A stretch of 63,704 nt of DNA from Gelidibacter maritimus (GTDB lineage Bacteria; Bacteroidota; Bacteroidia; Flavobacteriales; Flavobacteriaceae): contig NZ_JACGLT010000022.1 in assembly GCF_014062315.1 (NCBI RefSeq), positions 1 to 63,704 of the forward strand. The letters are read 5' to 3'. Both the position numbers and the translations under genes were made by a program. How positions within the stretch are numbered: the first letter of the stretch is position 1; each line of letters begins with the position of its first letter. Shown here piece by piece: positions 1-63,704 of this stretch. Below the pieces are notes generated by a model. The model saw only the letters and a program-made list of their open reading frames with translations. It did not search any database and was not told the origin of the DNA.

Positions 1-23
1 TTCTTCATATTCAAAACTGTAAT

Positions 24-692
24 TTATTCCCTCAAGGTTTTGATCGTCTCAATGGTCCATCGGACCTGCTCTTCCAGCTTCTTAAAATCCTTTTGATTTA
101 CTATGTCTTTCGTTATTAATTGGGATCCCATGCCTACGCATGTCGCTCCCGCATCAAACCATTCCTTTAAATTCTCCTGGTCAGGGGACACACCTCCTGT
201 AGGCATAATATTGGTCCATGGCTGTGGGCCTTTGATGTTCTTTATGAATTTTGCGCCAAAACTATCGCCAGGGAAAAGTTTAACAATTTCACAGCCCATT
301 TCTTCCGCTTCTGCAATTTCTGTTAACGACCCACATCCTGGAGACCACAATACTTTACGTCTATTACAAACGATGGCAATATCCTTACGAAATACAGGTG
401 TAACAATAAAATTAGCCCCTAATGCCATGTACATGGAAGCTGACGCCGCATCGGTTACCGATCCAACACCCATTACCATTCCAGGTAGTTCTTTGATGGC
501 ATACTTGTTCAGTTCCCCAAAAACTTCATGAGCAAAATCACCACGGGCCGTAAACTCCAACAACCGCGCACCACCATCATAGCATGCTTTAAGAATACTC
601 TTGCTCAATTCTAAATCTTGACTGAAAAACAAGGGCACCAATCCTGTTTTTTTCATGATACCTGCGACTTCTATTCTTGAAAATTGTGCCAT
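24..692 (-). CDS. eda: 2-dehydro-3-deoxy-phosphogluconate (KDPG) aldolase
   Basis: Class I aldolase that splits KDPG into pyruvate and glyceraldehyde-3-phosphate in the cytoplasm, the last step of uronate breakdown. The 222-residue length is normal for the family. The Schiff-base lysine is K138 in the motif EIVKLFPGD, and the catalytic glutamate is E46 in LLEFTARG; both fit the spacing known for Eda. There is no signal peptide. It is the last gene of a five-gene minus-strand run, 33 bp after the KDG kinase, so it is very likely co-transcribed with it. Some family members also act on 2-keto-4-hydroxyglutarate, so the enzyme may be bifunctional. Identification is firm from the motif and the neighbours. 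Confidence 0.95.
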   Translation of the reverse strand: MAQFSRIEVAGIMKKTGLVPLFFSQDLELSKSILKACYDGGARLLEFTARGDFAHEVFGELNKYAIKELPGMVMGVGSVTDAASASMYMALGANFIVTPVFRKDIAIVCNRRKVLWSPGCGSLTEIAEAEEMGCEIVKLFPGDSFGAKFIKNIKGPQPWTNIMPTGGVSPDQENLKEWFDAGATCVGMGSQLITKDIVNQKDFKKLEEQVRWTIETIKTLRE

Positions 693-725
693 AAGCTATT
701 ATTATTCTTTTCGTATTTTTATAAA

Positions 726-1748
726 TTATCGTGAAACGATCCCTGAGGGACCTCCTTTAACCAGAGCTTCTACCTCCTCTTTTGTGGCCAAGTTATAATC
801 ACCCGAAATGGTATGTTTCAAACAACAAGCTGCGACTGCGAAATTAATCGTATACTGAGGATCAAACGTATCCAGCACCAGACCATAAATAATCCCTCCC
901 ATAAAGGCATCACCACTCCCAACACGATCAACTACAGGTGTGATTTCTCTAACGGTTGCGGTATACAATTTTTCTTTATCATAAAAAATACCACCTATTT
1001 GTTGATGGGATGCACTTCGGGAGTATCGCAAGGTCGTCGCCATATATTTCAAATCAGGATACTGATCAAAAAAAAGATCATAAAACTGTGGTAAACTGTC
1101 AGCATCCTTATAGTTTGGGTTAACCTTATCTTTTCCGATCATCATGAAAGCGGTATCAAGGTCTCCCAATATGACATTGCTGTATTTTAAAAGTTCTGGC
1201 ATAATGTCTTTAGGTGCTTTACCGTATTTCCAAAGTTTTGCCCTGTAGTTTAGGTCAGTGGTAATTAGGACTCCCATACCTTTGGCAACTTTCACCGCTT
1301 CCAAACACACATCAGCTGCATTTTGGGATATAGCTGGTGTAAGTCCGCTCCAATGGAATACACTTGCATCTTGAAAGACCTTTTTCCAATCAATCACACC
1401 AATTTCAACGTCAGAAATGCCCGAATGATTACGATCATAGACCACTTTACTGCCACGTAATCCCGCACCGGTTTCTAGAAAATAAATTCCCAAACGTTCA
1501 CCGCCATAAATAATGTTTTCTGCAGACACATTTTGTCGACGTATTTCCATCAATGCGGATTTGCCTAAATCGTTATCCGGCAGTCTGGTTACGAATTCAG
1601 AAGTAACACCATAATTGGCAAGAGAGACGGCCACATTAAACTCACCACCTCCGTAATTGGCCTTGAAAGAATGGGATTGTGAAAACCTTAAATAATGTTC
1701 TGTGGACAATCGTAGCATTATTTCTCCAAAAGTGACAACTTTTTGCAT
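726..1748 (-). CDS. kdgK: 2-dehydro-3-deoxygluconate (KDG) kinase, PfkB family
   Basis: Phosphorylates KDG to KDPG with ATP in the cytoplasm. The 340-residue protein starts with a ribokinase-like strand (VVTFGEIMLRLS), has the N-terminal sugar-binding GGGEFNVA motif near residues 33-40, and ends with the PfkB signature DRVGSGDAFMGG, whose catalytic base is D280. It sits directly upstream of the aldolase gene that uses its product and downstream of kduD/kduI that make its substrate, which supports KDG over other sugars as substrate. A 109-bp gap separates it from the DUF4861 gene upstream, so an internal promoter is possible. No truncation or frameshift is seen. Confidence 0.93.
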   Translation of the reverse strand: MQKVVTFGEIMLRLSTEHYLRFSQSHSFKANYGGGEFNVAVSLANYGVTSEFVTRLPDNDLGKSALMEIRRQNVSAENIIYGGERLGIYFLETGAGLRGSKVVYDRNHSGISDVEIGVIDWKKVFQDASVFHWSGLTPAISQNAADVCLEAVKVAKGMGVLITTDLNYRAKLWKYGKAPKDIMPELLKYSNVILGDLDTAFMMIGKDKVNPNYKDADSLPQFYDLFFDQYPDLKYMATTLRYSRSASHQQIGGIFYDKEKLYTATVREITPVVDRVGSGDAFMGGIIYGLVLDTFDPQYTINFAVAACCLKHTISGDYNLATKEEVEALVKGGPSGIVSR

Positions 1749-1857
1749 TGAGTGAATATTGTTTAATTAAAAGTTCTTATAAGATCCTACTTCTTTCTCG
1801 ATTTTAGTCATAACTTTTTTGGGTGCTTGGTTTAAAGGTTGTTGGACATTAAAAATA

Positions 1858-3033
1858 CTAATCTAAAGTGACTGTCAAAGGGTTATTTATCTGTTCGGAA
1901 AATCGGTCTAAATGTGATTCCCATATTTCTTTTGTTGGAAATTGTTTTGATTTTTTCCAAGTAAATCCAGCATAATACACCACTTTGTTGTCTATGACAT
2001 TAAGATGTGCATAAGCGTTGCTTAAATCTTTGACTTCTACATCATAGGTTTCAAAATCATTAAAGTATTTTTTTGATGCCACAATGGCGATACCTATTTC
2101 AGAGTCATCAATTGGTTCCCAGTAACTTAGCCATCCTTTGCCCTTGTCTCCAGAAACAACGCCTTTTTTATCGTGTAAGGTCAATCCGGCTGAAATCTCA
2201 TCAGTGCCCTTAATATTCATCTCATATTTGGAGAAATTTTGGCCTAAATCCAAGCTGATCACTTTTGATTCGGTAATCTCGTTGCCTGCAGCATCCCAAT
2301 TGGCATATTCCAAATAAAAACTAGTTCTGAGCGGTCCGGTGGTGATGGTACGCCATTTGGTGAAGTTTTTGGAAATGTAGTAGACGGTATCTACTTTTAC
2401 TGCGATGCCCCCAACGCCTCGGCTCGGTCCAACATGAAAATTGTCAAGTCCTTCTCCGGTATCTTCGTGATAATCTCCTGTGCCATCTGAAGCTTTTTTA
2501 TACCATTTGTTAATGATAGGATACTCAACACGTTTCAACCATGCATCGACACCGCTAGACAAAGTGCCTCCAGGAATGTTTTCTTCAATCATCTGTTGGG
2601 CAACGGGACCATAGACTCTAAATGCTACTCTGTCATTTTCCCACGCATAATCATCGGTGCGTTCTGGTACAAAGCGTGAATAGCACAGTTCAGGTGCTTC
2701 AGGACGTTCGGCACCAGTAATGCTTACAATTTCAAAAACCTGTTCACTGTTGGCTTTGATTTCTGGTTGGAAAATGATAAGATCTAAAGTTCCGTCTCCA
2801 TCGCTATCGATGGTTTGTGTTACCAACAATGTTTGCGTGTCTCTATTTTTAATACCGACATTGGAAAGTTCATCGACCTTCAAAAGTTCTTTGGTTAATT
2901 CAACCGTCTCGAAAGTGCGGTCATTGTCTGAGCTGTTTTTTACAGTGATTGTTTTAGCTTTTTCTTGTCCAGAACAGGATGCCAGCAATCCGAAGAACGC
3001 AAAAAGCAGTACATATTTATAAGGTTGCATCAT
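1858..3033 (-). CDS. DUF4861 lipoprotein in the uronate operon
   Basis: A 391-residue exported protein beginning with a lipoprotein signal (LLASC, cysteine at about residue 20), so it is probably anchored in the outer membrane or faces the periplasm. The body matches what I recall of DUF4861, a family repeatedly found beside uronic-acid utilization genes in Bacteroidota, whose biochemical role I do not know. It is a beta-rich protein with acidic and aromatic patches (for example FHVGPSRGVGG near residue 200), compatible with a carbohydrate-active or carbohydrate-binding role. It lies 8 bp after kduD in the same operon, although the other four products are cytoplasmic. The assignment to the family is good; any function is unproven. 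Confidence 0.75.
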   Translation of the reverse strand: MMQPYKYVLLFAFFGLLASCSGQEKAKTITVKNSSDNDRTFETVELTKELLKVDELSNVGIKNRDTQTLLVTQTIDSDGDGTLDLIIFQPEIKANSEQVFEIVSITGAERPEAPELCYSRFVPERTDDYAWENDRVAFRVYGPVAQQMIEENIPGGTLSSGVDAWLKRVEYPIINKWYKKASDGTGDYHEDTGEGLDNFHVGPSRGVGGIAVKVDTVYYISKNFTKWRTITTGPLRTSFYLEYANWDAAGNEITESKVISLDLGQNFSKYEMNIKGTDEISAGLTLHDKKGVVSGDKGKGWLSYWEPIDDSEIGIAIVASKKYFNDFETYDVEVKDLSNAYAHLNVIDNKVVYYAGFTWKKSKQFPTKEIWESHLDRFSEQINNPLTVTLD

Positions 3034-3041
3034 CTTCTGGC

Positions 3042-3833
3042 TTATTTTTCGTTTGATGGTTTTCCTATGGTTGCTAAAATTCCGCCATCAACATAAACAA
3101 CATGGCCATTGACGAAATCACTGGCCTGTGAGGCTAAGAATATCGCCGTTCCTTGTAAGTCATCCGGATTTCCCCAACGTCCTGCAGGAGTTCTGCCAAT
3201 TATGAATTCATTAAAAGGATGGCCATCCACACGAATGGGTGCGGTTTGACTTGTAGCAAAATATCCTGGACCGATGCCGTTGGTTTGGATATTATAGCGT
3301 GCCCACTCTGTAGCCATACTTTTAGTTAGCATTTTAAGCCCACCTTTTGCAGCCGCATAAGCACTTACAGAGTCTCTGCCCAACTCACTCATCATAGAAC
3401 AGATGTTGATGATTTTCCCACCACCTCTCTTGATCATGCTTTTAGCAACGAATTTTGAAACGATAAATGGTCCCACAAGATCCACTTTTACGACCTCTTC
3501 AAAATCGACGGTTTCCATTTCTATAATTGGAGTTCTCTTAATGATTCCGGCATTATTGACTAAAATATCAATAGGTCCAACCTCGGCTTCAATCTTTTTA
3601 ATGCCCGCTTCAACCGCATCGGTATCCGTCACGTCAAAAACGTAGCCATGAGCGTTCAAGCCTGCATCTTTATATTCCTTAACAGCTGGTCCCAAAGAGT
3701 CTTCCGAATGATTGTTTACTACGATGGTAGCACCTGCATTTCCCAATCCTTTGGCCATGGCCATTCCAAGACCTTGCACAGCTCCAGTTACTAATGCTAT
3801 TTTTCCTGTTAAATCAAATAATTTGGTTGACAT
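3042..3833 (-). CDS. kduD: 2-deoxy-D-gluconate 3-dehydrogenase / 5-keto-4-deoxyuronate reductase, SDR family
   Basis: Short-chain dehydrogenase that interconverts 2,5-diketo-3-deoxygluconate and KDG with NAD(P)H, the step between KduI and KdgK. At 263 residues it has the Rossmann motif TGAVQGLG (16-23), NNAG (93-96) and the catalytic triad S146, Y159, K163 in the usual SxnYxxxK arrangement. No export signal. It lies 19 bp downstream of kduI and 8 bp upstream of the DUF4861 gene. On sequence alone it could be called gluconate 5-dehydrogenase, a close relative; the KduI neighbour makes KduD the better name. Confidence 0.9.
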   Translation of the reverse strand: MSTKLFDLTGKIALVTGAVQGLGMAMAKGLGNAGATIVVNNHSEDSLGPAVKEYKDAGLNAHGYVFDVTDTDAVEAGIKKIEAEVGPIDILVNNAGIIKRTPIIEMETVDFEEVVKVDLVGPFIVSKFVAKSMIKRGGGKIINICSMMSELGRDSVSAYAAAKGGLKMLTKSMATEWARYNIQTNGIGPGYFATSQTAPIRVDGHPFNEFIIGRTPAGRWGNPDDLQGTAIFLASQASDFVNGHVVYVDGGILATIGKPSNEK

Positions 3834-3852
3834 AATATATTTTTTTTGAAGT

Positions 3853-4695
3853 TTATCTTAATTCGTTTATTTTGCAATGGTCCATATCGCCATAGTCTAA
3901 GTTTTCTCCTGCCATCCCCCAGATAAAGGTGTAGCTGCTCGTACCTGAACCAGAATGAATAGACCAAGGTGGAGAGATTACCGCTTGATCATTGGCCATC
4001 CAAATGTGCCTTGTTTCTTGTGGCTGTCCCATAAAGTGACAAACTGCCTGGTCTTCCGGTACCTCGAAATAGAAATACACCTCCATACGTCTATCGTGGG
4101 TATGCGCCGGCATGGTGTTCCAAGAACTTCCCGGTTTTAATGTCGTCATTCCCATTTGCAACTGACATACGTCAACCACAGTATTGACTATATATTTTCT
4201 TAAGGTTCTTGCATTAGCCGTTTCAGGTGCACCCAATTCAATCACTTCAACATCGTCGGTGCCAATCTTTTTGGTTGGAAAAGCCTTATGGGCAGGGGCT
4301 GAGTTTAAGTAGAACTTAGCAGGTTTATCAGCAGATGTGCTTGAAAATGTGATGTCCTTGTTGCCTTGTCCCACATATAAAGCTTCTTTATGGTCCAAAA
4401 CATAGTCGGTTCCATCAACTGATACCGTGCCTTGCTCGCCTACATTGATAATCCCCAGCTCTCGACGCTCTAAAAAGAACTCTGATTTTAAAACATCTAC
4501 AGTTTCTAATTTTAAAGGTGAGTTTGTTGGTACTGCACTACCGGCCATGTACCGATCATAATGTGTATACACAAAGTGTATTGCGTTCGGCTTCATTAAT
4601 GAATCGATCAAAAATTCATTACGAAGTTTTTGGGTGTCATAGGATTTAACATCATTTGGAGACGCTGCATATCTCACTTCAAAGGTCGTTTGCAT
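3853..4695 (-). CDS. kduI: 5-dehydro-4-deoxy-D-glucuronate isomerase
   Basis: Cupin-type isomerase acting on the open-chain form of the 4,5-unsaturated uronate released by lyases and GH88/GH105 enzymes, giving 2,5-diketo-3-deoxygluconate. The length of 280 residues is typical. The metal ligands are visible as H198, H200 and E205 in PAHTHDRRMEV, and H247 in SIHSG, spaced as in the characterised enterobacterial enzyme. It is the first gene of the minus-strand operon, facing a LacI-family gene across a 234-bp gap that carries a perfect palindrome. It therefore probably determines expression of the whole uronate operon. Confidence 0.95.
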   Translation of the reverse strand: MQTTFEVRYAASPNDVKSYDTQKLRNEFLIDSLMKPNAIHFVYTHYDRYMAGSAVPTNSPLKLETVDVLKSEFFLERRELGIINVGEQGTVSVDGTDYVLDHKEALYVGQGNKDITFSSTSADKPAKFYLNSAPAHKAFPTKKIGTDDVEVIELGAPETANARTLRKYIVNTVVDVCQLQMGMTTLKPGSSWNTMPAHTHDRRMEVYFYFEVPEDQAVCHFMGQPQETRHIWMANDQAVISPPWSIHSGSGTSSYTFIWGMAGENLDYGDMDHCKINELR

Positions 4696-4764
4696 AATTA
4701 CAGTGTTATTTATTAATGAAAATTTAATTGGTTTGATTAATTAAACTGTAAATGTAACAAAATA

Positions 4765-4786
4765 AAAATACAATCGATTGTATTTT
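4765..4786. promoter_or_regulatory. Perfect 22-bp palindromic operator between kduI and lacI
   Basis: The half-site AAAATACAATC is followed directly by its exact reverse complement, giving a 22-bp palindrome with a central CG, the usual form of LacI/GalR-family operators. It sits 69 bp upstream of kduI and 143 bp upstream of the lacI gene. On the minus strand a sequence close to the Bacteroidota -7 element (TACATTTA, 4749-4756) lies just downstream, so the operator would cover the expected -33 region of the kduI promoter and repress it. The palindrome is seen directly; the regulator match is inferred. Confidence 0.8.
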
Positions 4787-4929
4787 ATGTATATCTTTCC
4801 TTTGAAATTTTTTTTAGTTATGCTTAAAAAAGCTTCTGGCTCCAAAATGAATCACATAAATATAATTTTGATTAATTTAGGATTTTTTAGAACGTAATAT
4901 ATTGACTTAACTTTTTTTCCCTTCTAAAC

Positions 4930-5964
4930 ATGAGCTCTGATAAAATTACCATACATGATATTGCTCGCATTTTAAATGTCGATAGTTCTACCGTTTCACG
5001 AGCACTTAATAACAGTCCAAGGGTAACTGAAAAAACTAAAAATAGAATTATTGCCAAGGCTCAGGAATTGGGATATCAACGGAACGATTTGGCCTCAAAT
5101 TTGCGCAAAAATAAAACCAACACCTTGGGTGTTATTGTGCCTCGTATTTCAAGACATTTCTTTTCGTCTGCAATTGCTGGAATTGAAGAAACGGCTTATA
5201 ACCTTGGGTATAATGTTATCATTTGTCAGTCCTTGGAACAATTAGAACGAGAACAGAATACCGTTAATACTTTATTGGCGAATAGGGTAGAGGGTGTTTT
5301 GGTATCCATATCCATGGAGACAAAAAACTATGAACATTTTGAAGGCCTAAGAAAGCGAAAGATCCCATTTGTTTTCTTTGATAGGCATCTTAATGTTCCG
5401 GAAACCAGCAGTGTGCTCATAGATGATTTTCAAGCTGGATTTGATGCTACTGAGCATCTTATAATAAAAGGATGTAAAAAAATTGCGCATTTTTCTGGGC
5501 CCATGGATCTGGAAATCTATAAAAACCGTTTTGCAGGCTATAAAGCAGCACTACTGAAACATCATATTAAATTTAATGATGAACTGATTTTTAACTCTCG
5601 TTTAATGGAGCAAGATGGGATTGAGAATGCCGATAAAATTATTGGCTTACCTTATAAAGTAGATGGAATCTTTTCAGCCAATGATGTTGCCGCCATTAGT
5701 GCATTGCAACAGCTCAAAAGAAATGATTTTAAAATACCTGAGGATATTGCTATTGTAGGTTTTAGTAACGAAGCTATATCAGCTGTGATTGAGCCGTCGT
5801 TGACAACTATCAATCAGCCTGGGTTTAATATTGGAAAACGGGCTGCGGAACTTTTAATTTCACAAATATCTGGTAATAATGGTTCTGTTATCGATGAAAA
5901 AATAATTATTCAGGCCAATCTTGTAGAGCGAGATTCTTCCCAGAAAAATCAAGGTAACAAATGA
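4930..5964 (+). CDS. LacI/GalR-family transcriptional regulator
   Basis: A 344-residue repressor-type protein. Residues 5-55 form the N-terminal helix-turn-helix and hinge helix (ITIHDIARILNV, then SSTVSRALNN), followed by a periplasmic-binding-protein-like effector domain from about residue 63 (TLGVIVPRI) to near the end, including the VDGIFSANDVAA and IAIVGFSNEA motifs of the family. It is divergent from the kdu/kdg/eda operon and is the obvious ligand-dependent regulator of it. The effector is plausibly KDG or a related intermediate, but this is inferred only from location. The CG-centred palindrome in the intergenic region is its best candidate operator and could also autoregulate it. Confidence 0.93.
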   Translation: MSSDKITIHDIARILNVDSSTVSRALNNSPRVTEKTKNRIIAKAQELGYQRNDLASNLRKNKTNTLGVIVPRISRHFFSSAIAGIEETAYNLGYNVIICQSLEQLEREQNTVNTLLANRVEGVLVSISMETKNYEHFEGLRKRKIPFVFFDRHLNVPETSSVLIDDFQAGFDATEHLIIKGCKKIAHFSGPMDLEIYKNRFAGYKAALLKHHIKFNDELIFNSRLMEQDGIENADKIIGLPYKVDGIFSANDVAAISALQQLKRNDFKIPEDIAIVGFSNEAISAVIEPSLTTINQPGFNIGKRAAELLISQISGNNGSVIDEKIIIQANLVERDSSQKNQGNK

Positions 5965-6518
5965 ATAATTTAGTCAAATTCTGTTTTACAACATACTCTG
6001 TTGATATGCATTAATAATATTTTTGTTTTCTTTATGGCAGGGAATATATAAAATAGGAACTATTTCTTTGAAACGAAATTTAAGACAGGCTTGACGGAAT
6101 ATCAAATGTTCGTTCTGTAGCATTAAATATATTCAAATTCAACATACATGTGATGAAGGCTTTTTAAAATTGACATGAAAATAAAATTATGAAAATTTAT
6201 CTTAATTCTGTATTGGTGATTTTTGTTTTTCGTTTATAAACGGGATTTGGTGGCGTAATGTTTGAACTTATTAGTTATTTCAATTGATACCTTTGACTCT
6301 GAAGATTATTTCTTATTTAATGAAATGGTTTTGCCTTAAAAAGATTAAAATAAATTAAACAATATTATTTTTTGGATAACGTATCTCAATAATAACCTAA
6401 ATAAGAATAGTGGCTATTGATTTGTATTATAAATTACTTATAAAAGGCTGTTTAAAATAATAAAATGTAGACTTAACTTACCCTATTACACATTTATACC
6501 ACGCATTATATAAATTTT
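5965..6518. other. Intergenic region upstream of HTCS-1
   Basis: A 554-bp AT-rich stretch without a convincing gene or RNA. The only notable element is the ATTACACATTT sequence at its right end, listed separately. A TAnnTTTG-like -7 element (6288-6295) is present, but its -33 partner is poorly spaced. Confidence 0.5.
6483..6502 (+). promoter_or_regulatory. ATTACACATTT element in front of HTCS-1
   Basis: CTATTACACATTTATACCAC lies 16 bp upstream of the HTCS-1 start codon. Its core ATTACACATTT recurs in the two 20-bp repeats upstream of PL8-1, the presumed target of HTCS-1. This suggests an autoregulatory binding site, but the evidence is only sequence similarity. Confidence 0.35.
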
Positions 6519-9500
6519 ATGAGACCTAATATTATCAATGATTTTTCCAATGTTGTTCTAACCTTCAAAAACCGAATATTCTTTTACCTATTTTTTATAT
6601 GTAGCTCATTTGGTGCTTTAGCACAAAATGAGCAATTAATTTTCGATCATTTAACTCACACAAATGGTCTTTCATCAAACAGAATAAATGTTATACAGGA
6701 AGATGGAGAAGGTTTTATCTGGTTTGGTACCGGAGATGGACTCAACCGATACGATGGTACTACCATGGAGGTTTTTGATAAGCAAGTCGCATGCATGGCG
6801 ATTAATCCTAAAACAAAAAAACTTCTGATAGGTACTCCAAAAGGATTAGAGATATTTGATAAGAATATTTGGCGCTTTAAACCTAAAAAACTTAAAAATA
6901 AGTTAGGGGAAAATTTTGGTGAAAGCTCAATTAATTCCATGCAATTTGGTTCAAATAATAAACTATTTGTAGGAAGTGATTTTTTGTACATTATAAATGA
7001 ATCCTTTACCAACTTCAAAAAATACCCACTTCCGGAAGATGATAATGGGAGAGAATGGGAAATAACGTCCATTCAAGAGGTGAGTCAAAATACCATTTTG
7101 TTAGGTACAAAAAACGGCGTTTATCAATTGAATTTGGAAAATGGAACTTATGAAACGGTCTATAAATATGATAATTTAGGGATTATCAGTAAGTTATTTA
7201 TAGATAGTGAATCCAACCTATGGATCTGTACCTATTCCAAAGGTCTTTACTTTGTTAAAAATGGGGATGTAAAAGGGACTCCTATTATCTATGAGGAATC
7301 GGGTGGGTTCTTAATTAACAATCGGGTTGTCGATATTATAGAAGACGAACCTCAGGTGTTTTTAATTGCGAATATTGAAGGGGGATTGGTTCGATTTGAT
7401 AAAAAAAGTAACACTGTTGATCATTACCAGCCAGATATTCATGAGGTTAGCAGTATTAGTAGCAAGGCTTTAACGACATTAATGAAAGATAGTCATGATA
7501 ATGTTTGGATAGGAACCTATAACAGTGGCGTTGATTTTATAGATAGACATCGAAAGAGCTTTGAACACTACCAAGTTAATTTCAAAGAAAACGGACTTTT
7601 TAATAATAATATTAGGGCATTATTTCAAGATTCAAAAGAAAATATTTGGGTTGGGACAAAAGAAGGCGGTGGATTGAGTAAATTTAATCGTGCTGACGGT
7701 ACTTTTGTTCATTATAAACCAGATGCTGACAACCCTCTAAGTCTGGCAGATGATTATGTGTTTTGTATTGAGGAGTTGGACGCTAATCATTTAATGATTG
7801 GGACTTTAAAGAATGGTTTGGAAATTTTTAATTCAGAAACAGGAACGTTCTCGCATTATATGTTTAATGAGTACAATTCAATCTACAATATGGTCTATGC
7901 GATCCATAAGGATCAGAATGATAGAATATGGGTGGATTATGGTGGTATGTTTTATGAGTTTTTTCCTGAAGAAGGCACCCTTGAAAAAATTGATGGTGTC
8001 GTAAGAGTAAGATGTATTACTGATGAAGATGAAAGCCGTATTTGGTTAGGAACCATTGAAACTGGATTATACTTATTTAATACCAAAACAAAAGAATTAG
8101 AAAAAGCTAAAATTAATGCGAACCAAATTAACGCCTTACAAAAGGATAGCCAAGGAAACTTATGGATTGGTACAAGTATTGGTTTGTTTTTAAAGAAAGT
8201 AAATACTACTGAGTTTATAAATTATAAAGTTGCAGACGGTTTAGCAAATAATCAGGTTTTAAGTTTGCAAGTGGATGATGCTGATAATATTTGGGCAAGT
8301 ACAATTAATGGTCTTTCAAAATATGATACGAAAACACAAGTTTTTTTTAATTATGACGTGCATGACGGATTGCAAGGTAATGAGTTTGAGCGCTATGCGT
8401 CTTTAAAAACAAGGGATGGGGAATTATTATTTGGCGGACGTAATGGTTTTAATATTTTCAACCCCGATAAGATAACCAAAAACTTAGAGGCTCCAAAAGT
8501 TGTCATTACAAGTTTTAATCTTTTTAATAAGCCTGTCACTATTGGTGCTGAAAATTCGCCATTAACAAAACATATTTCTCAAACTAATGATTTAACATTG
8601 ACGCATCAACAATCTGTAATAACTTTTGGCTTTGTGGCATTAAATTATTCCTCTCCTAAAAAAAATCAATATGCTTACAAGTTAGAAGGCTTTGATAAGG
8701 ACTGGAATTATATAGAAAATAAACGCACGGCAACATATACCAATTTACCAGCAGGGAATTATGTTTTTAAAGTAAAGGCATCAAATTCTGATGGTTTATG
8801 GAATGGTAACGATGCATCTATACAAATTACGGTACTACATCCCTGGTGGAAAACACGGTATGCGTTTTTAGGATATGTGGTGATAATTGTCCTTCTTTTA
8901 GCTGCGTTTTATTATTTTTTATACATGTATTTAAACTTAAAAAATAATTTGAAATTAGAACAAATTGAAAAACAAAATAATAGAGAACTACATCAAGCAA
9001 AACTTGAGTTTTTTACAAATATTTCTCACGAATTCAGGACGCCTTTGACATTGATCATTAGTCCATTAGAGAAACTCTTGAATTCTAATATAAGTGATGC
9101 TAATTTGTTAAAGCAATTTAAGTTAATGCATTCAAATGCCAATAGATTGTTGCGTTTAATTAATCAGCTTATGGATTTCAGAAAAGTTGGAAAAGGAAAA
9201 ATGATTTTAAAAGTAGCAGAATATAACATTGTTGAAGTAACAAATGAAATAGCAAGATCATTTGAAAACAAAGCGGATGAGTCTTCAATAAGTTATAATG
9301 TTGTTAGTGTTCAACCAAAGATTCCTGTTTTCTTAGATCTGGAGAAATACGAGATTATCTTACACAACTTATTATTTAATGCATTTAAGTTCACTAAAGA
9401 GAATGGGAACATAATTGTAGAAATTTCTTTAAATAATCAACTCGTAGAGGTTCGTGTAATAGATGATGGTAAAGGTATTTCAGTAGCAGGTATATCAAAT

Positions 9501-10538
9501 ATTTTTGAGGAATTTTACCAGGTTGAACGAGACTTGAATGGTACTGGAATTGGTTTATCACTCACAAAAAAGATAGTTGAATTGCATCATGGAACCATTA
9601 GAGCAGAAAGCACTTTAGGTAAAGGAAGTTGCTTTACGATAAGTTTGCGTTTAGGACATGAGCATTTTAATACTTCAGATATTAATGAGTTCCAAGACGC
9701 TTATCCATTTATAAAGGAAGCGTATAATTCTAATATTTTAATTTCAAACAAACAAAAAGCCAATATAAATCTCAAGCAAGAAAAGAGACCTATTAAAATT
9801 TTGTTGGTTGAGGATAATGAGGAACTTAGAAACTACCTAAAGGAAAGTTTAGAAAAAAAATATACAATTTATGAGGCCAATGACGGTGTTCAAGGTATAG
9901 CTATGTGTCTTAAAGTTTCTCCAGACTTAATAATTAGTGATGTGATGATGCCAAATAAAAATGGGGTAGAGATGTGTTTTGAGATAAAGAATGACATAAG
10001 GATAAGTCATATTCCTGTAATTCTACTTACTGCAAGGAGTTCGTTCGAACACAAAATTGAAGGTCTTAAGAATGGAGCAGATGCCTATATAGAAAAACCA
10101 TTTAATATGGAACTCATAGAAATTAAGGTGTCTAATTTGTTGGAAACGCGTAAAAAACTAAAATTACGTTTTGGAAATGATATCATTATCCAGCCAAATG
10201 AAATCTCAAACTCCTCGGCTGATGATAAATTTCTCAACAAGGCTATAAAAACGATTGAAGAACACTTTCAAGATAACACCTTTAGTGTGGATGATTTTAT
10301 TAGTGAAATGGCAATGAGTAGAAGTAGCCTCCATATTAAACTAAAGGCATTGACAAATATGTCCACTACAGAGTTTGTTAGGTCCATACGTCTTAGAAAA
10401 GCCGCTGTATTCCTTAAGGAAACAGATCAAACTATTGCTGAAATTGCTTATAATACGGGATTCTCTTCACCTGAATATTTTTCGAGAAGTTTTAAAAAGC
10501 TATTTGATAAACTTCCAACAGATTATAGAAAAGAATAA
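6519..10538 (+). CDS. Hybrid two-component system regulator (HTCS-1)
   Basis: A 1339-residue one-protein sensor, kinase and transcription factor typical of PUL control. An N-terminal hydrophobic signal is followed by two seven-bladed propellers of reg_prop repeats (about residues 40-680, with repeated WIGT, GLF and GLS motifs), a Y_Y_Y domain (about 690-770) and a membrane helix (about 785-805). The kinase core has phospho-acceptor H837 in SHEFRTPL and the ATP-binding motifs DDGKGI and GTGIGL. A receiver follows with D1141 in ISDVMMP, then a C-terminal AraC helix-turn-helix (about 1240-1339). All key residues are intact. It would bind an oligosaccharide in the periplasm and activate the PL8-1/SusCD cluster downstream. 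Its 5' end carries a sequence similar to repeats before PL8-1. Confidence 0.95.
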   Translation: MRPNIINDFSNVVLTFKNRIFFYLFFICSSFGALAQNEQLIFDHLTHTNGLSSNRINVIQEDGEGFIWFGTGDGLNRYDGTTMEVFDKQVACMAINPKTKKLLIGTPKGLEIFDKNIWRFKPKKLKNKLGENFGESSINSMQFGSNNKLFVGSDFLYIINESFTNFKKYPLPEDDNGREWEITSIQEVSQNTILLGTKNGVYQLNLENGTYETVYKYDNLGIISKLFIDSESNLWICTYSKGLYFVKNGDVKGTPIIYEESGGFLINNRVVDIIEDEPQVFLIANIEGGLVRFDKKSNTVDHYQPDIHEVSSISSKALTTLMKDSHDNVWIGTYNSGVDFIDRHRKSFEHYQVNFKENGLFNNNIRALFQDSKENIWVGTKEGGGLSKFNRADGTFVHYKPDADNPLSLADDYVFCIEELDANHLMIGTLKNGLEIFNSETGTFSHYMFNEYNSIYNMVYAIHKDQNDRIWVDYGGMFYEFFPEEGTLEKIDGVVRVRCITDEDESRIWLGTIETGLYLFNTKTKELEKAKINANQINALQKDSQGNLWIGTSIGLFLKKVNTTEFINYKVADGLANNQVLSLQVDDADNIWASTINGLSKYDTKTQVFFNYDVHDGLQGNEFERYASLKTRDGELLFGGRNGFNIFNPDKITKNLEAPKVVITSFNLFNKPVTIGAENSPLTKHISQTNDLTLTHQQSVITFGFVALNYSSPKKNQYAYKLEGFDKDWNYIENKRTATYTNLPAGNYVFKVKASNSDGLWNGNDASIQITVLHPWWKTRYAFLGYVVIIVLLLAAFYYFLYMYLNLKNNLKLEQIEKQNNRELHQAKLEFFTNISHEFRTPLTLIISPLEKLLNSNISDANLLKQFKLMHSNANRLLRLINQLMDFRKVGKGKMILKVAEYNIVEVTNEIARSFENKADESSISYNVVSVQPKIPVFLDLEKYEIILHNLLFNAFKFTKENGNIIVEISLNNQLVEVRVIDDGKGISVAGISNIFEEFYQVERDLNGTGIGLSLTKKIVELHHGTIRAESTLGKGSCFTISLRLGHEHFNTSDINEFQDAYPFIKEAYNSNILISNKQKANINLKQEKRPIKILLVEDNEELRNYLKESLEKKYTIYEANDGVQGIAMCLKVSPDLIISDVMMPNKNGVEMCFEIKNDIRISHIPVILLTARSSFEHKIEGLKNGADAYIEKPFNMELIEIKVSNLLETRKKLKLRFGNDIIIQPNEISNSSADDKFLNKAIKTIEEHFQDNTFSVDDFISEMAMSRSSLHIKLKALTNMSTTEFVRSIRLRKAAVFLKETDQTIAEIAYNTGFSSPEYFSRSFKKLFDKLPTDYRKE

Positions 10539-10711
10539 TGTTATTTTTTCTGTAGGTTGCTTTGGGACAACGCAGGATAAAGATTAATTTTAATCTCTCC
10601 AGATCTGAACAAATAGGAACTCCTTGTGTGTGATCTAACAGGTAAATCTCAAAAAAGGGAAATACAAAAATTGGGTCTCACAATACTCTGAGTTTTTATT
10701 CCATTCGCTTG

Positions 10712-10736
10712 TAGGCTGCTATTGCTTGTCAGCCTA
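10712..10736 (+). terminator. Weak hairpin after HTCS-1
   Basis: A 7-bp perfect stem (TAGGCTG paired with CAGCCTA) with an 11-base loop, followed by TTTAATTTC. It lies about 175 bp after the HTCS-1 stop codon. The stem is short and the T-run imperfect, so this is only a possible terminator. Confidence 0.3.
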
Positions 10737-11160
10737 TTTAATTTCGTATAAAAAAATTAGAATTAATGTAGTTAGCGACACCTATTCCTTTAATAAGACC
10801 TGCTAAAGTGTTCAGTTGAAATAAATCTGAGATTTCTGAAAAATTATCGAGACAAGCTTCTCTTTAACTCTCCAATATCGAGTTTGGGGAGTTCCTACCT
10901 ACGACCAATCAAAATTGTTAGAACGAGTCATTCTAAGAAGATGAAATTATTTGGCTTAATTATATACAAGTAAAAAACTTCGCGTAGTTAAACATTAAGT
11001 GCAATAGGAATAGGCAACAGAAGTAAATTTTATATCGATTCAAGTTTTCCAATTAAAAAGTAAACAAATCAGATTGAATCATAATGAAAATACAATATAA
11101 AGATTTGTTTTTGTTAATATTTTCCTCATGAATATAATGATTTCAATAGCATAGTCTTGG

Positions 11161-11220
11161 TAATTACACATTTGTACTGTTCAGTGAACATGTATGCAGT
11201 TAATTACACATCTGTGCACA
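11161..11220 (+). repeat. Two 20-bp direct repeats upstream of the PL8-1 cluster
   Basis: TAATTACACATTTGTACTGT (11161-11180) and TAATTACACATCTGTGCACA (11201-11220) start exactly 40 bp apart, about four helical turns, so both face the same side of the DNA. They lie 215-274 bp before PL8-1. A similar core occurs in front of HTCS-1. AraC-type HTCS proteins usually bind direct repeats, which makes these candidate HTCS-1 sites. Confidence 0.5.
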
Positions 11221-11293
11221 TATTAAAAACAATAGTGTTGCTCTTTATTTAGCAAAAATTCTTACTTGTGATATCACTTTTGAACGTCAAAGT

Positions 11294-11395
11294 ATGCACA
11301 ATAAAAATAAAAAAGCTGAAGCACTGTTTGCGATGATAGCAATAGTTGGGATTCTTGTGATTTTAGCGATAATGTTTCTAATAACCTTAGTATGA
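11294..11395 (+). CDS. Small single-pass membrane peptide (33 aa)
   Basis: A short open frame not resembling any family I know. The peptide starts with a basic segment (MHNKNKK), then AEALFAM, and is otherwise one continuous hydrophobic helix of about 20 residues rich in isoleucine, leucine and valine, ending at TGA. A random AT-rich ORF of this length seldom gives such a clean positive-inside single-pass layout. It lies 39 bp upstream of PL8-1 in the same direction and downstream of the presumed HTCS-binding repeats, so it could be the first cistron of the PUL transcript. Function unknown; it may also be a chance ORF in the leader. Confidence 0.4.
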   Translation: MHNKNKKAEALFAMIAIVGILVILAIMFLITLV

Positions 11396-11434
11396 TGGGT
11401 TATTTAGATACAATAATAAAAGGATTTATTTAAG

Positions 11435-13843
11435 ATGCTATTAAAGATGAATAAAAATTACTATATGAATTTAATTAAATGTCTATCTGTCGTTTTGGTT
11501 TTAACAATAACAGAGGTACATGCTCAGGCTTATGATTTTGAGACATTAAGAGCGCGTGTTGCAACAGAGCAAAAAATAGGTATATCTGGAACTGGTGTTT
11601 TAAATGACTGGGTGAATTCACAGAATGCTGATGGGAGTTGGTCTGATATGCAGTATGGAAGTAATACCAATTTGACAACGACCGATAACCATATTTATCG
11701 TTTATGGCAGATTTCTGCGGCCGCGACACAGATTGGCAACACAAAGTATAATGATACTTATTATAAGGATGCTGTTAAAAACGGGCTGCAGTATTGGTAT
11801 ACTTCTAATACTTCAGATTCCAACTGGTGGTACAATCAAGTTTATTTTCCGCAATACTTAGGTGAAATCCTCATTTTTATGCGAGAATTTGATGGATTTA
11901 TTCCAAAAACCAGTGCGGCAGGTATAGATGAGCCAGAGCTACTGTCAATGTTTTCTCCTACAGATCTAAGTGGCATTACCTCAAGAGGTTCTGGTGCGAA
12001 TGCGGTAGACATCGCCTTGCATTATGTGTACCGTGCACTTCTGATGGAGGACAGTGTGCTTTTAGAAAACACAAGGGATATCCTTGAAACAATTTTGACC
12101 GATAATATTACTGGCGACTTAATGTACCAAGATCATGGACCACAAATAATGAGCGCGAGCTATGGCTGGGTGTTTTGCGATGGGCTAATACGATTGGCAT
12201 CTTATTTGGCAGACTCTCCAGCAGCTTTTGATACGGATTCAGCAAACTTTAGTAAGGTTTTAAGTTTTGTGCGTGATACACAAGCCTATTCCACCAGAGG
12301 ACGCTTTTGGGATTTTAGTGTGATGGGTAGGAGCGTGAGTCGCAAAAATTCTTTAAACGCCAACATGAATTATCTTCAACGATTAGCTGATTATATCGAC
12401 CCTGAAAATGCGACTGAATACTTAGATATTCTGTCAAGATTGAAAGGCAATAAACCAGCTAATTACAATATTAAAGAGTTTAATAAACATTTTTGGGCTT
12501 CTGATTATACACAGCACTCTCGCAGTAATTATTTATTTACTGTTCGTAACACATCAACGCGTACTGTGGAGGCCGAAAAAGGAAACGGCGAAAACCTAAA
12601 GGCTAATTATTTCTCTTATGGCGCAAATTTCATGGCAATTGATGGTGATGAGTATGATAATATTATGCCTGTTTGGGATTGGGCAATGATCCCAGGCACT
12701 ACATTTCCATATACTACGTCGTTTCCTAACCGAAGTGATTGGGGGAGTAATTATGGAAGTACCTCTTTTGTAGGTGGTGTTTCTGACGGTACACATGGCG
12801 CATCGGTCTTAACTTTAAATAAGACAAATACGCAAGCTAAGAAAAGTTGGTTCTTTTTTGACGATGAAGTGGTTTGTTTAGGTGCTGGAATTATAGATAA
12901 TAGTAATAGAAATGTACGCACAACTATAAATCAGGCGTGGCTTAAAGAGTTATCGTATTACAGCGAAGTCGGGTCTTCTGAAGAAACCGCACAATCTATC
13001 AGTTCTAATGTATATGCTAACGCAAATTTAAAGTATATCAGAAACGGGAAGTTTGGTTACTATTTTCCTAATCAAGGTAATGTGAAATATACGATGAAAG
13101 CCCAAGAAGGCACTTGGAAGTCTATTAATGCAGATGGTTCTCCAGCACTTGAATCTGGATATGTGTTTTCCTTATGGATGGATCACGGCAATAATCCTAA
13201 TAATGCCAATTATAGCTACATCGTTGTGCCTGGCATTGATAGTCAACAAAAAGCGCAAAATTATGATGATAGCCTTGTAAGTATTATAAAAAACACCCCT
13301 TCACAACAAGCGGTGTATCATCGCGGTTTAGATATTTTGCAAGTCATTTTTCATGAAGCGGGAACGGTCAGTTTTGAAGACAAATCAGTTACCGTGGATA
13401 AGCCTTGTGCATTAATATTTAAAAATGGTACGCTCGTTACTGTATCAAATCCATCACAAAGTTATTCTGGAGTAAACGTTACAATCACAGATAGTGGTTT
13501 GCCTTATACCAAAGCTGTGGTAGTACCAACAAGTACACCATTCAAAGGAAGTTCTGTAACGGTCGATTTTCAAGATGTATTAAGTACTACCGATTTCTCG
13601 GAAAATAAATTAAAAACACTCCTTTATCCTAATCCTACAAAAGGGGTTTTGAATCTTAAGTCTAATAATGCCGGGGCTTTATTAAGCTATAAAGTGATTG
13701 GTATAGATGGTAAAATAATAGCAACAGACCAATTTTTACAAGAGACAACTTTAGATTTATCGAATCTGCCTAGTGGTTTGTATTTCTTAAATATAACGGA
13801 TGCTAACAATCTAACGAATACTCAAAAAATCATAAAGTACTGA
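11435..13843 (+). CDS. Polysaccharide lyase family 8 (PL8-1) with T9SS sorting domain
   Basis: Secreted lyase of 802 residues that should cut a uronic-acid-containing glycan by beta-elimination, leaving an unsaturated uronate at the new non-reducing end. After a signal peptide ending near HAQA comes the alpha/alpha-toroid (about 30-380) and the beta-sandwich domains (about 380-715). Residues that align by spacing with the chondroitin AC lyase active site are N189 (GANAVD), H234 (DHGPQ), Y243 (SYG), R299 and R303. The last 80 residues form a type IX secretion sorting domain, so it is exported to the cell surface or released. A second in-frame ATG four codons in could be the real start. It heads a SusC/D operon. 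Chondroitin, hyaluronan or a related polymer are all possible substrates. Confidence 0.92.
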   Translation: MLLKMNKNYYMNLIKCLSVVLVLTITEVHAQAYDFETLRARVATEQKIGISGTGVLNDWVNSQNADGSWSDMQYGSNTNLTTTDNHIYRLWQISAAATQIGNTKYNDTYYKDAVKNGLQYWYTSNTSDSNWWYNQVYFPQYLGEILIFMREFDGFIPKTSAAGIDEPELLSMFSPTDLSGITSRGSGANAVDIALHYVYRALLMEDSVLLENTRDILETILTDNITGDLMYQDHGPQIMSASYGWVFCDGLIRLASYLADSPAAFDTDSANFSKVLSFVRDTQAYSTRGRFWDFSVMGRSVSRKNSLNANMNYLQRLADYIDPENATEYLDILSRLKGNKPANYNIKEFNKHFWASDYTQHSRSNYLFTVRNTSTRTVEAEKGNGENLKANYFSYGANFMAIDGDEYDNIMPVWDWAMIPGTTFPYTTSFPNRSDWGSNYGSTSFVGGVSDGTHGASVLTLNKTNTQAKKSWFFFDDEVVCLGAGIIDNSNRNVRTTINQAWLKELSYYSEVGSSEETAQSISSNVYANANLKYIRNGKFGYYFPNQGNVKYTMKAQEGTWKSINADGSPALESGYVFSLWMDHGNNPNNANYSYIVVPGIDSQQKAQNYDDSLVSIIKNTPSQQAVYHRGLDILQVIFHEAGTVSFEDKSVTVDKPCALIFKNGTLVTVSNPSQSYSGVNVTITDSGLPYTKAVVVPTSTPFKGSSVTVDFQDVLSTTDFSENKLKTLLYPNPTKGVLNLKSNNAGALLSYKVIGIDGKIIATDQFLQETTLDLSNLPSGLYFLNITDANNLTNTQKIIKY

Positions 13844-13908
13844 TGGATGTTTGCACCATGTCATATTACTTTTTATATAACAAACTAACTATTAAACTAT
13901 AAACTAAT

Positions 13909-16900
13909 ATGGGTAAAGGAATCCTATCATTTTCATATGTCTTAAGAGTCACATTATTTCTTTTATTTGTAGTGAGTCACATGTCTCTATATGCTCAAAG
14001 CGATAAAATCATTTCAGGAGTTGTATCCGACCAATCTGGCGTTCCTCTACCTGGTGTTTCTATTGTTGTTAAAGGAACCGCCACGGGAACCGTTACAGAT
14101 TTTGATGGTAATTTTAGTATCTCGGTTTCCAGTCCTAAGGCGGTATTAGTATTCTCTTATGTTGGGTTTATTACCCAAGAGAAACCTGCGTCCAGTAAAC
14201 AACCATTTAATATCGCTTTAGAAGAAGATATTCAATCGTTAAATGAAGTGGTCATTGTGGGGTATGGTTCTCAAAAGAAGGAAACGGTGACAGGTGCCAT
14301 TAGCACTATAAAAGGTTCTGAGCTAACCGATGTGCCGACATCAAATTTAAGTACCGCTATCACTGGAAAGTTGCCAGGGGTGGTAACGATACAAAGTTCG
14401 GGTCGACCAGGTGAGGATGCTGCAAATATTTTTATTAGAGGACAATCAACATGGGTGGACAGTTCGCCTTTGATTATTGTAGATGGTGTAGAGCGACGTA
14501 CTTTTTCACAAATAGCCCCTAATGAAGTGGAAAGTATTTCGGTTTTAAAAGATGCGTCATCAACAGCTGTATATGGTGTTAAAGGTGCGAATGGTGTTAT
14601 TTTAATAACTACCAAGCGCGGTGAGGTAGGGCGACAAAAAATAAGTGTCTCTGCAGATTTGGGTGCACAGCAACCGATAAATATTCCGAATTTCCTAGGT
14701 TCTTATGACCATTTATTATTAAGAAAGCAAGCGTCAATTAACGACGGATTAAATATTGAAAATGATCCCTTGATTTCTGATGAATCCTTAGAAGGGTTCC
14801 GCTTAGGAGAAGATATATTCAGGTACCCAAATTTGAAATGGTATGACAAGGCTATTAAATCATTGTCTTTTCAGCAAAAGTATAATGTCAATATCTCTGG
14901 AGGTACAGAAAAAGTCAAATACTTCGTGTCTTTAGGGTATCTTAATCAGGACGGGATGTTTAAATATACAAACACCCATAACCGATACAGTTCGGACACC
15001 GACTTTAAACGTTTTAATTTCCGTTCAAATCTGGATTTTAAAGTCAATAAATTTCAAACCTTAAGTGCTAATATTAGCGGTCGTAAGGATACAAAGAATG
15101 GGTTCCCAAACATAAGTAACGTCTTTCAGTCGTTAATTGCTCAAGTACCTTATGCGTTTCCTATCTATAACCCAGATGGCAGCTATGCAGCGATTGCTGG
15201 ACAGGGAAATCCTATAGTTAAAATAGCAGAAAGTGGCTATGATAGAACAGATGTCAACAACTACGATATCGTCGGGAGTTTAAAAAATGATTTAAGCTTT
15301 ATAACGGATGGTTTGACCTTGGACATGAATTTGTCTTACAATAGTTCTACAGGATCGACTAAAAGTTATAGAGAGCAAGCGGGAACTTTTCAATACAATT
15401 CTGTCAGAGATGACTATGATCAAATCACTGAATACAGTCCGCTGAGTTACACAGGAGAGAGTCCAACTACCACCTTCACGAGATTAGGAATTCAGGCCAA
15501 TATGCGATATACCAAAACAATTGGAAAGTCAAAAATCAATACCACTTTGGTTTATAACCAACAGAACGACAAAAGCAATACGTCCAACCCTTTTGTTTTA
15601 ATGGGGTATGCTGGCCGTTTAGAATATGATTTTGACGGAAAGTATTTAGCTGAAATTAATGCGGGTTACAATGGTTCAGAAAATTTTGCGCCAGGCAATC
15701 AATTCGGTTTTTTCCCTGCGGCTTCCTTAGGATATGTCATATCAAATGAAAATTTTATGATGCCATTGTCCTCTGTCGTCACATTTCTTAAAATAAGAGG
15801 TTCTGCTGGTTTGGTCGGTAACGATAAGATTGGAGGCAGCCGTTTCTTATGGCAAGGTTTATATCAGTACCTGCCTGCTACGGGCTCACGATTACAATAT
15901 ATTGGTTTTGGTACTACAAACCCGTCTAGTTTAGGTGGGATTTATGAAACACGTACTGAAAACAGACTGTTAACATGGGAAAAATCACTTAAACAAAATA
16001 TTGGTTTGGATGCCAAGTTTTTTGGAAATAGACTGCTAGACATTACAATAGACGTATTTAATGAACACCGTACAGATATTTTAATGTCGGCACGCTCACT
16101 GCTCAATACCACAGGGATTCCATCACCACAATATAATATAGGTGAAGTTAAAAACTGGGGGTATGAAATAGATGTCAGCCATAGGAATACCATTGGTGAA
16201 GTTGGGTATTCATTACGCGGGTGGTACAGTTTTGCGCGAAACGAAATTATCAATTATGACGATCCTAGTGGAACCCCTGTAATGCAAAAATATGCCGGCT
16301 ATCGCATTGGACAATACAGAGGATATAAAGTTCTTGGATATTTTACCTCTCAGGAAGAAATTGACAATTCACCAGATCACAGCACTCTTGGAGGACCAAT
16401 TATTCCAGGTGATTTAAGATATCAAGATACTAATGGTGATAATAAAATCACCGAAGCAGATATACAACCTATAGGATTTTCGCAAGTACCAGAAATCATT
16501 TACTCAATAACACCTGAAGTTTCCTGGAAGGGCTTTACGCTTAACGCTACGTTGCAAGGTGCGGCAAATGCTTCAGTTCTGTTTACTTCTAATGCAGGTT
16601 TTGAATTTGGAGGTGCTGCAGGTGGTGGACAAGTGACTACAATGCATCAGGATTATTGGACGGTCGATAATCAAAATGCAAGTTATCCATCCTTACACCT
16701 TAATCCACAGCATAGTAACAAAAATGTGAATTCATTTCATTTAAAATCTGGTAATTATGTAAGACTGCGTAATGTACAGCTAAGCTTTGAATTGCCTGAA
16801 CTGTTTTGTAAAAAGCTCAATATAAAAAATATGAGAATCGTATTAAGTGGTAATAACTTAAAAACATGGTCGAAAGTAGAGGGCTTCGACCCTGAAACTG

Positions 16901-16968
16901 TAGATCAAAAAGGAGAATCCTATCCGCAACAAAAGGTGTATAACTTAGGTATTAATATTAATTTATAA
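13909..16968 (+). CDS. SusC-like TonB-dependent outer-membrane transporter (pair 1)
   Basis: A 1019-residue active importer for oligosaccharides. It has a signal peptide ending YAQ, a carboxypeptidase-D-like regulatory domain (about 35-115; ISGVVSDQSG, FSYVGF), a TonB-box region NEVVIVGYGSQKK near residues 112-125, the plug domain (FIRGQST, PLIIVDGVE, VSVLKDASST-type motifs) and a C-terminal 22-stranded barrel. The stop codon overlaps the start of the following susD gene (TAATG), a sign of translational coupling. It lies 65 bp after PL8-1, so it probably imports the products of that enzyme. All regions expected of the family are present. Confidence 0.95.
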   Translation: MGKGILSFSYVLRVTLFLLFVVSHMSLYAQSDKIISGVVSDQSGVPLPGVSIVVKGTATGTVTDFDGNFSISVSSPKAVLVFSYVGFITQEKPASSKQPFNIALEEDIQSLNEVVIVGYGSQKKETVTGAISTIKGSELTDVPTSNLSTAITGKLPGVVTIQSSGRPGEDAANIFIRGQSTWVDSSPLIIVDGVERRTFSQIAPNEVESISVLKDASSTAVYGVKGANGVILITTKRGEVGRQKISVSADLGAQQPINIPNFLGSYDHLLLRKQASINDGLNIENDPLISDESLEGFRLGEDIFRYPNLKWYDKAIKSLSFQQKYNVNISGGTEKVKYFVSLGYLNQDGMFKYTNTHNRYSSDTDFKRFNFRSNLDFKVNKFQTLSANISGRKDTKNGFPNISNVFQSLIAQVPYAFPIYNPDGSYAAIAGQGNPIVKIAESGYDRTDVNNYDIVGSLKNDLSFITDGLTLDMNLSYNSSTGSTKSYREQAGTFQYNSVRDDYDQITEYSPLSYTGESPTTTFTRLGIQANMRYTKTIGKSKINTTLVYNQQNDKSNTSNPFVLMGYAGRLEYDFDGKYLAEINAGYNGSENFAPGNQFGFFPAASLGYVISNENFMMPLSSVVTFLKIRGSAGLVGNDKIGGSRFLWQGLYQYLPATGSRLQYIGFGTTNPSSLGGIYETRTENRLLTWEKSLKQNIGLDAKFFGNRLLDITIDVFNEHRTDILMSARSLLNTTGIPSPQYNIGEVKNWGYEIDVSHRNTIGEVGYSLRGWYSFARNEIINYDDPSGTPVMQKYAGYRIGQYRGYKVLGYFTSQEEIDNSPDHSTLGGPIIPGDLRYQDTNGDNKITEADIQPIGFSQVPEIIYSITPEVSWKGFTLNATLQGAANASVLFTSNAGFEFGGAAGGGQVTTMHQDYWTVDNQNASYPSLHLNPQHSNKNVNSFHLKSGNYVRLRNVQLSFELPELFCKKLNIKNMRIVLSGNNLKTWSKVEGFDPETVDQKGESYPQQKVYNLGININL

Positions 16969-18707
16969 TGAAGATGAAAATCAATAAACAATATAAAGTA
17001 ATACCATTTATAATGGTTTTAATAGTGGTCCTAGGAAGTGCTGTATCATGTACAGATGTGTTTGATGAGTCACAGCTAAATCAAGCACCAGAGCAAGATT
17101 TGGATTTTGACAAAGTATTTACTGACTATCAGCAATTTCGTCAATACTTAGACTATAGTTATTATTTTATGCCAGGTCACTTAGGACGTATGTGGAACAG
17201 TATGGTTGCAGAACTGTCTGACGAAGCAGAAGGACTTGGAGTTAACGTATGTTCTTCTGTATTTAATAATGGAGCTTGGTCTGGAGACGTAATCCCTGGC
17301 ATAGGATCAAATCCTGCAGCCAATGCTAATAGGGAGCTAAGTGATATGTGGAATGACTTATTTAAAGGCATTCGTCAAGTAAATAATGTTATAAAAAACA
17401 TCGATTTAGTTGAAAATTTCCCTTCTCAAAAAGTTTACGAGCGTTCCTTAGGTGAAGCCTATTTTATTCGTGGGTTTTTATATTTCGAATTAGTGAAACG
17501 TTGGGGTGGCGTGCCTCTTTTTGATAGGCCATTGGAGTTAGGTAAGGATGAATTGGATGTACCTAGAAACACCTACGAAGAAAGTATCAATTTTATAGTT
17601 GAAGATTGCAACCGTGCAGCTCAACTGTTAGATTTAGAAAACTTAGGAGGTGATACAGGAAGAGCCACAAAAGGTGCAGCATTGGCTTTAAAGTCAAGAA
17701 CTTTATTATATGCTGCCCGACCATTAAATAACCCTAATCAAGATGTGGAAAAATGGAAAGCGGCGGCAGCGGCAGCTTGGGATGTTATTAATTTAAATCA
17801 ATACAGTCTCGATCCTGATTATGTGAATATGTTTTTCAGATCAGATTTAGGAAATGAAATCATAATGAATCGTCCAAGACCAAAAATAAATTTTGAACAA
17901 GGGCATTCCGACAACTCTAATTTTTTAGTACGGTTTATTGTGCCACAAGGGTATGATGGTTGGATGGGCACTGCGGTAACACAAAATTTCGTGGATCTTT
18001 ATGAAGATTCTAATGGGTTTCCAATCACAAATGCAAGTTCAAACTACAACCCGAATGATCCCTACGTCAATAGGGACCCGCGTTTGAAAATGACCGTGCT
18101 TTATAACGATCGTTATTGGTACAGTAGAAACACACAATTTTATACAGGTGGTCTTGATTATGGAAATACCTTAATAAATCCAATAGGTTACTCTATAGCA
18201 AAATTTTGGCCAGAGGCACACCAGCGTTATAAAGGCACCAGTACGTATTTAAATTATATTTATTTCCGATATGCCGAGGTGCTTCTTAATTATGCCGAAG
18301 CGGTAAATGAGGCCTATGGACCCGATGGTGCACATTCGGGAGCAGGATTAACAGCAAGAGATGCCACATCACAAGTTCGTCAAAGAGTAAATCAGGTGCC
18401 TATTCCATTGGTATTGTCATCTTCTAAAGAGACCATGCGTGAGCGGATTCATAACGAACGTGCTATTGAACTTAGTTTTGAAGAACAGCGCTGGTACGAC
18501 GTCCTAAGTTGGAACAAAGGCGTGGAGATTTTTGGAGAAGAAAACCCCATAAAGGGCATGAAAATCACTAAAAATCCTGATGACACATTTATCTACGAAC
18601 CTTATGTGTACGAAACACGTGTGTTTAGACCTCACATGAACCGTTACCCAATTCCTAATAGTGAAATTTATAAGAGTACGGAGTTAGAACAAAACCCTGG
18701 TTGGTAA
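16968..18707 (+). CDS. SusD/RagB-family surface glycan-binding lipoprotein (pair 1)
   Basis: A 579-residue lipoprotein that caps the SusC pore and captures glycan on the cell surface. The lipobox cysteine follows a hydrophobic segment (GSAVSC, about residue 27). The TPR-like helical core typical of SusD is visible, including the conserved AYFIRGFLYFELVKRWGGVPL segment, here read as GEAYFIRGFLYFEL near residue 165, and the C-terminal RYPIPNSEI and EQNPGW. Its ATG shares a base with the SusC stop codon. It is intact and almost certainly works only with the upstream SusC. Confidence 0.95.
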   Translation: MKMKINKQYKVIPFIMVLIVVLGSAVSCTDVFDESQLNQAPEQDLDFDKVFTDYQQFRQYLDYSYYFMPGHLGRMWNSMVAELSDEAEGLGVNVCSSVFNNGAWSGDVIPGIGSNPAANANRELSDMWNDLFKGIRQVNNVIKNIDLVENFPSQKVYERSLGEAYFIRGFLYFELVKRWGGVPLFDRPLELGKDELDVPRNTYEESINFIVEDCNRAAQLLDLENLGGDTGRATKGAALALKSRTLLYAARPLNNPNQDVEKWKAAAAAAWDVINLNQYSLDPDYVNMFFRSDLGNEIIMNRPRPKINFEQGHSDNSNFLVRFIVPQGYDGWMGTAVTQNFVDLYEDSNGFPITNASSNYNPNDPYVNRDPRLKMTVLYNDRYWYSRNTQFYTGGLDYGNTLINPIGYSIAKFWPEAHQRYKGTSTYLNYIYFRYAEVLLNYAEAVNEAYGPDGAHSGAGLTARDATSQVRQRVNQVPIPLVLSSSKETMRERIHNERAIELSFEEQRWYDVLSWNKGVEIFGEENPIKGMKITKNPDDTFIYEPYVYETRVFRPHMNRYPIPNSEIYKSTELEQNPGW

Positions 18708-18744
18708 TTATTATATAATCCTAAGCAGACAAAAATATATAAAG

Positions 18745-21700
18745 ATGAGTCAAAACGAAATCAAAATAATGGTAAAAAGAAGCTTGTTATTGCTGGTGTT
18801 CTTTTTCTGTTCGACCTCTGTTTTTTCACAAAAATCACAAGAACAAACAGTTGGATATGAGTTGCGCGGAGTGGTTACAGATAGTAACGGTATGCCATTA
18901 AGCGGTGCTGATATTAAAATTCAAGATAAACCAGACGTTGTAAATACTGATGTTGATGGGTTATTCACGTTAGAAGTATCACCTTCTGATGTGTTGGTAT
19001 GCAGCTATAAAGACTATAAAACTGAAAAAGTGCTTTTAACAGAAAAAACAAAAGCTCTTACTATTGTAATGCAACCATTATTTGAGGAAGATAGTGGGGT
19101 AGACGTGGCCTATGGAAACTATAGAAAACGAACGCTACCAGGAGCCTTATCTTATATTGATGCAGATGTCATTGAAAAGAATGCTGTGAGTATCGTTGAA
19201 CAAGCATTAAACGGTACGCTATCTGGCCTGCATTCTGTTAAAAGTGGCGGACAAAAAATGGGGAACTCTAATTACAAATTTTATATAAGGGGCATTGCCA
19301 CTACAGGTAACGCAAGTCCACTCATATTAGTTGATGGTGTTGATGCGAACATCAATCTGTTAGATCCTAAAGAGATTGAAAGTGTCACCGTTTTAAAGGA
19401 CGCAACAGAACTATCTATGTACGGTATGCGAGGCGCTAACGGTGTTATTCTTGTTAAAACGAAACGCGGTGATAAATTAAATAGTTATATGAATGTTGAA
19501 ATAAGAACAGGTTTTCAACAGGCTAATTTCATTGCTGATAAACTGAATGCTTACCAGTATGCGACTTTATATAATGAAGCTAGTGTTAATGATGGAGGAA
19601 GTCCAGTATTTGATACCTCTAATTATTTGAATAATAGCGACACGTTTCGCTACCCAAACACCAATTTTCCTGAGTTGTTTTTAAATGATAATACGCAATA
19701 TATGTATCAAAATTTAAATTTCTCAACAGGTGGTGGTAATGATGTCGCCCAATATTATGTATTAGTTGGGTACATGAAACAAGATGGCTTGTTTACCGCG
19801 CCTTTAAATTATGGTGACGTAAACAACTCCAATGATGAACGCTATAACTTTAGAACGAATATTGATATTGATCTCGGCAAAGGCTATAAGCTTAACCTCA
19901 ATATTGCAGCAATTAATGACGCTAAACGTTCGCCTTGGCTAGGAAGTGATTTTAATGTGAATAATTCTAATAGTAATCTTTTCAATAGAATTATGACAAC
20001 ACCTGCCAATGCCTATCCTTTAGTTAATCGAGATGGGTCTTTAGGAGGGTCTTCAGAATATCAAAATAACATGCTCGGTATTTTACAGTCTGGAAACCGA
20101 GTTGAAACGACACGACAATTAACTGCGAAAACGAAATTCACAAAGGATCTAAGTTCTTTATTAGAAGGATTAAGTGCTAATATGGTGTACAGCTTTGAGA
20201 ATTATAACTCCTATTACCAAGGTCGTTATACAGGGTTTGCAGTATACCAATTGAATCAGGATGACACCTATACAATGTATGGAGTAGATGATACGAAAGT
20301 CACAAACACAGGGGGGCAAATGGGCGATTATTATAAAGATGTTACCATTATGGGCGGTTTGGACTATGAGCGTACTTTTGAAAATCACCAAGTAAGAGGA
20401 AGTTTAACTGCCAACCAATATACAAGTCGCATCAGTGGTGATAATCCAGATTATAAATGGTTAGGAACCTCTGGACGTTTTTTGTATGGGTTTCAAAACC
20501 GCTATTTTCTACAAGTAAGTGGTGCCTATCAAGGGTCTAATAGCTTTGCTCATGGTCAACGTTATGGTTTTTTTCCAGCAGTAGGAGCCTCTTGGGTAAT
20601 TTCAGAAGAAGCATTTCTTAATGCTAGCCGGACCGTTAACTATCTTAAGTTAAGAGGGTCGTATGGTTTAGTCGGGAATCATTTAGACGCTACGCGTTAC
20701 TTACACCGTCAAGCGTATATTAAAAATAATGGTTATGGTTTTGGGAACCCCAATGGTTCAGTTCCAGGAACGTATGCAGGAACTTTAGGAAACGAAGGTG
20801 CAACTTGGGAGAAATCTCTTAAGACTAATGTAGGTTTTGACTTGAGTATGTTCACGAATGCCTTAACGCTATCTGCAGATTACTTTCATGAAAACCGTAA
20901 AGACATACTCGTACCACAAGCTAATGTTGTACCAGATCTAATTGGTGTAGGGCTTCCCTTATATAATGCGGGAAACATCACCAATAAAGGTATAGAGTTA
21001 CAGCTTAATTATACAAAAAATATAGGTGAATTACTGGTTAACGTAGGAGGGAATACGACCATTGCAAATAATAAGATCATCGATCTAAAAGAAGTTCCTT
21101 ATAGCGCGCAAGAAGATTACCGCTATCGTAAGGGAAACTCAGTAGACTCTTATTTTGGATATGTTGCTAACGGTATTTACACGAATCAGGCTGAAATTGA
21201 TGCTGATGCTGTGGGCTCTTCATTTGGATCTTTGGCTCCAGGTGATATTAAATATTTAGACTTAAATGGAGATGGTATTATTAATGATGCCGATAAAAAA
21301 GCGATTGGCAATACACTGCCAGAAGTGATTTATGGACTGCATTTAGGCCTTGAATTTAAAGGCTTCGATTTGTATGCTGCTGCTGAAGGGACTTCAAAAT
21401 TTATCTCACATATTATACCTAATCAATTTTCAACCTATGCTTATGATAACCGATTCAAAAGTGGGGAAAATACGTCAACATTTGCATATCCAAGAGTTAG
21501 CTTAGAGAGTTTGCATAATCAGCAAACATCAACTTTCTGGCAAGAAAATGGAAATCTTTTCCGGCTTTCAACTATAGAATTGGGCTACACACTACCAACT
21601 CAGACTGTACGTAACTTGTCCATATCAAAATTGAGGCTGTTTTTGAATGTTGATAATATATTCTCTACTAACAACTCTATTGAGGGTCGTGATTTTGAAG

Positions 21701-21771
21701 CGGTTAATGCGGGCTATTCAGATTATCCGATGTTGAAAACGTACTTGGTAGGTTTATCTGTAAATCTTTAA
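18745..21771 (+). CDS. SusC-like TonB-dependent transporter with an atypical TonB-box region (pair 2)
   Basis: A second SusC-type importer of about 1000 residues. The better start is the ninth codon (18769), which gives a clean signal peptide MVKRSLLLLVFFFC to VFSQ. A carboxypeptidase-like domain (about 38-115), plug (YIRGIATTG, LILVDGVDA, VTVLKDATE, GANGVILVKT) and barrel follow. The usual acidic VVVVGYG TonB-box segment is replaced by SGVDVAYGNYRKRT, a marked departure from pair 1 and pair 3. The gene follows SusD-1 by 37 bp in the same operon. It may transport a different fragment of the same glycan. Family membership is certain; the meaning of the altered box is open. Confidence 0.93.
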   Translation: MSQNEIKIMVKRSLLLLVFFFCSTSVFSQKSQEQTVGYELRGVVTDSNGMPLSGADIKIQDKPDVVNTDVDGLFTLEVSPSDVLVCSYKDYKTEKVLLTEKTKALTIVMQPLFEEDSGVDVAYGNYRKRTLPGALSYIDADVIEKNAVSIVEQALNGTLSGLHSVKSGGQKMGNSNYKFYIRGIATTGNASPLILVDGVDANINLLDPKEIESVTVLKDATELSMYGMRGANGVILVKTKRGDKLNSYMNVEIRTGFQQANFIADKLNAYQYATLYNEASVNDGGSPVFDTSNYLNNSDTFRYPNTNFPELFLNDNTQYMYQNLNFSTGGGNDVAQYYVLVGYMKQDGLFTAPLNYGDVNNSNDERYNFRTNIDIDLGKGYKLNLNIAAINDAKRSPWLGSDFNVNNSNSNLFNRIMTTPANAYPLVNRDGSLGGSSEYQNNMLGILQSGNRVETTRQLTAKTKFTKDLSSLLEGLSANMVYSFENYNSYYQGRYTGFAVYQLNQDDTYTMYGVDDTKVTNTGGQMGDYYKDVTIMGGLDYERTFENHQVRGSLTANQYTSRISGDNPDYKWLGTSGRFLYGFQNRYFLQVSGAYQGSNSFAHGQRYGFFPAVGASWVISEEAFLNASRTVNYLKLRGSYGLVGNHLDATRYLHRQAYIKNNGYGFGNPNGSVPGTYAGTLGNEGATWEKSLKTNVGFDLSMFTNALTLSADYFHENRKDILVPQANVVPDLIGVGLPLYNAGNITNKGIELQLNYTKNIGELLVNVGGNTTIANNKIIDLKEVPYSAQEDYRYRKGNSVDSYFGYVANGIYTNQAEIDADAVGSSFGSLAPGDIKYLDLNGDGIINDADKKAIGNTLPEVIYGLHLGLEFKGFDLYAAAEGTSKFISHIIPNQFSTYAYDNRFKSGENTSTFAYPRVSLESLHNQQTSTFWQENGNLFRLSTIELGYTLPTQTVRNLSISKLRLFLNVDNIFSTNNSIEGRDFEAVNAGYSDYPMLKTYLVGLSVNL

Positions 21772-21789
21772 TCTATAAAACAATAGGTA

Positions 21790-23535
21790 ATGAAACTAAT
21801 TAAAGTAATAGTATTTGTATTGGTCATAGTATCTCTATCCTCCTGTGAAGATCTACTAGATCCAGATTTAGATGGCACCTTAAGCGAAGAGGCTGTTTGG
21901 TCAAATAATAACTTGGCATTTGGTTTTTTAAATAATGCATACAATAACTTGCCAGACGGATACAATCGTATTTCTAATGCAATGCTCGCAGCTGCAACTG
22001 ATGATGCAGTGAGCCCAGACCCTATCAGCAAGGTTAATGGGTTTAATGATGGCAGATGGAGTCCATTTAATGTGATTGATGATGTATGGAATAAGAATTA
22101 TGAAGGCATTCGCAAAGTCAATACATTCCTTGAAAAGGTGGATAGCGTGCCACTCCCTAAAAAATCCAATGCCTTAGGTACGGATGAAAGTATTTTGAAT
22201 ACGCGCAAGAGAATGAAAGGAGAAGCACGTTTTCTTCGGGCTTACTTTTATTTAGAATTGGTTAAGCGTTACAGAGGGGTTCCATTGACTCAAAGTGTTT
22301 TAACACCTGAAGAGGCAGTGAACTTAAAACGTGCAAGTAGCGATGAATGTTTTGAGTTTATCCTTGCAGAATGCGAAGCTGCTGCACAATTGTTGCCTAG
22401 GAAATATGGGAGTGCTCCAGCTATAGTTGGATTTAATGAAGGTAAAGATATAGGACGGGCCACATCGGGAGCAGCATTAGCTCTTAAGTCTAGAGCTTTA
22501 TTGTATTGGGCAAGTCCACTATTTAATCCGGCCAACGATATAACACGATGGGAACGTGCTGCAACGGCAGCAGCGGAAGTTATCGATTATACGGTCAATG
22601 AAAATGGTGGGACTAAAGTGTACAACTTGCAACGTTTTAGTTCTACTTTAACGATGTCTACTTTATTTACTACAAATTCGATTGTACCGCAATACCATGA
22701 CGAACTTATATTTTCAACCAAATATAATAATAACACCACGGTTGAAAGACAAAACGCGCCTATTTCGTATGGAGCAAAAGGCTTAACTAATCCTACTCAA
22801 AACTTAGTTGAGGCGTTTCCTATGAGTAACGGTAAAGCCATTTCTGATCCAACATCAGGATATGATTCAAATAATCCATTTAAAGACCGAGATCCACGAT
22901 TAAGCATGACGGTTTTGGCAAATGGGACTGAATTTGAAGTGAATGACAAAGCCAGGGTATTAGAAACCTTTGATGGTGGTGCAGATGGCCCTGGAGCTTA
23001 TCCCAATGCTACGCAAACAGGCTATTATTTACAGAAATACGTGATGCCATTTGCGGCATGGGAAGGACGCACAGTTGATGTAACGCGCACGTGGATTTTA
23101 ATTCGATTTGCAGAAATATACTTAAATCTGGCAGAAGCAAGAAACGAAGCTTTTGGTCCTGATGACGATGTGTACTTTGCATTGCGAACCTTACGTTTCC
23201 GCGCGGGATTTCGACCGGTTTACGTACCGCCAGGTTTAAGTAAAGATGAAATGCGAAAATTCATTCAAAATGAACGACGTATTGAAATGGCCTTTGAAGA
23301 ACACCGTTTTTTCGATGTACGTCGTTGGAAATTGTTTGACCAGCCTTCTGAGCGAGAGAAATTGCTAACGATTCGTGGCGTTAAAATCACTAAAGATCCA
23401 GTGTCAGGGAACTTTACTTATGACACTAATAATGTGGTGCAACAACGTTTTTTTTCTGACAAAATGTATTTATATCCCATATCTGAATCTGAACTTAACA
23501 GGAGTAATATGTTAGAACAAAATCCTGGTTGGTAA
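21790..23535 (+). CDS. SusD/RagB-family surface lipoprotein (pair 2)
   Basis: A 581-residue SusD-like glycan-binding protein. The signal peptide ends in SLSSC with the lipid-anchored cysteine near residue 19. Family landmarks include GEARFLRAYFYLELVKRY near residue 147, the NERRIEMAFEEHRFFDVRRW segment that I place around residue 495, and the terminal LEQNPGW. It lies 18 bp after SusC-2 and would form the lid of that transporter. Sequence is clearly diverged from SusD-1, so the two pairs are not a recent duplication. Intact. Confidence 0.95.
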   Translation: MKLIKVIVFVLVIVSLSSCEDLLDPDLDGTLSEEAVWSNNNLAFGFLNNAYNNLPDGYNRISNAMLAAATDDAVSPDPISKVNGFNDGRWSPFNVIDDVWNKNYEGIRKVNTFLEKVDSVPLPKKSNALGTDESILNTRKRMKGEARFLRAYFYLELVKRYRGVPLTQSVLTPEEAVNLKRASSDECFEFILAECEAAAQLLPRKYGSAPAIVGFNEGKDIGRATSGAALALKSRALLYWASPLFNPANDITRWERAATAAAEVIDYTVNENGGTKVYNLQRFSSTLTMSTLFTTNSIVPQYHDELIFSTKYNNNTTVERQNAPISYGAKGLTNPTQNLVEAFPMSNGKAISDPTSGYDSNNPFKDRDPRLSMTVLANGTEFEVNDKARVLETFDGGADGPGAYPNATQTGYYLQKYVMPFAAWEGRTVDVTRTWILIRFAEIYLNLAEARNEAFGPDDDVYFALRTLRFRAGFRPVYVPPGLSKDEMRKFIQNERRIEMAFEEHRFFDVRRWKLFDQPSEREKLLTIRGVKITKDPVSGNFTYDTNNVVQQRFFSDKMYLYPISESELNRSNMLEQNPGW

Positions 23536-23623
23536 GTCTGTTATCATTTTAGGATGTGTATTAAAATTACAGACATTATTAAATAGAACAAGCAACTGAT
23601 TAATTAATTTAAACCTGAGTATT

Positions 23624-25522
23624 ATGAAAACAAAATTATCTTTTATTATCGTCATGTTAATGACAGTAACCTTGCACGCGGCAACATTGCGTGTATCTGC
23701 CACAGGGGATAACTCTGATGGATCCTCCTGGGCTAACGCCTATACAACAATTCAAGCTGCTTTAAATGCTGCAGTTTCTGGTGATGAAATTTGGGTGCAA
23801 CAAGGCACTTATATTATCGTTAGCGAAGCAGAACAATTAGCTTATAAAGAGGGTGTGAACGTATATGGTGGTTTCACAGGCAGCGAAACTGCGCTTAGCC
23901 AACGGGATGCCAATCCAGAATTAACTATCATTAGCCATGTTGAAAATGGAACTCCAGATTTTAGGTTGCTCAGTAGTGCAGTTTTAAATACGGCTACTAC
24001 CTGGGATGGTTTTACTTTTGATGGAAATAATGTGGGTACTGGTGTACTTTTATCAAGCAACTGTAATCTTAATAATGCTGTTGTTGTGAATTGCGCAGTA
24101 ACTGATGGTTCAGGTGCAGGTGTTGCTATAGTCTCTAGTGAGAACGTTTTTGGCACCGTTAACTTAACTAATTCTACGATAAAGGACAATACCATTTTTT
24201 CAGATGGAGGAGGTTATTTTGGTGGTGGTGCTGGGATTTTTGTAGGTGCTAACTCAAAAGCAGCATTGATTGAAGATTGTATCATTTCTGGAAACACGAT
24301 TAATGGTTTGTCAAACGGAAGTTCTGTATTTGGAGCAGGAATATTTATTATTGAAGGTGTTATTAAAAACTCCACTATTGATAATAATAAAGTTATAGGT
24401 ACGGCAGCTGGAAATAATGTTACAGGAGCGGCTATTGCAATTGTACCTCAAACAGCTGCAAGAAAAGTCCTTATTGAAGGCTGTAGTGTGACCAATAATG
24501 AAAGTCGTGCACGTGGTGGTGCTATTCTTATAGATCCACGTTGGAGTGGCCAATTCCTTGGTGATTATACCATTTCTAACACCTCGATTATCAATAATAA
24601 AACTACTCAAGTTGGTGCCGGTATTTTAACTACGGCAGCTACACAACAAAATACAGGTTGGACATTAAATGTTATCAATTCTGTGATCGCTAATAATACC
24701 GCTAACACAGGAGGTGGGATGTTTATTAATAGCTCAGGAACTGTAAATGTGACCTATTCAACTATTGTAAATAATAATTCCACGGCTAATTATGGTGGTG
24801 GCGGAATTAATTTTGCAGGATCTGGAAACCAAACGATCAATGCAACATTAACGAATGTGTTGCTATGGGGTAATAAAGAAGGTATTCCAGACACAGGACG
24901 TACTCAATTTAGTAATAATGGACAAGCATCAACCATCCAGTATTCGGCAATACAAGGCTTTAATTCAACGTACTATGGCTGGGATAACGCTACTATCGAA
25001 AGCGTTATTAATTTAGATGCTGAGAATGCTACGGGACCTAAATTCTTAGCGCCAACAGCAACCGTTGGATTTGGAGCTAGTGATTTGGACGTGAGCAGAT
25101 GGCAAATAACGGATGGCTCTGCGGCAATTGAAGCGGGGACGGATGCGACTGACAATAATGGCAACCCTATTATTACTGACTTTGCTGGAAAAGCACGTCC
25201 TAATTCGTCAAACGATTTTATTTACCCCGATGTAGGTGCTTATCAATTTGACGCTTCTAACCCACCAGTTTTGGGCTTAGAGACTCTAGTAGCACAACCA
25301 TCAGAGTTTAGAATTTATCCTACGGTAACAACGCGTGTGTTAAACATTAAAACAAATAAAGCAATTAGGAACATTGAGATATTTAATATCAACGGAAGCC
25401 AAGTTCTAAAAACGAACGCAACTGAAGTTATCGATGTATCTAACTTTACAAGTGGTATGTATGTATTTAAAGTCATGTTTGATGATAACAAGACCTCTGT
25501 AAAACGTTTTATAAAACAATAA
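23624..25522 (+). CDS. Right-handed beta-helix repeat protein with T9SS sorting domain
   Basis: A 632-residue secreted protein. A signal peptide (to about residue 20) is followed by the opening ATGDNSDGSSWANAYTTIQ typical of parallel beta-helix proteins, then a long ladder of short repeats rich in N, G, S and T (NCAVTDGSGAG, ISNTSIINNK, NSTIKDN and similar, residues 100-440). A region ending VGAYQFD resembles the choice-of-anchor type end of such proteins. The last 75 residues are a T9SS C-terminal domain. The beta-helix fold is used by several lyase and hydrolase families, but I see no definite catalytic signature. The PUL position, as the last gene before a strong terminator, suggests a surface glycan-binding or glycan-cleaving role. 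Confidence 0.8.
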   Translation: MKTKLSFIIVMLMTVTLHAATLRVSATGDNSDGSSWANAYTTIQAALNAAVSGDEIWVQQGTYIIVSEAEQLAYKEGVNVYGGFTGSETALSQRDANPELTIISHVENGTPDFRLLSSAVLNTATTWDGFTFDGNNVGTGVLLSSNCNLNNAVVVNCAVTDGSGAGVAIVSSENVFGTVNLTNSTIKDNTIFSDGGGYFGGGAGIFVGANSKAALIEDCIISGNTINGLSNGSSVFGAGIFIIEGVIKNSTIDNNKVIGTAAGNNVTGAAIAIVPQTAARKVLIEGCSVTNNESRARGGAILIDPRWSGQFLGDYTISNTSIINNKTTQVGAGILTTAATQQNTGWTLNVINSVIANNTANTGGGMFINSSGTVNVTYSTIVNNNSTANYGGGGINFAGSGNQTINATLTNVLLWGNKEGIPDTGRTQFSNNGQASTIQYSAIQGFNSTYYGWDNATIESVINLDAENATGPKFLAPTATVGFGASDLDVSRWQITDGSAAIEAGTDATDNNGNPIITDFAGKARPNSSNDFIYPDVGAYQFDASNPPVLGLETLVAQPSEFRIYPTVTTRVLNIKTNKAIRNIEIFNINGSQVLKTNATEVIDVSNFTSGMYVFKVMFDDNKTSVKRFIKQ

Positions 25523-25558
25523 AAACGTTCATCTATGATAGCATAGGAAGTACAAGAT

Positions 25559-25595
25559 ATTACCCTGCAAATAATTGTTTTATTTGCAGGGTAAT
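25559..25595 (+). terminator. Strong rho-independent terminator
   Basis: A perfect 16-bp stem (ATTACCCTGCAAATAA pairs with TTATTTGCAGGGTAAT) with a 5-base loop, followed by TATTTTTC. It lies 36 bp after the beta-helix gene and separates the PL8-1/SusCD operon from PL8-2. Confidence 0.93.
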
Positions 25596-25663
25596 TATTT
25601 TTCAACAGCGTGACCCTTACGCTATAAGAACCTTTGTTTTTAGTATTAAATAGTCCAATATTC

Positions 25664-27817
25664 ATGAGAATTGCAAGTGAATTTATAGCATCCTTTAAAA
25701 CTATTCTTATAATCTGTTCAGTTTTTGTTTTCACTATCAGCAATCTTCAGGCTCAGGAATACAATTTCCAGCAATTAAGAGCCCGTGTTGCTAATAGTCA
25801 AAGCACAAACATTGCAGAAGTAGCAGTTATGGATGATTGGATTTCCAATCAGAATTTTGATGGAAGTTGGCCAGATATGACCTATGGAAACATTGCGTTA
25901 ACAGATGCCTTAAACAATAATCACATCCACCGTTTATGGCATTTAGCCGCGGCTTGTACAAGGCTTGATCATATAAAATATAACGATTCAGGCTATAAGA
26001 ATGCCGTTAAAAATGGCTTACAATTTTGGTATGATTCTAAAAGTAACGATGCCAATTGGTGGTTTAATAAAATTTATTTTCCGCAGCGATTGGGTGAGAT
26101 TTTAATTTTTATGCGCGCTTTTGATGGGGTTATACCGCAAAATAGCTCAGTAGGAATTGATGAGCCAGAAATTTTATCATTATTTAACCCCACTGAAATA
26201 AAAGATATAACTTCCCATAGTACAGGTGCCAATGCCATTGACATTGCGTTACATTATGTGTACCGTGGCTTGCTTACTGAAAATGGACAGCTTTTAGAAG
26301 TTACGAGAAATAAATTAGAAACGCTTTTAACTGATAACATTAAAGCAGACATGGTCTATCAAGATCATGGACCACAAATAATGATTGCTAGTTACGGACC
26401 TGTATTTAGTGAAGGTTTGTTGCGTTTGGCATCTTATTTGGCAGATTCTCCAGCTGCTTTCGATACCAAAAGTGAGAGTTTTTCAAAAGTTATTCGTTTT
26501 ATTCGCGATACTCAAATTTCATCGATCCGAGGCCGCTCATGGGACTTTAATATTTTAGGTAGGGGGGTTAGCCGTTACAATGCTCTGAAAGCTAGTCTGG
26601 GTTATCTTCATATTTTAGCAGAGACGATTGATCCAGAAAATGCTACATCCTATTTAGACGCACTAGGGAGGTTGAACGGCACATATCCTCCAGATTATAA
26701 TGTGCGCACGTTTAATAAGCAGTATTGGGTTTCTGATTATATGCAACACGCTCGTAGTGGCTATTTGTTCACTATTCGAAATACTTCAACACGAACTGCG
26801 GAGAGTGAAACCGGAAATGGCGAAAATTTAAAAGCCAATTACTTTTCTTATGGTGCTAATTTTATGGCTATTGATGGTAATGAGTACACTAATATTATGC
26901 CTGTTTGGGATTGGGCTATGATTCCAGGGGCCACGTTTCCTTATATAGAGACATTCCCAAAACGACGCACTTGGGGTTCTAATTTTGGGAATACAACCTT
27001 TGTAGGTGGTGTTTCAAATGGGACTTATGGTGCTTCGGTCTTAAGTTTAGATGAAGCTAATATATCGGCTAAGAAAAGTTGGTTTTTATTTGATGATGAA
27101 ATGGTCTGCTTGGGTGCTGGTATTGTAGATCATAGTAATACAGAAGTGCGGACAACGATTAATCAGGCGTGGATGCAGCATCCTTCGTATTACAATGAAA
27201 GAGGTAAAGCCACTGAAAAACTGGCAGATATAAGCTCAGATGTCTATCTTAATTCCGATTTGAAATACATTCGTAATGGCAAATTTGGATACTATTTTCC
27301 TAATGAAACAAAAGTTAAGTTTACCATGCAGTCAAAAAGTGGCACGTGGCTCGACATTAATAAGATTGAAGATTCAACAAAAACTGAAGCGGGAAATGTC
27401 TTTTCTCTATGGGTAGATCATGGAAAAAATCCCGATAATGCCTCCTATAGTTATATCGTGGTTCCAAATATAGATTCCAATAAAAAAGCACAAGCATATG
27501 ATATGAATGCTTTGGACATCATTGAAAACACAACTACAATCCAGGCGGTTTACCATAAGGCTTTGAACCTATTGCAAGCGATATTTTATCAGGCCGGAAC
27601 CGTTGAATTTCAAGGAATGAGCGTGTCGGTTGATAGACCGTGCGCCTTGCTACTTGATCGAGGAACGAGCGTAACCGTTTCAAATCCTTCGCAAACCTAT
27701 TCTAATGTTTTGGTGCGCATTAAAAAGAAGGGCAAAACATACGCTCAGGTTGTAGAATTGCCTACAGGAGGGCATAAGGAAGGCGCTTCGGTGACCGTCA
27801 ATTTTAAAATACCTTAA
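25664..27817 (+). CDS. Polysaccharide lyase family 8 (PL8-2), paralogue of PL8-1
   Basis: A 717-residue lyase closely resembling PL8-1 over its whole catalytic part (for example SYLADSPAAFDT, GENLKANYFSYGANFMAIDG and PVWDWAMIPG are shared). I start it at the ATG that gives a typical signal peptide ending LQAQ; an in-frame TTG 30 bp upstream is less likely. Active-site residues by analogy are N190, H235, Y244, R300 and R304. Unlike PL8-1 it ends right after the beta-sandwich (VTVNFKIP) and has no T9SS domain, so it probably stays in the periplasm and works on imported oligosaccharides. It follows a strong terminator and begins a three-gene group with GH88 and GH2. Confidence 0.92.
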   Translation: MRIASEFIASFKTILIICSVFVFTISNLQAQEYNFQQLRARVANSQSTNIAEVAVMDDWISNQNFDGSWPDMTYGNIALTDALNNNHIHRLWHLAAACTRLDHIKYNDSGYKNAVKNGLQFWYDSKSNDANWWFNKIYFPQRLGEILIFMRAFDGVIPQNSSVGIDEPEILSLFNPTEIKDITSHSTGANAIDIALHYVYRGLLTENGQLLEVTRNKLETLLTDNIKADMVYQDHGPQIMIASYGPVFSEGLLRLASYLADSPAAFDTKSESFSKVIRFIRDTQISSIRGRSWDFNILGRGVSRYNALKASLGYLHILAETIDPENATSYLDALGRLNGTYPPDYNVRTFNKQYWVSDYMQHARSGYLFTIRNTSTRTAESETGNGENLKANYFSYGANFMAIDGNEYTNIMPVWDWAMIPGATFPYIETFPKRRTWGSNFGNTTFVGGVSNGTYGASVLSLDEANISAKKSWFLFDDEMVCLGAGIVDHSNTEVRTTINQAWMQHPSYYNERGKATEKLADISSDVYLNSDLKYIRNGKFGYYFPNETKVKFTMQSKSGTWLDINKIEDSTKTEAGNVFSLWVDHGKNPDNASYSYIVVPNIDSNKKAQAYDMNALDIIENTTTIQAVYHKALNLLQAIFYQAGTVEFQGMSVSVDRPCALLLDRGTSVTVSNPSQTYSNVLVRIKKKGKTYAQVVELPTGGHKEGASVTVNFKIP

Positions 27818-27855
27818 AAAATAGAGTATATAATAAATTAAACAATAGATTAGAT

Positions 27856-29097
27856 ATGAAAAGATTTTTGAGTTTTGTATGTGTTTTGGCATTAGTTGTT
27901 AGTTGTGCTAAAGAAAAAAAAGAAAAAGTAAGTGAAACCAATAAAACACTTGATTTTGTTACACAACGGTTAGAATATACTTTAAAAGCTGAACCTGATG
28001 CAATAAAAATTCCACGAACGACAACCAATGACGGGAGTTTGGTAACAGTTGGTAAATATGATTGGACCAGTGGCTTTTTTCCTGGAAATCTATGGTACAC
28101 GTATGAGTTGACCAAGGATGAGAAATGGAAAGATGAAGCGATCAAAAGAACTGAAGTTTTGGATACCATACAATATTGGACAGGCAATCATGATGTTGGT
28201 TTTATCATGTATTGCAGTTATGGTAATGGACTTAAATTTGGGAATCAAAAACAGTATAAAGACATCATTATTCAAACTGCTGAATCATTAAGCGAGCGTT
28301 ATAACGACACTACAAAGGCTATTAAATCATGGAACCGTCAAAAATCGTGGGATGGCACCTATTGGTATTACCCAGTAATTATCGATAATATGATGAACTT
28401 AGAACTTTTGTTTGAAGCCAGCAAATTAAGCGGAAATTCGAAATTTAAAGATATCGCAATACAACATGCTGAAACGACTATCAAAAATCATTATCGTGAC
28501 GATTATTCTAGCTACCATGTTGTGAATTATGATACCATCACAGGCGCTGTTCTTAATAAAAAAACAGCCCAAGGATTTGCAGATGAATCTTCTTGGTCAC
28601 GTGGTCAAGCGTGGGGACTCTACGGGTACACGGTATCTTATAGATATACAAAAGATCCAAAGTTTCTTGATTTTGCAGAAAACATTGCAAATTATATCAT
28701 CAAACATCCAAACTTACCAAAGGACATGGTGCCATATTGGGATTATGATGCTGGAAATCCTAATTTTCAACCTGAATGGAAGTATAATGAAAGTGATTTC
28801 TCTACAATTCCACGCGATGTCTCAGCGGCTGCAATTACAGCTTCTGCGTTATATGAACTATCAGAATATTCAGATAAAAAAGCTGAATTTTTAAAAGCAG
28901 CAGACAACATTATAGAATCCTTATCATCACCATCGTATATGAATGAAAATAGTAAGAATAAATTTTTTATACTAGACCATAGTGTAGGAAGTATTCCACA
29001 TGGTGTCGAGATCGATGTGCCGTTAGTTTATGCTGATTACTATTATTTAGAAGCCCTATATAGAAAGAGCAAATTAGACAACAATGAAACCTTCTAA
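27856..29097 (+). CDS. Unsaturated glucuronyl hydrolase, GH88, lipoprotein
   Basis: Removes the 4,5-unsaturated uronate from the non-reducing end of lyase products by hydration, giving the open-chain sugar that KduI uses. The 413-residue protein has a lipoprotein signal (LVVSC, cysteine at 17). GH88 landmarks are WTSGFFPGNLWY (70-81), D113 in NHDVGF and D177 in IIDNMMNL, which match the two essential aspartates of the family, plus SWSRGQAWGLYG in the second half. It lies 38 bp after PL8-2 and is probably co-transcribed. The combination with PL8 favours unsaturated chondroitin or hyaluronan disaccharides as substrate. Confidence 0.94.
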   Translation: MKRFLSFVCVLALVVSCAKEKKEKVSETNKTLDFVTQRLEYTLKAEPDAIKIPRTTTNDGSLVTVGKYDWTSGFFPGNLWYTYELTKDEKWKDEAIKRTEVLDTIQYWTGNHDVGFIMYCSYGNGLKFGNQKQYKDIIIQTAESLSERYNDTTKAIKSWNRQKSWDGTYWYYPVIIDNMMNLELLFEASKLSGNSKFKDIAIQHAETTIKNHYRDDYSSYHVVNYDTITGAVLNKKTAQGFADESSWSRGQAWGLYGYTVSYRYTKDPKFLDFAENIANYIIKHPNLPKDMVPYWDYDAGNPNFQPEWKYNESDFSTIPRDVSAAAITASALYELSEYSDKKAEFLKAADNIIESLSSPSYMNENSKNKFFILDHSVGSIPHGVEIDVPLVYADYYYLEALYRKSKLDNNETF

Positions 29098-29150
29098 AGG
29101 AAGTATTGCGTCGCGATTAATAAAGTTGACAAATCTTTAATATTTTTTAA

Positions 29151-32297
<3,147 letters not shown>

Positions 32298-32318
32298 TTA
32301 AGTTTTGATTTTATAAAA

Positions 32319-32346
32319 AGGCTTACCCGAAATTTCGAGTAAGCCT
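32319..32346 (-). terminator. Terminator of the convergent minus-strand gene PL8-3
   Basis: AGGCTTAC pairs with GTAAGCCT around a short inner CGA/TCG stem. On the minus strand it is followed directly by TTTTTAT, a proper T-run; on the plus strand the T-run is missing. It lies 25 bp after the PL8-3 stop and 21 bp after GH2, so it may slow both. Confidence 0.85.
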
Positions 32347-32371
32347 AATTGAGGGTTGCTATTAATTCAAA

Positions 32372-35300
32372 CTATTTTACAACAAACTTTGCGGTTGCTA
32401 TTTGATTGGTTGTTCTTTCAAACACTTTCAAAAAGTACAATCCAGATGACAATTCTGCCGTATTGATTACTGTCCCTTTTGCTTTTTGGTGACAGGTTCC
32501 TAAAATATCGTAAACTTCAAAAACAACATCATCCGAAAATCTTGACATCTTGAAGTTTAGATGATTTCCTGAATTCACAGGGTTTGGATAGACGAATACC
32601 GAGAATTCTGATGGGCTGGCATTAACTGGAAGATCTTCCAATCCGAGAGTGGTATTATCCAAATTCCCTACATTGAACTCCGAGACTTGAATAGTGTTTC
32701 CTGAGTTAACATCCCATCCGGTAATTACTAATTTGATATAACGGTAGCTCACCTCAGGAAATGACACTTTAACCTCAGGAACATCAGTTGCAATTGCCAC
32801 ATCTTCAATGATTGGATCAAATGGTCCATCTTCTGAATCACTACCATAGAAAGACACTGAGGAGGCTCTTAAAATGCTAAGGCTATTGTCCGTTCGGTGT
32901 CTATAGACAAAGAAACTAATATCTTGCTCAGTTTGCATATCGATGGTAAAGGATGGCTCATAATCCGGATCAGTTGTAATTCCTCCAAAAGTCCTTCCTG
33001 GCTTTACAAACAAAAAGGCGGTTTGCGTATTGTCATCTATGATATACTCTGGTTCTGTACCTCCCACAACGGCGTCTGAAGGTCCTTCTATCGAGGTTTT
33101 GATGATCCAGCCTGACTTATCCAACAAACTTTCTTTGCCTGGGTAAAGCGGCGAGTCTTGATTAATATTAAATCTTAGGGACTGCCCTAAATGAGGGCTG
33201 GAAGCGCTATAAGTGATTAACTTGGCCTCATCTACTGAAGGGGTTACGACCCCCAAGTTAATTGGAATTGTCCCATTTTTTGGATCTGCAACATGGATTA
33301 TTGTTTCAGCTTGATCAATATCTTTGACCAGCACGACACAACCAGCATCTGCCTCTATTGCAAAACCATTATTTGTAAACTTCGCTGGTTTGTGAAAAAC
33401 CAACCCATAACTTTTTTGTGCTTTATGGTAAACTGCCTGTAAAGAATCGGAATTCACCAAGATTTCAATATCTGAAATCGAATAAGTATCTGCTTCCGCC
33501 TCTGAAACTCCTGGAACTATCACGTAAGCGTAGGTGTCTTCCGTGGGGTCAACACCATGGTCAAAGGCTAATGTGAAAACGTCTTTAACAACCATAGGCT
33601 CATCTGCATAATTGGTATTTATACTTGACCATTCACCAGTTTTTTGCTGCGCCGTTAGATTGACGTTGCCATGCTCTGGAAAATAATAGGCTACTTTATC
33701 GTGATATACCCAATCTAAGTTGCTGTAATCATAATGGCCTGAGGTCATGGAAGATTTTGTACCACCGGAAGACACGGTGATGTTCCCTTCAAGAAGGTTT
33801 TGATTGACGGTCGTATTTACTTTTAGACCTGAAGTGGATTGAATGCTGTTTCCTAAACAAACAATTTCATTGTCAAAAAAGAACCATGCTTTATTGGCTG
33901 AAGTATTGATTCCACTATAAGTGTCGATATGTTGATAGGCAGAAATGGTATTTGAATTATCGGTTACTCCACCAACAAAATCTGACTGGCCTTGTTGAAT
34001 ATAACTTGATGCTTGGGGAATAGAAGTGTATTCTGGAGAAGTAACGCCAGGGATTTTAGACCAGTCCCATACAGGGAAGATATTATAATACTCATCGCCA
34101 TCAACAAAAATTCCAGTAGCACCATCGGACAAAAAGTACTGTTTGATGCCCTCTCCATTATCGCTTAGATATTCGTTGCGAACTGTTCTATTGGAAACCA
34201 TGCGTAAATCTACTGTATAGGCTGGTTTGTTGTGTAATGTATAATCGGAATGATAAAAATGAGCGCTCGAAGGGGTTATGCCATAGCTTGGATCTTCGGC
34301 TCCTGTTAATCGAGAAATTACATTATCGTAAATTGACGCATTTGCAGGATCAAGACTTTTCATTCGTTCAAAGATACTTGTATCTCCCGTCTTTTTTGTG
34401 GCATTAGGTCGGGTAGAGGCCCGTCCTAAAGGGTTGAAAAGCATATATTCACCTCTAAATATAGTTGCATAGGAATCCTTTACTAAATTACTTAGAATTT
34501 GCAATCTATCAGATGGAATGGCATATTCTGTGTCTACAGCATACATACTTGCCTTGGTAATTCCTGTTAGAAAAACGTTTCCATAGGAACCAGTATATAA
34601 CTGGCGTCCGTGTTGTGTGTATGAATTATCATATTGTATCCCTTCACTTCCTGTTGTTAGCTCAATAGGAGAATAGATATAGGTCATTGCTTCGTTCAGT
34701 AAATAGGAATCTTTGGTAAGACAAGCTCTATACATATGGTGCAATGCCACATCAATGCGGTTGGCACCAGTTTGAGACGAAGGGCTTCCTCCATTATTGC
34801 TTAAGCGTGCAATAGCTGTGTTCAATAAGGCTTCCGGGATGCTTTCATTCCCTAAATAATCCATTAGGATAAGATACTGCCCCATTAGTTTTGGTTCTCC
34901 AATTTGGTTATAATACCAATTGTTTGAGCTTGGTTGCTCGGTTTGCCAAAATTGAAGCATGGTGTCCATCGTTGCTTTTAGGAAAGTATCTCTATAGTAG
35001 GTGCTTTCTTCATCAGTGTAGGCCAGCCCCATATCCATTAATCGGTCTAAATGTACTAGTGGAGGCCAGTCTGTTCGGGCGGTTGACGAATAATCGACAT
35101 CAGGGAATGCGCCATCTGATTGCAATTGAACCAAGTAAGAAGCAACATCTGCATCTCTTTGACTAACATCTTTTGATTTCTCTTGTATGAGGTCAGCAAC
35201 AATACGTTCTTTAAACACGTCAAATACCAACTTATCCAAAACCGTTACTTGACAAGTTGCTGTAATCGATGGGTCATTTAAGGCCATAGCCGTAACAGTC

Positions 35301-36862
35301 ACGGTACCTAGGGTAAGACCTTTAATTTTATTATCTGAAGTAATTTCTACGATAGACCCATCACTAGATTTCAACGTAAATTCCTTATTGGCTACAAAGA
35401 TTGGAGAGAAGTTAACTTTTAAAGTTTCAATATCATCTATCACAAGATTGTACTCCTCATTTTCGAAGGCTATTGCCGTTGGAGTTACTGCATTGCCTAT
35501 TGCCAATATTTTGGTGTCAAAATCTACGGGACTTGAGTATTCGCCCTGCATCCATACGATATCTAAAGGAGCATTTTCAGGCAGGTTTTCTATTCGTTTT
35601 GGACGTATGTTCACTTGGTTGGAATCTGTTCCTGAAGTTAAAGCTTCTGCTTCTTGCCAAGTACTTCCTGAATCTGAAGTGGTATATTTGTAGATTTCGA
35701 AAACACCTTGCTCACTTCTTTTAGACAAATAAACAGTTGATAAGTCGTTTGCAGCAAAGTTAAGACCCCCTGAAGAAAACGAATTTGAAGGAAACCGCGA
35801 TTGGTTTGCAGAATAGGCTGCAGTATGCAGACCATCACCTGCATCTGCTATTTGTGAGGTGACCCATTGATTGCTGCTACTGTCCCATCGGGCCTGGTTG
35901 TAAACATGTTCTGTGCCATCAGCATTAAAAGTGTCAAATAATACTACAGGTTGATCGTTACCATCTAATTGAATATCGTAAGCCCATGCTTTTTTACCAC
36001 TTTCTTCTTCATTGAAGATTACATCTGGTGGACTTCCTGCATCAATACTTGACTTGACTATGGTTGTCCCATCTGCTTTAAATAAATCAAAACTTAACCC
36101 TGTGGCAGGTGTTGAAGTTGTTACCAATTTCATATAATGTATCGAACTTTGGTCATAAGCGTAAAAATTACCTGACTCACCACCATTGGCTAGTTGGGTG
36201 AAGACAATATGTATGGCGCCATCACTATCTTGAACAGCCTTCATGTACGGGATATCTAATTTTACCTCATAATCATTGCCATTTTGTATAGGAAATAACC
36301 CTGCACGCCTATTGCCACTCGCTAAATCTGCATTTACAGTTTGGTCTGTTGCCGAATTTAACCCTGCTCCATAAGTTATGCCAACACTATTTTTTCCGCG
36401 ATATAGCACATAAATATCGTCTCCCACTGCAAATGGAAGAGTTCCACCGGCACCATACGCTATAGCTGTTTTTGGATTGGACCACTGTGAAATATCTTCA
36501 GGACTGGTAGTAACCCAAATAAAATAATGGGCCTCTCCTTCATTTCTGGAAGCAAACAATAGTATTTGGCCGTTCTCCCTCACTAACAACGCCGGCGAGG
36601 CAAAATCACCTCTATAGCTGGAAGCAACGACGGTCTCTTGATAATCACCAGTAGAATGGTTATACGACGCTGCCACTAAGGATTTATTACTGTTTACCCA
36701 TGAAAAATAAGACTTCCCGTTATGGTAAACGGCACTTGGCTGCGAATTCACAGACCAAGCACCGTCTTCAGTTAAAGGAACTGTAATCTTTTCCTGAGCA
36801 CTTAAAATGTTGTTTCCTAAAAGGAAAACAACAAGTAATGCAAAGAGTAATTTGTTTTTCAT
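32372..36862 (-). CDS. Multidomain PL8 lyase (PL8-3) with beta-propeller, Ig-like, discoidin-like and T9SS domains
   Basis: A 1496-residue secreted enzyme, roughly twice the usual PL8 length. In order: signal peptide (ends LSAQ), a BNR_4-like beta-propeller (about 25-460; AVYHNGKSYFSWV, PALLVRENGQIL), a bacterial Ig-like group 2 domain (about 465-545), the PL8 toroid and beta-sandwich (about 550-1225), a discoidin-like module (about 1250-1400) and a T9SS sorting domain (about 1410-1496). Active-site residues N701 (TGANR), H751 (QHGRQ), Y760, R814 and R818 are spaced exactly as in chondroitin AC lyase. It is more distant from PL8-1 and PL8-2 than these are from each other. The propeller may be a second catalytic unit or a binding domain; the discoidin-like module recurs in the nearby surface lipoprotein. 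Confidence 0.9.
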   Translation of the reverse strand: MKNKLLFALLVVFLLGNNILSAQEKITVPLTEDGAWSVNSQPSAVYHNGKSYFSWVNSNKSLVAASYNHSTGDYQETVVASSYRGDFASPALLVRENGQILLFASRNEGEAHYFIWVTTSPEDISQWSNPKTAIAYGAGGTLPFAVGDDIYVLYRGKNSVGITYGAGLNSATDQTVNADLASGNRRAGLFPIQNGNDYEVKLDIPYMKAVQDSDGAIHIVFTQLANGGESGNFYAYDQSSIHYMKLVTTSTPATGLSFDLFKADGTTIVKSSIDAGSPPDVIFNEEESGKKAWAYDIQLDGNDQPVVLFDTFNADGTEHVYNQARWDSSSNQWVTSQIADAGDGLHTAAYSANQSRFPSNSFSSGGLNFAANDLSTVYLSKRSEQGVFEIYKYTTSDSGSTWQEAEALTSGTDSNQVNIRPKRIENLPENAPLDIVWMQGEYSSPVDFDTKILAIGNAVTPTAIAFENEEYNLVIDDIETLKVNFSPIFVANKEFTLKSSDGSIVEITSDNKIKGLTLGTVTVTAMALNDPSITATCQVTVLDKLVFDVFKERIVADLIQEKSKDVSQRDADVASYLVQLQSDGAFPDVDYSSTARTDWPPLVHLDRLMDMGLAYTDEESTYYRDTFLKATMDTMLQFWQTEQPSSNNWYYNQIGEPKLMGQYLILMDYLGNESIPEALLNTAIARLSNNGGSPSSQTGANRIDVALHHMYRACLTKDSYLLNEAMTYIYSPIELTTGSEGIQYDNSYTQHGRQLYTGSYGNVFLTGITKASMYAVDTEYAIPSDRLQILSNLVKDSYATIFRGEYMLFNPLGRASTRPNATKKTGDTSIFERMKSLDPANASIYDNVISRLTGAEDPSYGITPSSAHFYHSDYTLHNKPAYTVDLRMVSNRTVRNEYLSDNGEGIKQYFLSDGATGIFVDGDEYYNIFPVWDWSKIPGVTSPEYTSIPQASSYIQQGQSDFVGGVTDNSNTISAYQHIDTYSGINTSANKAWFFFDNEIVCLGNSIQSTSGLKVNTTVNQNLLEGNITVSSGGTKSSMTSGHYDYSNLDWVYHDKVAYYFPEHGNVNLTAQQKTGEWSSINTNYADEPMVVKDVFTLAFDHGVDPTEDTYAYVIVPGVSEAEADTYSISDIEILVNSDSLQAVYHKAQKSYGLVFHKPAKFTNNGFAIEADAGCVVLVKDIDQAETIIHVADPKNGTIPINLGVVTPSVDEAKLITYSASSPHLGQSLRFNINQDSPLYPGKESLLDKSGWIIKTSIEGPSDAVVGGTEPEYIIDDNTQTAFLFVKPGRTFGGITTDPDYEPSFTIDMQTEQDISFFVYRHRTDNSLSILRASSVSFYGSDSEDGPFDPIIEDVAIATDVPEVKVSFPEVSYRYIKLVITGWDVNSGNTIQVSEFNVGNLDNTTLGLEDLPVNASPSEFSVFVYPNPVNSGNHLNFKMSRFSDDVVFEVYDILGTCHQKAKGTVINTAELSSGLYFLKVFERTTNQIATAKFVVK

Positions 36863-37373
36863 AATAACTATTTAAGAATTAATAAATTTTTGAAGATAAA
36901 GCTTGTAATTCAGTTGCTTTAGGCTGGGTACAAATTATTATTATATCTTAAGTTACAGTTGTCTGATTTGCTTTAGTATTTGCCGTTTCTGGTTATTTTT
37001 TGAAGGTTTTATGTCAATATATCCACGATTGTTGGTATTCTATACGATTCTGTGTGATTTTTAAGATGAAACTTAAAGCTACTCTAAACTTGAGGTTTAT
37101 AATCTTTCTTGCTATTAAGGAAATTACATGTCTGTGATATGCTATGGGATAGGAATTGGACTATACGATAATGCTGTTTCAGGAGAGGATCTATAAAGAA
37201 TTTCTGGAGCTCCTGTTTTTTAACCTATGAAATGTGAGGCTACTTTAAGAAAACATCTCAAAGTGGTTTCATCATAAGATGATTTATGGTGCTTTAATGA
37301 ATCATGGTCAAAAAAAAGGGAAGCTCATACATCATACATGAGCTTCCTTTTTATGGACTTTTATTTCAGGGTA
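36863..37373. other. Intergenic region upstream of PL8-3
   Basis: About 510 bp without a recognisable gene. It holds the terminator of the DUF2264 gene (listed) and presumably the PL8-3 promoter. AAATTACATGTCTGTG at 37121-37136 resembles the ATTACACATCTGTG repeat in front of PL8-1, but lies in the opposite orientation relative to its gene. Confidence 0.5.
37319..37347 (-). terminator. Terminator after the DUF2264 gene
   Basis: A perfect 10-bp stem (GGAAGCTCAT with ATGAGCTTCC) and 9-base loop. On the minus strand it is followed by CTTTTTTTT, and on the plus strand by TTTTTAT, so it can act both ways. It is 26 bp after the DUF2264 stop codon and isolates PL8-3 from that gene. Confidence 0.9.
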
Positions 37374-38630
37374 TTAATATTTCACATGGTAGTCTTTCGC
37401 AAACGCGGCGCCATTCCATGCCTTTTGAGAAGTCCATTCTTCCGCAGGACCATTCCAAAAAGGATTATCGGCAGGGAGACCTAATGGTAAAAAACTTAAG
37501 GATGCCATATATAAACTTCCGGTGGACGTATAATAATCTGCTATTTCCGGAGTGTGTCCCGTAAATCCAAGCTTTAACCAGCCATTTTCATCAAACGCCT
37601 CGTCGCCAAGCATGTTTTCAGTGACTTTTGTGAGGGCACATCGCACTTGTGCAGGACTGACACCTTCTGGCAGGATCTCTTCCAATGCTACTTGTGCCAA
37701 CGCTTGCATTGCACCGGTCCGATAGGTTATTGATCGTCCTATTACGGGAAATGTACCCACTGGCGAGATCATTCGTTCCAATTGATCGGCGTAGCGTAAC
37801 ATGCGTTTTAGAGCGCGATCGTAGTCAGCTTGCGGTTTTATGTTATGTCTGACCAAGATTTCCAAAGTGTCCACTAACATCGGGTGAATTACAAACGAGT
37901 TGTAATAATCAAGCGCAAAGGTTGGCCCGTCACTGTACCATCCATCACCCACGTACCATTCGTCAAATTTGTCGAGTGCTTTATCCACTGCTTTCTTATC
38001 CCAATCTTTTTCACCTATTGAGAGCAAAAAAGATTCTGTTAACGCGGTGAAAAGTAACCAATTGCTATCGAATGCTTTTCGCGTTCTCAATGCTTTAAGT
38101 TCTGTAATCACTCGTGTTTTAGTTTGCGCATCGAGTGGCTCCCATAATGCTTTTCTTGCTCTAACAAAACCATGGACCATATAAGCGGCATCCACAATGG
38201 GTTGATGCTCTTTTCTGAAATTCAGATAATCTGGACTTGATGGGTTGACTCCGTTAGCTATTCCTTTGAGTACATTGCTTCTTAGGGAGGCTCTTAGTCT
38301 TCCTTCCTCAGAAGAGTCATCCGGGAGAGCAAGCCATGGTGCTATTCCCGCCAAACATCTGCCAACGGCTTCCAAATAGGTCACGTTCTTTCGGCTGTCG
38401 TAAAAAGGCGATTTTTCCACTAACATATTTTTCTTTAAGGTTCCTTTTGCAAGGTTTGAAAAAATGGGATTAGCCATTTTATAAATAATGTTTACCCATA
38501 GCTCCCTATCATTTCCATTGGCCGGTGGTGGAGGGGTCAAAATATTATTATCAGCCACCATTTCAAAGGGTGTGATGGCGGAAAGCATCACCGCTCCAGA
38601 AACTGACCCTAAAAATTTTCTTCGTTCCAT
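37374..38630 (-). CDS. DUF2264-family protein with Tat-like signal
   Basis: A 418-residue exported protein whose N-terminus MERRKFLGS is followed by a hydrophobic stretch, a Tat-type signal. The rest is an alpha-helical domain of the DUF2264 family, expected to form an (alpha/alpha)6 barrel (for example WLALPDDSSEEG near residue 95, WYVGDGWYSDGPTFALDYYNS, split here as DGWYSDGPTFALDYYNS near 240). From memory, members of this family have been assigned to a beta-glucuronidase glycoside hydrolase family (GH154), which would suit a uronic-acid PUL; I am not certain of the number. It has its own terminator and a hairpin upstream, so it may be a separate transcript. Confidence 0.75.
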   Translation of the reverse strand: MERRKFLGSVSGAVMLSAITPFEMVADNNILTPPPPANGNDRELWVNIIYKMANPIFSNLAKGTLKKNMLVEKSPFYDSRKNVTYLEAVGRCLAGIAPWLALPDDSSEEGRLRASLRSNVLKGIANGVNPSSPDYLNFRKEHQPIVDAAYMVHGFVRARKALWEPLDAQTKTRVITELKALRTRKAFDSNWLLFTALTESFLLSIGEKDWDKKAVDKALDKFDEWYVGDGWYSDGPTFALDYYNSFVIHPMLVDTLEILVRHNIKPQADYDRALKRMLRYADQLERMISPVGTFPVIGRSITYRTGAMQALAQVALEEILPEGVSPAQVRCALTKVTENMLGDEAFDENGWLKLGFTGHTPEIADYYTSTGSLYMASLSFLPLGLPADNPFWNGPAEEWTSQKAWNGAAFAKDYHVKY

Positions 38631-38778
38631 GTTGTTTTAAGTGTCTTAATATTAATAGGCTGGTTTTTACAGCTGCATCTAAATTTTATAAAAGGCTTTA
38701 GAAAAGCAATGCGCTAAAACCTTTGATCCAAAGTTTTAATCGCATTGCTATCTAAGACTAACAAAAATAATTGTAGAG

Positions 38779-38821
38779 TGCCCGTCTTATTAAAGTTTGG
38801 ATATAAATAATAAAGCGGGCA
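38779..38821 (-). terminator. Hairpin after the surface-lipoprotein/M60 operon
   Basis: TGCCCG-TC-TTATTA pairs with TAATAA-AG-CGGGCA around a 15-base loop: two 6-bp stems separated by a 2-base internal mismatch. It is 21 bp after the stop codon of the lipoprotein gene. The following T-run on the minus strand is imperfect, so termination may be partial. Confidence 0.6.
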
Positions 38822-38841
38822 TTCTTTATTATATACCTCAA

Positions 38842-40026
38842 TTAGAGTTCTTCATAATTGAGTTTGATAATATTGAAATCTGATATCTGAACCGTATTGC
38901 CTGTGGTATGCCACTTGTCGTAAGTTAACTTAAAATAGCGATAACTAACCGTTTTAGGCAAATCAACGATGACTTCATTTTCTTCAACGTCAATAGTCAA
39001 ACCTTCGGCCACCGGTTCAAAGTCTACACCATTGTTGCTTCCGTACACACTAGCTTCAGCTAATCTTAAAAAAGCTGATGCATTTCTGAGGCGATGACGT
39101 AAGTAAAAGGCATCAAAATCTTCTTCCTTTTTCATATCAATAATAAAATGCACTTCCTCATCGTTTCCAACGGTTATTCCTCCTAATGACTTTCCTGGTT
39201 TTACCAAAACCAAACAGGTAGGTTCTCCCTCCATAGTGCCGTAAGCGTCTGGATCATCGATTAAACTTTCTGGAGTCCCAACGACAGTACCATCAGCGAA
39301 ATATGGGTGAGAGGTTGTGACTTCCCAACCATCACGATCTAAATTTTGATAGGTTGTGTTTCTGACTTTAATTTTTATGGTTTTTTCTATATTGCTACCA
39401 TCATCTGATTTAATGGTAATGTTTACATCTCCAAGACCTACAGTGCTAACAACCCCTCTACGGGTTATAGTTGCAACTGAAGTATCATCTGATGCAAAGA
39501 TTAAATCCTTGTTGGTAGCGAACTCTGGGTTAATGCTAATGATTTCTGATAAATCAAAGGATTTATCGATACCCATATAAAAATCCTGATATGCTGGATC
39601 TATATCTAAAGACTCAATCAAAAACAATTTACTATTCACTTTAATTGTTATGGAGGTCCATAAATCGGTATTGTTCACTGGATCTATCCTTAATGCAGCT
39701 TCACCAACCCCAATGGCGGTAATAACACCGTCTTCGCTTACTTTAAAGACCTCTTCATTTGCGCTAAAGTACTCATAACTGTACGTGTCTTTATCCACAG
39801 CGTCATCTGGCAATAACTTCACATTGACCTTGTATGTATCAGCGACTTCCAAAACGACAATGTCATCAGTTACGCCCTCCACTTCCATACGTGTTACTTT
39901 GATAGCGTTTTCGATTACATCGTCATCAGAGTTACACGAAACAGTCATTAGGGTAAGGGACAGCAATACTGTCCAGACAAACCCAATGCTTTTCATTAAT
40001 CTCATATTCTTATAGTTTATTTTCAT
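38842..40026 (-). CDS. Surface lipoprotein with Ig-like domains and a discoidin-like C-terminal module
   Basis: A 394-residue lipoprotein (LMTVSC, cysteine at about residue 31) placed like a surface glycan-binding protein at the end of the SusCD-3 operon. Residues 40-130 and 140-225 look like Ig-like group 2 repeats (VSEDGVITAIGVGEA, TITRRGVVSTVGLGD). Residues 230-390 form a discoidin-like module that is clearly homologous to the module near the C-terminus of PL8-3: both have LVKPGKSLGGIT or FVKPGRTFGGIT, FIIDM or FTIDM, YRHR or LRHR, SYRYFKL or SYRYIKL, and NTVQISDFN or NTIQVSEFN. No catalytic motif is seen. Probably a glycan-binding protein for the same ligand as PL8-3. Confidence 0.8.
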   Translation of the reverse strand: MKINYKNMRLMKSIGFVWTVLLSLTLMTVSCNSDDDVIENAIKVTRMEVEGVTDDIVVLEVADTYKVNVKLLPDDAVDKDTYSYEYFSANEEVFKVSEDGVITAIGVGEAALRIDPVNNTDLWTSITIKVNSKLFLIESLDIDPAYQDFYMGIDKSFDLSEIISINPEFATNKDLIFASDDTSVATITRRGVVSTVGLGDVNITIKSDDGSNIEKTIKIKVRNTTYQNLDRDGWEVTTSHPYFADGTVVGTPESLIDDPDAYGTMEGEPTCLVLVKPGKSLGGITVGNDEEVHFIIDMKKEEDFDAFYLRHRLRNASAFLRLAEASVYGSNNGVDFEPVAEGLTIDVEENEVIVDLPKTVSYRYFKLTYDKWHTTGNTVQISDFNIIKLNYEEL

Positions 40027-40046
40027 AATTAAAAAAACTTTACTAA

Positions 40047-42350
40047 TTACTTATATTGATTGATATTGTCATCCTGAATATCTTCCACATTGTCATGCGG
40101 CATTGCATAGCCTTCCGCATTGATTTCAGTAATTAGAACATCAATTTGTTCTTGTGTGATTTTAAACTGCTTATTACCGTAATCGTTTATGGTTTTATCT
40201 ACAGGCGTAAGGAAGCCCCACTTCTGGAAAAAGTCAATCATATTTAATCCTGAGATTTTACAAACCTGACGTACAAAATCTAACTGCAACAATCCTTCGG
40301 TATTGCTGCTGGTATTTAAATTAGGGGTGATTCGATAGTGCTCATAAAGATCTTTATAGAAGTCTTCTTTCCCTAAGGCGTCAATCATATATAGTTTCAG
40401 TTGCCAAAAAGGCACGAGTTTTACCATAAATTCATTTGAGGCATTATCTAATGCATGAGGTGCTCCAGCGTCGATAATATTAGCCTTAGCCTCGGCGTAG
40501 GTCCCATCAACAAGTAATTTAGATGGTTCTCCGAATTCGGTCTGTACATACATAGACATGATGTTATTGGTGACTTCAGTTGTTCCAGCCCATTTTAAGG
40601 CTGGCCTAAGTTGATTGACATGACCAACTTCATGAGCAGGACCCCATAGACGGGCTTCAAAACGATCAGCATTACAAAATATCTCTGCATAACTGGAGGT
40701 ATATGCAGTTCGGTTATTTGTGGCATATGGACTTGCGCCGTTATAATCTATGTGGAAATACATTCTGTTCTTAAACATTTTGCCATATTTTTCCAATCCT
40801 GCAAATTCAGATTCCAAATAGACTAAACGATCGTATTTTTCTAAAACACTTACAATATCCGTGTTGTATGATCGGAAGTTTTCGGTTGTCCAGGTGATAT
40901 GAGAACGCAAGCCTAGCACATCTATATCTTGGTATGGTGCATTATTCAGAATTGTTGACCAGTCTTCACTAGTGTGTTTGGCTAAATCAAAATAGCCGTT
41001 AACTTTAGCGTTGACAAAATGAATATCTACTGATTTCGCTGCAGCGGCAGTCTTATCTGCTTCGGATTCCAAAATGAGTGGAATATTGTCTGTGGTAAGG
41101 TTTTGGACATAAACGAGTCCTCCAGTATCGATATTCAACCGATTGACGCCTTCTATAAGTGGGTAATTTTTAGAACTGCCAAAACCGATGTTTAGGTCTT
41201 GAACAACCAATGATATATTTTGTTTGTAAGGGCCACCTACAATCACCACTAATTCATCGCCTTCTTCTACATAAATTCCTGATGGATTATCTCTTAAACT
41301 ATATGTTGAGGTTTTGTTAATTGCGCTTTGAATCGATGGGTTTTGATACGGACGGAATGATGCTACTCTATATTCAGGATCGTACTCTTCAACAAATAAA
41401 TCTAATGCTAAATTGCGTAACTCATCATCTGGAATGGCTTTCAATTGAGCTTCGGTGACGCCATCCTTCAAAACTGAGAAGACATCGTCTTCAAAAATGG
41501 ACGAATAATCATAGCCTGTGTTGCCATCTTGATAAAACTCCATTTCTGCACAACTGATTCTATTTTGATACGCAGAATAAATATCGAAACGCACTTTGGC
41601 AACATTCGCGATTGGAGTCTCCAATTTCATTATGGTTGGGTTATGGTTACCATCCCCGCGTTCGTATTTACCCACTTTTGAAAAGCTATCAGGAGCGTCT
41701 GCGGTTGAGACCCAAACCTCGTATTCGTTAAATGATCCCCATTTGTTTCCTGAATCCGATCTTGGATAGTAGATAATTCTATTTAAAGTATGTCCTTCAG
41801 CCAGGGTGTATTCTATTTGGAATGGCCACTCGGTAATTGCACCAAATTTTGAATTGAAATAGGTTTCGTAATCACCGTCATATGAGTTTACAAGACCACG
41901 ATCCTCGTTTACTGTTTCTTCAGAGGTTGCTGTGCCACTTATGACATCAATTAGTTGATCACCTACAGCGGCTTCTTGGCTAACTGGCACTTTTCTACTG
42001 TAATCTCCATAGTTTATGGTTACAATAGTGCTTCGTGGGGACTCATAATAGTTGGGCATGGTAGTTACATGTAAATAGTTCCCTTCTAAATCAAGTGTAC
42101 ACCAATCCTTTCCATTATCAGAGACCTGGTAGATAACATCCTGTGGATTGATATCGTTTGTGAGTACTAAATACACATCTTTAGTTCCACCGCTAGTATT
42201 AAAATCTAGTTCTAGAGGCAAGACCTTTAACCATCCTTCATTTTCGGAGTCTATGACATTATCTTTATCACATGATTGAGCTCCAACGACAAGAATCATA
42301 AGTAAGGCATAAATCCAGACTTTACTTTTATAAAATTGTTTCGTTATCAT
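40047..42350 (-). CDS. M60-like metallopeptidase lipoprotein with BACON and discoidin domains
   Basis: A 767-residue surface lipoprotein (GAQSC, cysteine near 27). Domain order: BACON-type beta-sandwich (about 37-115), F5/8-type discoidin (about 120-275) and an M60/enhancin-like peptidase (about 330-700). The zinc site is HEVGH with H573, E574 and H577, followed by VNQ and the distal E592, fitting HExxHx(8,28)E of the family. Known M60-like enzymes cut heavily glycosylated proteins such as mucins. It lies 20 bp upstream of the lipoprotein gene and 26 bp after SusD-3, clearly one operon. The context suggests attack on the core protein of a proteoglycan or glycoprotein; the actual target is unknown. 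Confidence 0.88.
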   Translation of the reverse strand: MITKQFYKSKVWIYALLMILVVGAQSCDKDNVIDSENEGWLKVLPLELDFNTSGGTKDVYLVLTNDINPQDVIYQVSDNGKDWCTLDLEGNYLHVTTMPNYYESPRSTIVTINYGDYSRKVPVSQEAAVGDQLIDVISGTATSEETVNEDRGLVNSYDGDYETYFNSKFGAITEWPFQIEYTLAEGHTLNRIIYYPRSDSGNKWGSFNEYEVWVSTADAPDSFSKVGKYERGDGNHNPTIMKLETPIANVAKVRFDIYSAYQNRISCAEMEFYQDGNTGYDYSSIFEDDVFSVLKDGVTEAQLKAIPDDELRNLALDLFVEEYDPEYRVASFRPYQNPSIQSAINKTSTYSLRDNPSGIYVEEGDELVVIVGGPYKQNISLVVQDLNIGFGSSKNYPLIEGVNRLNIDTGGLVYVQNLTTDNIPLILESEADKTAAAAKSVDIHFVNAKVNGYFDLAKHTSEDWSTILNNAPYQDIDVLGLRSHITWTTENFRSYNTDIVSVLEKYDRLVYLESEFAGLEKYGKMFKNRMYFHIDYNGASPYATNNRTAYTSSYAEIFCNADRFEARLWGPAHEVGHVNQLRPALKWAGTTEVTNNIMSMYVQTEFGEPSKLLVDGTYAEAKANIIDAGAPHALDNASNEFMVKLVPFWQLKLYMIDALGKEDFYKDLYEHYRITPNLNTSSNTEGLLQLDFVRQVCKISGLNMIDFFQKWGFLTPVDKTINDYGNKQFKITQEQIDVLITEINAEGYAMPHDNVEDIQDDNINQYK

Positions 42351-42376
42351 CTTTTTATCTTATTTGATTATGTTAT

Positions 42377-44254
42377 TTAATTGGCATGATCAATAGGTTC
42401 AATATTACTTTCAGAACCAGCATATCCTTCATTCTGATTGATATGACCTTGAACGTTTACACTTATGGCAGACTCAGAGATCGGCCATAGTACATGCCAT
42501 GGAGCAAGAGTATATTCATTTCCTATTTGATTGGTGACACCTAGATTATAAAAGTTTGTCACCGATGAAATATGATCAAAAAAGAAATTATTTTCAGAAA
42601 AATTGGCTAAGGAATAACTTTTGCCATTATCGGCTGCGATTCCTGTTTTTGCGTAGATATAGGAAATTCGTGTGAGCTCTGTTTTTCTTGGTTCTTCATA
42701 GAACAATTCACGAGCACGCTCATCAATCAATTGGCGCATATTTATTTCTGCAGTAGTCAATGTTCTGGCACCCGCTCTTTCTCTTACCGCATTGATGTCA
42801 GTCATGGCGTTGGATAAATCACCTTTCCAGATATGAGCTTCTGCCCGGAGCAAATAAGTTTCTGCTAAACGGAAAATGTACCAAGCAGCGCTACCACCTC
42901 TCCAGTTGGCAGTTTTTTGATCCGGAACATTTGATTTATAGTTCGGCCAACCTCCCCAGCCTCGAATGGTATCCTTACAAATTGCACTCACGTCACCACC
43001 TACCGATGCCAACGCTTCTTTAATTGGTCTTCCAAACCATTCGCTTTTACCTTCTAAATTTGGACTGTTATAATTGAACTCCTCAACGTGCATCCAATTC
43101 TTAGATTCACGATCGTGACGTAAATCGGTATTGTCCAATTTCCAGATTAAATCTTGTTGGTAACTGGTGGAGCGCAAGGTGAAAATACCTCGTCCGTACT
43201 CAGCCAAATATGGATTTTTAACTTCATCGTTATCCACAAATGCATTTTCTCCATTTGGAGTAGATATCATCCCTGGATAAGAATACCATGGAATGACCTG
43301 ACGTTTGATTTCCAATCCTGTAGGCGTTGCAGATTCATCCTCATATTCGTCGGTCACAACATATAATGCTTCCCTGTTTTCTGAAGATGTTTTATTTTTA
43401 TTTTGATGTAGGTCCCAGGTCACGTTTTTTGTGGGGTCATCAGAACCAACGGCATTACCAAAACGTTGTGTCATCAGCGAATGTGATCCTCCGTCAATTA
43501 CAGCAGAGGCTGATGCGATAGCATCATCAAATTCGGCAAGTGCCAGATTGATTTTAGTAAGTAAATGATAGGCTGCCCCTTGAGTAACCATTCCTATGTG
43601 GACGTTTTTTGGCATAAATTCTACGGTCTGGTCGAGATCTTCTTTCATTTGTCTTAAAATCACTTCTCTTTTTGTAGTATAGAAGTCGTAACGCGGGCCG
43701 GTAACTTCTTCTGCAATAAATGGAACATCACCAAACTGGTTTACTAGTCTATAATATCGGTAGGCACGATGAAAGTAGGCCAATGCCAAAACTTCTTTCA
43801 TTTGATTTTCGTTATCAAATTCTGCAAATTCAGAACGGGAAATTATAGTATTTGCATCCTTAATGCCTTTATACAGTGCTTGCCAATAAAAATGGACTCG
43901 TGCTCTATTACCGCCACTTAGGTTTGCGCTTGGCGTAATTTGACGCACCAAATCCTGAGGAGCACTTGCATCATCTACACGACCGTTTACACCGATGTCT
44001 GAAAAGAAGGCTTCGGTTAAATAGGCAGGATCTTGTGAAAATCCTGTTGGATAAAACTCTAAATAACGCACGTCACGATTCAACATATCCGTTCCGGTCT
44101 TTAATCCTTGATAATCTTGAAATGCATTTTCTGGCGTGTAAAAGGATAAGGGTTTTGGATCTAACCAATCATCGCTACAGCCTACAGTCATCATTAGAGC
44201 TGTAAACAAAACGAAATATCCTGCGATTTTATTTATATTTTTCATAATCTTCAT
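42377..44254 (-). CDS. SusD/RagB-family surface lipoprotein (pair 3)
   Basis: A 625-residue SusD-like protein, longer than pairs 1 and 2. The lipobox is MTVGC (cysteine about residue 26). Landmarks are EVLALAYFHRAYRYYRLVNQ around residue 152, RLAETYLLRAEAHIW around 465, and ARELFYEEPRKTELTR around 515. It lacks the usual EQNPGW ending and instead closes with an NQNEGY-type segment. It follows SusC-3 after only 3 bp, so expression is coupled. Binds glycan on the cell surface and gates the transporter; ligand unknown but presumably that of the M60/PL8-3 group. Confidence 0.94.
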   Translation of the reverse strand: MKIMKNINKIAGYFVLFTALMMTVGCSDDWLDPKPLSFYTPENAFQDYQGLKTGTDMLNRDVRYLEFYPTGFSQDPAYLTEAFFSDIGVNGRVDDASAPQDLVRQITPSANLSGGNRARVHFYWQALYKGIKDANTIISRSEFAEFDNENQMKEVLALAYFHRAYRYYRLVNQFGDVPFIAEEVTGPRYDFYTTKREVILRQMKEDLDQTVEFMPKNVHIGMVTQGAAYHLLTKINLALAEFDDAIASASAVIDGGSHSLMTQRFGNAVGSDDPTKNVTWDLHQNKNKTSSENREALYVVTDEYEDESATPTGLEIKRQVIPWYSYPGMISTPNGENAFVDNDEVKNPYLAEYGRGIFTLRSTSYQQDLIWKLDNTDLRHDRESKNWMHVEEFNYNSPNLEGKSEWFGRPIKEALASVGGDVSAICKDTIRGWGGWPNYKSNVPDQKTANWRGGSAAWYIFRLAETYLLRAEAHIWKGDLSNAMTDINAVRERAGARTLTTAEINMRQLIDERARELFYEEPRKTELTRISYIYAKTGIAADNGKSYSLANFSENNFFFDHISSVTNFYNLGVTNQIGNEYTLAPWHVLWPISESAISVNVQGHINQNEGYAGSESNIEPIDHAN

Positions 44255-44257
44255 TTT

Positions 44258-47200
44258 TTAAAAGGTTACATTAAATCCTAATAATATACTGATGGGCACG
44301 TTACTGCCGGAAAGCTCAGGATCTTCTCCTGGCCAGTTGCTCCAATAGGCGATATTTTTACCGGTTAGGTTTAAATTCATATCTGAAATTTTTAATTGCT
44401 TCAAAAGTGAATCAGGGAGTGTGTACCCGATAGATACATTATCCAAGCGAATGAAATCCGCCTTCCTCCAAACCGAATAGCCTATGCCGCTAGGTGCCTT
44501 AGAACTTAATCTTGCATAATCATTGGTAGGGTTATCCTCACTCCAATATTCCGTTATAATTTGGTTGGTGGTGTTTATCAATGCACCATCATTTTTAGCA
44601 CGGTTGAAAGCTTTTTTCTGACCTAAATAAGAGTATAGGTTGAAGGAAAAATTGAAATTTTTATAGGTAAAGGTATTTCGCATGCTCAATCGAGTGGTAG
44701 GCACTTTCGATCCCTGAAAAACCTTGTCTTCGTTATTATATTTTTGGTTGCCATCTTTGTCCAAGAATTTAAAATCTCCAGGTGATTGACCATAGACCGC
44801 AGCTTCATCTTTTTCGTCCGTTTGCCATACGCCCTGAATATTATAATCCCAAATCTCATCAATGGACTTTCCTATAAACCATCCGTTGCCGATGTCGTCT
44901 GCTTCTTTTTGCCCGATGACATTTCCATTGTCATCTAAAACATCCTGCATTAAACCATGTAATGAATTAATTTTGTTTTTGTTATACGAATACCCTAAAA
45001 AAGTTTCCCATTTAAAATTATCGTTTCTTATGTTGGTTGAATTTATGGAAAGTTCTATTCCCTTATTTTCTACCTCACCAATATTACCCCATACATTTGA
45101 AAAACCTATGATGTCCGGTAAGTCACGTTGGATAAGCAAATCGTTGGTTTTCTTTTGGTAGACATCCACGCTCCCTGTGATCCTATTATTTATAAAACCA
45201 AAATCGAATCCAATATTATATGATTCTGTGCTTTCCCATTTTAAGTTGGAGTTTGCCATTCTATAGGCATAATAAGCATTGATGCTGATTGGTTCGCCAG
45301 AAGCATCATAGTATAAATATTTCCGAGCGTCAAGGTTCATTAAAGCTTGATACATTCCAATGTCTCTGTTACCATTTAACCCCCAAGACAATCTGAGTTT
45401 TCCATAGTTGAACGCATCAGATTTTGGGAAAAAGGATTCGTTTGTAAATACCCAACCTGCCGCAATGGAAGGAAAGGTCGCTCGAGGTTGCTCCTGACCA
45501 AAAGCTGAATACCCATCACGACGAACTGTTCCTGTCAGCATATATCGGTCGTCATAACTGTAATGTAAACGCGCCATAAGTGCGTCACCTGTACTGTACG
45601 TATCGTTACTTGAAATTTTTGGATTGGTTCCCCATTCAATACCGTGTGCACCTAATATATCACTCGGTTGAAAGCCGCTATTGGTCATGGAATCTGACCA
45701 TGTTTGTAACTTCTCCAAGTTAGCTAAGAATGTGAAATCGAAATCATGCTTTCCAAACTCTCTTTTCCATTTCAAAGTGTTGTCCAACTGCCAGTTATAA
45801 GTTCTGGAATTCGATCGTGATGCTGTATTTGTGGCATCTGCCCAAAGTGGGTGTGACGTCGAATTATGGTTTAAATAATTGCGCCATTGGTAGCGTGGTG
45901 AGAATGTAGACTGGACAGAAAAACCATGCGGTAAACTAATTTTTAAATATAGTGCGGAGTTTAAAATGCTGTAATTATCCATTCTATCGATATACTCCCG
46001 ATTCAAAAATGGATTATAACCATTTAAATTGTCATTGGGATAATATTTATAGGTTTCCCCGTCGTTTTCGTACAGACTTCCGTAAGGGGAAAGAGGTTGA
46101 TACCCGCCAACACTTATGGCACTTTCATCGCGGTTAGTAAATTGGGTGTTGACCCCAAATGTTAAAAAGTCAGTAACCTTGGACTCTAAGTTTAATCGAG
46201 CGCGAACTGCAGAATATCCAGATCCTACTTGATTGGCTTCGTTGTCAATATAGTTAAACGACGTATAATAGGAGGTGTTCTCCGTTCTGCCAGATAGGCT
46301 CAAAGAATAATCCTTGCTAATGGCTGTGCGATAGGTCATATCTTTCCAATTGAGCACTCGGCCCGCCATATAGTTTTCTCTCTCAATGTCTGAAAATCCT
46401 AATCTTGTAAACCACACACCGGTAGGGTCTCCACTTGAGTTTGTCATCGCCATCCAATCCACCAGATCCCTGTTTGGTAAGTTCTTAGGATTGTCATAAT
46501 AGCCTTTCTGTCTGCCTTTGTTCTGTGCTTTCATTACTTCTTGTCTGTAAGCAATAAACTCCTCACCTTGATAAACATCTGGTAAGGAATTGGTAAACGC
46601 AGAGGTCAATATTGAAGAAAATCGAATGACCGGTTTTCCAGCTTTTCCTTTTTTGGTGGTGATCAGGATGACACCATTCGCGGCCTTGGCACCATAAACA
46701 GCAGCCGAACTGGCATCTTTTAAAACATCAACACGCTCAATATCCTGTGGGTTGATGTCTGTAAGCTCTCCGTCATAGATAACGCCATCCAAAACAAATA
46801 ATGGGGTAGTACTGCCACGTAAATTATTTTTACCACGGATAAGAATATTCCCTGCATTGCCTTTCGCGCTATTGGATATTCCCATGGATAATCCAGGAAC
46901 ATTGGTTCGCAATAGGTCCTGTACTGTTGCAGGTTGTTCTTTTTTAAGTTGGTCGGCATTAACGGTGCCCAATGCACCCGTTAAATCTCTTTTCTTCATC
47001 GTTCCATAACCCACAACGACCACTTCATCAAGCTGGGCAAAATCTTCCTGGAGCGTTACCGTAATAAAATCTTGATTTGCCACCGTAATTTCAGAGGATT
47101 GGTAACCCATAAAGGAGAATACAAGAACTTCACCTTCTTTTGCATTGATACTAAAGTTTCCATCGAAATCGGTGATCACACCTCGCGTTGTATTCTTGAC

Positions 47201-47365
47201 AAGAACGTTGGCACCTAAGATGGGTAAGCGATTTTGATCTAAGACTTCTCCTTTTATTTCTTGGGCGTTAACCCATGAAACTGAAAGGAAACAAAAAGCT
47301 AACACGGGTAAGATTCTTATAAGTGGTGTTTTTACGAATAAGAATGGTTTCAAAAAATGTTTCAT
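44258..47365 (-). CDS. SusC-like TonB-dependent transporter (pair 3)
   Basis: A 1035-residue outer-membrane importer with a signal peptide ending VNAQ, a carboxypeptidase-like domain (about 36-110; IKGEVLDQNRLPILGANV), a canonical TonB box LDEVVVVGYGTMKK (about 113-126), plug (LIRGKNNL, PLFVLDGVI, VDVLKDASSAAVYG) and barrel. It begins the minus-strand operon SusC-3, SusD-3, M60, lipoprotein. The upstream region carries a 12-bp direct repeat 35 bp apart that might bind HTCS-2. The protein is complete. Confidence 0.95.
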   Translation of the reverse strand: MKHFLKPFLFVKTPLIRILPVLAFCFLSVSWVNAQEIKGEVLDQNRLPILGANVLVKNTTRGVITDFDGNFSINAKEGEVLVFSFMGYQSSEITVANQDFITVTLQEDFAQLDEVVVVGYGTMKKRDLTGALGTVNADQLKKEQPATVQDLLRTNVPGLSMGISNSAKGNAGNILIRGKNNLRGSTTPLFVLDGVIYDGELTDINPQDIERVDVLKDASSAAVYGAKAANGVILITTKKGKAGKPVIRFSSILTSAFTNSLPDVYQGEEFIAYRQEVMKAQNKGRQKGYYDNPKNLPNRDLVDWMAMTNSSGDPTGVWFTRLGFSDIERENYMAGRVLNWKDMTYRTAISKDYSLSLSGRTENTSYYTSFNYIDNEANQVGSGYSAVRARLNLESKVTDFLTFGVNTQFTNRDESAISVGGYQPLSPYGSLYENDGETYKYYPNDNLNGYNPFLNREYIDRMDNYSILNSALYLKISLPHGFSVQSTFSPRYQWRNYLNHNSTSHPLWADATNTASRSNSRTYNWQLDNTLKWKREFGKHDFDFTFLANLEKLQTWSDSMTNSGFQPSDILGAHGIEWGTNPKISSNDTYSTGDALMARLHYSYDDRYMLTGTVRRDGYSAFGQEQPRATFPSIAAGWVFTNESFFPKSDAFNYGKLRLSWGLNGNRDIGMYQALMNLDARKYLYYDASGEPISINAYYAYRMANSNLKWESTESYNIGFDFGFINNRITGSVDVYQKKTNDLLIQRDLPDIIGFSNVWGNIGEVENKGIELSINSTNIRNDNFKWETFLGYSYNKNKINSLHGLMQDVLDDNGNVIGQKEADDIGNGWFIGKSIDEIWDYNIQGVWQTDEKDEAAVYGQSPGDFKFLDKDGNQKYNNEDKVFQGSKVPTTRLSMRNTFTYKNFNFSFNLYSYLGQKKAFNRAKNDGALINTTNQIITEYWSEDNPTNDYARLSSKAPSGIGYSVWRKADFIRLDNVSIGYTLPDSLLKQLKISDMNLNLTGKNIAYWSNWPGEDPELSGSNVPISILLGFNVTF

Positions 47366-47464
47366 AATGTTGGTCTAATTAATAATTATTATCTCGTGAA
47401 AGTTTCACACTCGGCAATGTTACTGTAGTTAATAATGTTAATAAATCTTTTAATTCCATGGTTT

Positions 47465-47511
47465 CATTTGTGTTTTGTGCCCTTGTCCCAACTTGTAAGC
47501 ATTTGTGTTTT
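47465..47511 (-). repeat. 12-bp direct repeat upstream of SusC-3
   Basis: CATTTGTGTTTT occurs at 47465-47476 and again at 47500-47511, 35 bp apart, about 100-146 bp before the SusC-3 start. As seen from the gene the unit reads AAAACACAAATG. Exact repetition in a short promoter-size region suggests a regulator site, with HTCS-2 the likely partner. Confidence 0.45.
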
Positions 47512-47567
47512 TCTTAAAAAGGAATCCACTTCAAATTGAAACTTAAAGGTGGAACTTGATGGGCATT

Positions 47568-48746
47568 TTACAGTTTGTAAATTTCACTTCCGGCCAACAA
47601 AAAAGCACCCACTCCATAAGGGGCAGTCATGTCTGCGGTCACTTTTTTGGGATCAGCTCCAATAGGTTGCACCCAACCTAACTTTCCATCTTCATCTACA
47701 ATAGATAATAATGACTCCCAAGCTTTGTTTGCCATCGAGCAATAGATGTCCTTGTTTATTAAGTTGTTGTTAATACCATAAGCAATCGCATAGGTTATTA
47801 ATGCCGTTGCACTGGTTTCTGGTGCAGGATAGCTTTCAGGATCCAGGAGGCTAGCATGCCAAAAACCAGATTCACTCTGTAGCGATGCAAGTCTTGGAAT
47901 AAACTCCTTAAACAAGTTTTCATAAAAAGACCGGTATTGTGAGTCTTTTGGCAATTGCTTTAAAATGCTTACCAATCCAGCTGCCACCCAACCGTTTCCT
48001 CTTCCCCAGAACACTTTTTTTCCATTGTTTTCGGTTTTATTGAAATAGCTATCATCCCTGAAAAACAACTTATCATCGGGACTATATAAGTGGTTGTATG
48101 TGCGTTTAAATTCCGCATCCATAAAAGCCAGATACTTTTCATCATTCTCTATCTCGGCTAAATGCGCATACACAGGAGGTGCCATAAAAAGCGCATCGCA
48201 CCAGGTCCAAGATTGTTTGTTTCTATAATTCATGTTCGAGTTCCCTGGATTGCTCAGAACCCAATCCGCGCGTTCACGGACCGATGCAAGCATTTTTGGA
48301 TCGCCGTAGAGGTCATAGGTATTTAAATACAACTGGCCAATACAGAACTCATCTGCATGATAAAGTTGATAGTGTGCATTGTTTTTAAAATTACTTGGCA
48401 TTATCCAAGAGGTTGTTTCACCAATTCCCTTAAGCCATTTTAAAAAGGTTGGCTTGTTATTATCAATTTTGGCCCACTCGTTTAAACCCACATAAAACGT
48501 TGCATTGGTCCAAGAGTCAATACCGTGGTCATGTAGGTTTCCAGTTGTACCATAGGAGAAATTATCAATCTGCCAATTGGCAACTTTGTTTAATTCTTCT
48601 TTTACATCCGTCTTACTTACACAAGGTCTTTTTATCTCTTGCTCATCACTTTCCTTGCTGTCTTCCTTTTTATCATTACAGCCAAAATAGAGCGTAGAAG
48701 AAAGAAGAAATGCAACATACAATATCAAGTAGTTATATTTTTTCAT
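47568..48746 (-). CDS. GH105 unsaturated uronyl hydrolase, lipoprotein
   Basis: A 392-residue hydrolase that removes 4,5-unsaturated uronate from lyase products, related to but distinct from GH88. The lipoprotein cysteine is C23 (LYFGC). Family landmarks are YHADEFCIGQ (129-138; the HADD-like motif), the catalytic D184 in WTWCDALFMAPPVY and FWGRGNGWVAAG near residue 244. Known GH105 enzymes prefer unsaturated sugars linked to rhamnose or other neutral sugars, so it widens the range of fragments beyond GH88. It is upstream of SusC-3 with a 202-bp gap, hence probably its own promoter, and is divergent from HTCS-2. Confidence 0.92.
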   Translation of the reverse strand: MKKYNYLILYVAFLLSSTLYFGCNDKKEDSKESDEQEIKRPCVSKTDVKEELNKVANWQIDNFSYGTTGNLHDHGIDSWTNATFYVGLNEWAKIDNNKPTFLKWLKGIGETTSWIMPSNFKNNAHYQLYHADEFCIGQLYLNTYDLYGDPKMLASVRERADWVLSNPGNSNMNYRNKQSWTWCDALFMAPPVYAHLAEIENDEKYLAFMDAEFKRTYNHLYSPDDKLFFRDDSYFNKTENNGKKVFWGRGNGWVAAGLVSILKQLPKDSQYRSFYENLFKEFIPRLASLQSESGFWHASLLDPESYPAPETSATALITYAIAYGINNNLINKDIYCSMANKAWESLLSIVDEDGKLGWVQPIGADPKKVTADMTAPYGVGAFLLAGSEIYKL

Positions 48747-48925
48747 TAATAGGGATTTATGATGCTTACAAATGTATTTTCATCAGGCTCTTAAGCTCTT
48801 GTCCTATTTGGTTTATGTTTTGCTTCTTTTGCTTTTTGTTGTGTAAATCAATACTTTTTAGCGATTTGAAATTGTATATTCGAACAAAAGCATATCATTA
48901 CCAATCTTATAATCTTTCATTAATA

Positions 48926-51900
48926 ATGAAGTTGATTTTCAATTTGCTCAAATTTTTGTTTTTTTTATTGATAGGAACGGTCGCATTATCACAAGAAAAA
49001 GGAGACTACCAATTTCAGACCTTTTCTCCCGAAGGCGGTTTTAATTATGACGGGGTCAAAAAAATTCAACAAGATTCAAATGGCTTTATATGGATATTAA
49101 TGGACAATGACCTGTTTCGTTTTGATGGTTATGAGCATAAGTCTTATCAAAGTCATTTTAATCAAAATGACGTGCAGTTGGAAAAAACCTTTAGAGATAT
49201 TGTTGCGGACCATAATGGGCAATTATATGTCTCGGTGACCGATGGGTTGTATACTTATGACATATTGAAAAACACCTTTGCCAGAATACATGAAGATGAT
49301 TTTCTTTACTTATGGTCAACTGCCGACAATCCTTTGCTGGCCACCAGATCAAACCAACTGGGTAGATATGATAGGGAAACCGACCAGTTTACTGAACTTT
49401 CATATCAGGGAAAACCACTCACTAGGGTTCAGTCTATTGTCCCCGAAGAAAATGGATTCTTTTTCTTGTCCTGGGGTAGAAATATTTTTAGATACAATAA
49501 TGATACAGAGGAGGTGACGTTGTTTTATGCGTTTGAAAATGATAATTCTATAAAAGGCTTTTGCAAGATCAACAATACAATTTGGTGTCTTTCTACAGAT
49601 AATATATTTAATGCCCTTGATATTCCGTCAGGAGAATTTATGGATAGTTTCGAATTTATATCGGATTCAGAAAATGTTTACTCTAAAATGATTCTTGCCG
49701 ATAAGAATGAAAATATTTGGGTTGCTAGTCAAAATGGATTGTATGTGTACAATACAAAAACCAACTCATATCAACATTATGTGCATCATAAAATGGATCC
49801 TTTTAGCTTACCGAACAACTCTATTTGGACTATAGAGGAAGATGCACAACGCAATCTCTGGATAGGAACATACTCTGGTGGACTAAGCTATGTCAATCTT
49901 GATAAAAAAAATCATTTTGAATCATATTCCACCATTAATAGTCCCTTAAACCAAAACCTTGTCAGTGGCTTTGCCGAGGATAAAGAAAATTTTTGGATCG
50001 CTACCGAAGGTGGTGGTATTAACCAAGTTGATAAAGAAACAAACGTCTATACATTTCATGAGGCTAAAGTTAATTCCAATAGCATATCCTCAAACAATGT
50101 CAAATCGCTAATTATAGATCGTAATGAAAACCTATGGTTTGCTACATTCAGAGGAGGGTTGGGTTTCTACAATACTAAAACCAAAAAGTTTAAAAATTAC
50201 AGGCACAATTTTAATGACCCCAATTCTATTTTAAATGATGATCTAAGAAAATTAAGCTTAAATTCTGATTCTGGCTTTTGGATAAGCTATCAGACCAAAA
50301 GTTTGGATTTGTCATACTATAGCATTGAAGAAGATCTTTTTACGCATTACAATATTAATACAGAGGATCCTAATTATTATATTTTCGATATATCTCAAGG
50401 TAGTGATGGCTTATTATGGGTTCTTACCCACAATAAGCTGTATGCTTTAAATAAAGAAACTGGAGAAACTAAAAAAATAAGACTACCTGACTCTTCGTTG
50501 CTCTATGGTCAAACGCTTGCTATGGATGGTAATGAGAACTTATGGATTGGGACGGTTGGAAAAGGTCTTTATAGATATAATACAAAAACTGGGGTTTTTA
50601 AAAACTTTGACGAAATTTTAAAATTTGGCATCTCCACCATTTTCAGTATTATTCTCGACGCTAAAAATGATTTATGGTTAGGAACAGACAATGGGCTGTT
50701 TTATTACAATACATCAACAAATGAAATTTTCAGATTTGATAAAGATGATGGTGTTCAAGGACAGGTCTTTTATCCTTTAGCCACATATCGGGATAGATCA
50801 GGGAAATTATATTTTGGCGGAACCGAAGGTTTTACAATTATAAAACCTACCGAAATTGTCCAAGACACTACCAAGGCGAAGGTCAATATTTCCAGTTTTT
50901 TTGTAGATAATATTCCTACAAACCCACCGGTCGATGATGGAGATAAATTAGGGAATACCATACGTTTCCCAGAAACGATCGAACTGAACCATAAGCAATC
51001 AAACTTTGGATTTACGTTCACATCCAACAGTTATTTGACGCCAAAAAACAACCGTTTCAAATATCGGTTAAAAGGATATGATAACCGTTGGATTGAGGTA
51101 GATGCTTCTAACCGCAATGTTTTCTATTCGAAGGTGCCTCCGGGAACATATACTTTTGAAGTCGTCGCTGCCAATAGCGATGGCGTATGGGGATGGCCTT
51201 TAGATATTACAATAAAACGTATCCCTGCACCTTGGTTTAGTTGGTGGGCCTATACTATTTATTTCTTGATTGCATCATCGGTAATTTTTGTGCTCGTTCG
51301 GTATTATTACAATCAAAAGAAACTAAAAATGCAACTTTTTCTTGATAAACTAAATCAAGAAAAAAAAGAAGAAATCCATCAATCCCAGTTAACCTTCTTT
51401 ACGAGTATCTCTCATGATTTTCGAACGCCACTCTCATTGATTAGCGCCGCTGTTGATAAGTTAAGGGAAGAAGGTTTAAAAGAATATTATTATCGGATTT
51501 TAAGTGGAAACACAAAGCGTTTATTGGGGCTTGTTACTGAATTGATGGATTTTAGGAAGATCGAAAGTGATAAAATGCCGCTTCAGGTAACGAAATCGGA
51601 TATCAATAATTTAGTGAACATTTTTGCCTTTGATTTTAAAGATTATGCACTCCAACATAACATAAATTTTAAGATTGATCTCGACCCCAAAATGCCGAAA
51701 GATTTATATATCGATAAACACATCTTGGAAAAGGTAATTTTGAACCTCTTAAATAATGCATTTAAGTTTACTAAGGATGATGGAGTTATTTCCTTAAGCA
51801 CGTATAGCAAAAGAAGTGAATTCTATTCGGACTATACCAATACCGTAACCATAGGGGAGTCCAATTTGGAAGAGAATTGTTTTTGCATTGTTATAACGGA

Positions 51901-53002
51901 TACAGGTATTGGTATTACTAGAGAAGCGCTCCCATTGATTTTTGACTCTTATTATAAGGCAAAAACAGAAGATTTCACTTCTGTTTTTGGAACGGGTATC
52001 GGATTGTTCATAATAAAAAATCTGGTTTTATTGCATAAAGGAGAAATGACTGTGTTTAGTGAACAAGGCAAAGGCTCAGATATTATTGTCTGCTTTCCAA
52101 TGGATGCCAACATCTATGCTCCTGAAGACTTTCTAAGAGCAGAAGCATTGGAAGAAAACGTCTCTCTCGCGGTTTTGACTGATGCATCCAAATCCGAAGA
52201 GCTTGATTCTGAGGAATTTGTTATTGAAAGTTTTATCAAAGACAAAAAACGCATTCTATTGGCTGAGGACAATGATGATCTACGACAAATGATTGCTGAT
52301 TATTTATCTACGGATTTTGAAATTATTGAAGCCGAAAATGGGCTGATAGCTTCAAACATTCTTAAAAGGACCCATGTAGATCTTATTGTTAGCGACATTA
52401 TGATGCCCATAAAGGATGGGATCACATTTTGTAAAGAAGTAAAGGAGAACATGGAACATTCACATATTCCATTTATTCTATTGACCGCAAAAGCCGGATT
52501 GGATAGTAAGTTGGAAGGTGCCGATTCTGGCGCCGATATCTACTTGGAAAAACCAATTGATTTCAATTTATTGCGTTTATCCCTTCGAAATGTGTTTAGC
52601 CAACAGCAGCAAATGCGCGAATATTATGCAAAGAACTTCTTTGCTGAAACGCATGAACTTACGACCAATAAAAGAGAAAGTGATTTTATGAGGAAGTTCA
52701 TTGCTATTTTAGATGAAAATTTGGATAAGCCACAAATGGATGTTAATAAAATTGCTTCTGAACTCTCTATGAGTAGGAGTAAGCTCTACAATAAAATAAA
52801 GAGTATCACCGGGAATTCAATTATTGAATTCATAAAGAGTTATCGCTTGCGCAAGGCCGCCAATCTAATTATCGATACGAACTTATCGATGCGGGAAATA
52901 ATGATTATGATAGGAATCGAGAGTCAATCTTATTTTTCACGATCGTTTAAAAAGGAATTTGGCGAAACACCAACCAGTTTTGGAGCGAAGCACAAACAAT
53001 GA
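48926..53002 (+). CDS. Hybrid two-component system regulator (HTCS-2)
   Basis: A 1358-residue one-protein signalling system. I start it at the ATG giving a clean signal peptide (MKLIFNLLKFLFFLLIG to ALSQ); the frame stays open 216 bp further upstream, but that would overlap the divergent GH105 gene and add a non-signal stretch. Domains: two reg_prop propellers (about 25-690), Y_Y_Y (about 690-765), membrane helix (about 770-792), kinase with H830 in SISHDFRTPL and ATP motifs DTGIGI and FGTGIGLF, receiver with D1157 in VSDIMMP, AraC helix-turn-helix (about 1255-1358). Position next to GH105 and the SusCD-3 operon makes these its likely targets. The only oddity is HD instead of the commoner HE in the kinase H-box. 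Confidence 0.94.
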   Translation: MKLIFNLLKFLFFLLIGTVALSQEKGDYQFQTFSPEGGFNYDGVKKIQQDSNGFIWILMDNDLFRFDGYEHKSYQSHFNQNDVQLEKTFRDIVADHNGQLYVSVTDGLYTYDILKNTFARIHEDDFLYLWSTADNPLLATRSNQLGRYDRETDQFTELSYQGKPLTRVQSIVPEENGFFFLSWGRNIFRYNNDTEEVTLFYAFENDNSIKGFCKINNTIWCLSTDNIFNALDIPSGEFMDSFEFISDSENVYSKMILADKNENIWVASQNGLYVYNTKTNSYQHYVHHKMDPFSLPNNSIWTIEEDAQRNLWIGTYSGGLSYVNLDKKNHFESYSTINSPLNQNLVSGFAEDKENFWIATEGGGINQVDKETNVYTFHEAKVNSNSISSNNVKSLIIDRNENLWFATFRGGLGFYNTKTKKFKNYRHNFNDPNSILNDDLRKLSLNSDSGFWISYQTKSLDLSYYSIEEDLFTHYNINTEDPNYYIFDISQGSDGLLWVLTHNKLYALNKETGETKKIRLPDSSLLYGQTLAMDGNENLWIGTVGKGLYRYNTKTGVFKNFDEILKFGISTIFSIILDAKNDLWLGTDNGLFYYNTSTNEIFRFDKDDGVQGQVFYPLATYRDRSGKLYFGGTEGFTIIKPTEIVQDTTKAKVNISSFFVDNIPTNPPVDDGDKLGNTIRFPETIELNHKQSNFGFTFTSNSYLTPKNNRFKYRLKGYDNRWIEVDASNRNVFYSKVPPGTYTFEVVAANSDGVWGWPLDITIKRIPAPWFSWWAYTIYFLIASSVIFVLVRYYYNQKKLKMQLFLDKLNQEKKEEIHQSQLTFFTSISHDFRTPLSLISAAVDKLREEGLKEYYYRILSGNTKRLLGLVTELMDFRKIESDKMPLQVTKSDINNLVNIFAFDFKDYALQHNINFKIDLDPKMPKDLYIDKHILEKVILNLLNNAFKFTKDDGVISLSTYSKRSEFYSDYTNTVTIGESNLEENCFCIVITDTGIGITREALPLIFDSYYKAKTEDFTSVFGTGIGLFIIKNLVLLHKGEMTVFSEQGKGSDIIVCFPMDANIYAPEDFLRAEALEENVSLAVLTDASKSEELDSEEFVIESFIKDKKRILLAEDNDDLRQMIADYLSTDFEIIEAENGLIASNILKRTHVDLIVSDIMMPIKDGITFCKEVKENMEHSHIPFILLTAKAGLDSKLEGADSGADIYLEKPIDFNLLRLSLRNVFSQQQQMREYYAKNFFAETHELTTNKRESDFMRKFIAILDENLDKPQMDVNKIASELSMSRSKLYNKIKSITGNSIIEFIKSYRLRKAANLIIDTNLSMREIMIMIGIESQSYFSRSFKKEFGETPTSFGAKHKQ

Positions 53003-53168
53003 ATTTAAAATTATGATCGGTTTATTTCCATAAAATTATGATTATAGTGTTTCATTATTTGATCAATTTCTTTGAACCTTATATGTCTTATAGAAATACT
53101 CCACCTTTTAGCCTAAATGATGCCCACTTCAAGTATAATAAATGGGTTTTCTTTGTTAAAATGAGTAT

Positions 53169-54902
53169 TTGAAGACGAAGGTTAAATTAATTCTGAATAA
53201 ATTAAAAAGTAAAAAATTGAATAAGGAATATGATGCCATTGTAATAGGCACGGGAATTTCAGGTGGTTGGGCAGCTAAAGAACTTTGTGAGCATGGCCTT
53301 AAAACTTTGGTGCTTGAGCGCGGCAGATTGGTGAGCCACGGAGATTACCCCACCGCCACTAAAGACATCTGGGAATTTGATTATCGTGGCAAGCCGAGCG
53401 CCGAATCCAATTCCAAGCAAAAAACTCAAAGTCGGACTGGTTTTGTTACCCAGGAAACAACAGCCCATTGGTTTGTTAACGATATCGAACACCCATATAA
53501 CGAAACCAAACGTTTTGATTGGATAAGAGGCTATCACATTGGTGGCCGCTCGCTCACCTGGGGAAGACAGGCCCTGAGAATGAGTGACCTCGATTTTGAG
53601 GCCAATAAATTGGAAGGGATTGCCGTGGATTGGCCCATTCGTTATAAGGACATAGAACCTTGGTATACAAAAGTGGAGAAATTCATCGGTGTCTGCGGTG
53701 AGAATTTAGGATTGCCTCATTTGCCGGACGGTCATTTTTCGCCCGCCATGCCCTTAAATGAGGTGGAAAAGGATTTTCGGTATCAAATTTCCAAACATTA
53801 TAAAGATAGATATTTAACTATGGGACGATTTGCCAATCTTACTGGTAATACACATCATATAGGGAGGTCAAATTGCGTATACAGAAATAGGTGTATGCGC
53901 GGCTGTCCGTTAGGTGCCTATTTTAGCAGCAACTCGTCCACTTTGCCCGCTGCGGAACGTACGGGCAATATGACTATAAGACCTTATTCGATAGTCTCAG
54001 AGATTCTATATGACGATATTGGCAAAAGGGCAACCGGAGTCAATGTAATTGATGCGGAAACTGGCGAAACTCTGGAGTTTTCTGCTAAAGTCATTTTTTG
54101 TTGTGCGTCTACGGTGGGGACAACCAGCATTTTATTACAATCAAAATCTGATAGATTTCCTAACGGATTGGGTAATGATAGTGGAGAATTGGGACATAAT
54201 TTGATGGACCACCATTTTCGAGTTGGAGCGTCTGGCTCCACTGCAAAGTTTAAAAATGTACCCTATTCCAATAATCGTCCGGCAAGTTTTCACATCCCAC
54301 GATTTAGAAATTTAAATGGGAGTGAACCACAATCCAATTTTTTAAGAGGCTATTCCTTTCAGGGCAGTGCCAGCAGAACCGATTGGCGAAGAGCCATCAA
54401 AGAACTGAGCTATGGCAAGGACTTTAAGGATGATCTTTTAAAACCTGGGCCATGGCGTATTGGACTCACTGGTTTTGGTGAATGCTTGCCATATCATGAT
54501 AACAAAATGACCTTAGATTATGACAAGAAAGACCAATGGGGCTTGCCAACCGTTACTTTTAATGCTGAATTTAAAGAGAATGAATTGGAAATGCGAAAAG
54601 ACATGAAGGAGGAAGCCATTAGAATGTTAAGGCTCGCTGGATTTGAAGACGTCAAAGGATTTGATACCGCGGCATATTTGGGACATGCCATTCATGAGAT
54701 GGGAACGGCCAGAATGGGACATGACCCTAAAACTTCTGTGTTGAACAAATTCAATCAAATACATGCTGTCCCAAACGTATATATCACTGATGGTGCCTGT
54801 ATGACCTCTTCAGGAAACCAGAATCCCTCATTGACTTATATGGCTCTCACGGCAAGGGCAGTTAATCATGCGGTGAAACAGTTTAAAGAAAACTTATGGT
54901 AA
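53169..54902 (+). CDS. GMC-family FAD oxidoreductase (sugar or alcohol dehydrogenase large subunit)
   Basis: A 577-residue flavoprotein. The FAD-binding motif is VIGTGISGGWAAKEL (about 25-39), followed by the family segment GGRSLTWGRQ (about 128-137), a cysteine-containing CVYRNRCMRGCP stretch near 240, and the C-terminal GMC signature ending NQNPSLTYMALTARA near 555-570, with the active-site H in GHAIHEMGTARMG. It begins with TTG; no in-frame ATG fits better. It has no signal peptide, but is followed at once by a gluconate-2-dehydrogenase subunit-3-like gene carrying a Tat-like signal, a pair in which the small subunit normally escorts the flavoprotein out. Substrate unknown; sugar or glycoside oxidation is likely. 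Confidence 0.88.
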   Translation: MKTKVKLILNKLKSKKLNKEYDAIVIGTGISGGWAAKELCEHGLKTLVLERGRLVSHGDYPTATKDIWEFDYRGKPSAESNSKQKTQSRTGFVTQETTAHWFVNDIEHPYNETKRFDWIRGYHIGGRSLTWGRQALRMSDLDFEANKLEGIAVDWPIRYKDIEPWYTKVEKFIGVCGENLGLPHLPDGHFSPAMPLNEVEKDFRYQISKHYKDRYLTMGRFANLTGNTHHIGRSNCVYRNRCMRGCPLGAYFSSNSSTLPAAERTGNMTIRPYSIVSEILYDDIGKRATGVNVIDAETGETLEFSAKVIFCCASTVGTTSILLQSKSDRFPNGLGNDSGELGHNLMDHHFRVGASGSTAKFKNVPYSNNRPASFHIPRFRNLNGSEPQSNFLRGYSFQGSASRTDWRRAIKELSYGKDFKDDLLKPGPWRIGLTGFGECLPYHDNKMTLDYDKKDQWGLPTVTFNAEFKENELEMRKDMKEEAIRMLRLAGFEDVKGFDTAAYLGHAIHEMGTARMGHDPKTSVLNKFNQIHAVPNVYITDGACMTSSGNQNPSLTYMALTARAVNHAVKQFKENLW

Positions 54903-54904
54903 TT

Positions 54905-55462
54905 ATGGATAGAAGAACAGCTGTCAAAAACATTGTACTCTCATTGGGTTTGGTCGTTTCAGGTTCAACCATTTTAAGTCTTTTTAATGCGTGTACCACT
55001 GACAAGACTGTGGTGTTGCCAGAGTTTTTTAAGAAGTCTGATATGCTTGGTATAGAGGGACTGGTCGATATAATACTGCCTAAAACGTCGAGCATAGGTG
55101 CGAACGATTTGAATATTTCCCTATTCATTGATAAAATGTGCTGCCATGTTCTGTCGAAAAAACAACAGGACGAAATTCGAATGGGGATTGAGAAGTTTTC
55201 AAAACAATTTGAAAAAATCACAAATAAGCTCCCATCAAATGGAAATAGGGAAGATTATCAGCAGATGATCGCTACGTATTTTGATGTTTCAGAAAAAAGA
55301 GAAAAAGCTGTTTTTCAAATGTTGGAAAATGGTAGTGATGAGCTCGCAGAAAATGTCAAACCAGATTATTATTTATATACGTTCCTAACGGCTGTTCGCG
55401 AGTTGGGAATGCTCGGTTATTTTACCTCCCAAGTTGTTATGGAAGGTGACATAGAGGTTTAA
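54905..55462 (+). CDS. Gluconate 2-dehydrogenase subunit 3 family protein
   Basis: A 185-residue small partner subunit of the preceding GMC oxidoreductase. I choose the start giving MDRRTAVKNIVLSLG, a twin-arginine-like signal, 2 bp after the GMC stop codon; an ATG three codons upstream overlaps it. A cysteine after the hydrophobic stretch (SLFNAC) could be lipidated. The remaining helical domain (MLGIEGLVDIILP, MCCHVLSKKQQ) fits the subunit-3 family. It ends 4 bp into the convergent Lrp gene. Its role is presumably assembly and export of the dehydrogenase complex. Confidence 0.85.
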   Translation: MDRRTAVKNIVLSLGLVVSGSTILSLFNACTTDKTVVLPEFFKKSDMLGIEGLVDIILPKTSSIGANDLNISLFIDKMCCHVLSKKQQDEIRMGIEKFSKQFEKITNKLPSNGNREDYQQMIATYFDVSEKREKAVFQMLENGSDELAENVKPDYYLYTFLTAVRELGMLGYFTSQVVMEGDIEV

Positions 55463-55920
55463 AAACAGAACGCTGTGGTGTGTAAAATTTCCTTGAGTAC
55501 AAAATAACTTTCCAATACGCCTATATTATCAATTTTTGAGAGTTTAGACCGAATAAATTCGTGATAGGCATCTAAGCTTTCAAGGTTGATTTTTAAAAAG
55601 AAATCTACTTTTCCAGCCATATGATAACACTCCTGAACTTCTTCCAGTTCTTTTATCTGTTGATCAAATTTGTCAATAAAACCTTCATTATGATAACGGA
55701 GAGACACCATGCAAATCGCGGTGATTGGTTTGCCAATCAGCTTTTTATCCAGAAGGGCGACATTTTTTTTGATGTAGCCTTTTTTTTCCAATCTACGAAT
55801 ACGTTCATAAACAGGAGATGATGATAAGTGCAGCGTGGCGGCAATTTCTTTTGTTGTTTTTTTGGAATCATGTTGGAGAATTCTCAAAATTTTTAAATCT
55901 GTTTCATCAAGTTTTTCCAT
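55459..55920 (-). CDS. Lrp/AsnC-family transcriptional regulator
   Basis: A 153-residue amino-acid-responsive regulator. Residues 3-60 form the winged helix-turn-helix (LDETDLKILRILQHD, TKEIAATLHLSSSPVYERIRRLE) and the remainder is the RAM ligand-binding domain (LESLDAYHEFIRSKL). It is transcribed away from the threonine dehydrogenase gene across a 169-bp gap. In enterobacteria Lrp controls threonine dehydrogenase, so a local regulator-target pair is plausible here. The 3' end overlaps the GMC partner gene by 4 bp tail to tail. Confidence 0.93.
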   Translation of the reverse strand: MEKLDETDLKILRILQHDSKKTTKEIAATLHLSSSPVYERIRRLEKKGYIKKNVALLDKKLIGKPITAICMVSLRYHNEGFIDKFDQQIKELEEVQECYHMAGKVDFFLKINLESLDAYHEFIRSKLSKIDNIGVLESYFVLKEILHTTAFCF

Positions 55921-56036
55921 AAAAGAAAATTTGGTCGTTTTTCAATACCCTATAGATCAGAAAAAGTGTTTTTACCTTTTAATAAATATTTTAAAGATAA
56001 AACCACTTATTATTCAACCAACATAAGATATTTAAA

Positions 56037-56065
56037 TTGAATTTGTGCAATTTTATATAGATTTG
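56037..56065 (+). promoter_or_regulatory. Bacteroidota-type promoter of the threonine dehydrogenase gene
   Basis: TAGATTTG at 56058-56065 matches the TAnnTTTG -7 element of Bacteroidota, with TTG at 56037-56039 in the -33 position after an 18-bp spacer. The expected start site is about 18 bp before the ATG. Confidence 0.5.
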
Positions 56066-56089
56066 ATCTGTTATTAATTCTATCTGATT

Positions 56090-57034
56090 ATGCATACCGA
56101 AAAAATCTTGATTATAGGGGCAAATGGCCAATTGGGAACAGTGCTTACACAACGTTTACAAGAAAAGTGGGGGTTAACAAACGTAATAGCCTCAGATATA
56201 TATCCAAGTGATAACTTTATTGGGAAATTCGAAATTCTTGATGCCACAAATTTTGATGGTGTACAAAAGATTGTAAAATATTACAAGATTACACAAATCT
56301 ATCATTTGGCGGCAGTTTTATCTGCTAACGGTGAAAAGGACCCATTAAAAACATGGGATATAAACATGAAAACGCTTTTTAATGTGTTGGAGGCGTCTAG
56401 ATTAAACACTGTTGAAAAAGTGTTTTTCCCGAGTTCTATTGCTGTATTTGGTGACAATGTTCAAAAGGAGTTAACGCCACAAGATAGCATTCTGACACCT
56501 GCTACCGTTTATGGGATGAGTAAAGTTGCTGGTGAAAACTGGATACGTTATTATCATGAAAAGTATGGTTTGGATGTTCGGTCAATTCGATATCCAGGGG
56601 TCATTGGGTATCAATCTTTACCTGGAGGAGGGACTACTGATTATGCGGTAGACATCTATCATAAAGTATTGAACAATGAACCATTTGAATGTTTTCTCAA
56701 AAACACTACGACTTTACCAATGATATACATGGAGGACGCTATTAGGGCCACAATCGAACTAATGGATGCACCGAACGCAAATATTACCGTAAGAACGTCA
56801 TACAATCTTGCAGGTATGAGTTTCAATCCAGAACAAATTGCAGAAACAATTCAAAGGTTATATCCAGATTTTGAAATCACATATAAGCCGGACTTTAGAC
56901 AGTTAATTGCTGATTCATGGCCACAGAGCATTGATGATTCTTGCGCATATAAGGATTGGAATTGGACTCCAAATTATAATTTAGATTCAATGACCGCAGA
57001 CATGTTTAATAATTTAAAGCGAAAGGAAGATTGA
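56090..57034 (+). CDS. L-threonine 3-dehydrogenase, short-chain (SDR/epimerase-like) type
   Basis: A 314-residue NAD-dependent cytoplasmic enzyme that oxidises threonine to 2-amino-3-ketobutyrate. The cofactor motif is GANGQLGT (residues 9-16), and the active-site pair is in VYGMSKVAGE (Tyr and Lys in YxxxK, near residue 143). The sequence belongs to the extended SDR type of threonine dehydrogenase found in flavobacteria and animals (HLAAVLSANGEKDP, RSIRYPGVIG, TTDYAVDIYHK), not the zinc alcohol-dehydrogenase type of enterobacteria. A generic NAD-dependent epimerase is the alternative, but the motif pattern is specific. It faces an Lrp-type regulator. Confidence 0.88.
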   Translation: MHTEKILIIGANGQLGTVLTQRLQEKWGLTNVIASDIYPSDNFIGKFEILDATNFDGVQKIVKYYKITQIYHLAAVLSANGEKDPLKTWDINMKTLFNVLEASRLNTVEKVFFPSSIAVFGDNVQKELTPQDSILTPATVYGMSKVAGENWIRYYHEKYGLDVRSIRYPGVIGYQSLPGGGTTDYAVDIYHKVLNNEPFECFLKNTTTLPMIYMEDAIRATIELMDAPNANITVRTSYNLAGMSFNPEQIAETIQRLYPDFEITYKPDFRQLIADSWPQSIDDSCAYKDWNWTPNYNLDSMTADMFNNLKRKED

Positions 57035-57227
57035 CCTCCTGGGAAAGTGATTGAATGTTAAGTATTGCGATAACCGTTCATTGTGTATTTTACTCTCATA
57101 TTCCTAAATCCATTGGTATTGTAGGTTTAATGCAATGTAGTCATTATACGATTTGCTTAGATATCTACCAAAAGAACATAGTAGGTGGGATAGAAACTTT
57201 TCGAATAAAAAAAGGGATATACTTTTC

Positions 57228-57404
57228 CGTAAAAAGCTTATCTACAGGTGTTTTGGTGAAGGTGGATATTTCAAGGATTTACGTCATCGTGTATACTTAG
57301 TTTGGGTTTTTTACAATTTGCTTTAAGTGTGCTACGATAAGGTATATACTAATAGCAAGCCACAGTTGTGTTTTGACCACATTCTCAGGATGCCGCCATA
57401 TTTT
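57228..57404 (-). pseudogene. Decayed C-terminal end of an IS4-type transposase
   Basis: Reading the minus strand gives IWRHPENVVKTQLWLA then ISIYLIVAHLKQIVKNPN, a stop, VYTMT, a second stop, and ILEISTFTKTPVDKLFT. This strongly resembles the C-terminal segment of IS4-family transposases of Bacteroidota, which contain a conserved ENAVKTQ(I/L)W block, a Y(L/I)(L/I)VA block and an ILxIS...KTP block. The two TAA codons interrupt the otherwise continuous frame, so it is dead. It lies between the threonine dehydrogenase gene and the TPR/AraC gene. No intact ends were found. The 81-codon plus-strand frame over this area is only a shadow. Confidence 0.72.
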
Positions 57405-57458
57405 TATTAGATTTGTTTGATTTCCGAAAATTTTCACTGATACCTTATAAAAGATTTC

Positions 57459-57466
57459 TAAATTTG
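57459..57466 (+). promoter_or_regulatory. TAnnTTTG -7 element upstream of the TPR/AraC gene
   Basis: TAAATTTG matches the -7 consensus of Bacteroidota and would place transcription start near 57473, just ahead of the signal-peptide-like reading frame. A clear -33 element is not seen, so this is tentative. Confidence 0.35.
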
Positions 57467-57608
57467 TAATCAACTTATAATTCTACATTACTGTTCCCTT
57501 ATCAAAAACCTACTTTCAACATTTCTTGTACTTTATTGTGTTTTACAGTGTAATGTCTTAAGTGCAGACACTATTGGTACGCATAAGAAATTATTATCTG
57601 CTATTATC

Positions 57609-58940
57609 GTGGAATCAGATCAAAGTGCCATTGACCATATCATTCAGGCGCAAATTTTGATCGATTTGGGAGAATATGATAAGAGTATTATTTATTTAAA
57701 TACAATAGCAAATCGATACAACGGTAATAACAAGGAAATTGAAGCTCGTTTGATAGGTGGTTTGGCACGTAACTACTTTAAGTTGGGTTTGAATTCAAAG
57801 GCTATTGAGCTTTGGAAAAAGGCCATTGAAATTATAGTAAACTCAAATAATAGCCCATATCTGAAGTCTGTTTTTCGCAATAACATGGCTGTAGCCCTTA
57901 TAGACTTAGGCGACTCAGAAAATGCTCAAAAAATATTACTTAAGTCCTTGGAGGATTTTCCACTTACAGAAACATATCAGAAACTTTCTGATTTAGTCTT
58001 GGACAATGGAGCAAATTTTGAACTTTCAAAATCTTATTTGAATATGGGTTTAGCGCTTGTTGGTGATGCGCTCGGAAAATCGAAACCTTACATTAACGAT
58101 ACTTATTTAGCAGATCTTCAGCGAGCACATATTATGGAAGGTTTTGCATATCATTATTTGGTTAAAGGTGATTACGATAAATCATTGAACAAATATGGAG
58201 AGGCGCTATCCATTGCCGAAAGAATCAATAGAGTGAACCTACAAATTGAATTGTATAGGAAAATTGGATATCTCCACCAAAAAACAGGTAACCTCGAAGA
58301 ATCAACTGAATATTTATCAAACTATATAATACTTAATGACAGCTTAAGACTTGCTAAGAATAAATCGTTGAGCATTCCATTACGGAATTTTATTCTTGAA
58401 AAAGTGGAAGATAAAAACGGGGGTATAAGCCTGTATAACAATTATAAAGTACTAGTCATATCCATTATAGCACTTCTCGGTTTTCTATCGATTAATAGTC
58501 ATATAAAAGATAATAGAAATAGTGAATCCATAAATAATATAAAAAATGGAGGCAATAAATCTATCAAGGTAAAACTACCCCCAAAAACAGAGAGTCTCTT
58601 AAGCGAAAAAATAAAGGAGTTCGAGATGTCAAATGATTTTTTAGATGAAAATATGTCTTTGTCAAGGCTTGTTGATCGTTTAGAGACCAATGTGAAATAC
58701 TTAAGACAATATCTTAAAACACATAAAAACTCCGACTACAATTCATATATCAATGAACTACGTATTAACTACATTGTAGAGAAATTGCAGGCAGAACCCA
58801 AATATTTAAATTATAAAATAGGATATTTGGCACAAGAATGTGGGTTCTCTTCACATAGTAAATTTTCTGCCAGTTTTAAAAAGACAACTGGAATATCGCC
58901 TTCTAATTTTATCTCTAATTTGAAAAACAATCACGCTTAA
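57609..58940 (+). CDS. TPR-containing membrane regulator with AraC DNA-binding domain
   Basis: At least 443 residues: TPR-like helical repeats (about 1-265), one membrane helix (YKVLVISIIALLGFLS, about 278-295), a linker, and an AraC helix-turn-helix (about 335-443; YLAQECGFSSHSKFSASFKK). Such proteins carry the TPRs outside the cytoplasm and so need an N-terminal signal. The first usable start (GTG, used here) has none. The frame is open upstream to 57462 and encodes KNLLSTFLVLY then CVLQCNVLSAD, a good signal peptide beginning at an ATC codon (57501), with no ATG, GTG or TTG there. Either a rare start codon is used or the start was lost. Ligand and targets unknown. Confidence 0.82.
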   Translation: MESDQSAIDHIIQAQILIDLGEYDKSIIYLNTIANRYNGNNKEIEARLIGGLARNYFKLGLNSKAIELWKKAIEIIVNSNNSPYLKSVFRNNMAVALIDLGDSENAQKILLKSLEDFPLTETYQKLSDLVLDNGANFELSKSYLNMGLALVGDALGKSKPYINDTYLADLQRAHIMEGFAYHYLVKGDYDKSLNKYGEALSIAERINRVNLQIELYRKIGYLHQKTGNLEESTEYLSNYIILNDSLRLAKNKSLSIPLRNFILEKVEDKNGGISLYNNYKVLVISIIALLGFLSINSHIKDNRNSESINNIKNGGNKSIKVKLPPKTESLLSEKIKEFEMSNDFLDENMSLSRLVDRLETNVKYLRQYLKTHKNSDYNSYINELRINYIVEKLQAEPKYLNYKIGYLAQECGFSSHSKFSASFKKTTGISPSNFISNLKNNHA

Positions 58941-59251
58941 ATTGGCTTTGATAGGAATATAAAGTCGACTCAAGTTTTTGACTGAGGTAGGCTTTTCAAG
59001 ATAAAGTAATCTTATAACTTTATTTAAAACCTGGAAGTGTTTGGTGTTTTATTTTTGTGAGTTTTTTGTTTCTTTTTGTTAAATAAGCGTAAATATCTGA
59101 CCGCGTGTGTTTTGGGTATTGTCTGTATTGCGGAAAACAGCTCTAATTTCAATTTTTTGTTTCGTATTTGTAATATATTTTTGCAGTAACTAAAGGCTAT
59201 CATCAATCAAGGTTTTTACATTGTGATATTGTGCTTCAGAAGACATCGGAG

Positions 59252-59341
59252 ATGAAATTCGATAAAAAATTTCATTTCAAGAAGTTTAATTTAGAAGCAT
59301 GTAAATATCCGTATGTACAAACATGCAAAGCAAGTAGATAG
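59252..59341 (+). CDS. Possible 29-residue peptide with two cysteines
   Basis: ATG preceded by a purine-rich CGGAG, then a basic start (MKFDKKFHFKKF) and the tail NLEACKYPYVQTCKASR with two cysteines eight residues apart. It sits between a promoter-like element and a terminator. No family is recognised and the length allows chance, so confidence is low. It could be a peptide gene or merely part of a non-coding RNA. Confidence 0.2.
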   Translation: MKFDKKFHFKKFNLEACKYPYVQTCKASR

Positions 59342-59582
59342 TAATTCATATAGCAGTAGAATCAAGTTTCTCACGAGTCATATATGCTTGAAATATACTG
59401 TAATATAAGGAGCAACCTAAAAAGCCTTAAGCTAGTGTTGGATTTCGAATCATATAAAAAGTTTTAACACGTGTCGAAATCACTAATTATGTGCATCTTA
59501 AAAATAATAAACGTTCAGATTTAATTAATATCAATTAGAAGGGAAATTGAATAGTAAGTTAATTTGTATATAAAACGTCTTT

Positions 59583-59610
59583 AAAAACCGAAGCTTATGC
59601 TTCGGTTTTT
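59583..59610 (+). terminator. Strong hairpin terminator with no gene before it
   Basis: A perfect 12-bp stem (AAAAACCGAAGC with GCTTCGGTTTTT) and a TTAT loop; the T-run is part of the stem, so it can act on both strands. The nearest annotated gene upstream ends 640 bp before it, which is too far for an ordinary terminator. Confidence 0.88.
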
Positions 59611-59875
59611 GTCAATCATCGTCACAACTCTTAGCGTTTTCTGGCAAATGAAACTATAGTTGACCTAAATCATATGTAGTTATTTATCACTTAATTGTTT
59701 TTGTTTTGTCAGTTGAAGTTTAATCACTTGTGGATTGTGAAAGGTTTTTTGGATTAAAAGATCTATTCAAAACATATACATCCAAAATATTCTACTATAA
59801 ATATTTTATTTATAGCATTATATGAAACTAAAAATATTATCGTGATGATACCCTATAATCCTATTTCTACCTATA

Positions 59876-61116
59876 ATGACCTATATTTTAGAAAAGATTG
59901 ATCGTGTTTTTAGTCCTTTAATATTCAAAGAGAAGAATCCTCTTAATCGTGCCCGCATTAAAATGCTGTCCTATTTATTGATCTCATATCCTTTATTTAC
60001 TGGTGTTTTAATTTTGGCGTATTTCTTTGTTGGAGAAATGCTCCCGTTGATCGGGGTAATGTCCGTTTTTGCAGGAACTCTACTGTTGTTGGGAATAACC
60101 TATTATACACATGCTTGGAAACTTTTATCACATGCCATACTTGTTGTTTTTGGGCTGGTAATTTGGAGTGATATCGTATTTTATGTTAAAGGCATTCATC
60201 TTGAGACGTTACAGTATATTTGGCTTGGTTGCATGTTGAGCTTTTATATGCATGGTACAAAGTGGGGATGGTTTTATTCTATGGTTTATGTTTTACCAGC
60301 GGTTTTTTTTACTGCCTTCAACGGTGAAGGGTTATTTAATATTGGAATGAAATCTATCGTAAGGGGTCAGGCTACTTACTTGGTGGTCATACTGTATGAT
60401 TTTTTACTAATTATTTTCTTACAATATAGTTTTTTCAAAGAATTTAACAGAAACTTCTCAAGCTTAACACATACCAAAGATGAACTTAAAGAACTCAATA
60501 AAAAACTTAAATTAAGTTTGCGTGAAGATGAACAACTATCTATCGCAAGAATGGAATTCTTATCTACAATGACACACGAAATACGTACACCATTGAATGG
60601 TGTGATCGGAATATCGAATATGTTATTACTCCAAAATCCACGTAAGGATCAGGAAGAGAATCTCGCTCTTCTGAAATTTTCGACTGAGAATTTGTTGTCT
60701 CTAATTAATAATGTTCTTGACATCAATAAGTTCGATTGGGATAAAGTAGTGTTGGAAGAAATTCCTTTTAACCTTTCTACTTTAATCAAAAACAATCTAC
60801 ATAGTTTTAAGGAAAAGGCACAAGAGAAATCGCTAAAACTATCGTTTGAGATAGATGAAAAATTGAAAAATGTTAACGTTATTAGTGATCCCACTAGATT
60901 AACCCAAATTATATCGAACTTGGTAAATAATGCTATTAACTTTACAGAAAATGGAAATGTAAGTCTATGTGTCCAAGTGAATGAAGTCTTCAAAAACCAA
61001 ATAAAAGTTCAATTCATTGTTCAGGACACTGGAATAGGTATAGAAATAAATAGACAGGAAAGTGTTTTTGAACCTTACATTCAGGCGAACTCAAGTACCA
61101 CGCGACAATACGGAGG
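59876..61116 (+). pseudogene. Membrane sensor histidine kinase, interrupted by IS21
   Basis: About 413 native residues remain. An N-terminal block of about six membrane helices (30-200) is followed by a coiled linker (TKDELKELNKKLKL), HisKA with H234 in TMTHEIRTPLNG, the N box (LVNNAINFT) and the G1 box (QDTGIGI). The sequence breaks inside the expected TRQYGGTGLGL G2 box, right after TRQYGG, where the IS21 end begins. The reading frame then runs on into the element for about 27 foreign residues. The rest of the ATP-binding domain, and any receiver, must lie on the other side of the element, outside the window. The kinase should be inactive. Confidence 0.9.
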
Positions 61117-61164
61117 TGGCTATTTCGGAGTGACCGTGCCACCCTTTTCGGTCAAATTGTGCCA
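61117..61164. repeat. Left end of the IS21 element
   Basis: Contains the terminal TGGCTATTTCGG and two inverted copies of the transposase-site repeat (CGGAGTGACCGTGCCA at 61126-61141 and CGGTCAAATTGTGCCA at 61149-61164), spaced 23 bp apart. The following TTGAAAGATC is matched by GATCTTTCAA inside the right end, extending the end symmetry. Confidence 0.85.
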
Positions 61165-61198
61165 CTTTGAAAGATCATACAATAATACATTTTTTTAG

Positions 61199-61936
61199 TT
61201 AAATAGATTTAAGTTTTCCTTTTCTTAATGATTCTCCTTCGAGTTTTATTCTGTGCGAAGAATTTACTATTCTATCCAAAATTGCATCGGCAATAGTTCC
61301 TTCCCCAATCAGTTCGTACCACGCCGATACCGGTATTTGCGATGCGATAATAGTAGATGCCCCATTGTGCCGGTCGTCAATAATATCCATCATTATTTCG
61401 CGACTTTGTTGGTCAAGCGCCTGCAGGCCAAAATCATCAAGAATAAGCAGATCGGTCCTTGTCACCCTTTTTAATTCTTTCAAATAGGAGCCATCCATTT
61501 TACTTAATATTAATTCATTAAGCAGCTTCGATGTATTGGCATAGAGCACTTTATATTCCATTAAACAGGCTTCATATCCGAGTGCCTGGGCCAGATAACT
61601 TTTGCCGGTCCCTGAAGCTCCGGTGACTATCAAGTTCTCTTTACGCCTGATAAAGTCAAGTGTTCCAAGTCGGACAAAACTATTCTTATCCAAGTTGCGC
61701 TGGGGATCGTAAGTGATTTCAACCAGACTTGCTTTTTGCTTAAAACAAGCCTGACTGACAAGGCGAACAATCTTCTTGTTAAGTCGGTCCTCCCACTGAT
61801 GATCAACCAATAAGGCCAAGTATTCATCAGTTGTCATTGATTCAATGCGATTGTCCCCAAGGTGTTGTTTATGCAGGGATGCCATTGCCGACAGACGCAT
61901 TTGTTGTAGTTTTTCTAGTGTTTGATTGTTGTTCAT
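61199..61936 (-). CDS. istB: IS21-family helper ATPase IstB
   Basis: A 245-residue AAA+ ATPase of the DnaC/IstB type that selects target DNA and activates the transposase. Walker A is GASGTGKS (near residue 105) and Walker B LLILDDFG (near 163). It is encoded after istA on the same strand with a 26-bp gap, the normal order for IS21 elements. Length and motifs are intact, so the element may still be mobile. Confidence 0.95.
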   Translation of the reverse strand: MNNNQTLEKLQQMRLSAMASLHKQHLGDNRIESMTTDEYLALLVDHQWEDRLNKKIVRLVSQACFKQKASLVEITYDPQRNLDKNSFVRLGTLDFIRRKENLIVTGASGTGKSYLAQALGYEACLMEYKVLYANTSKLLNELILSKMDGSYLKELKRVTRTDLLILDDFGLQALDQQSREIMMDIIDDRHNGASTIIASQIPVSAWYELIGEGTIADAILDRIVNSSHRIKLEGESLRKGKLKSI

Positions 61937-61962
61937 TATAATTTATTTTATGGTTTAAATAA

Positions 61963-63516
61963 TTACTGATAGGCTGATGCCCCTCTTATATTATCGTGTT
62001 TAGGGATATGGGATTGCTGATCTTCGAGGTCTTTGAAAAACAAGGAATTTTGATCAACATTGTTCTTTAAGATGTTTTTGATACGGGCATAAGAGACCAT
62101 GTTGGCTGCCAGCGCTCTTTGACAGGCCCTATCAAGCCTCTGTGATCCATAATCCTTATGAAGCTGCAACAGGCCCATAACTCGTTTATAGCCTATTTCA
62201 GGATAGTCCAGACCATTTAATATTTTATCTACGCAGGCTACCACGTAGTTTCCGTGAACGGAGGCTTTGTTTTTAAAATATTCCGGACTCCAGTCCATGT
62301 AGTTTTGATGTGAGCTCGACAGGTGATCTTTATTGGTGTTGTAGCTTCCTTTGGATAAGTTTCTTTGGTGGAGAGCAATACGTTGATGATTGTAATAAAC
62401 TTCCACAATGTTTTTAGTGTAATGGATCAGGGTTTGTTTTCCGATGTACCGGTAAGGAACGCTGTAATAGCTTTTATCGGGAGAAAAATAAACATATCCC
62501 ATCTTTTGAACTTTTGCTCTTCGATAGTCTTTTATTTCATAAGATTCTGCCGGTAATGGTTTTAGGTATTCCCGTTCGATAGTCTGAAAAAGTTCTGCAC
62601 GGCTGGTTTCTTTTCGTTGAAACAAAAGCCTATTATACTGTTCCAGTAAACGATGGATCTCTTTGTTAAGTTCGGCCAGTGAGAAGAAGGTCATTTCCCG
62701 AAGCGGATAATAAATGCGCTGATAGACCAGGTGCACGGCGTTCTCAACCAAGGCCTTATCTTGTGGCGCATAGGTTCTGGTAGGGTTAATTACACAGTTG
62801 TAATGCCGGGCAAAGTCTTTAAAACTTCGGTTGATGTTGGCCTCATACTTACTGGCACGGGTCACGGCGGATTTTAAATTGTCCGAGACAATGGCTTTGG
62901 GCACACCGCCGTAAAAATTTAAAGCATTGGCGCAACAAGCGATAAAATCTTCTCGCTTCTGACTCCTGCAGGCTTCGATATAAGTATAGTGGCTGTTTGG
63001 CAAAATGGCTACAAAAACCTCCACCGGTATAATTTCTCCGGTTTCTTTATCGATGACCTCAAGTTTGCGTCCGGCAAAGTCCACAAACAATTCTTTACCT
63101 GGATCGTGCTCTAATTTTAAAGAACCCTTGACATCGGCATACTTACGTCGGTAATGTTCCAAAAACTGGGTATAGCTGTACGGATGTTCTGCACTATCCC
63201 TATATTCTTCATAATGATATTGAAAAGTAAAACCGGGATGATTGCGAGCTTTATTTACCCGTTCAAAATATCTCATCAGTTCATCCTGACGATTGATATT
63301 CAAGGTTGTTTTGAAGGTAAAGAGTTCTTCGAGCTTACTGTTGTCAAAGTCCAGCAAGGCATCAATACTATAGCTGCTTCCTTTAAGGCGTTTAATATAG
63401 GAGTTAACCGTATTGCGGGATATACTTAGGGTATCAGCGATTTTTCGATTGCTCAGTCCGTCTTTATAGAGGGTCAAAATTTGTTTTAAGTCCATAGGAT
63501 CAAGTGTGTTTGCCAT
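61963..63516 (-). CDS. istA: IS21-family transposase IstA
   Basis: A 517-residue DDE transposase. The N-terminus has a helix-turn-helix (LSNRKIADTLSISRNTVNSY, near 20-40). The retroviral-integrase-type core has D in ELFVDFAGRKL (near 150), D in AIVSDNLKSAV (near 211) and E in ALVENAVHLVYQR (near 257). A C-terminal beta-barrel domain follows. It starts 188 bp inside the right end, where the array of binding repeats lies. Complete. Confidence 0.95.
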   Translation of the reverse strand: MANTLDPMDLKQILTLYKDGLSNRKIADTLSISRNTVNSYIKRLKGSSYSIDALLDFDNSKLEELFTFKTTLNINRQDELMRYFERVNKARNHPGFTFQYHYEEYRDSAEHPYSYTQFLEHYRRKYADVKGSLKLEHDPGKELFVDFAGRKLEVIDKETGEIIPVEVFVAILPNSHYTYIEACRSQKREDFIACCANALNFYGGVPKAIVSDNLKSAVTRASKYEANINRSFKDFARHYNCVINPTRTYAPQDKALVENAVHLVYQRIYYPLREMTFFSLAELNKEIHRLLEQYNRLLFQRKETSRAELFQTIEREYLKPLPAESYEIKDYRRAKVQKMGYVYFSPDKSYYSVPYRYIGKQTLIHYTKNIVEVYYNHQRIALHQRNLSKGSYNTNKDHLSSSHQNYMDWSPEYFKNKASVHGNYVVACVDKILNGLDYPEIGYKRVMGLLQLHKDYGSQRLDRACQRALAANMVSYARIKNILKNNVDQNSLFFKDLEDQQSHIPKHDNIRGASAYQ

Positions 63517-63564
63517 AACTTATCTTTTATTAAAAAAGGACAAGCTACTTGATCTTTCAAAAAA

Positions 63565-63704
63565 TGGCACAAATCAAACCGTAAATCCGGCTAAACCCAT
63601 TTCAGACTGGCACAAATCGAACCGTAAAAAATGGCACAGTTTGAACCGTTATCACTGGCACAGACCCACCGAAATCACTGGCACAAATCGAACCGGAATA
63701 TCCA
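63565..63704. repeat. Right end of the IS21 element with five transposase-site repeats
   Basis: Five copies of TGGCACA...CCG start at 63565, 63608, 63632, 63656 and 63679. Four of them are spaced 23-24 bp, the classic multiple-binding-site arrangement for IstA; the innermost is 43 bp away. The outermost merges with the terminal repeat, whose last bases TATCCA are also the last of the window. Confidence 0.9.

Follow-up and report, generated by a model that had tools for sequence, protein, structure and literature searches.

The evidence leans toward PL8-3 of Gelidibacter maritimus being a secreted PL8 lyase with a lyase-related β-propeller that has lost acid/base catalysis and now serves as a putative carbohydrate-binding module. 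The propeller probably holds a sugar chain rather than cutting it, a putative role in glycan binding that is suggested by the selection acting on it, by a retained arginine and by the gene context. The gene lies in the window, the whole 63,704-nucleotide stretch of DNA that was analyzed, and its open reading frame begins with ATG and coincides exactly with the positions in Table 1. The protein has a type IX secretion (T9SS) tail and is probably destined for the surface.

Table 1. Positions in the window of the PL8-3 gene, its domains and diagnostic residues, and the neighboring genes
Feature	Positions	Strand	Basis or remark
PL8-3: propeller, Big_2, PL8, F5/8 C and T9SS tail	32372..36862	-	1496 aa
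Putative signal peptide, aa 1-23	36794..36862	-	Hydrophobic N-terminus read by eye
BNR_4-type β-propeller, aa 24-460, predicted catalytically dead	35483..36793	-	Pfam, model, Foldseek, alignment
Phe87, site of PL25 catalytic His123	36602..36604	-	5UAM and family alignments
Gly139/Gly140, site of PL25 catalytic Tyr188	36443..36448	-	139 by 5UAM alignment, 140 by family alignment
Arg155 (kept), site of PL25 charge-neutralizing Arg204	36398..36400	-	5UAM and family alignments
Big_2 Ig-like linker domain, aa 464-527	35282..35473	-	Pfam
PL8 catalytic module, aa 575-1196	33275..35140	-	Pfam, 1HM2 alignment
F5/8-type C (discoidin-like) domain, aa 1269-1387	32702..33058	-	Pfam F5_F8_type_C
T9SS C-terminal sorting domain, aa 1424-1494	32381..32593	-	Por_Secre_tail (Pfam)
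DUF2264 protein, same-strand neighbor	37374..38630	-	GH2 gene in its place in A. marinum
Big_2 and F5/8 C protein	38842..40026	-	C-terminal part shares 42% identity with PL8-3 aa 1247-1414
M60 peptidase carrying BACON and F5/8 C domains	40047..42350	-	Pfam
SusD3 (42377-44254) and SusC3 (44258-47365)	42377..47365	-	Same operon-like run
GH88 unsaturated uronyl hydrolase-like protein	47568..48746	-	

The resemblance of the extra N-terminal region to BNR_4, proposed in the sequence-only reading, is borne out by a Pfam profile run, in which PF15892 matches residues 51-340 with 48.1 bits against a gathering cut-off of 27.3 (E 1.3e-12). No other BNR_4 match reaches E ≤ 0.001 in the genome. An Ig-like domain ahead of an intact PL8 domain had likewise been proposed, and both are found: Big_2 is matched at 22.8 bits, level with the Pfam cut-off, and is followed by Lyase_8_N (575-839), Lyase_8 (868-1120) and Lyase_8_C (1133-1196). 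With matches to PF08124 (E 2.5e-59), PF02278 (E 3.2e-73) and PF02884 (E 5.7e-13), the alpha/alpha N-domain, super-sandwich and C-terminal sandwich required for PL8 are all present. That reading made no mention of the F5/8 domain and T9SS tail at the C-terminus.

Chondroitinase AC, a PL8 enzyme, relies on a catalytic Asn, His and Tyr together with a substrate Arg pair. PL8-3 matches it (1CB8/1HM2) over the full PL8 module at E 3e-138, and all five active-site positions checked by alignment to 1HM2 (Asn175, His225, Tyr234, Arg288 and Arg292) are identical. The roles of these residues are described in part in PMC8733870. Unlike PL8-3, the 1HM2 chain is 700 aa long and has no room for a propeller. 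Chondroitin is not necessarily the substrate of PL8-3, given that the NCBIfam chondroitinase-AC model scores only 567.5 against a cut-off of 1000.

The fold of the N-terminal region was assessed from a predicted structure of residues 24-460 (pLDDT 73.5, pTM 0.82), in which loops at model residues 148-179 and 203-213 fall below pLDDT 50. A longer model of 1176 residues was left unused because its pLDDT of 51.3 makes it unusable. In a Foldseek search with the propeller model, chains of the PL25 ulvan lyase (5uam/5uas) take ranks 1-4 (E 2-4e-15, TM 0.66-0.69), followed by GH145/PL42 (E 2e-11 to 4e-10), PL24 LOR107 (E about 1e-9) and PLL lectins (E 1e-9 and up). The ulvan-lyase-like fold that had been suspected thus has PL25 as its top solved-structure match, and residues 24-460 are predicted to adopt the propeller fold of PL25, and by fold also of PL24 and PL42. 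Seven blades are likely from the Foldseek matches rather than from a count of blades in the model. In sequence searches of the PDB, a propeller-family profile failed to retrieve PL25, its best matches being weak ones to sialidases, and a search with one catalytically intact relative found no PL25 match; the single PL8-3 propeller sequence matched 5UAM weakly (E 0.069).

The catalytic columns of the propeller were compared across 27 related propellers, and the His, Tyr and Arg are all kept in every one of them. At the same columns the three full-length PL8 fusions carry Phe, Gly and Arg without exception, such that the counterparts of His123 and Tyr188 of PL25 are missing and that of Arg204 is present. 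The weak pairwise alignment to 5UAM agrees with the family alignment on these three assignments. The motif given earlier for related proteins as DDHxxP is right: where PL8-3 reads GDFASP (residues 85-90), the aligned columns hold Asp-His in 27 of 27 relatives and then Pro in 24. Loss of catalysis, suspected from this motif, is supported at the sequence level by replacement of the catalytic His by Phe87, and by the loss of the Tyr, which had not been mentioned. A PL25 enzyme is inactivated by His-to-Ala and by Tyr-to-Ala substitution, according to PMC13193363, and the H85A/F variants of the PL42 enzyme FoRham1 are reported in PMC8377490 to have absent or barely detectable activity. The further suggestion of a two-lyase fusion fails if both lyases are to work by the known mechanism, as the His and Tyr are gone in all three full-length fusions. 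Of the 28 conserved polar columns, no more than 12 are shared by all three fusions, so that binding of the old kind may also be lost. The fusion propellers have insertions behind Arg155 and in the region of residues 232-256. In the propeller of genome G417, Tyr replaces the second His.

Left out before the 27 relatives were counted were L022_13291 (weak, E 1.3e-4), the partial L043 of G. japonicus, and L062 and L076, which duplicate the fusions of A. marinum and G. pelagius. Nine of ten IMG/VR loci went into alignment A3, with L086 omitted as a near-copy of L085, and six of ten into A4. G1037 and G1098, class-search genomes with propeller matches, lie outside both the 27 relatives and the neighborhood count.

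The propeller-PL8 fusion occurs in four species, namely in three of nine Gelidibacter genomes and in Aestuariibaculum marinum. Outside G. maritimus, full-length copies occur in G. pelagius, at 92% identity, and in A. marinum, at 69% for the propeller, and three species have an unbroken reading frame; the G. japonicus fusion is partial, its propeller broken by a run of N near a scaffold start. Recurrence in other assemblies rules out an assembly chimera as the source of the fusion. Among 395 genomes of the phylum, PL8 was found at 22 places in 11 genomes, and a propeller match overlapped by position only one of the 22, PL8-3 of G. maritimus itself. A class search of 395 genomes, with two candidates scored per genome, was followed by a Pfam scan of four long PL8 proteins and one BNR_4 protein among the matches listed, and BNR_4 and PL8 were joined in none of the five. 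The fusion is therefore not seen to be common among PL8 proteins, whether in the 395 phylum genomes or in the class-search matches listed, and no account of it was found among the open-access literature matches listed, in keeping with the claim that it was undescribed.

Between G. maritimus and G. pelagius, dN/dS is 0.124 (95% interval 0.080-0.198) for the propeller and 0.172 (0.090-0.348) and 0.141 (0.083-0.216) for two parts of PL8; comparisons with A. marinum were kept out because dS is saturated. A decaying passenger domain is disfavored, since the propeller ratio of 0.12 is as low as that of the PL8 part. In the propeller tree a long branch (2.86) leads to the fusion propellers, whose placement is unsupported (40/37). 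The PL8 tree, which omits L110 (a duplicate of L063) and L123 (a short match), does not group the fusion PL8 with PL8s that adjoin BNR_4 genes, and an origin by joining of such an adjacent pair is therefore not claimed. G351, the genome whose PL8s are nearest to it in that tree, has no propeller match; both observations weigh against the proposed reading.

In three other genomes (G107, G417 and G162) a PL8 gene lies directly beside a BNR_4 gene, which in two cases is a BNR_4-GH88 fusion, suggesting that PL8 and BNR_4 proteins share a substrate. The BNR_4 protein beside PL8 in G162 is a different one, outside the comparison of catalytic columns. No sulfatase was found on the G. maritimus contig, which suggests a polymer that is non-sulfated or lightly sulfated. 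In A. marinum the SusD, M60 and Big_2/F5F8 genes likewise adjoin the fusion gene.

This shared neighborhood would also fit a propeller that acts as a protein-docking or cell-surface module whose partner is not a glycan but SusCD3, the M60 peptidase or the Big_2/F5F8 protein, as would strong purifying selection in spite of the loss of most conserved polar columns. Such a role is nonetheless unlikely, given that PL8-3 already has Big_2, F5/8 C and T9SS domains, that the nearest fold relatives of the propeller bind or act on sugars, and that the carboxylate-neutralizing Arg is retained. It is quite improbable that the propeller is a second, remodeled enzyme using new anterior-face residues or posterior-face catalysis as proposed for GH145 BT3686. 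The long branch and the insertions of the fusion propellers would suit remodeling, and the GH145 active site can sit on the other face of the fold, as reported in PMC8377490, but none of the three full-length fusions retains the His and Tyr on which the known mechanism depends. It is hardly credible that the propeller has no function and is left over from an earlier fusion of two enzymes; the catalytic residues are indeed lost, yet the selection on the propeller is as strict as on the PL8 module and the frame is intact in three species.

Known proteins resemble PL8-3 and its propeller in part. The seven-bladed PL25 enzyme PLSV_3936 (5UAM/5UAS) shares the aligned Arg with PL8-3, whereas its His123 and Tyr188 are replaced, identity is about 14%, and its 473-aa chain is a propeller without PL8. 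A BNR_4 (PF15892) propeller is also found in the PL42 L-Rha-α-1,4-GlcA lyase FoRham1 and in the former GH145 protein BT3686. FoRham1 has His85, His105, Tyr150 and Arg166, of which just the Arg would be kept in PL8-3 as judged by motif and spacing alone; a GH145-type active site would have its His48 equivalent on the posterior face. Function has been lost or shifted on the BNR_4-type propeller fold in members of GH145, as described in PMC8377490. PL24 lyases resemble the PL8-3 propeller by fold match alone. Bacteroidota BNR_4-GH88 and BNR_4-Pec_lyase fusions similarly place an N-terminal BNR_4 before an enzyme for uronic-acid polymers or their products, but their propellers keep the His, Tyr and Arg and look active, and they are joined to GH88 or a pectic acid lyase instead of PL8. 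The PLL/PHL lectins of Photorhabdus are seven-bladed, non-catalytic, stand-alone proteins. They have been solved with bound sugars, and belong to a different sequence family from the PL8-3 propeller.

In the proposed mechanism, the propeller would descend from an active lyase related to PL24, PL25 and PL42, and its pocket may clamp a uronate carboxylate via Arg155, perhaps with Tyr206, without cleavage. By holding the uronic-acid polymer that PL8 cleaves, or another that occurs alongside it, the propeller could then anchor PL8, and the products would be passed on to SusCD, GH88 and the locus's Kdu/KDPG-type genes. More tentatively, the propeller may found a new carbohydrate-binding family derived from a lyase, a possible uronate lectin that lost the acid/base pair, kept the carboxylate clamp and feeds the chain to PL8.

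One possible origin of carbohydrate-binding families is the conversion of a catalytic module into a binding one, and to our knowledge clear intermediates are few. Relatives with intact catalytic residues, PL8 neighbors and a dead, PL8-fused copy coexist here, which makes the step from lyase to lectin directly testable. A BNR_4 label does not by itself signify ulvan lyase activity, and PL8-3 is a PL8 lyase whose propeller may be a new targeting domain.

PL8-3, the propeller-bearing PL8 protein of the window, which is one entire contig (C15, 63,704 bases) from a genome of 4.7 Mb, has an intact reading frame. Profile searches recovered the N-terminal link to BNR_4 that the sequence-only reading had proposed, as well as an Ig-like Big_2 domain ahead of PL8, the latter at the Pfam cut-off. 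The PL8 part, which had been described as intact, comprises three PL8 domains, and an alignment with the structure 1HM2 shows the chondroitinase AC residues Asn175, His225, Tyr234, Arg288 and Arg292 unchanged in PL8-3 (positions counted by hand). PL8-3 lies near chondroitinase AC within PL8, though not as an assured chondroitinase AC, because residues 546-1198 score 567.5 bits against the NCBIfam model, under its cut-off of 1000.

Locations of PL8-3, its domains and other features
Feature	Location	Basis or remark
PL8-3	window 32372-36862 (-)	1496 aa
BNR_4	PL8-3 aa 51-340	Pfam, E 1.3e-12
Big_2	PL8-3 aa 464-527	Pfam, score exactly at cut-off
Three PL8 domains	PL8-3 aa 575-839, 868-1120, 1133-1196	Pfam
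F5_F8_type_C	PL8-3 aa 1269-1387	Pfam
T9SS sorting tail	PL8-3 aa 1424-1494	Pfam
PL8-1	window 11435-13843 (+)	
PL8-2	window 25634-27817 (+)	
632-aa protein	window 23624-25522 (+)	downstream of SusD2; Pfam recognises T9SS tail alone
GMC oxidoreductase, gluconate 2-dehydrogenase subunit 3-like protein	window 53169-55462 (+)	adjoining the locus
IS21-like istA/istB pair	window 61199-63516 (-)	contig end
Fourth PL8, of another subgroup	G000 (own genome) C5:103925-113794	three sulfatases flanking
BNR_4-Pec_lyase fusion	L024:10113-13400	
Hepar_II_III protein, 626-aa ORF, PL8, BNR_4 gene	L109:5163-12657 (G162)	BNR_4 gene, with DSHN motif, twelve bases on

An ulvan-lyase-type fold had also been suggested for the propeller, and structure prediction agrees with it. 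An AlphaFold2 model built from a 13-row alignment has a mean pLDDT of 73.5, a pTM of 0.82 and poor loops. When the model was compared with the PDB by Foldseek, PL25 ulvan lyase took ranks 1-4 (E 2-4e-15, TM 0.66-0.69), followed by GH145/PL42 entries and a putative Bacteroides neuraminidase, then PL24, and after it PLL lectins. In the model the fold class is clear; its details are not, because the PL25 and GH145/PL42 matches have a high rmsd (5.7-6.9) and most of the others a higher one.

The suspected loss of the catalytic motif is seen in the propeller alignment, where the fusions have Asp-Phe at the place of Asp-His in all 27 relatives, and Gly at the place of a Tyr also found in all 27. In all three full-length fusions, Asn107 takes the place of a second His (26/27 relatives), Ala225 that of the His in a GHP-type motif (27/27) and Ser363 that of another Tyr (27/27). 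The Arg column is kept by all 27 relatives and all three full-length fusions, and the fusions carry insertions following Arg155 and about residues 232-256. Its spacing suggests that Tyr206 may pair with the Arg in carboxylate binding, as the counterpart of Tyr202 of FoRham1, a PL42 lyase. A weak pairwise match (E 0.069) with the PL25 structure 5UAM, numbered by hand as chain position plus 24, pairs Phe87 with catalytic His123, Gly139 with Tyr188 and Arg155 with Arg204. Activity of a PL25 enzyme is reported to be abolished by His-to-Ala and Tyr-to-Ala changes (PMC13193363). In FoRham1, H85A/F and Y150A leave no or barely detectable activity, and Y150F leaves about 1%, the authors assigning Tyr150 no primary role (PMC8377490). 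With the His and Tyr lost in the three full-length fusions, the reading of PL8-3 as two lyases that both work through the known mechanism is not upheld.

The BNR_4-PL8 architecture is real, conserved and rare. The fusion occurs in three of nine Gelidibacter genomes: the window's own, G399 (92% identity across all 1496 residues) and G397, in which the match begins at PL8-3 residue 313. A scan of named genomes found it in G. pelagius, Aestuariibaculum marinum and G. japonicus, the last broken by a run of N close to the scaffold start. The A. marinum propeller is 69% identical to that of the window, and the same species recurs in the family sample as G697. The phylum sample of 395 genomes yielded propeller relatives in 12, and the family sample of 397 in 15, the window's own genome counted in each. 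In these samples PL8 stands behind the propeller only in the window's own genome and A. marinum, as established by reading and comparing the ORFs and by also scanning ten longer ones with Pfam. PL8 itself was found at 22 places in 11 of the 395 phylum genomes.

Neighbourhoods were inspected in 22 genomes with a non-fusion propeller match (11 from the phylum sample and 11 more from the family sample), over stretches of at most 20 kb, some ended by contig ends. PL8 directly adjoins a BNR_4 gene in three of them, lying 80 bases from a BNR_4-GH88 gene in G107, 15 bases from one in G417, and 12 bases from a different BNR_4 gene in G162, where two propeller-match genes lie about 8 kb further. PL8 was not found near the propeller within such stretches in the other 19, and it was detected anywhere in only 10 of the 394 other phylum genomes. 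That PL8 and BNR_4 genes stand side by side in three genomes supports a common substrate; some clustering is expected anyway, both kinds of gene living in polysaccharide loci. In G566 a BNR_4-GH88 gene adjoins homologues of the window's DUF4861, KduD-like SDR, KduI, GH88-like and regulator genes.

Natural BNR_4-GH88 fusions (loci L021, L022, L023, L063, L069 and L128) probably join a lyase to a hydrolase that would take off its unsaturated product. The L024 fusion joins a propeller with intact catalytic columns to a pectic acid lyase domain and is a candidate for a genuine two-lyase protein. BNR_4-type propellers are also encoded on ten IMG/VR viral contigs (L077-L086), and Asp-His is kept in the nine aligned in A3. 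Several lie within long open frames (L077, 1130 aa; L082, 914 aa) that look like phage structural proteins. Because of the kept motif and these frames, phage-borne propeller lyases are possible.

PL8-3 closes a same-strand run, SusC3-SusD3-M60-(Big_2+F5/8)-DUF2264-PL8-3, and the A. marinum fusion also adjoins SusD, M60 and Big_2/F5F8 genes, with a GH2 gene in the place of DUF2264. Elsewhere the window encodes two more PL8s, two more SusCD pairs, GH2, two hybrid two-component regulators, one clear GH88 and a second GH88 match under the cut-off, together with KduI, an SDR read as KduD-like, a PfkB kinase and a KDPG-type aldolase. Given its PL8, SusCD, GH88, KduI and aldolase genes, the window is a uronic-acid polymer degradation locus. 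The genome's eight sulfatase matches above the cut-off are all on other contigs, three of them on C5 around the fourth PL8. The target of the window locus is therefore probably a different polymer from that of the C5 locus and one that carries less sulfate; the C5 locus is possibly the genome's sulfated-chondroitin-type locus. PL8-1 and PL8-2, 66% identical to each other and far from PL8-3, probably derive from local duplication. The 632-aa protein is possibly a glycan-binding protein or an enzyme of unrecognised kind, and the contig may break at the IS21-like insertion sequence.

Between the window and G. pelagius, Nei-Gojobori dN/dS is 0.124 for the propeller (bootstrap 0.080-0.198), 0.172 for PL8_N (0.090-0.348) and 0.141 for the rest of PL8 (0.083-0.216), with dS ranging from 0.14 to 0.69 along the gene. 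Against A. marinum dS is saturated, so that dN/dS was left out and dN alone was used; the propeller (0.223) is not above PL8 (0.284, 0.239). Therefore, the propeller is under constraint. The stem branch of the fusion propellers is long (2.86 changes per site in the propeller tree), as a change of function would lead one to expect.

In line with the claim that the fusion is undescribed, no description of a BNR_4-PL8 protein was found in the open-access literature, among the matches listed, in titles and the starts of abstracts. One article refers to a hypothetical BNR_4 protein with two domains, and its main text nowhere uses the term PL8 (PMC13193363). In another, a cluster that overlaps BNR_4 appears among candidate adhesins whose function is ambiguous, with adhesion suggested as its role (PMC9210967). 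From its sequence, the propeller of PL8-3 is a dead-looking lyase, preserved by selection ahead of an intact-looking PL8, and a binding role, predicted with somewhat better than even confidence, is the best explanation for it.
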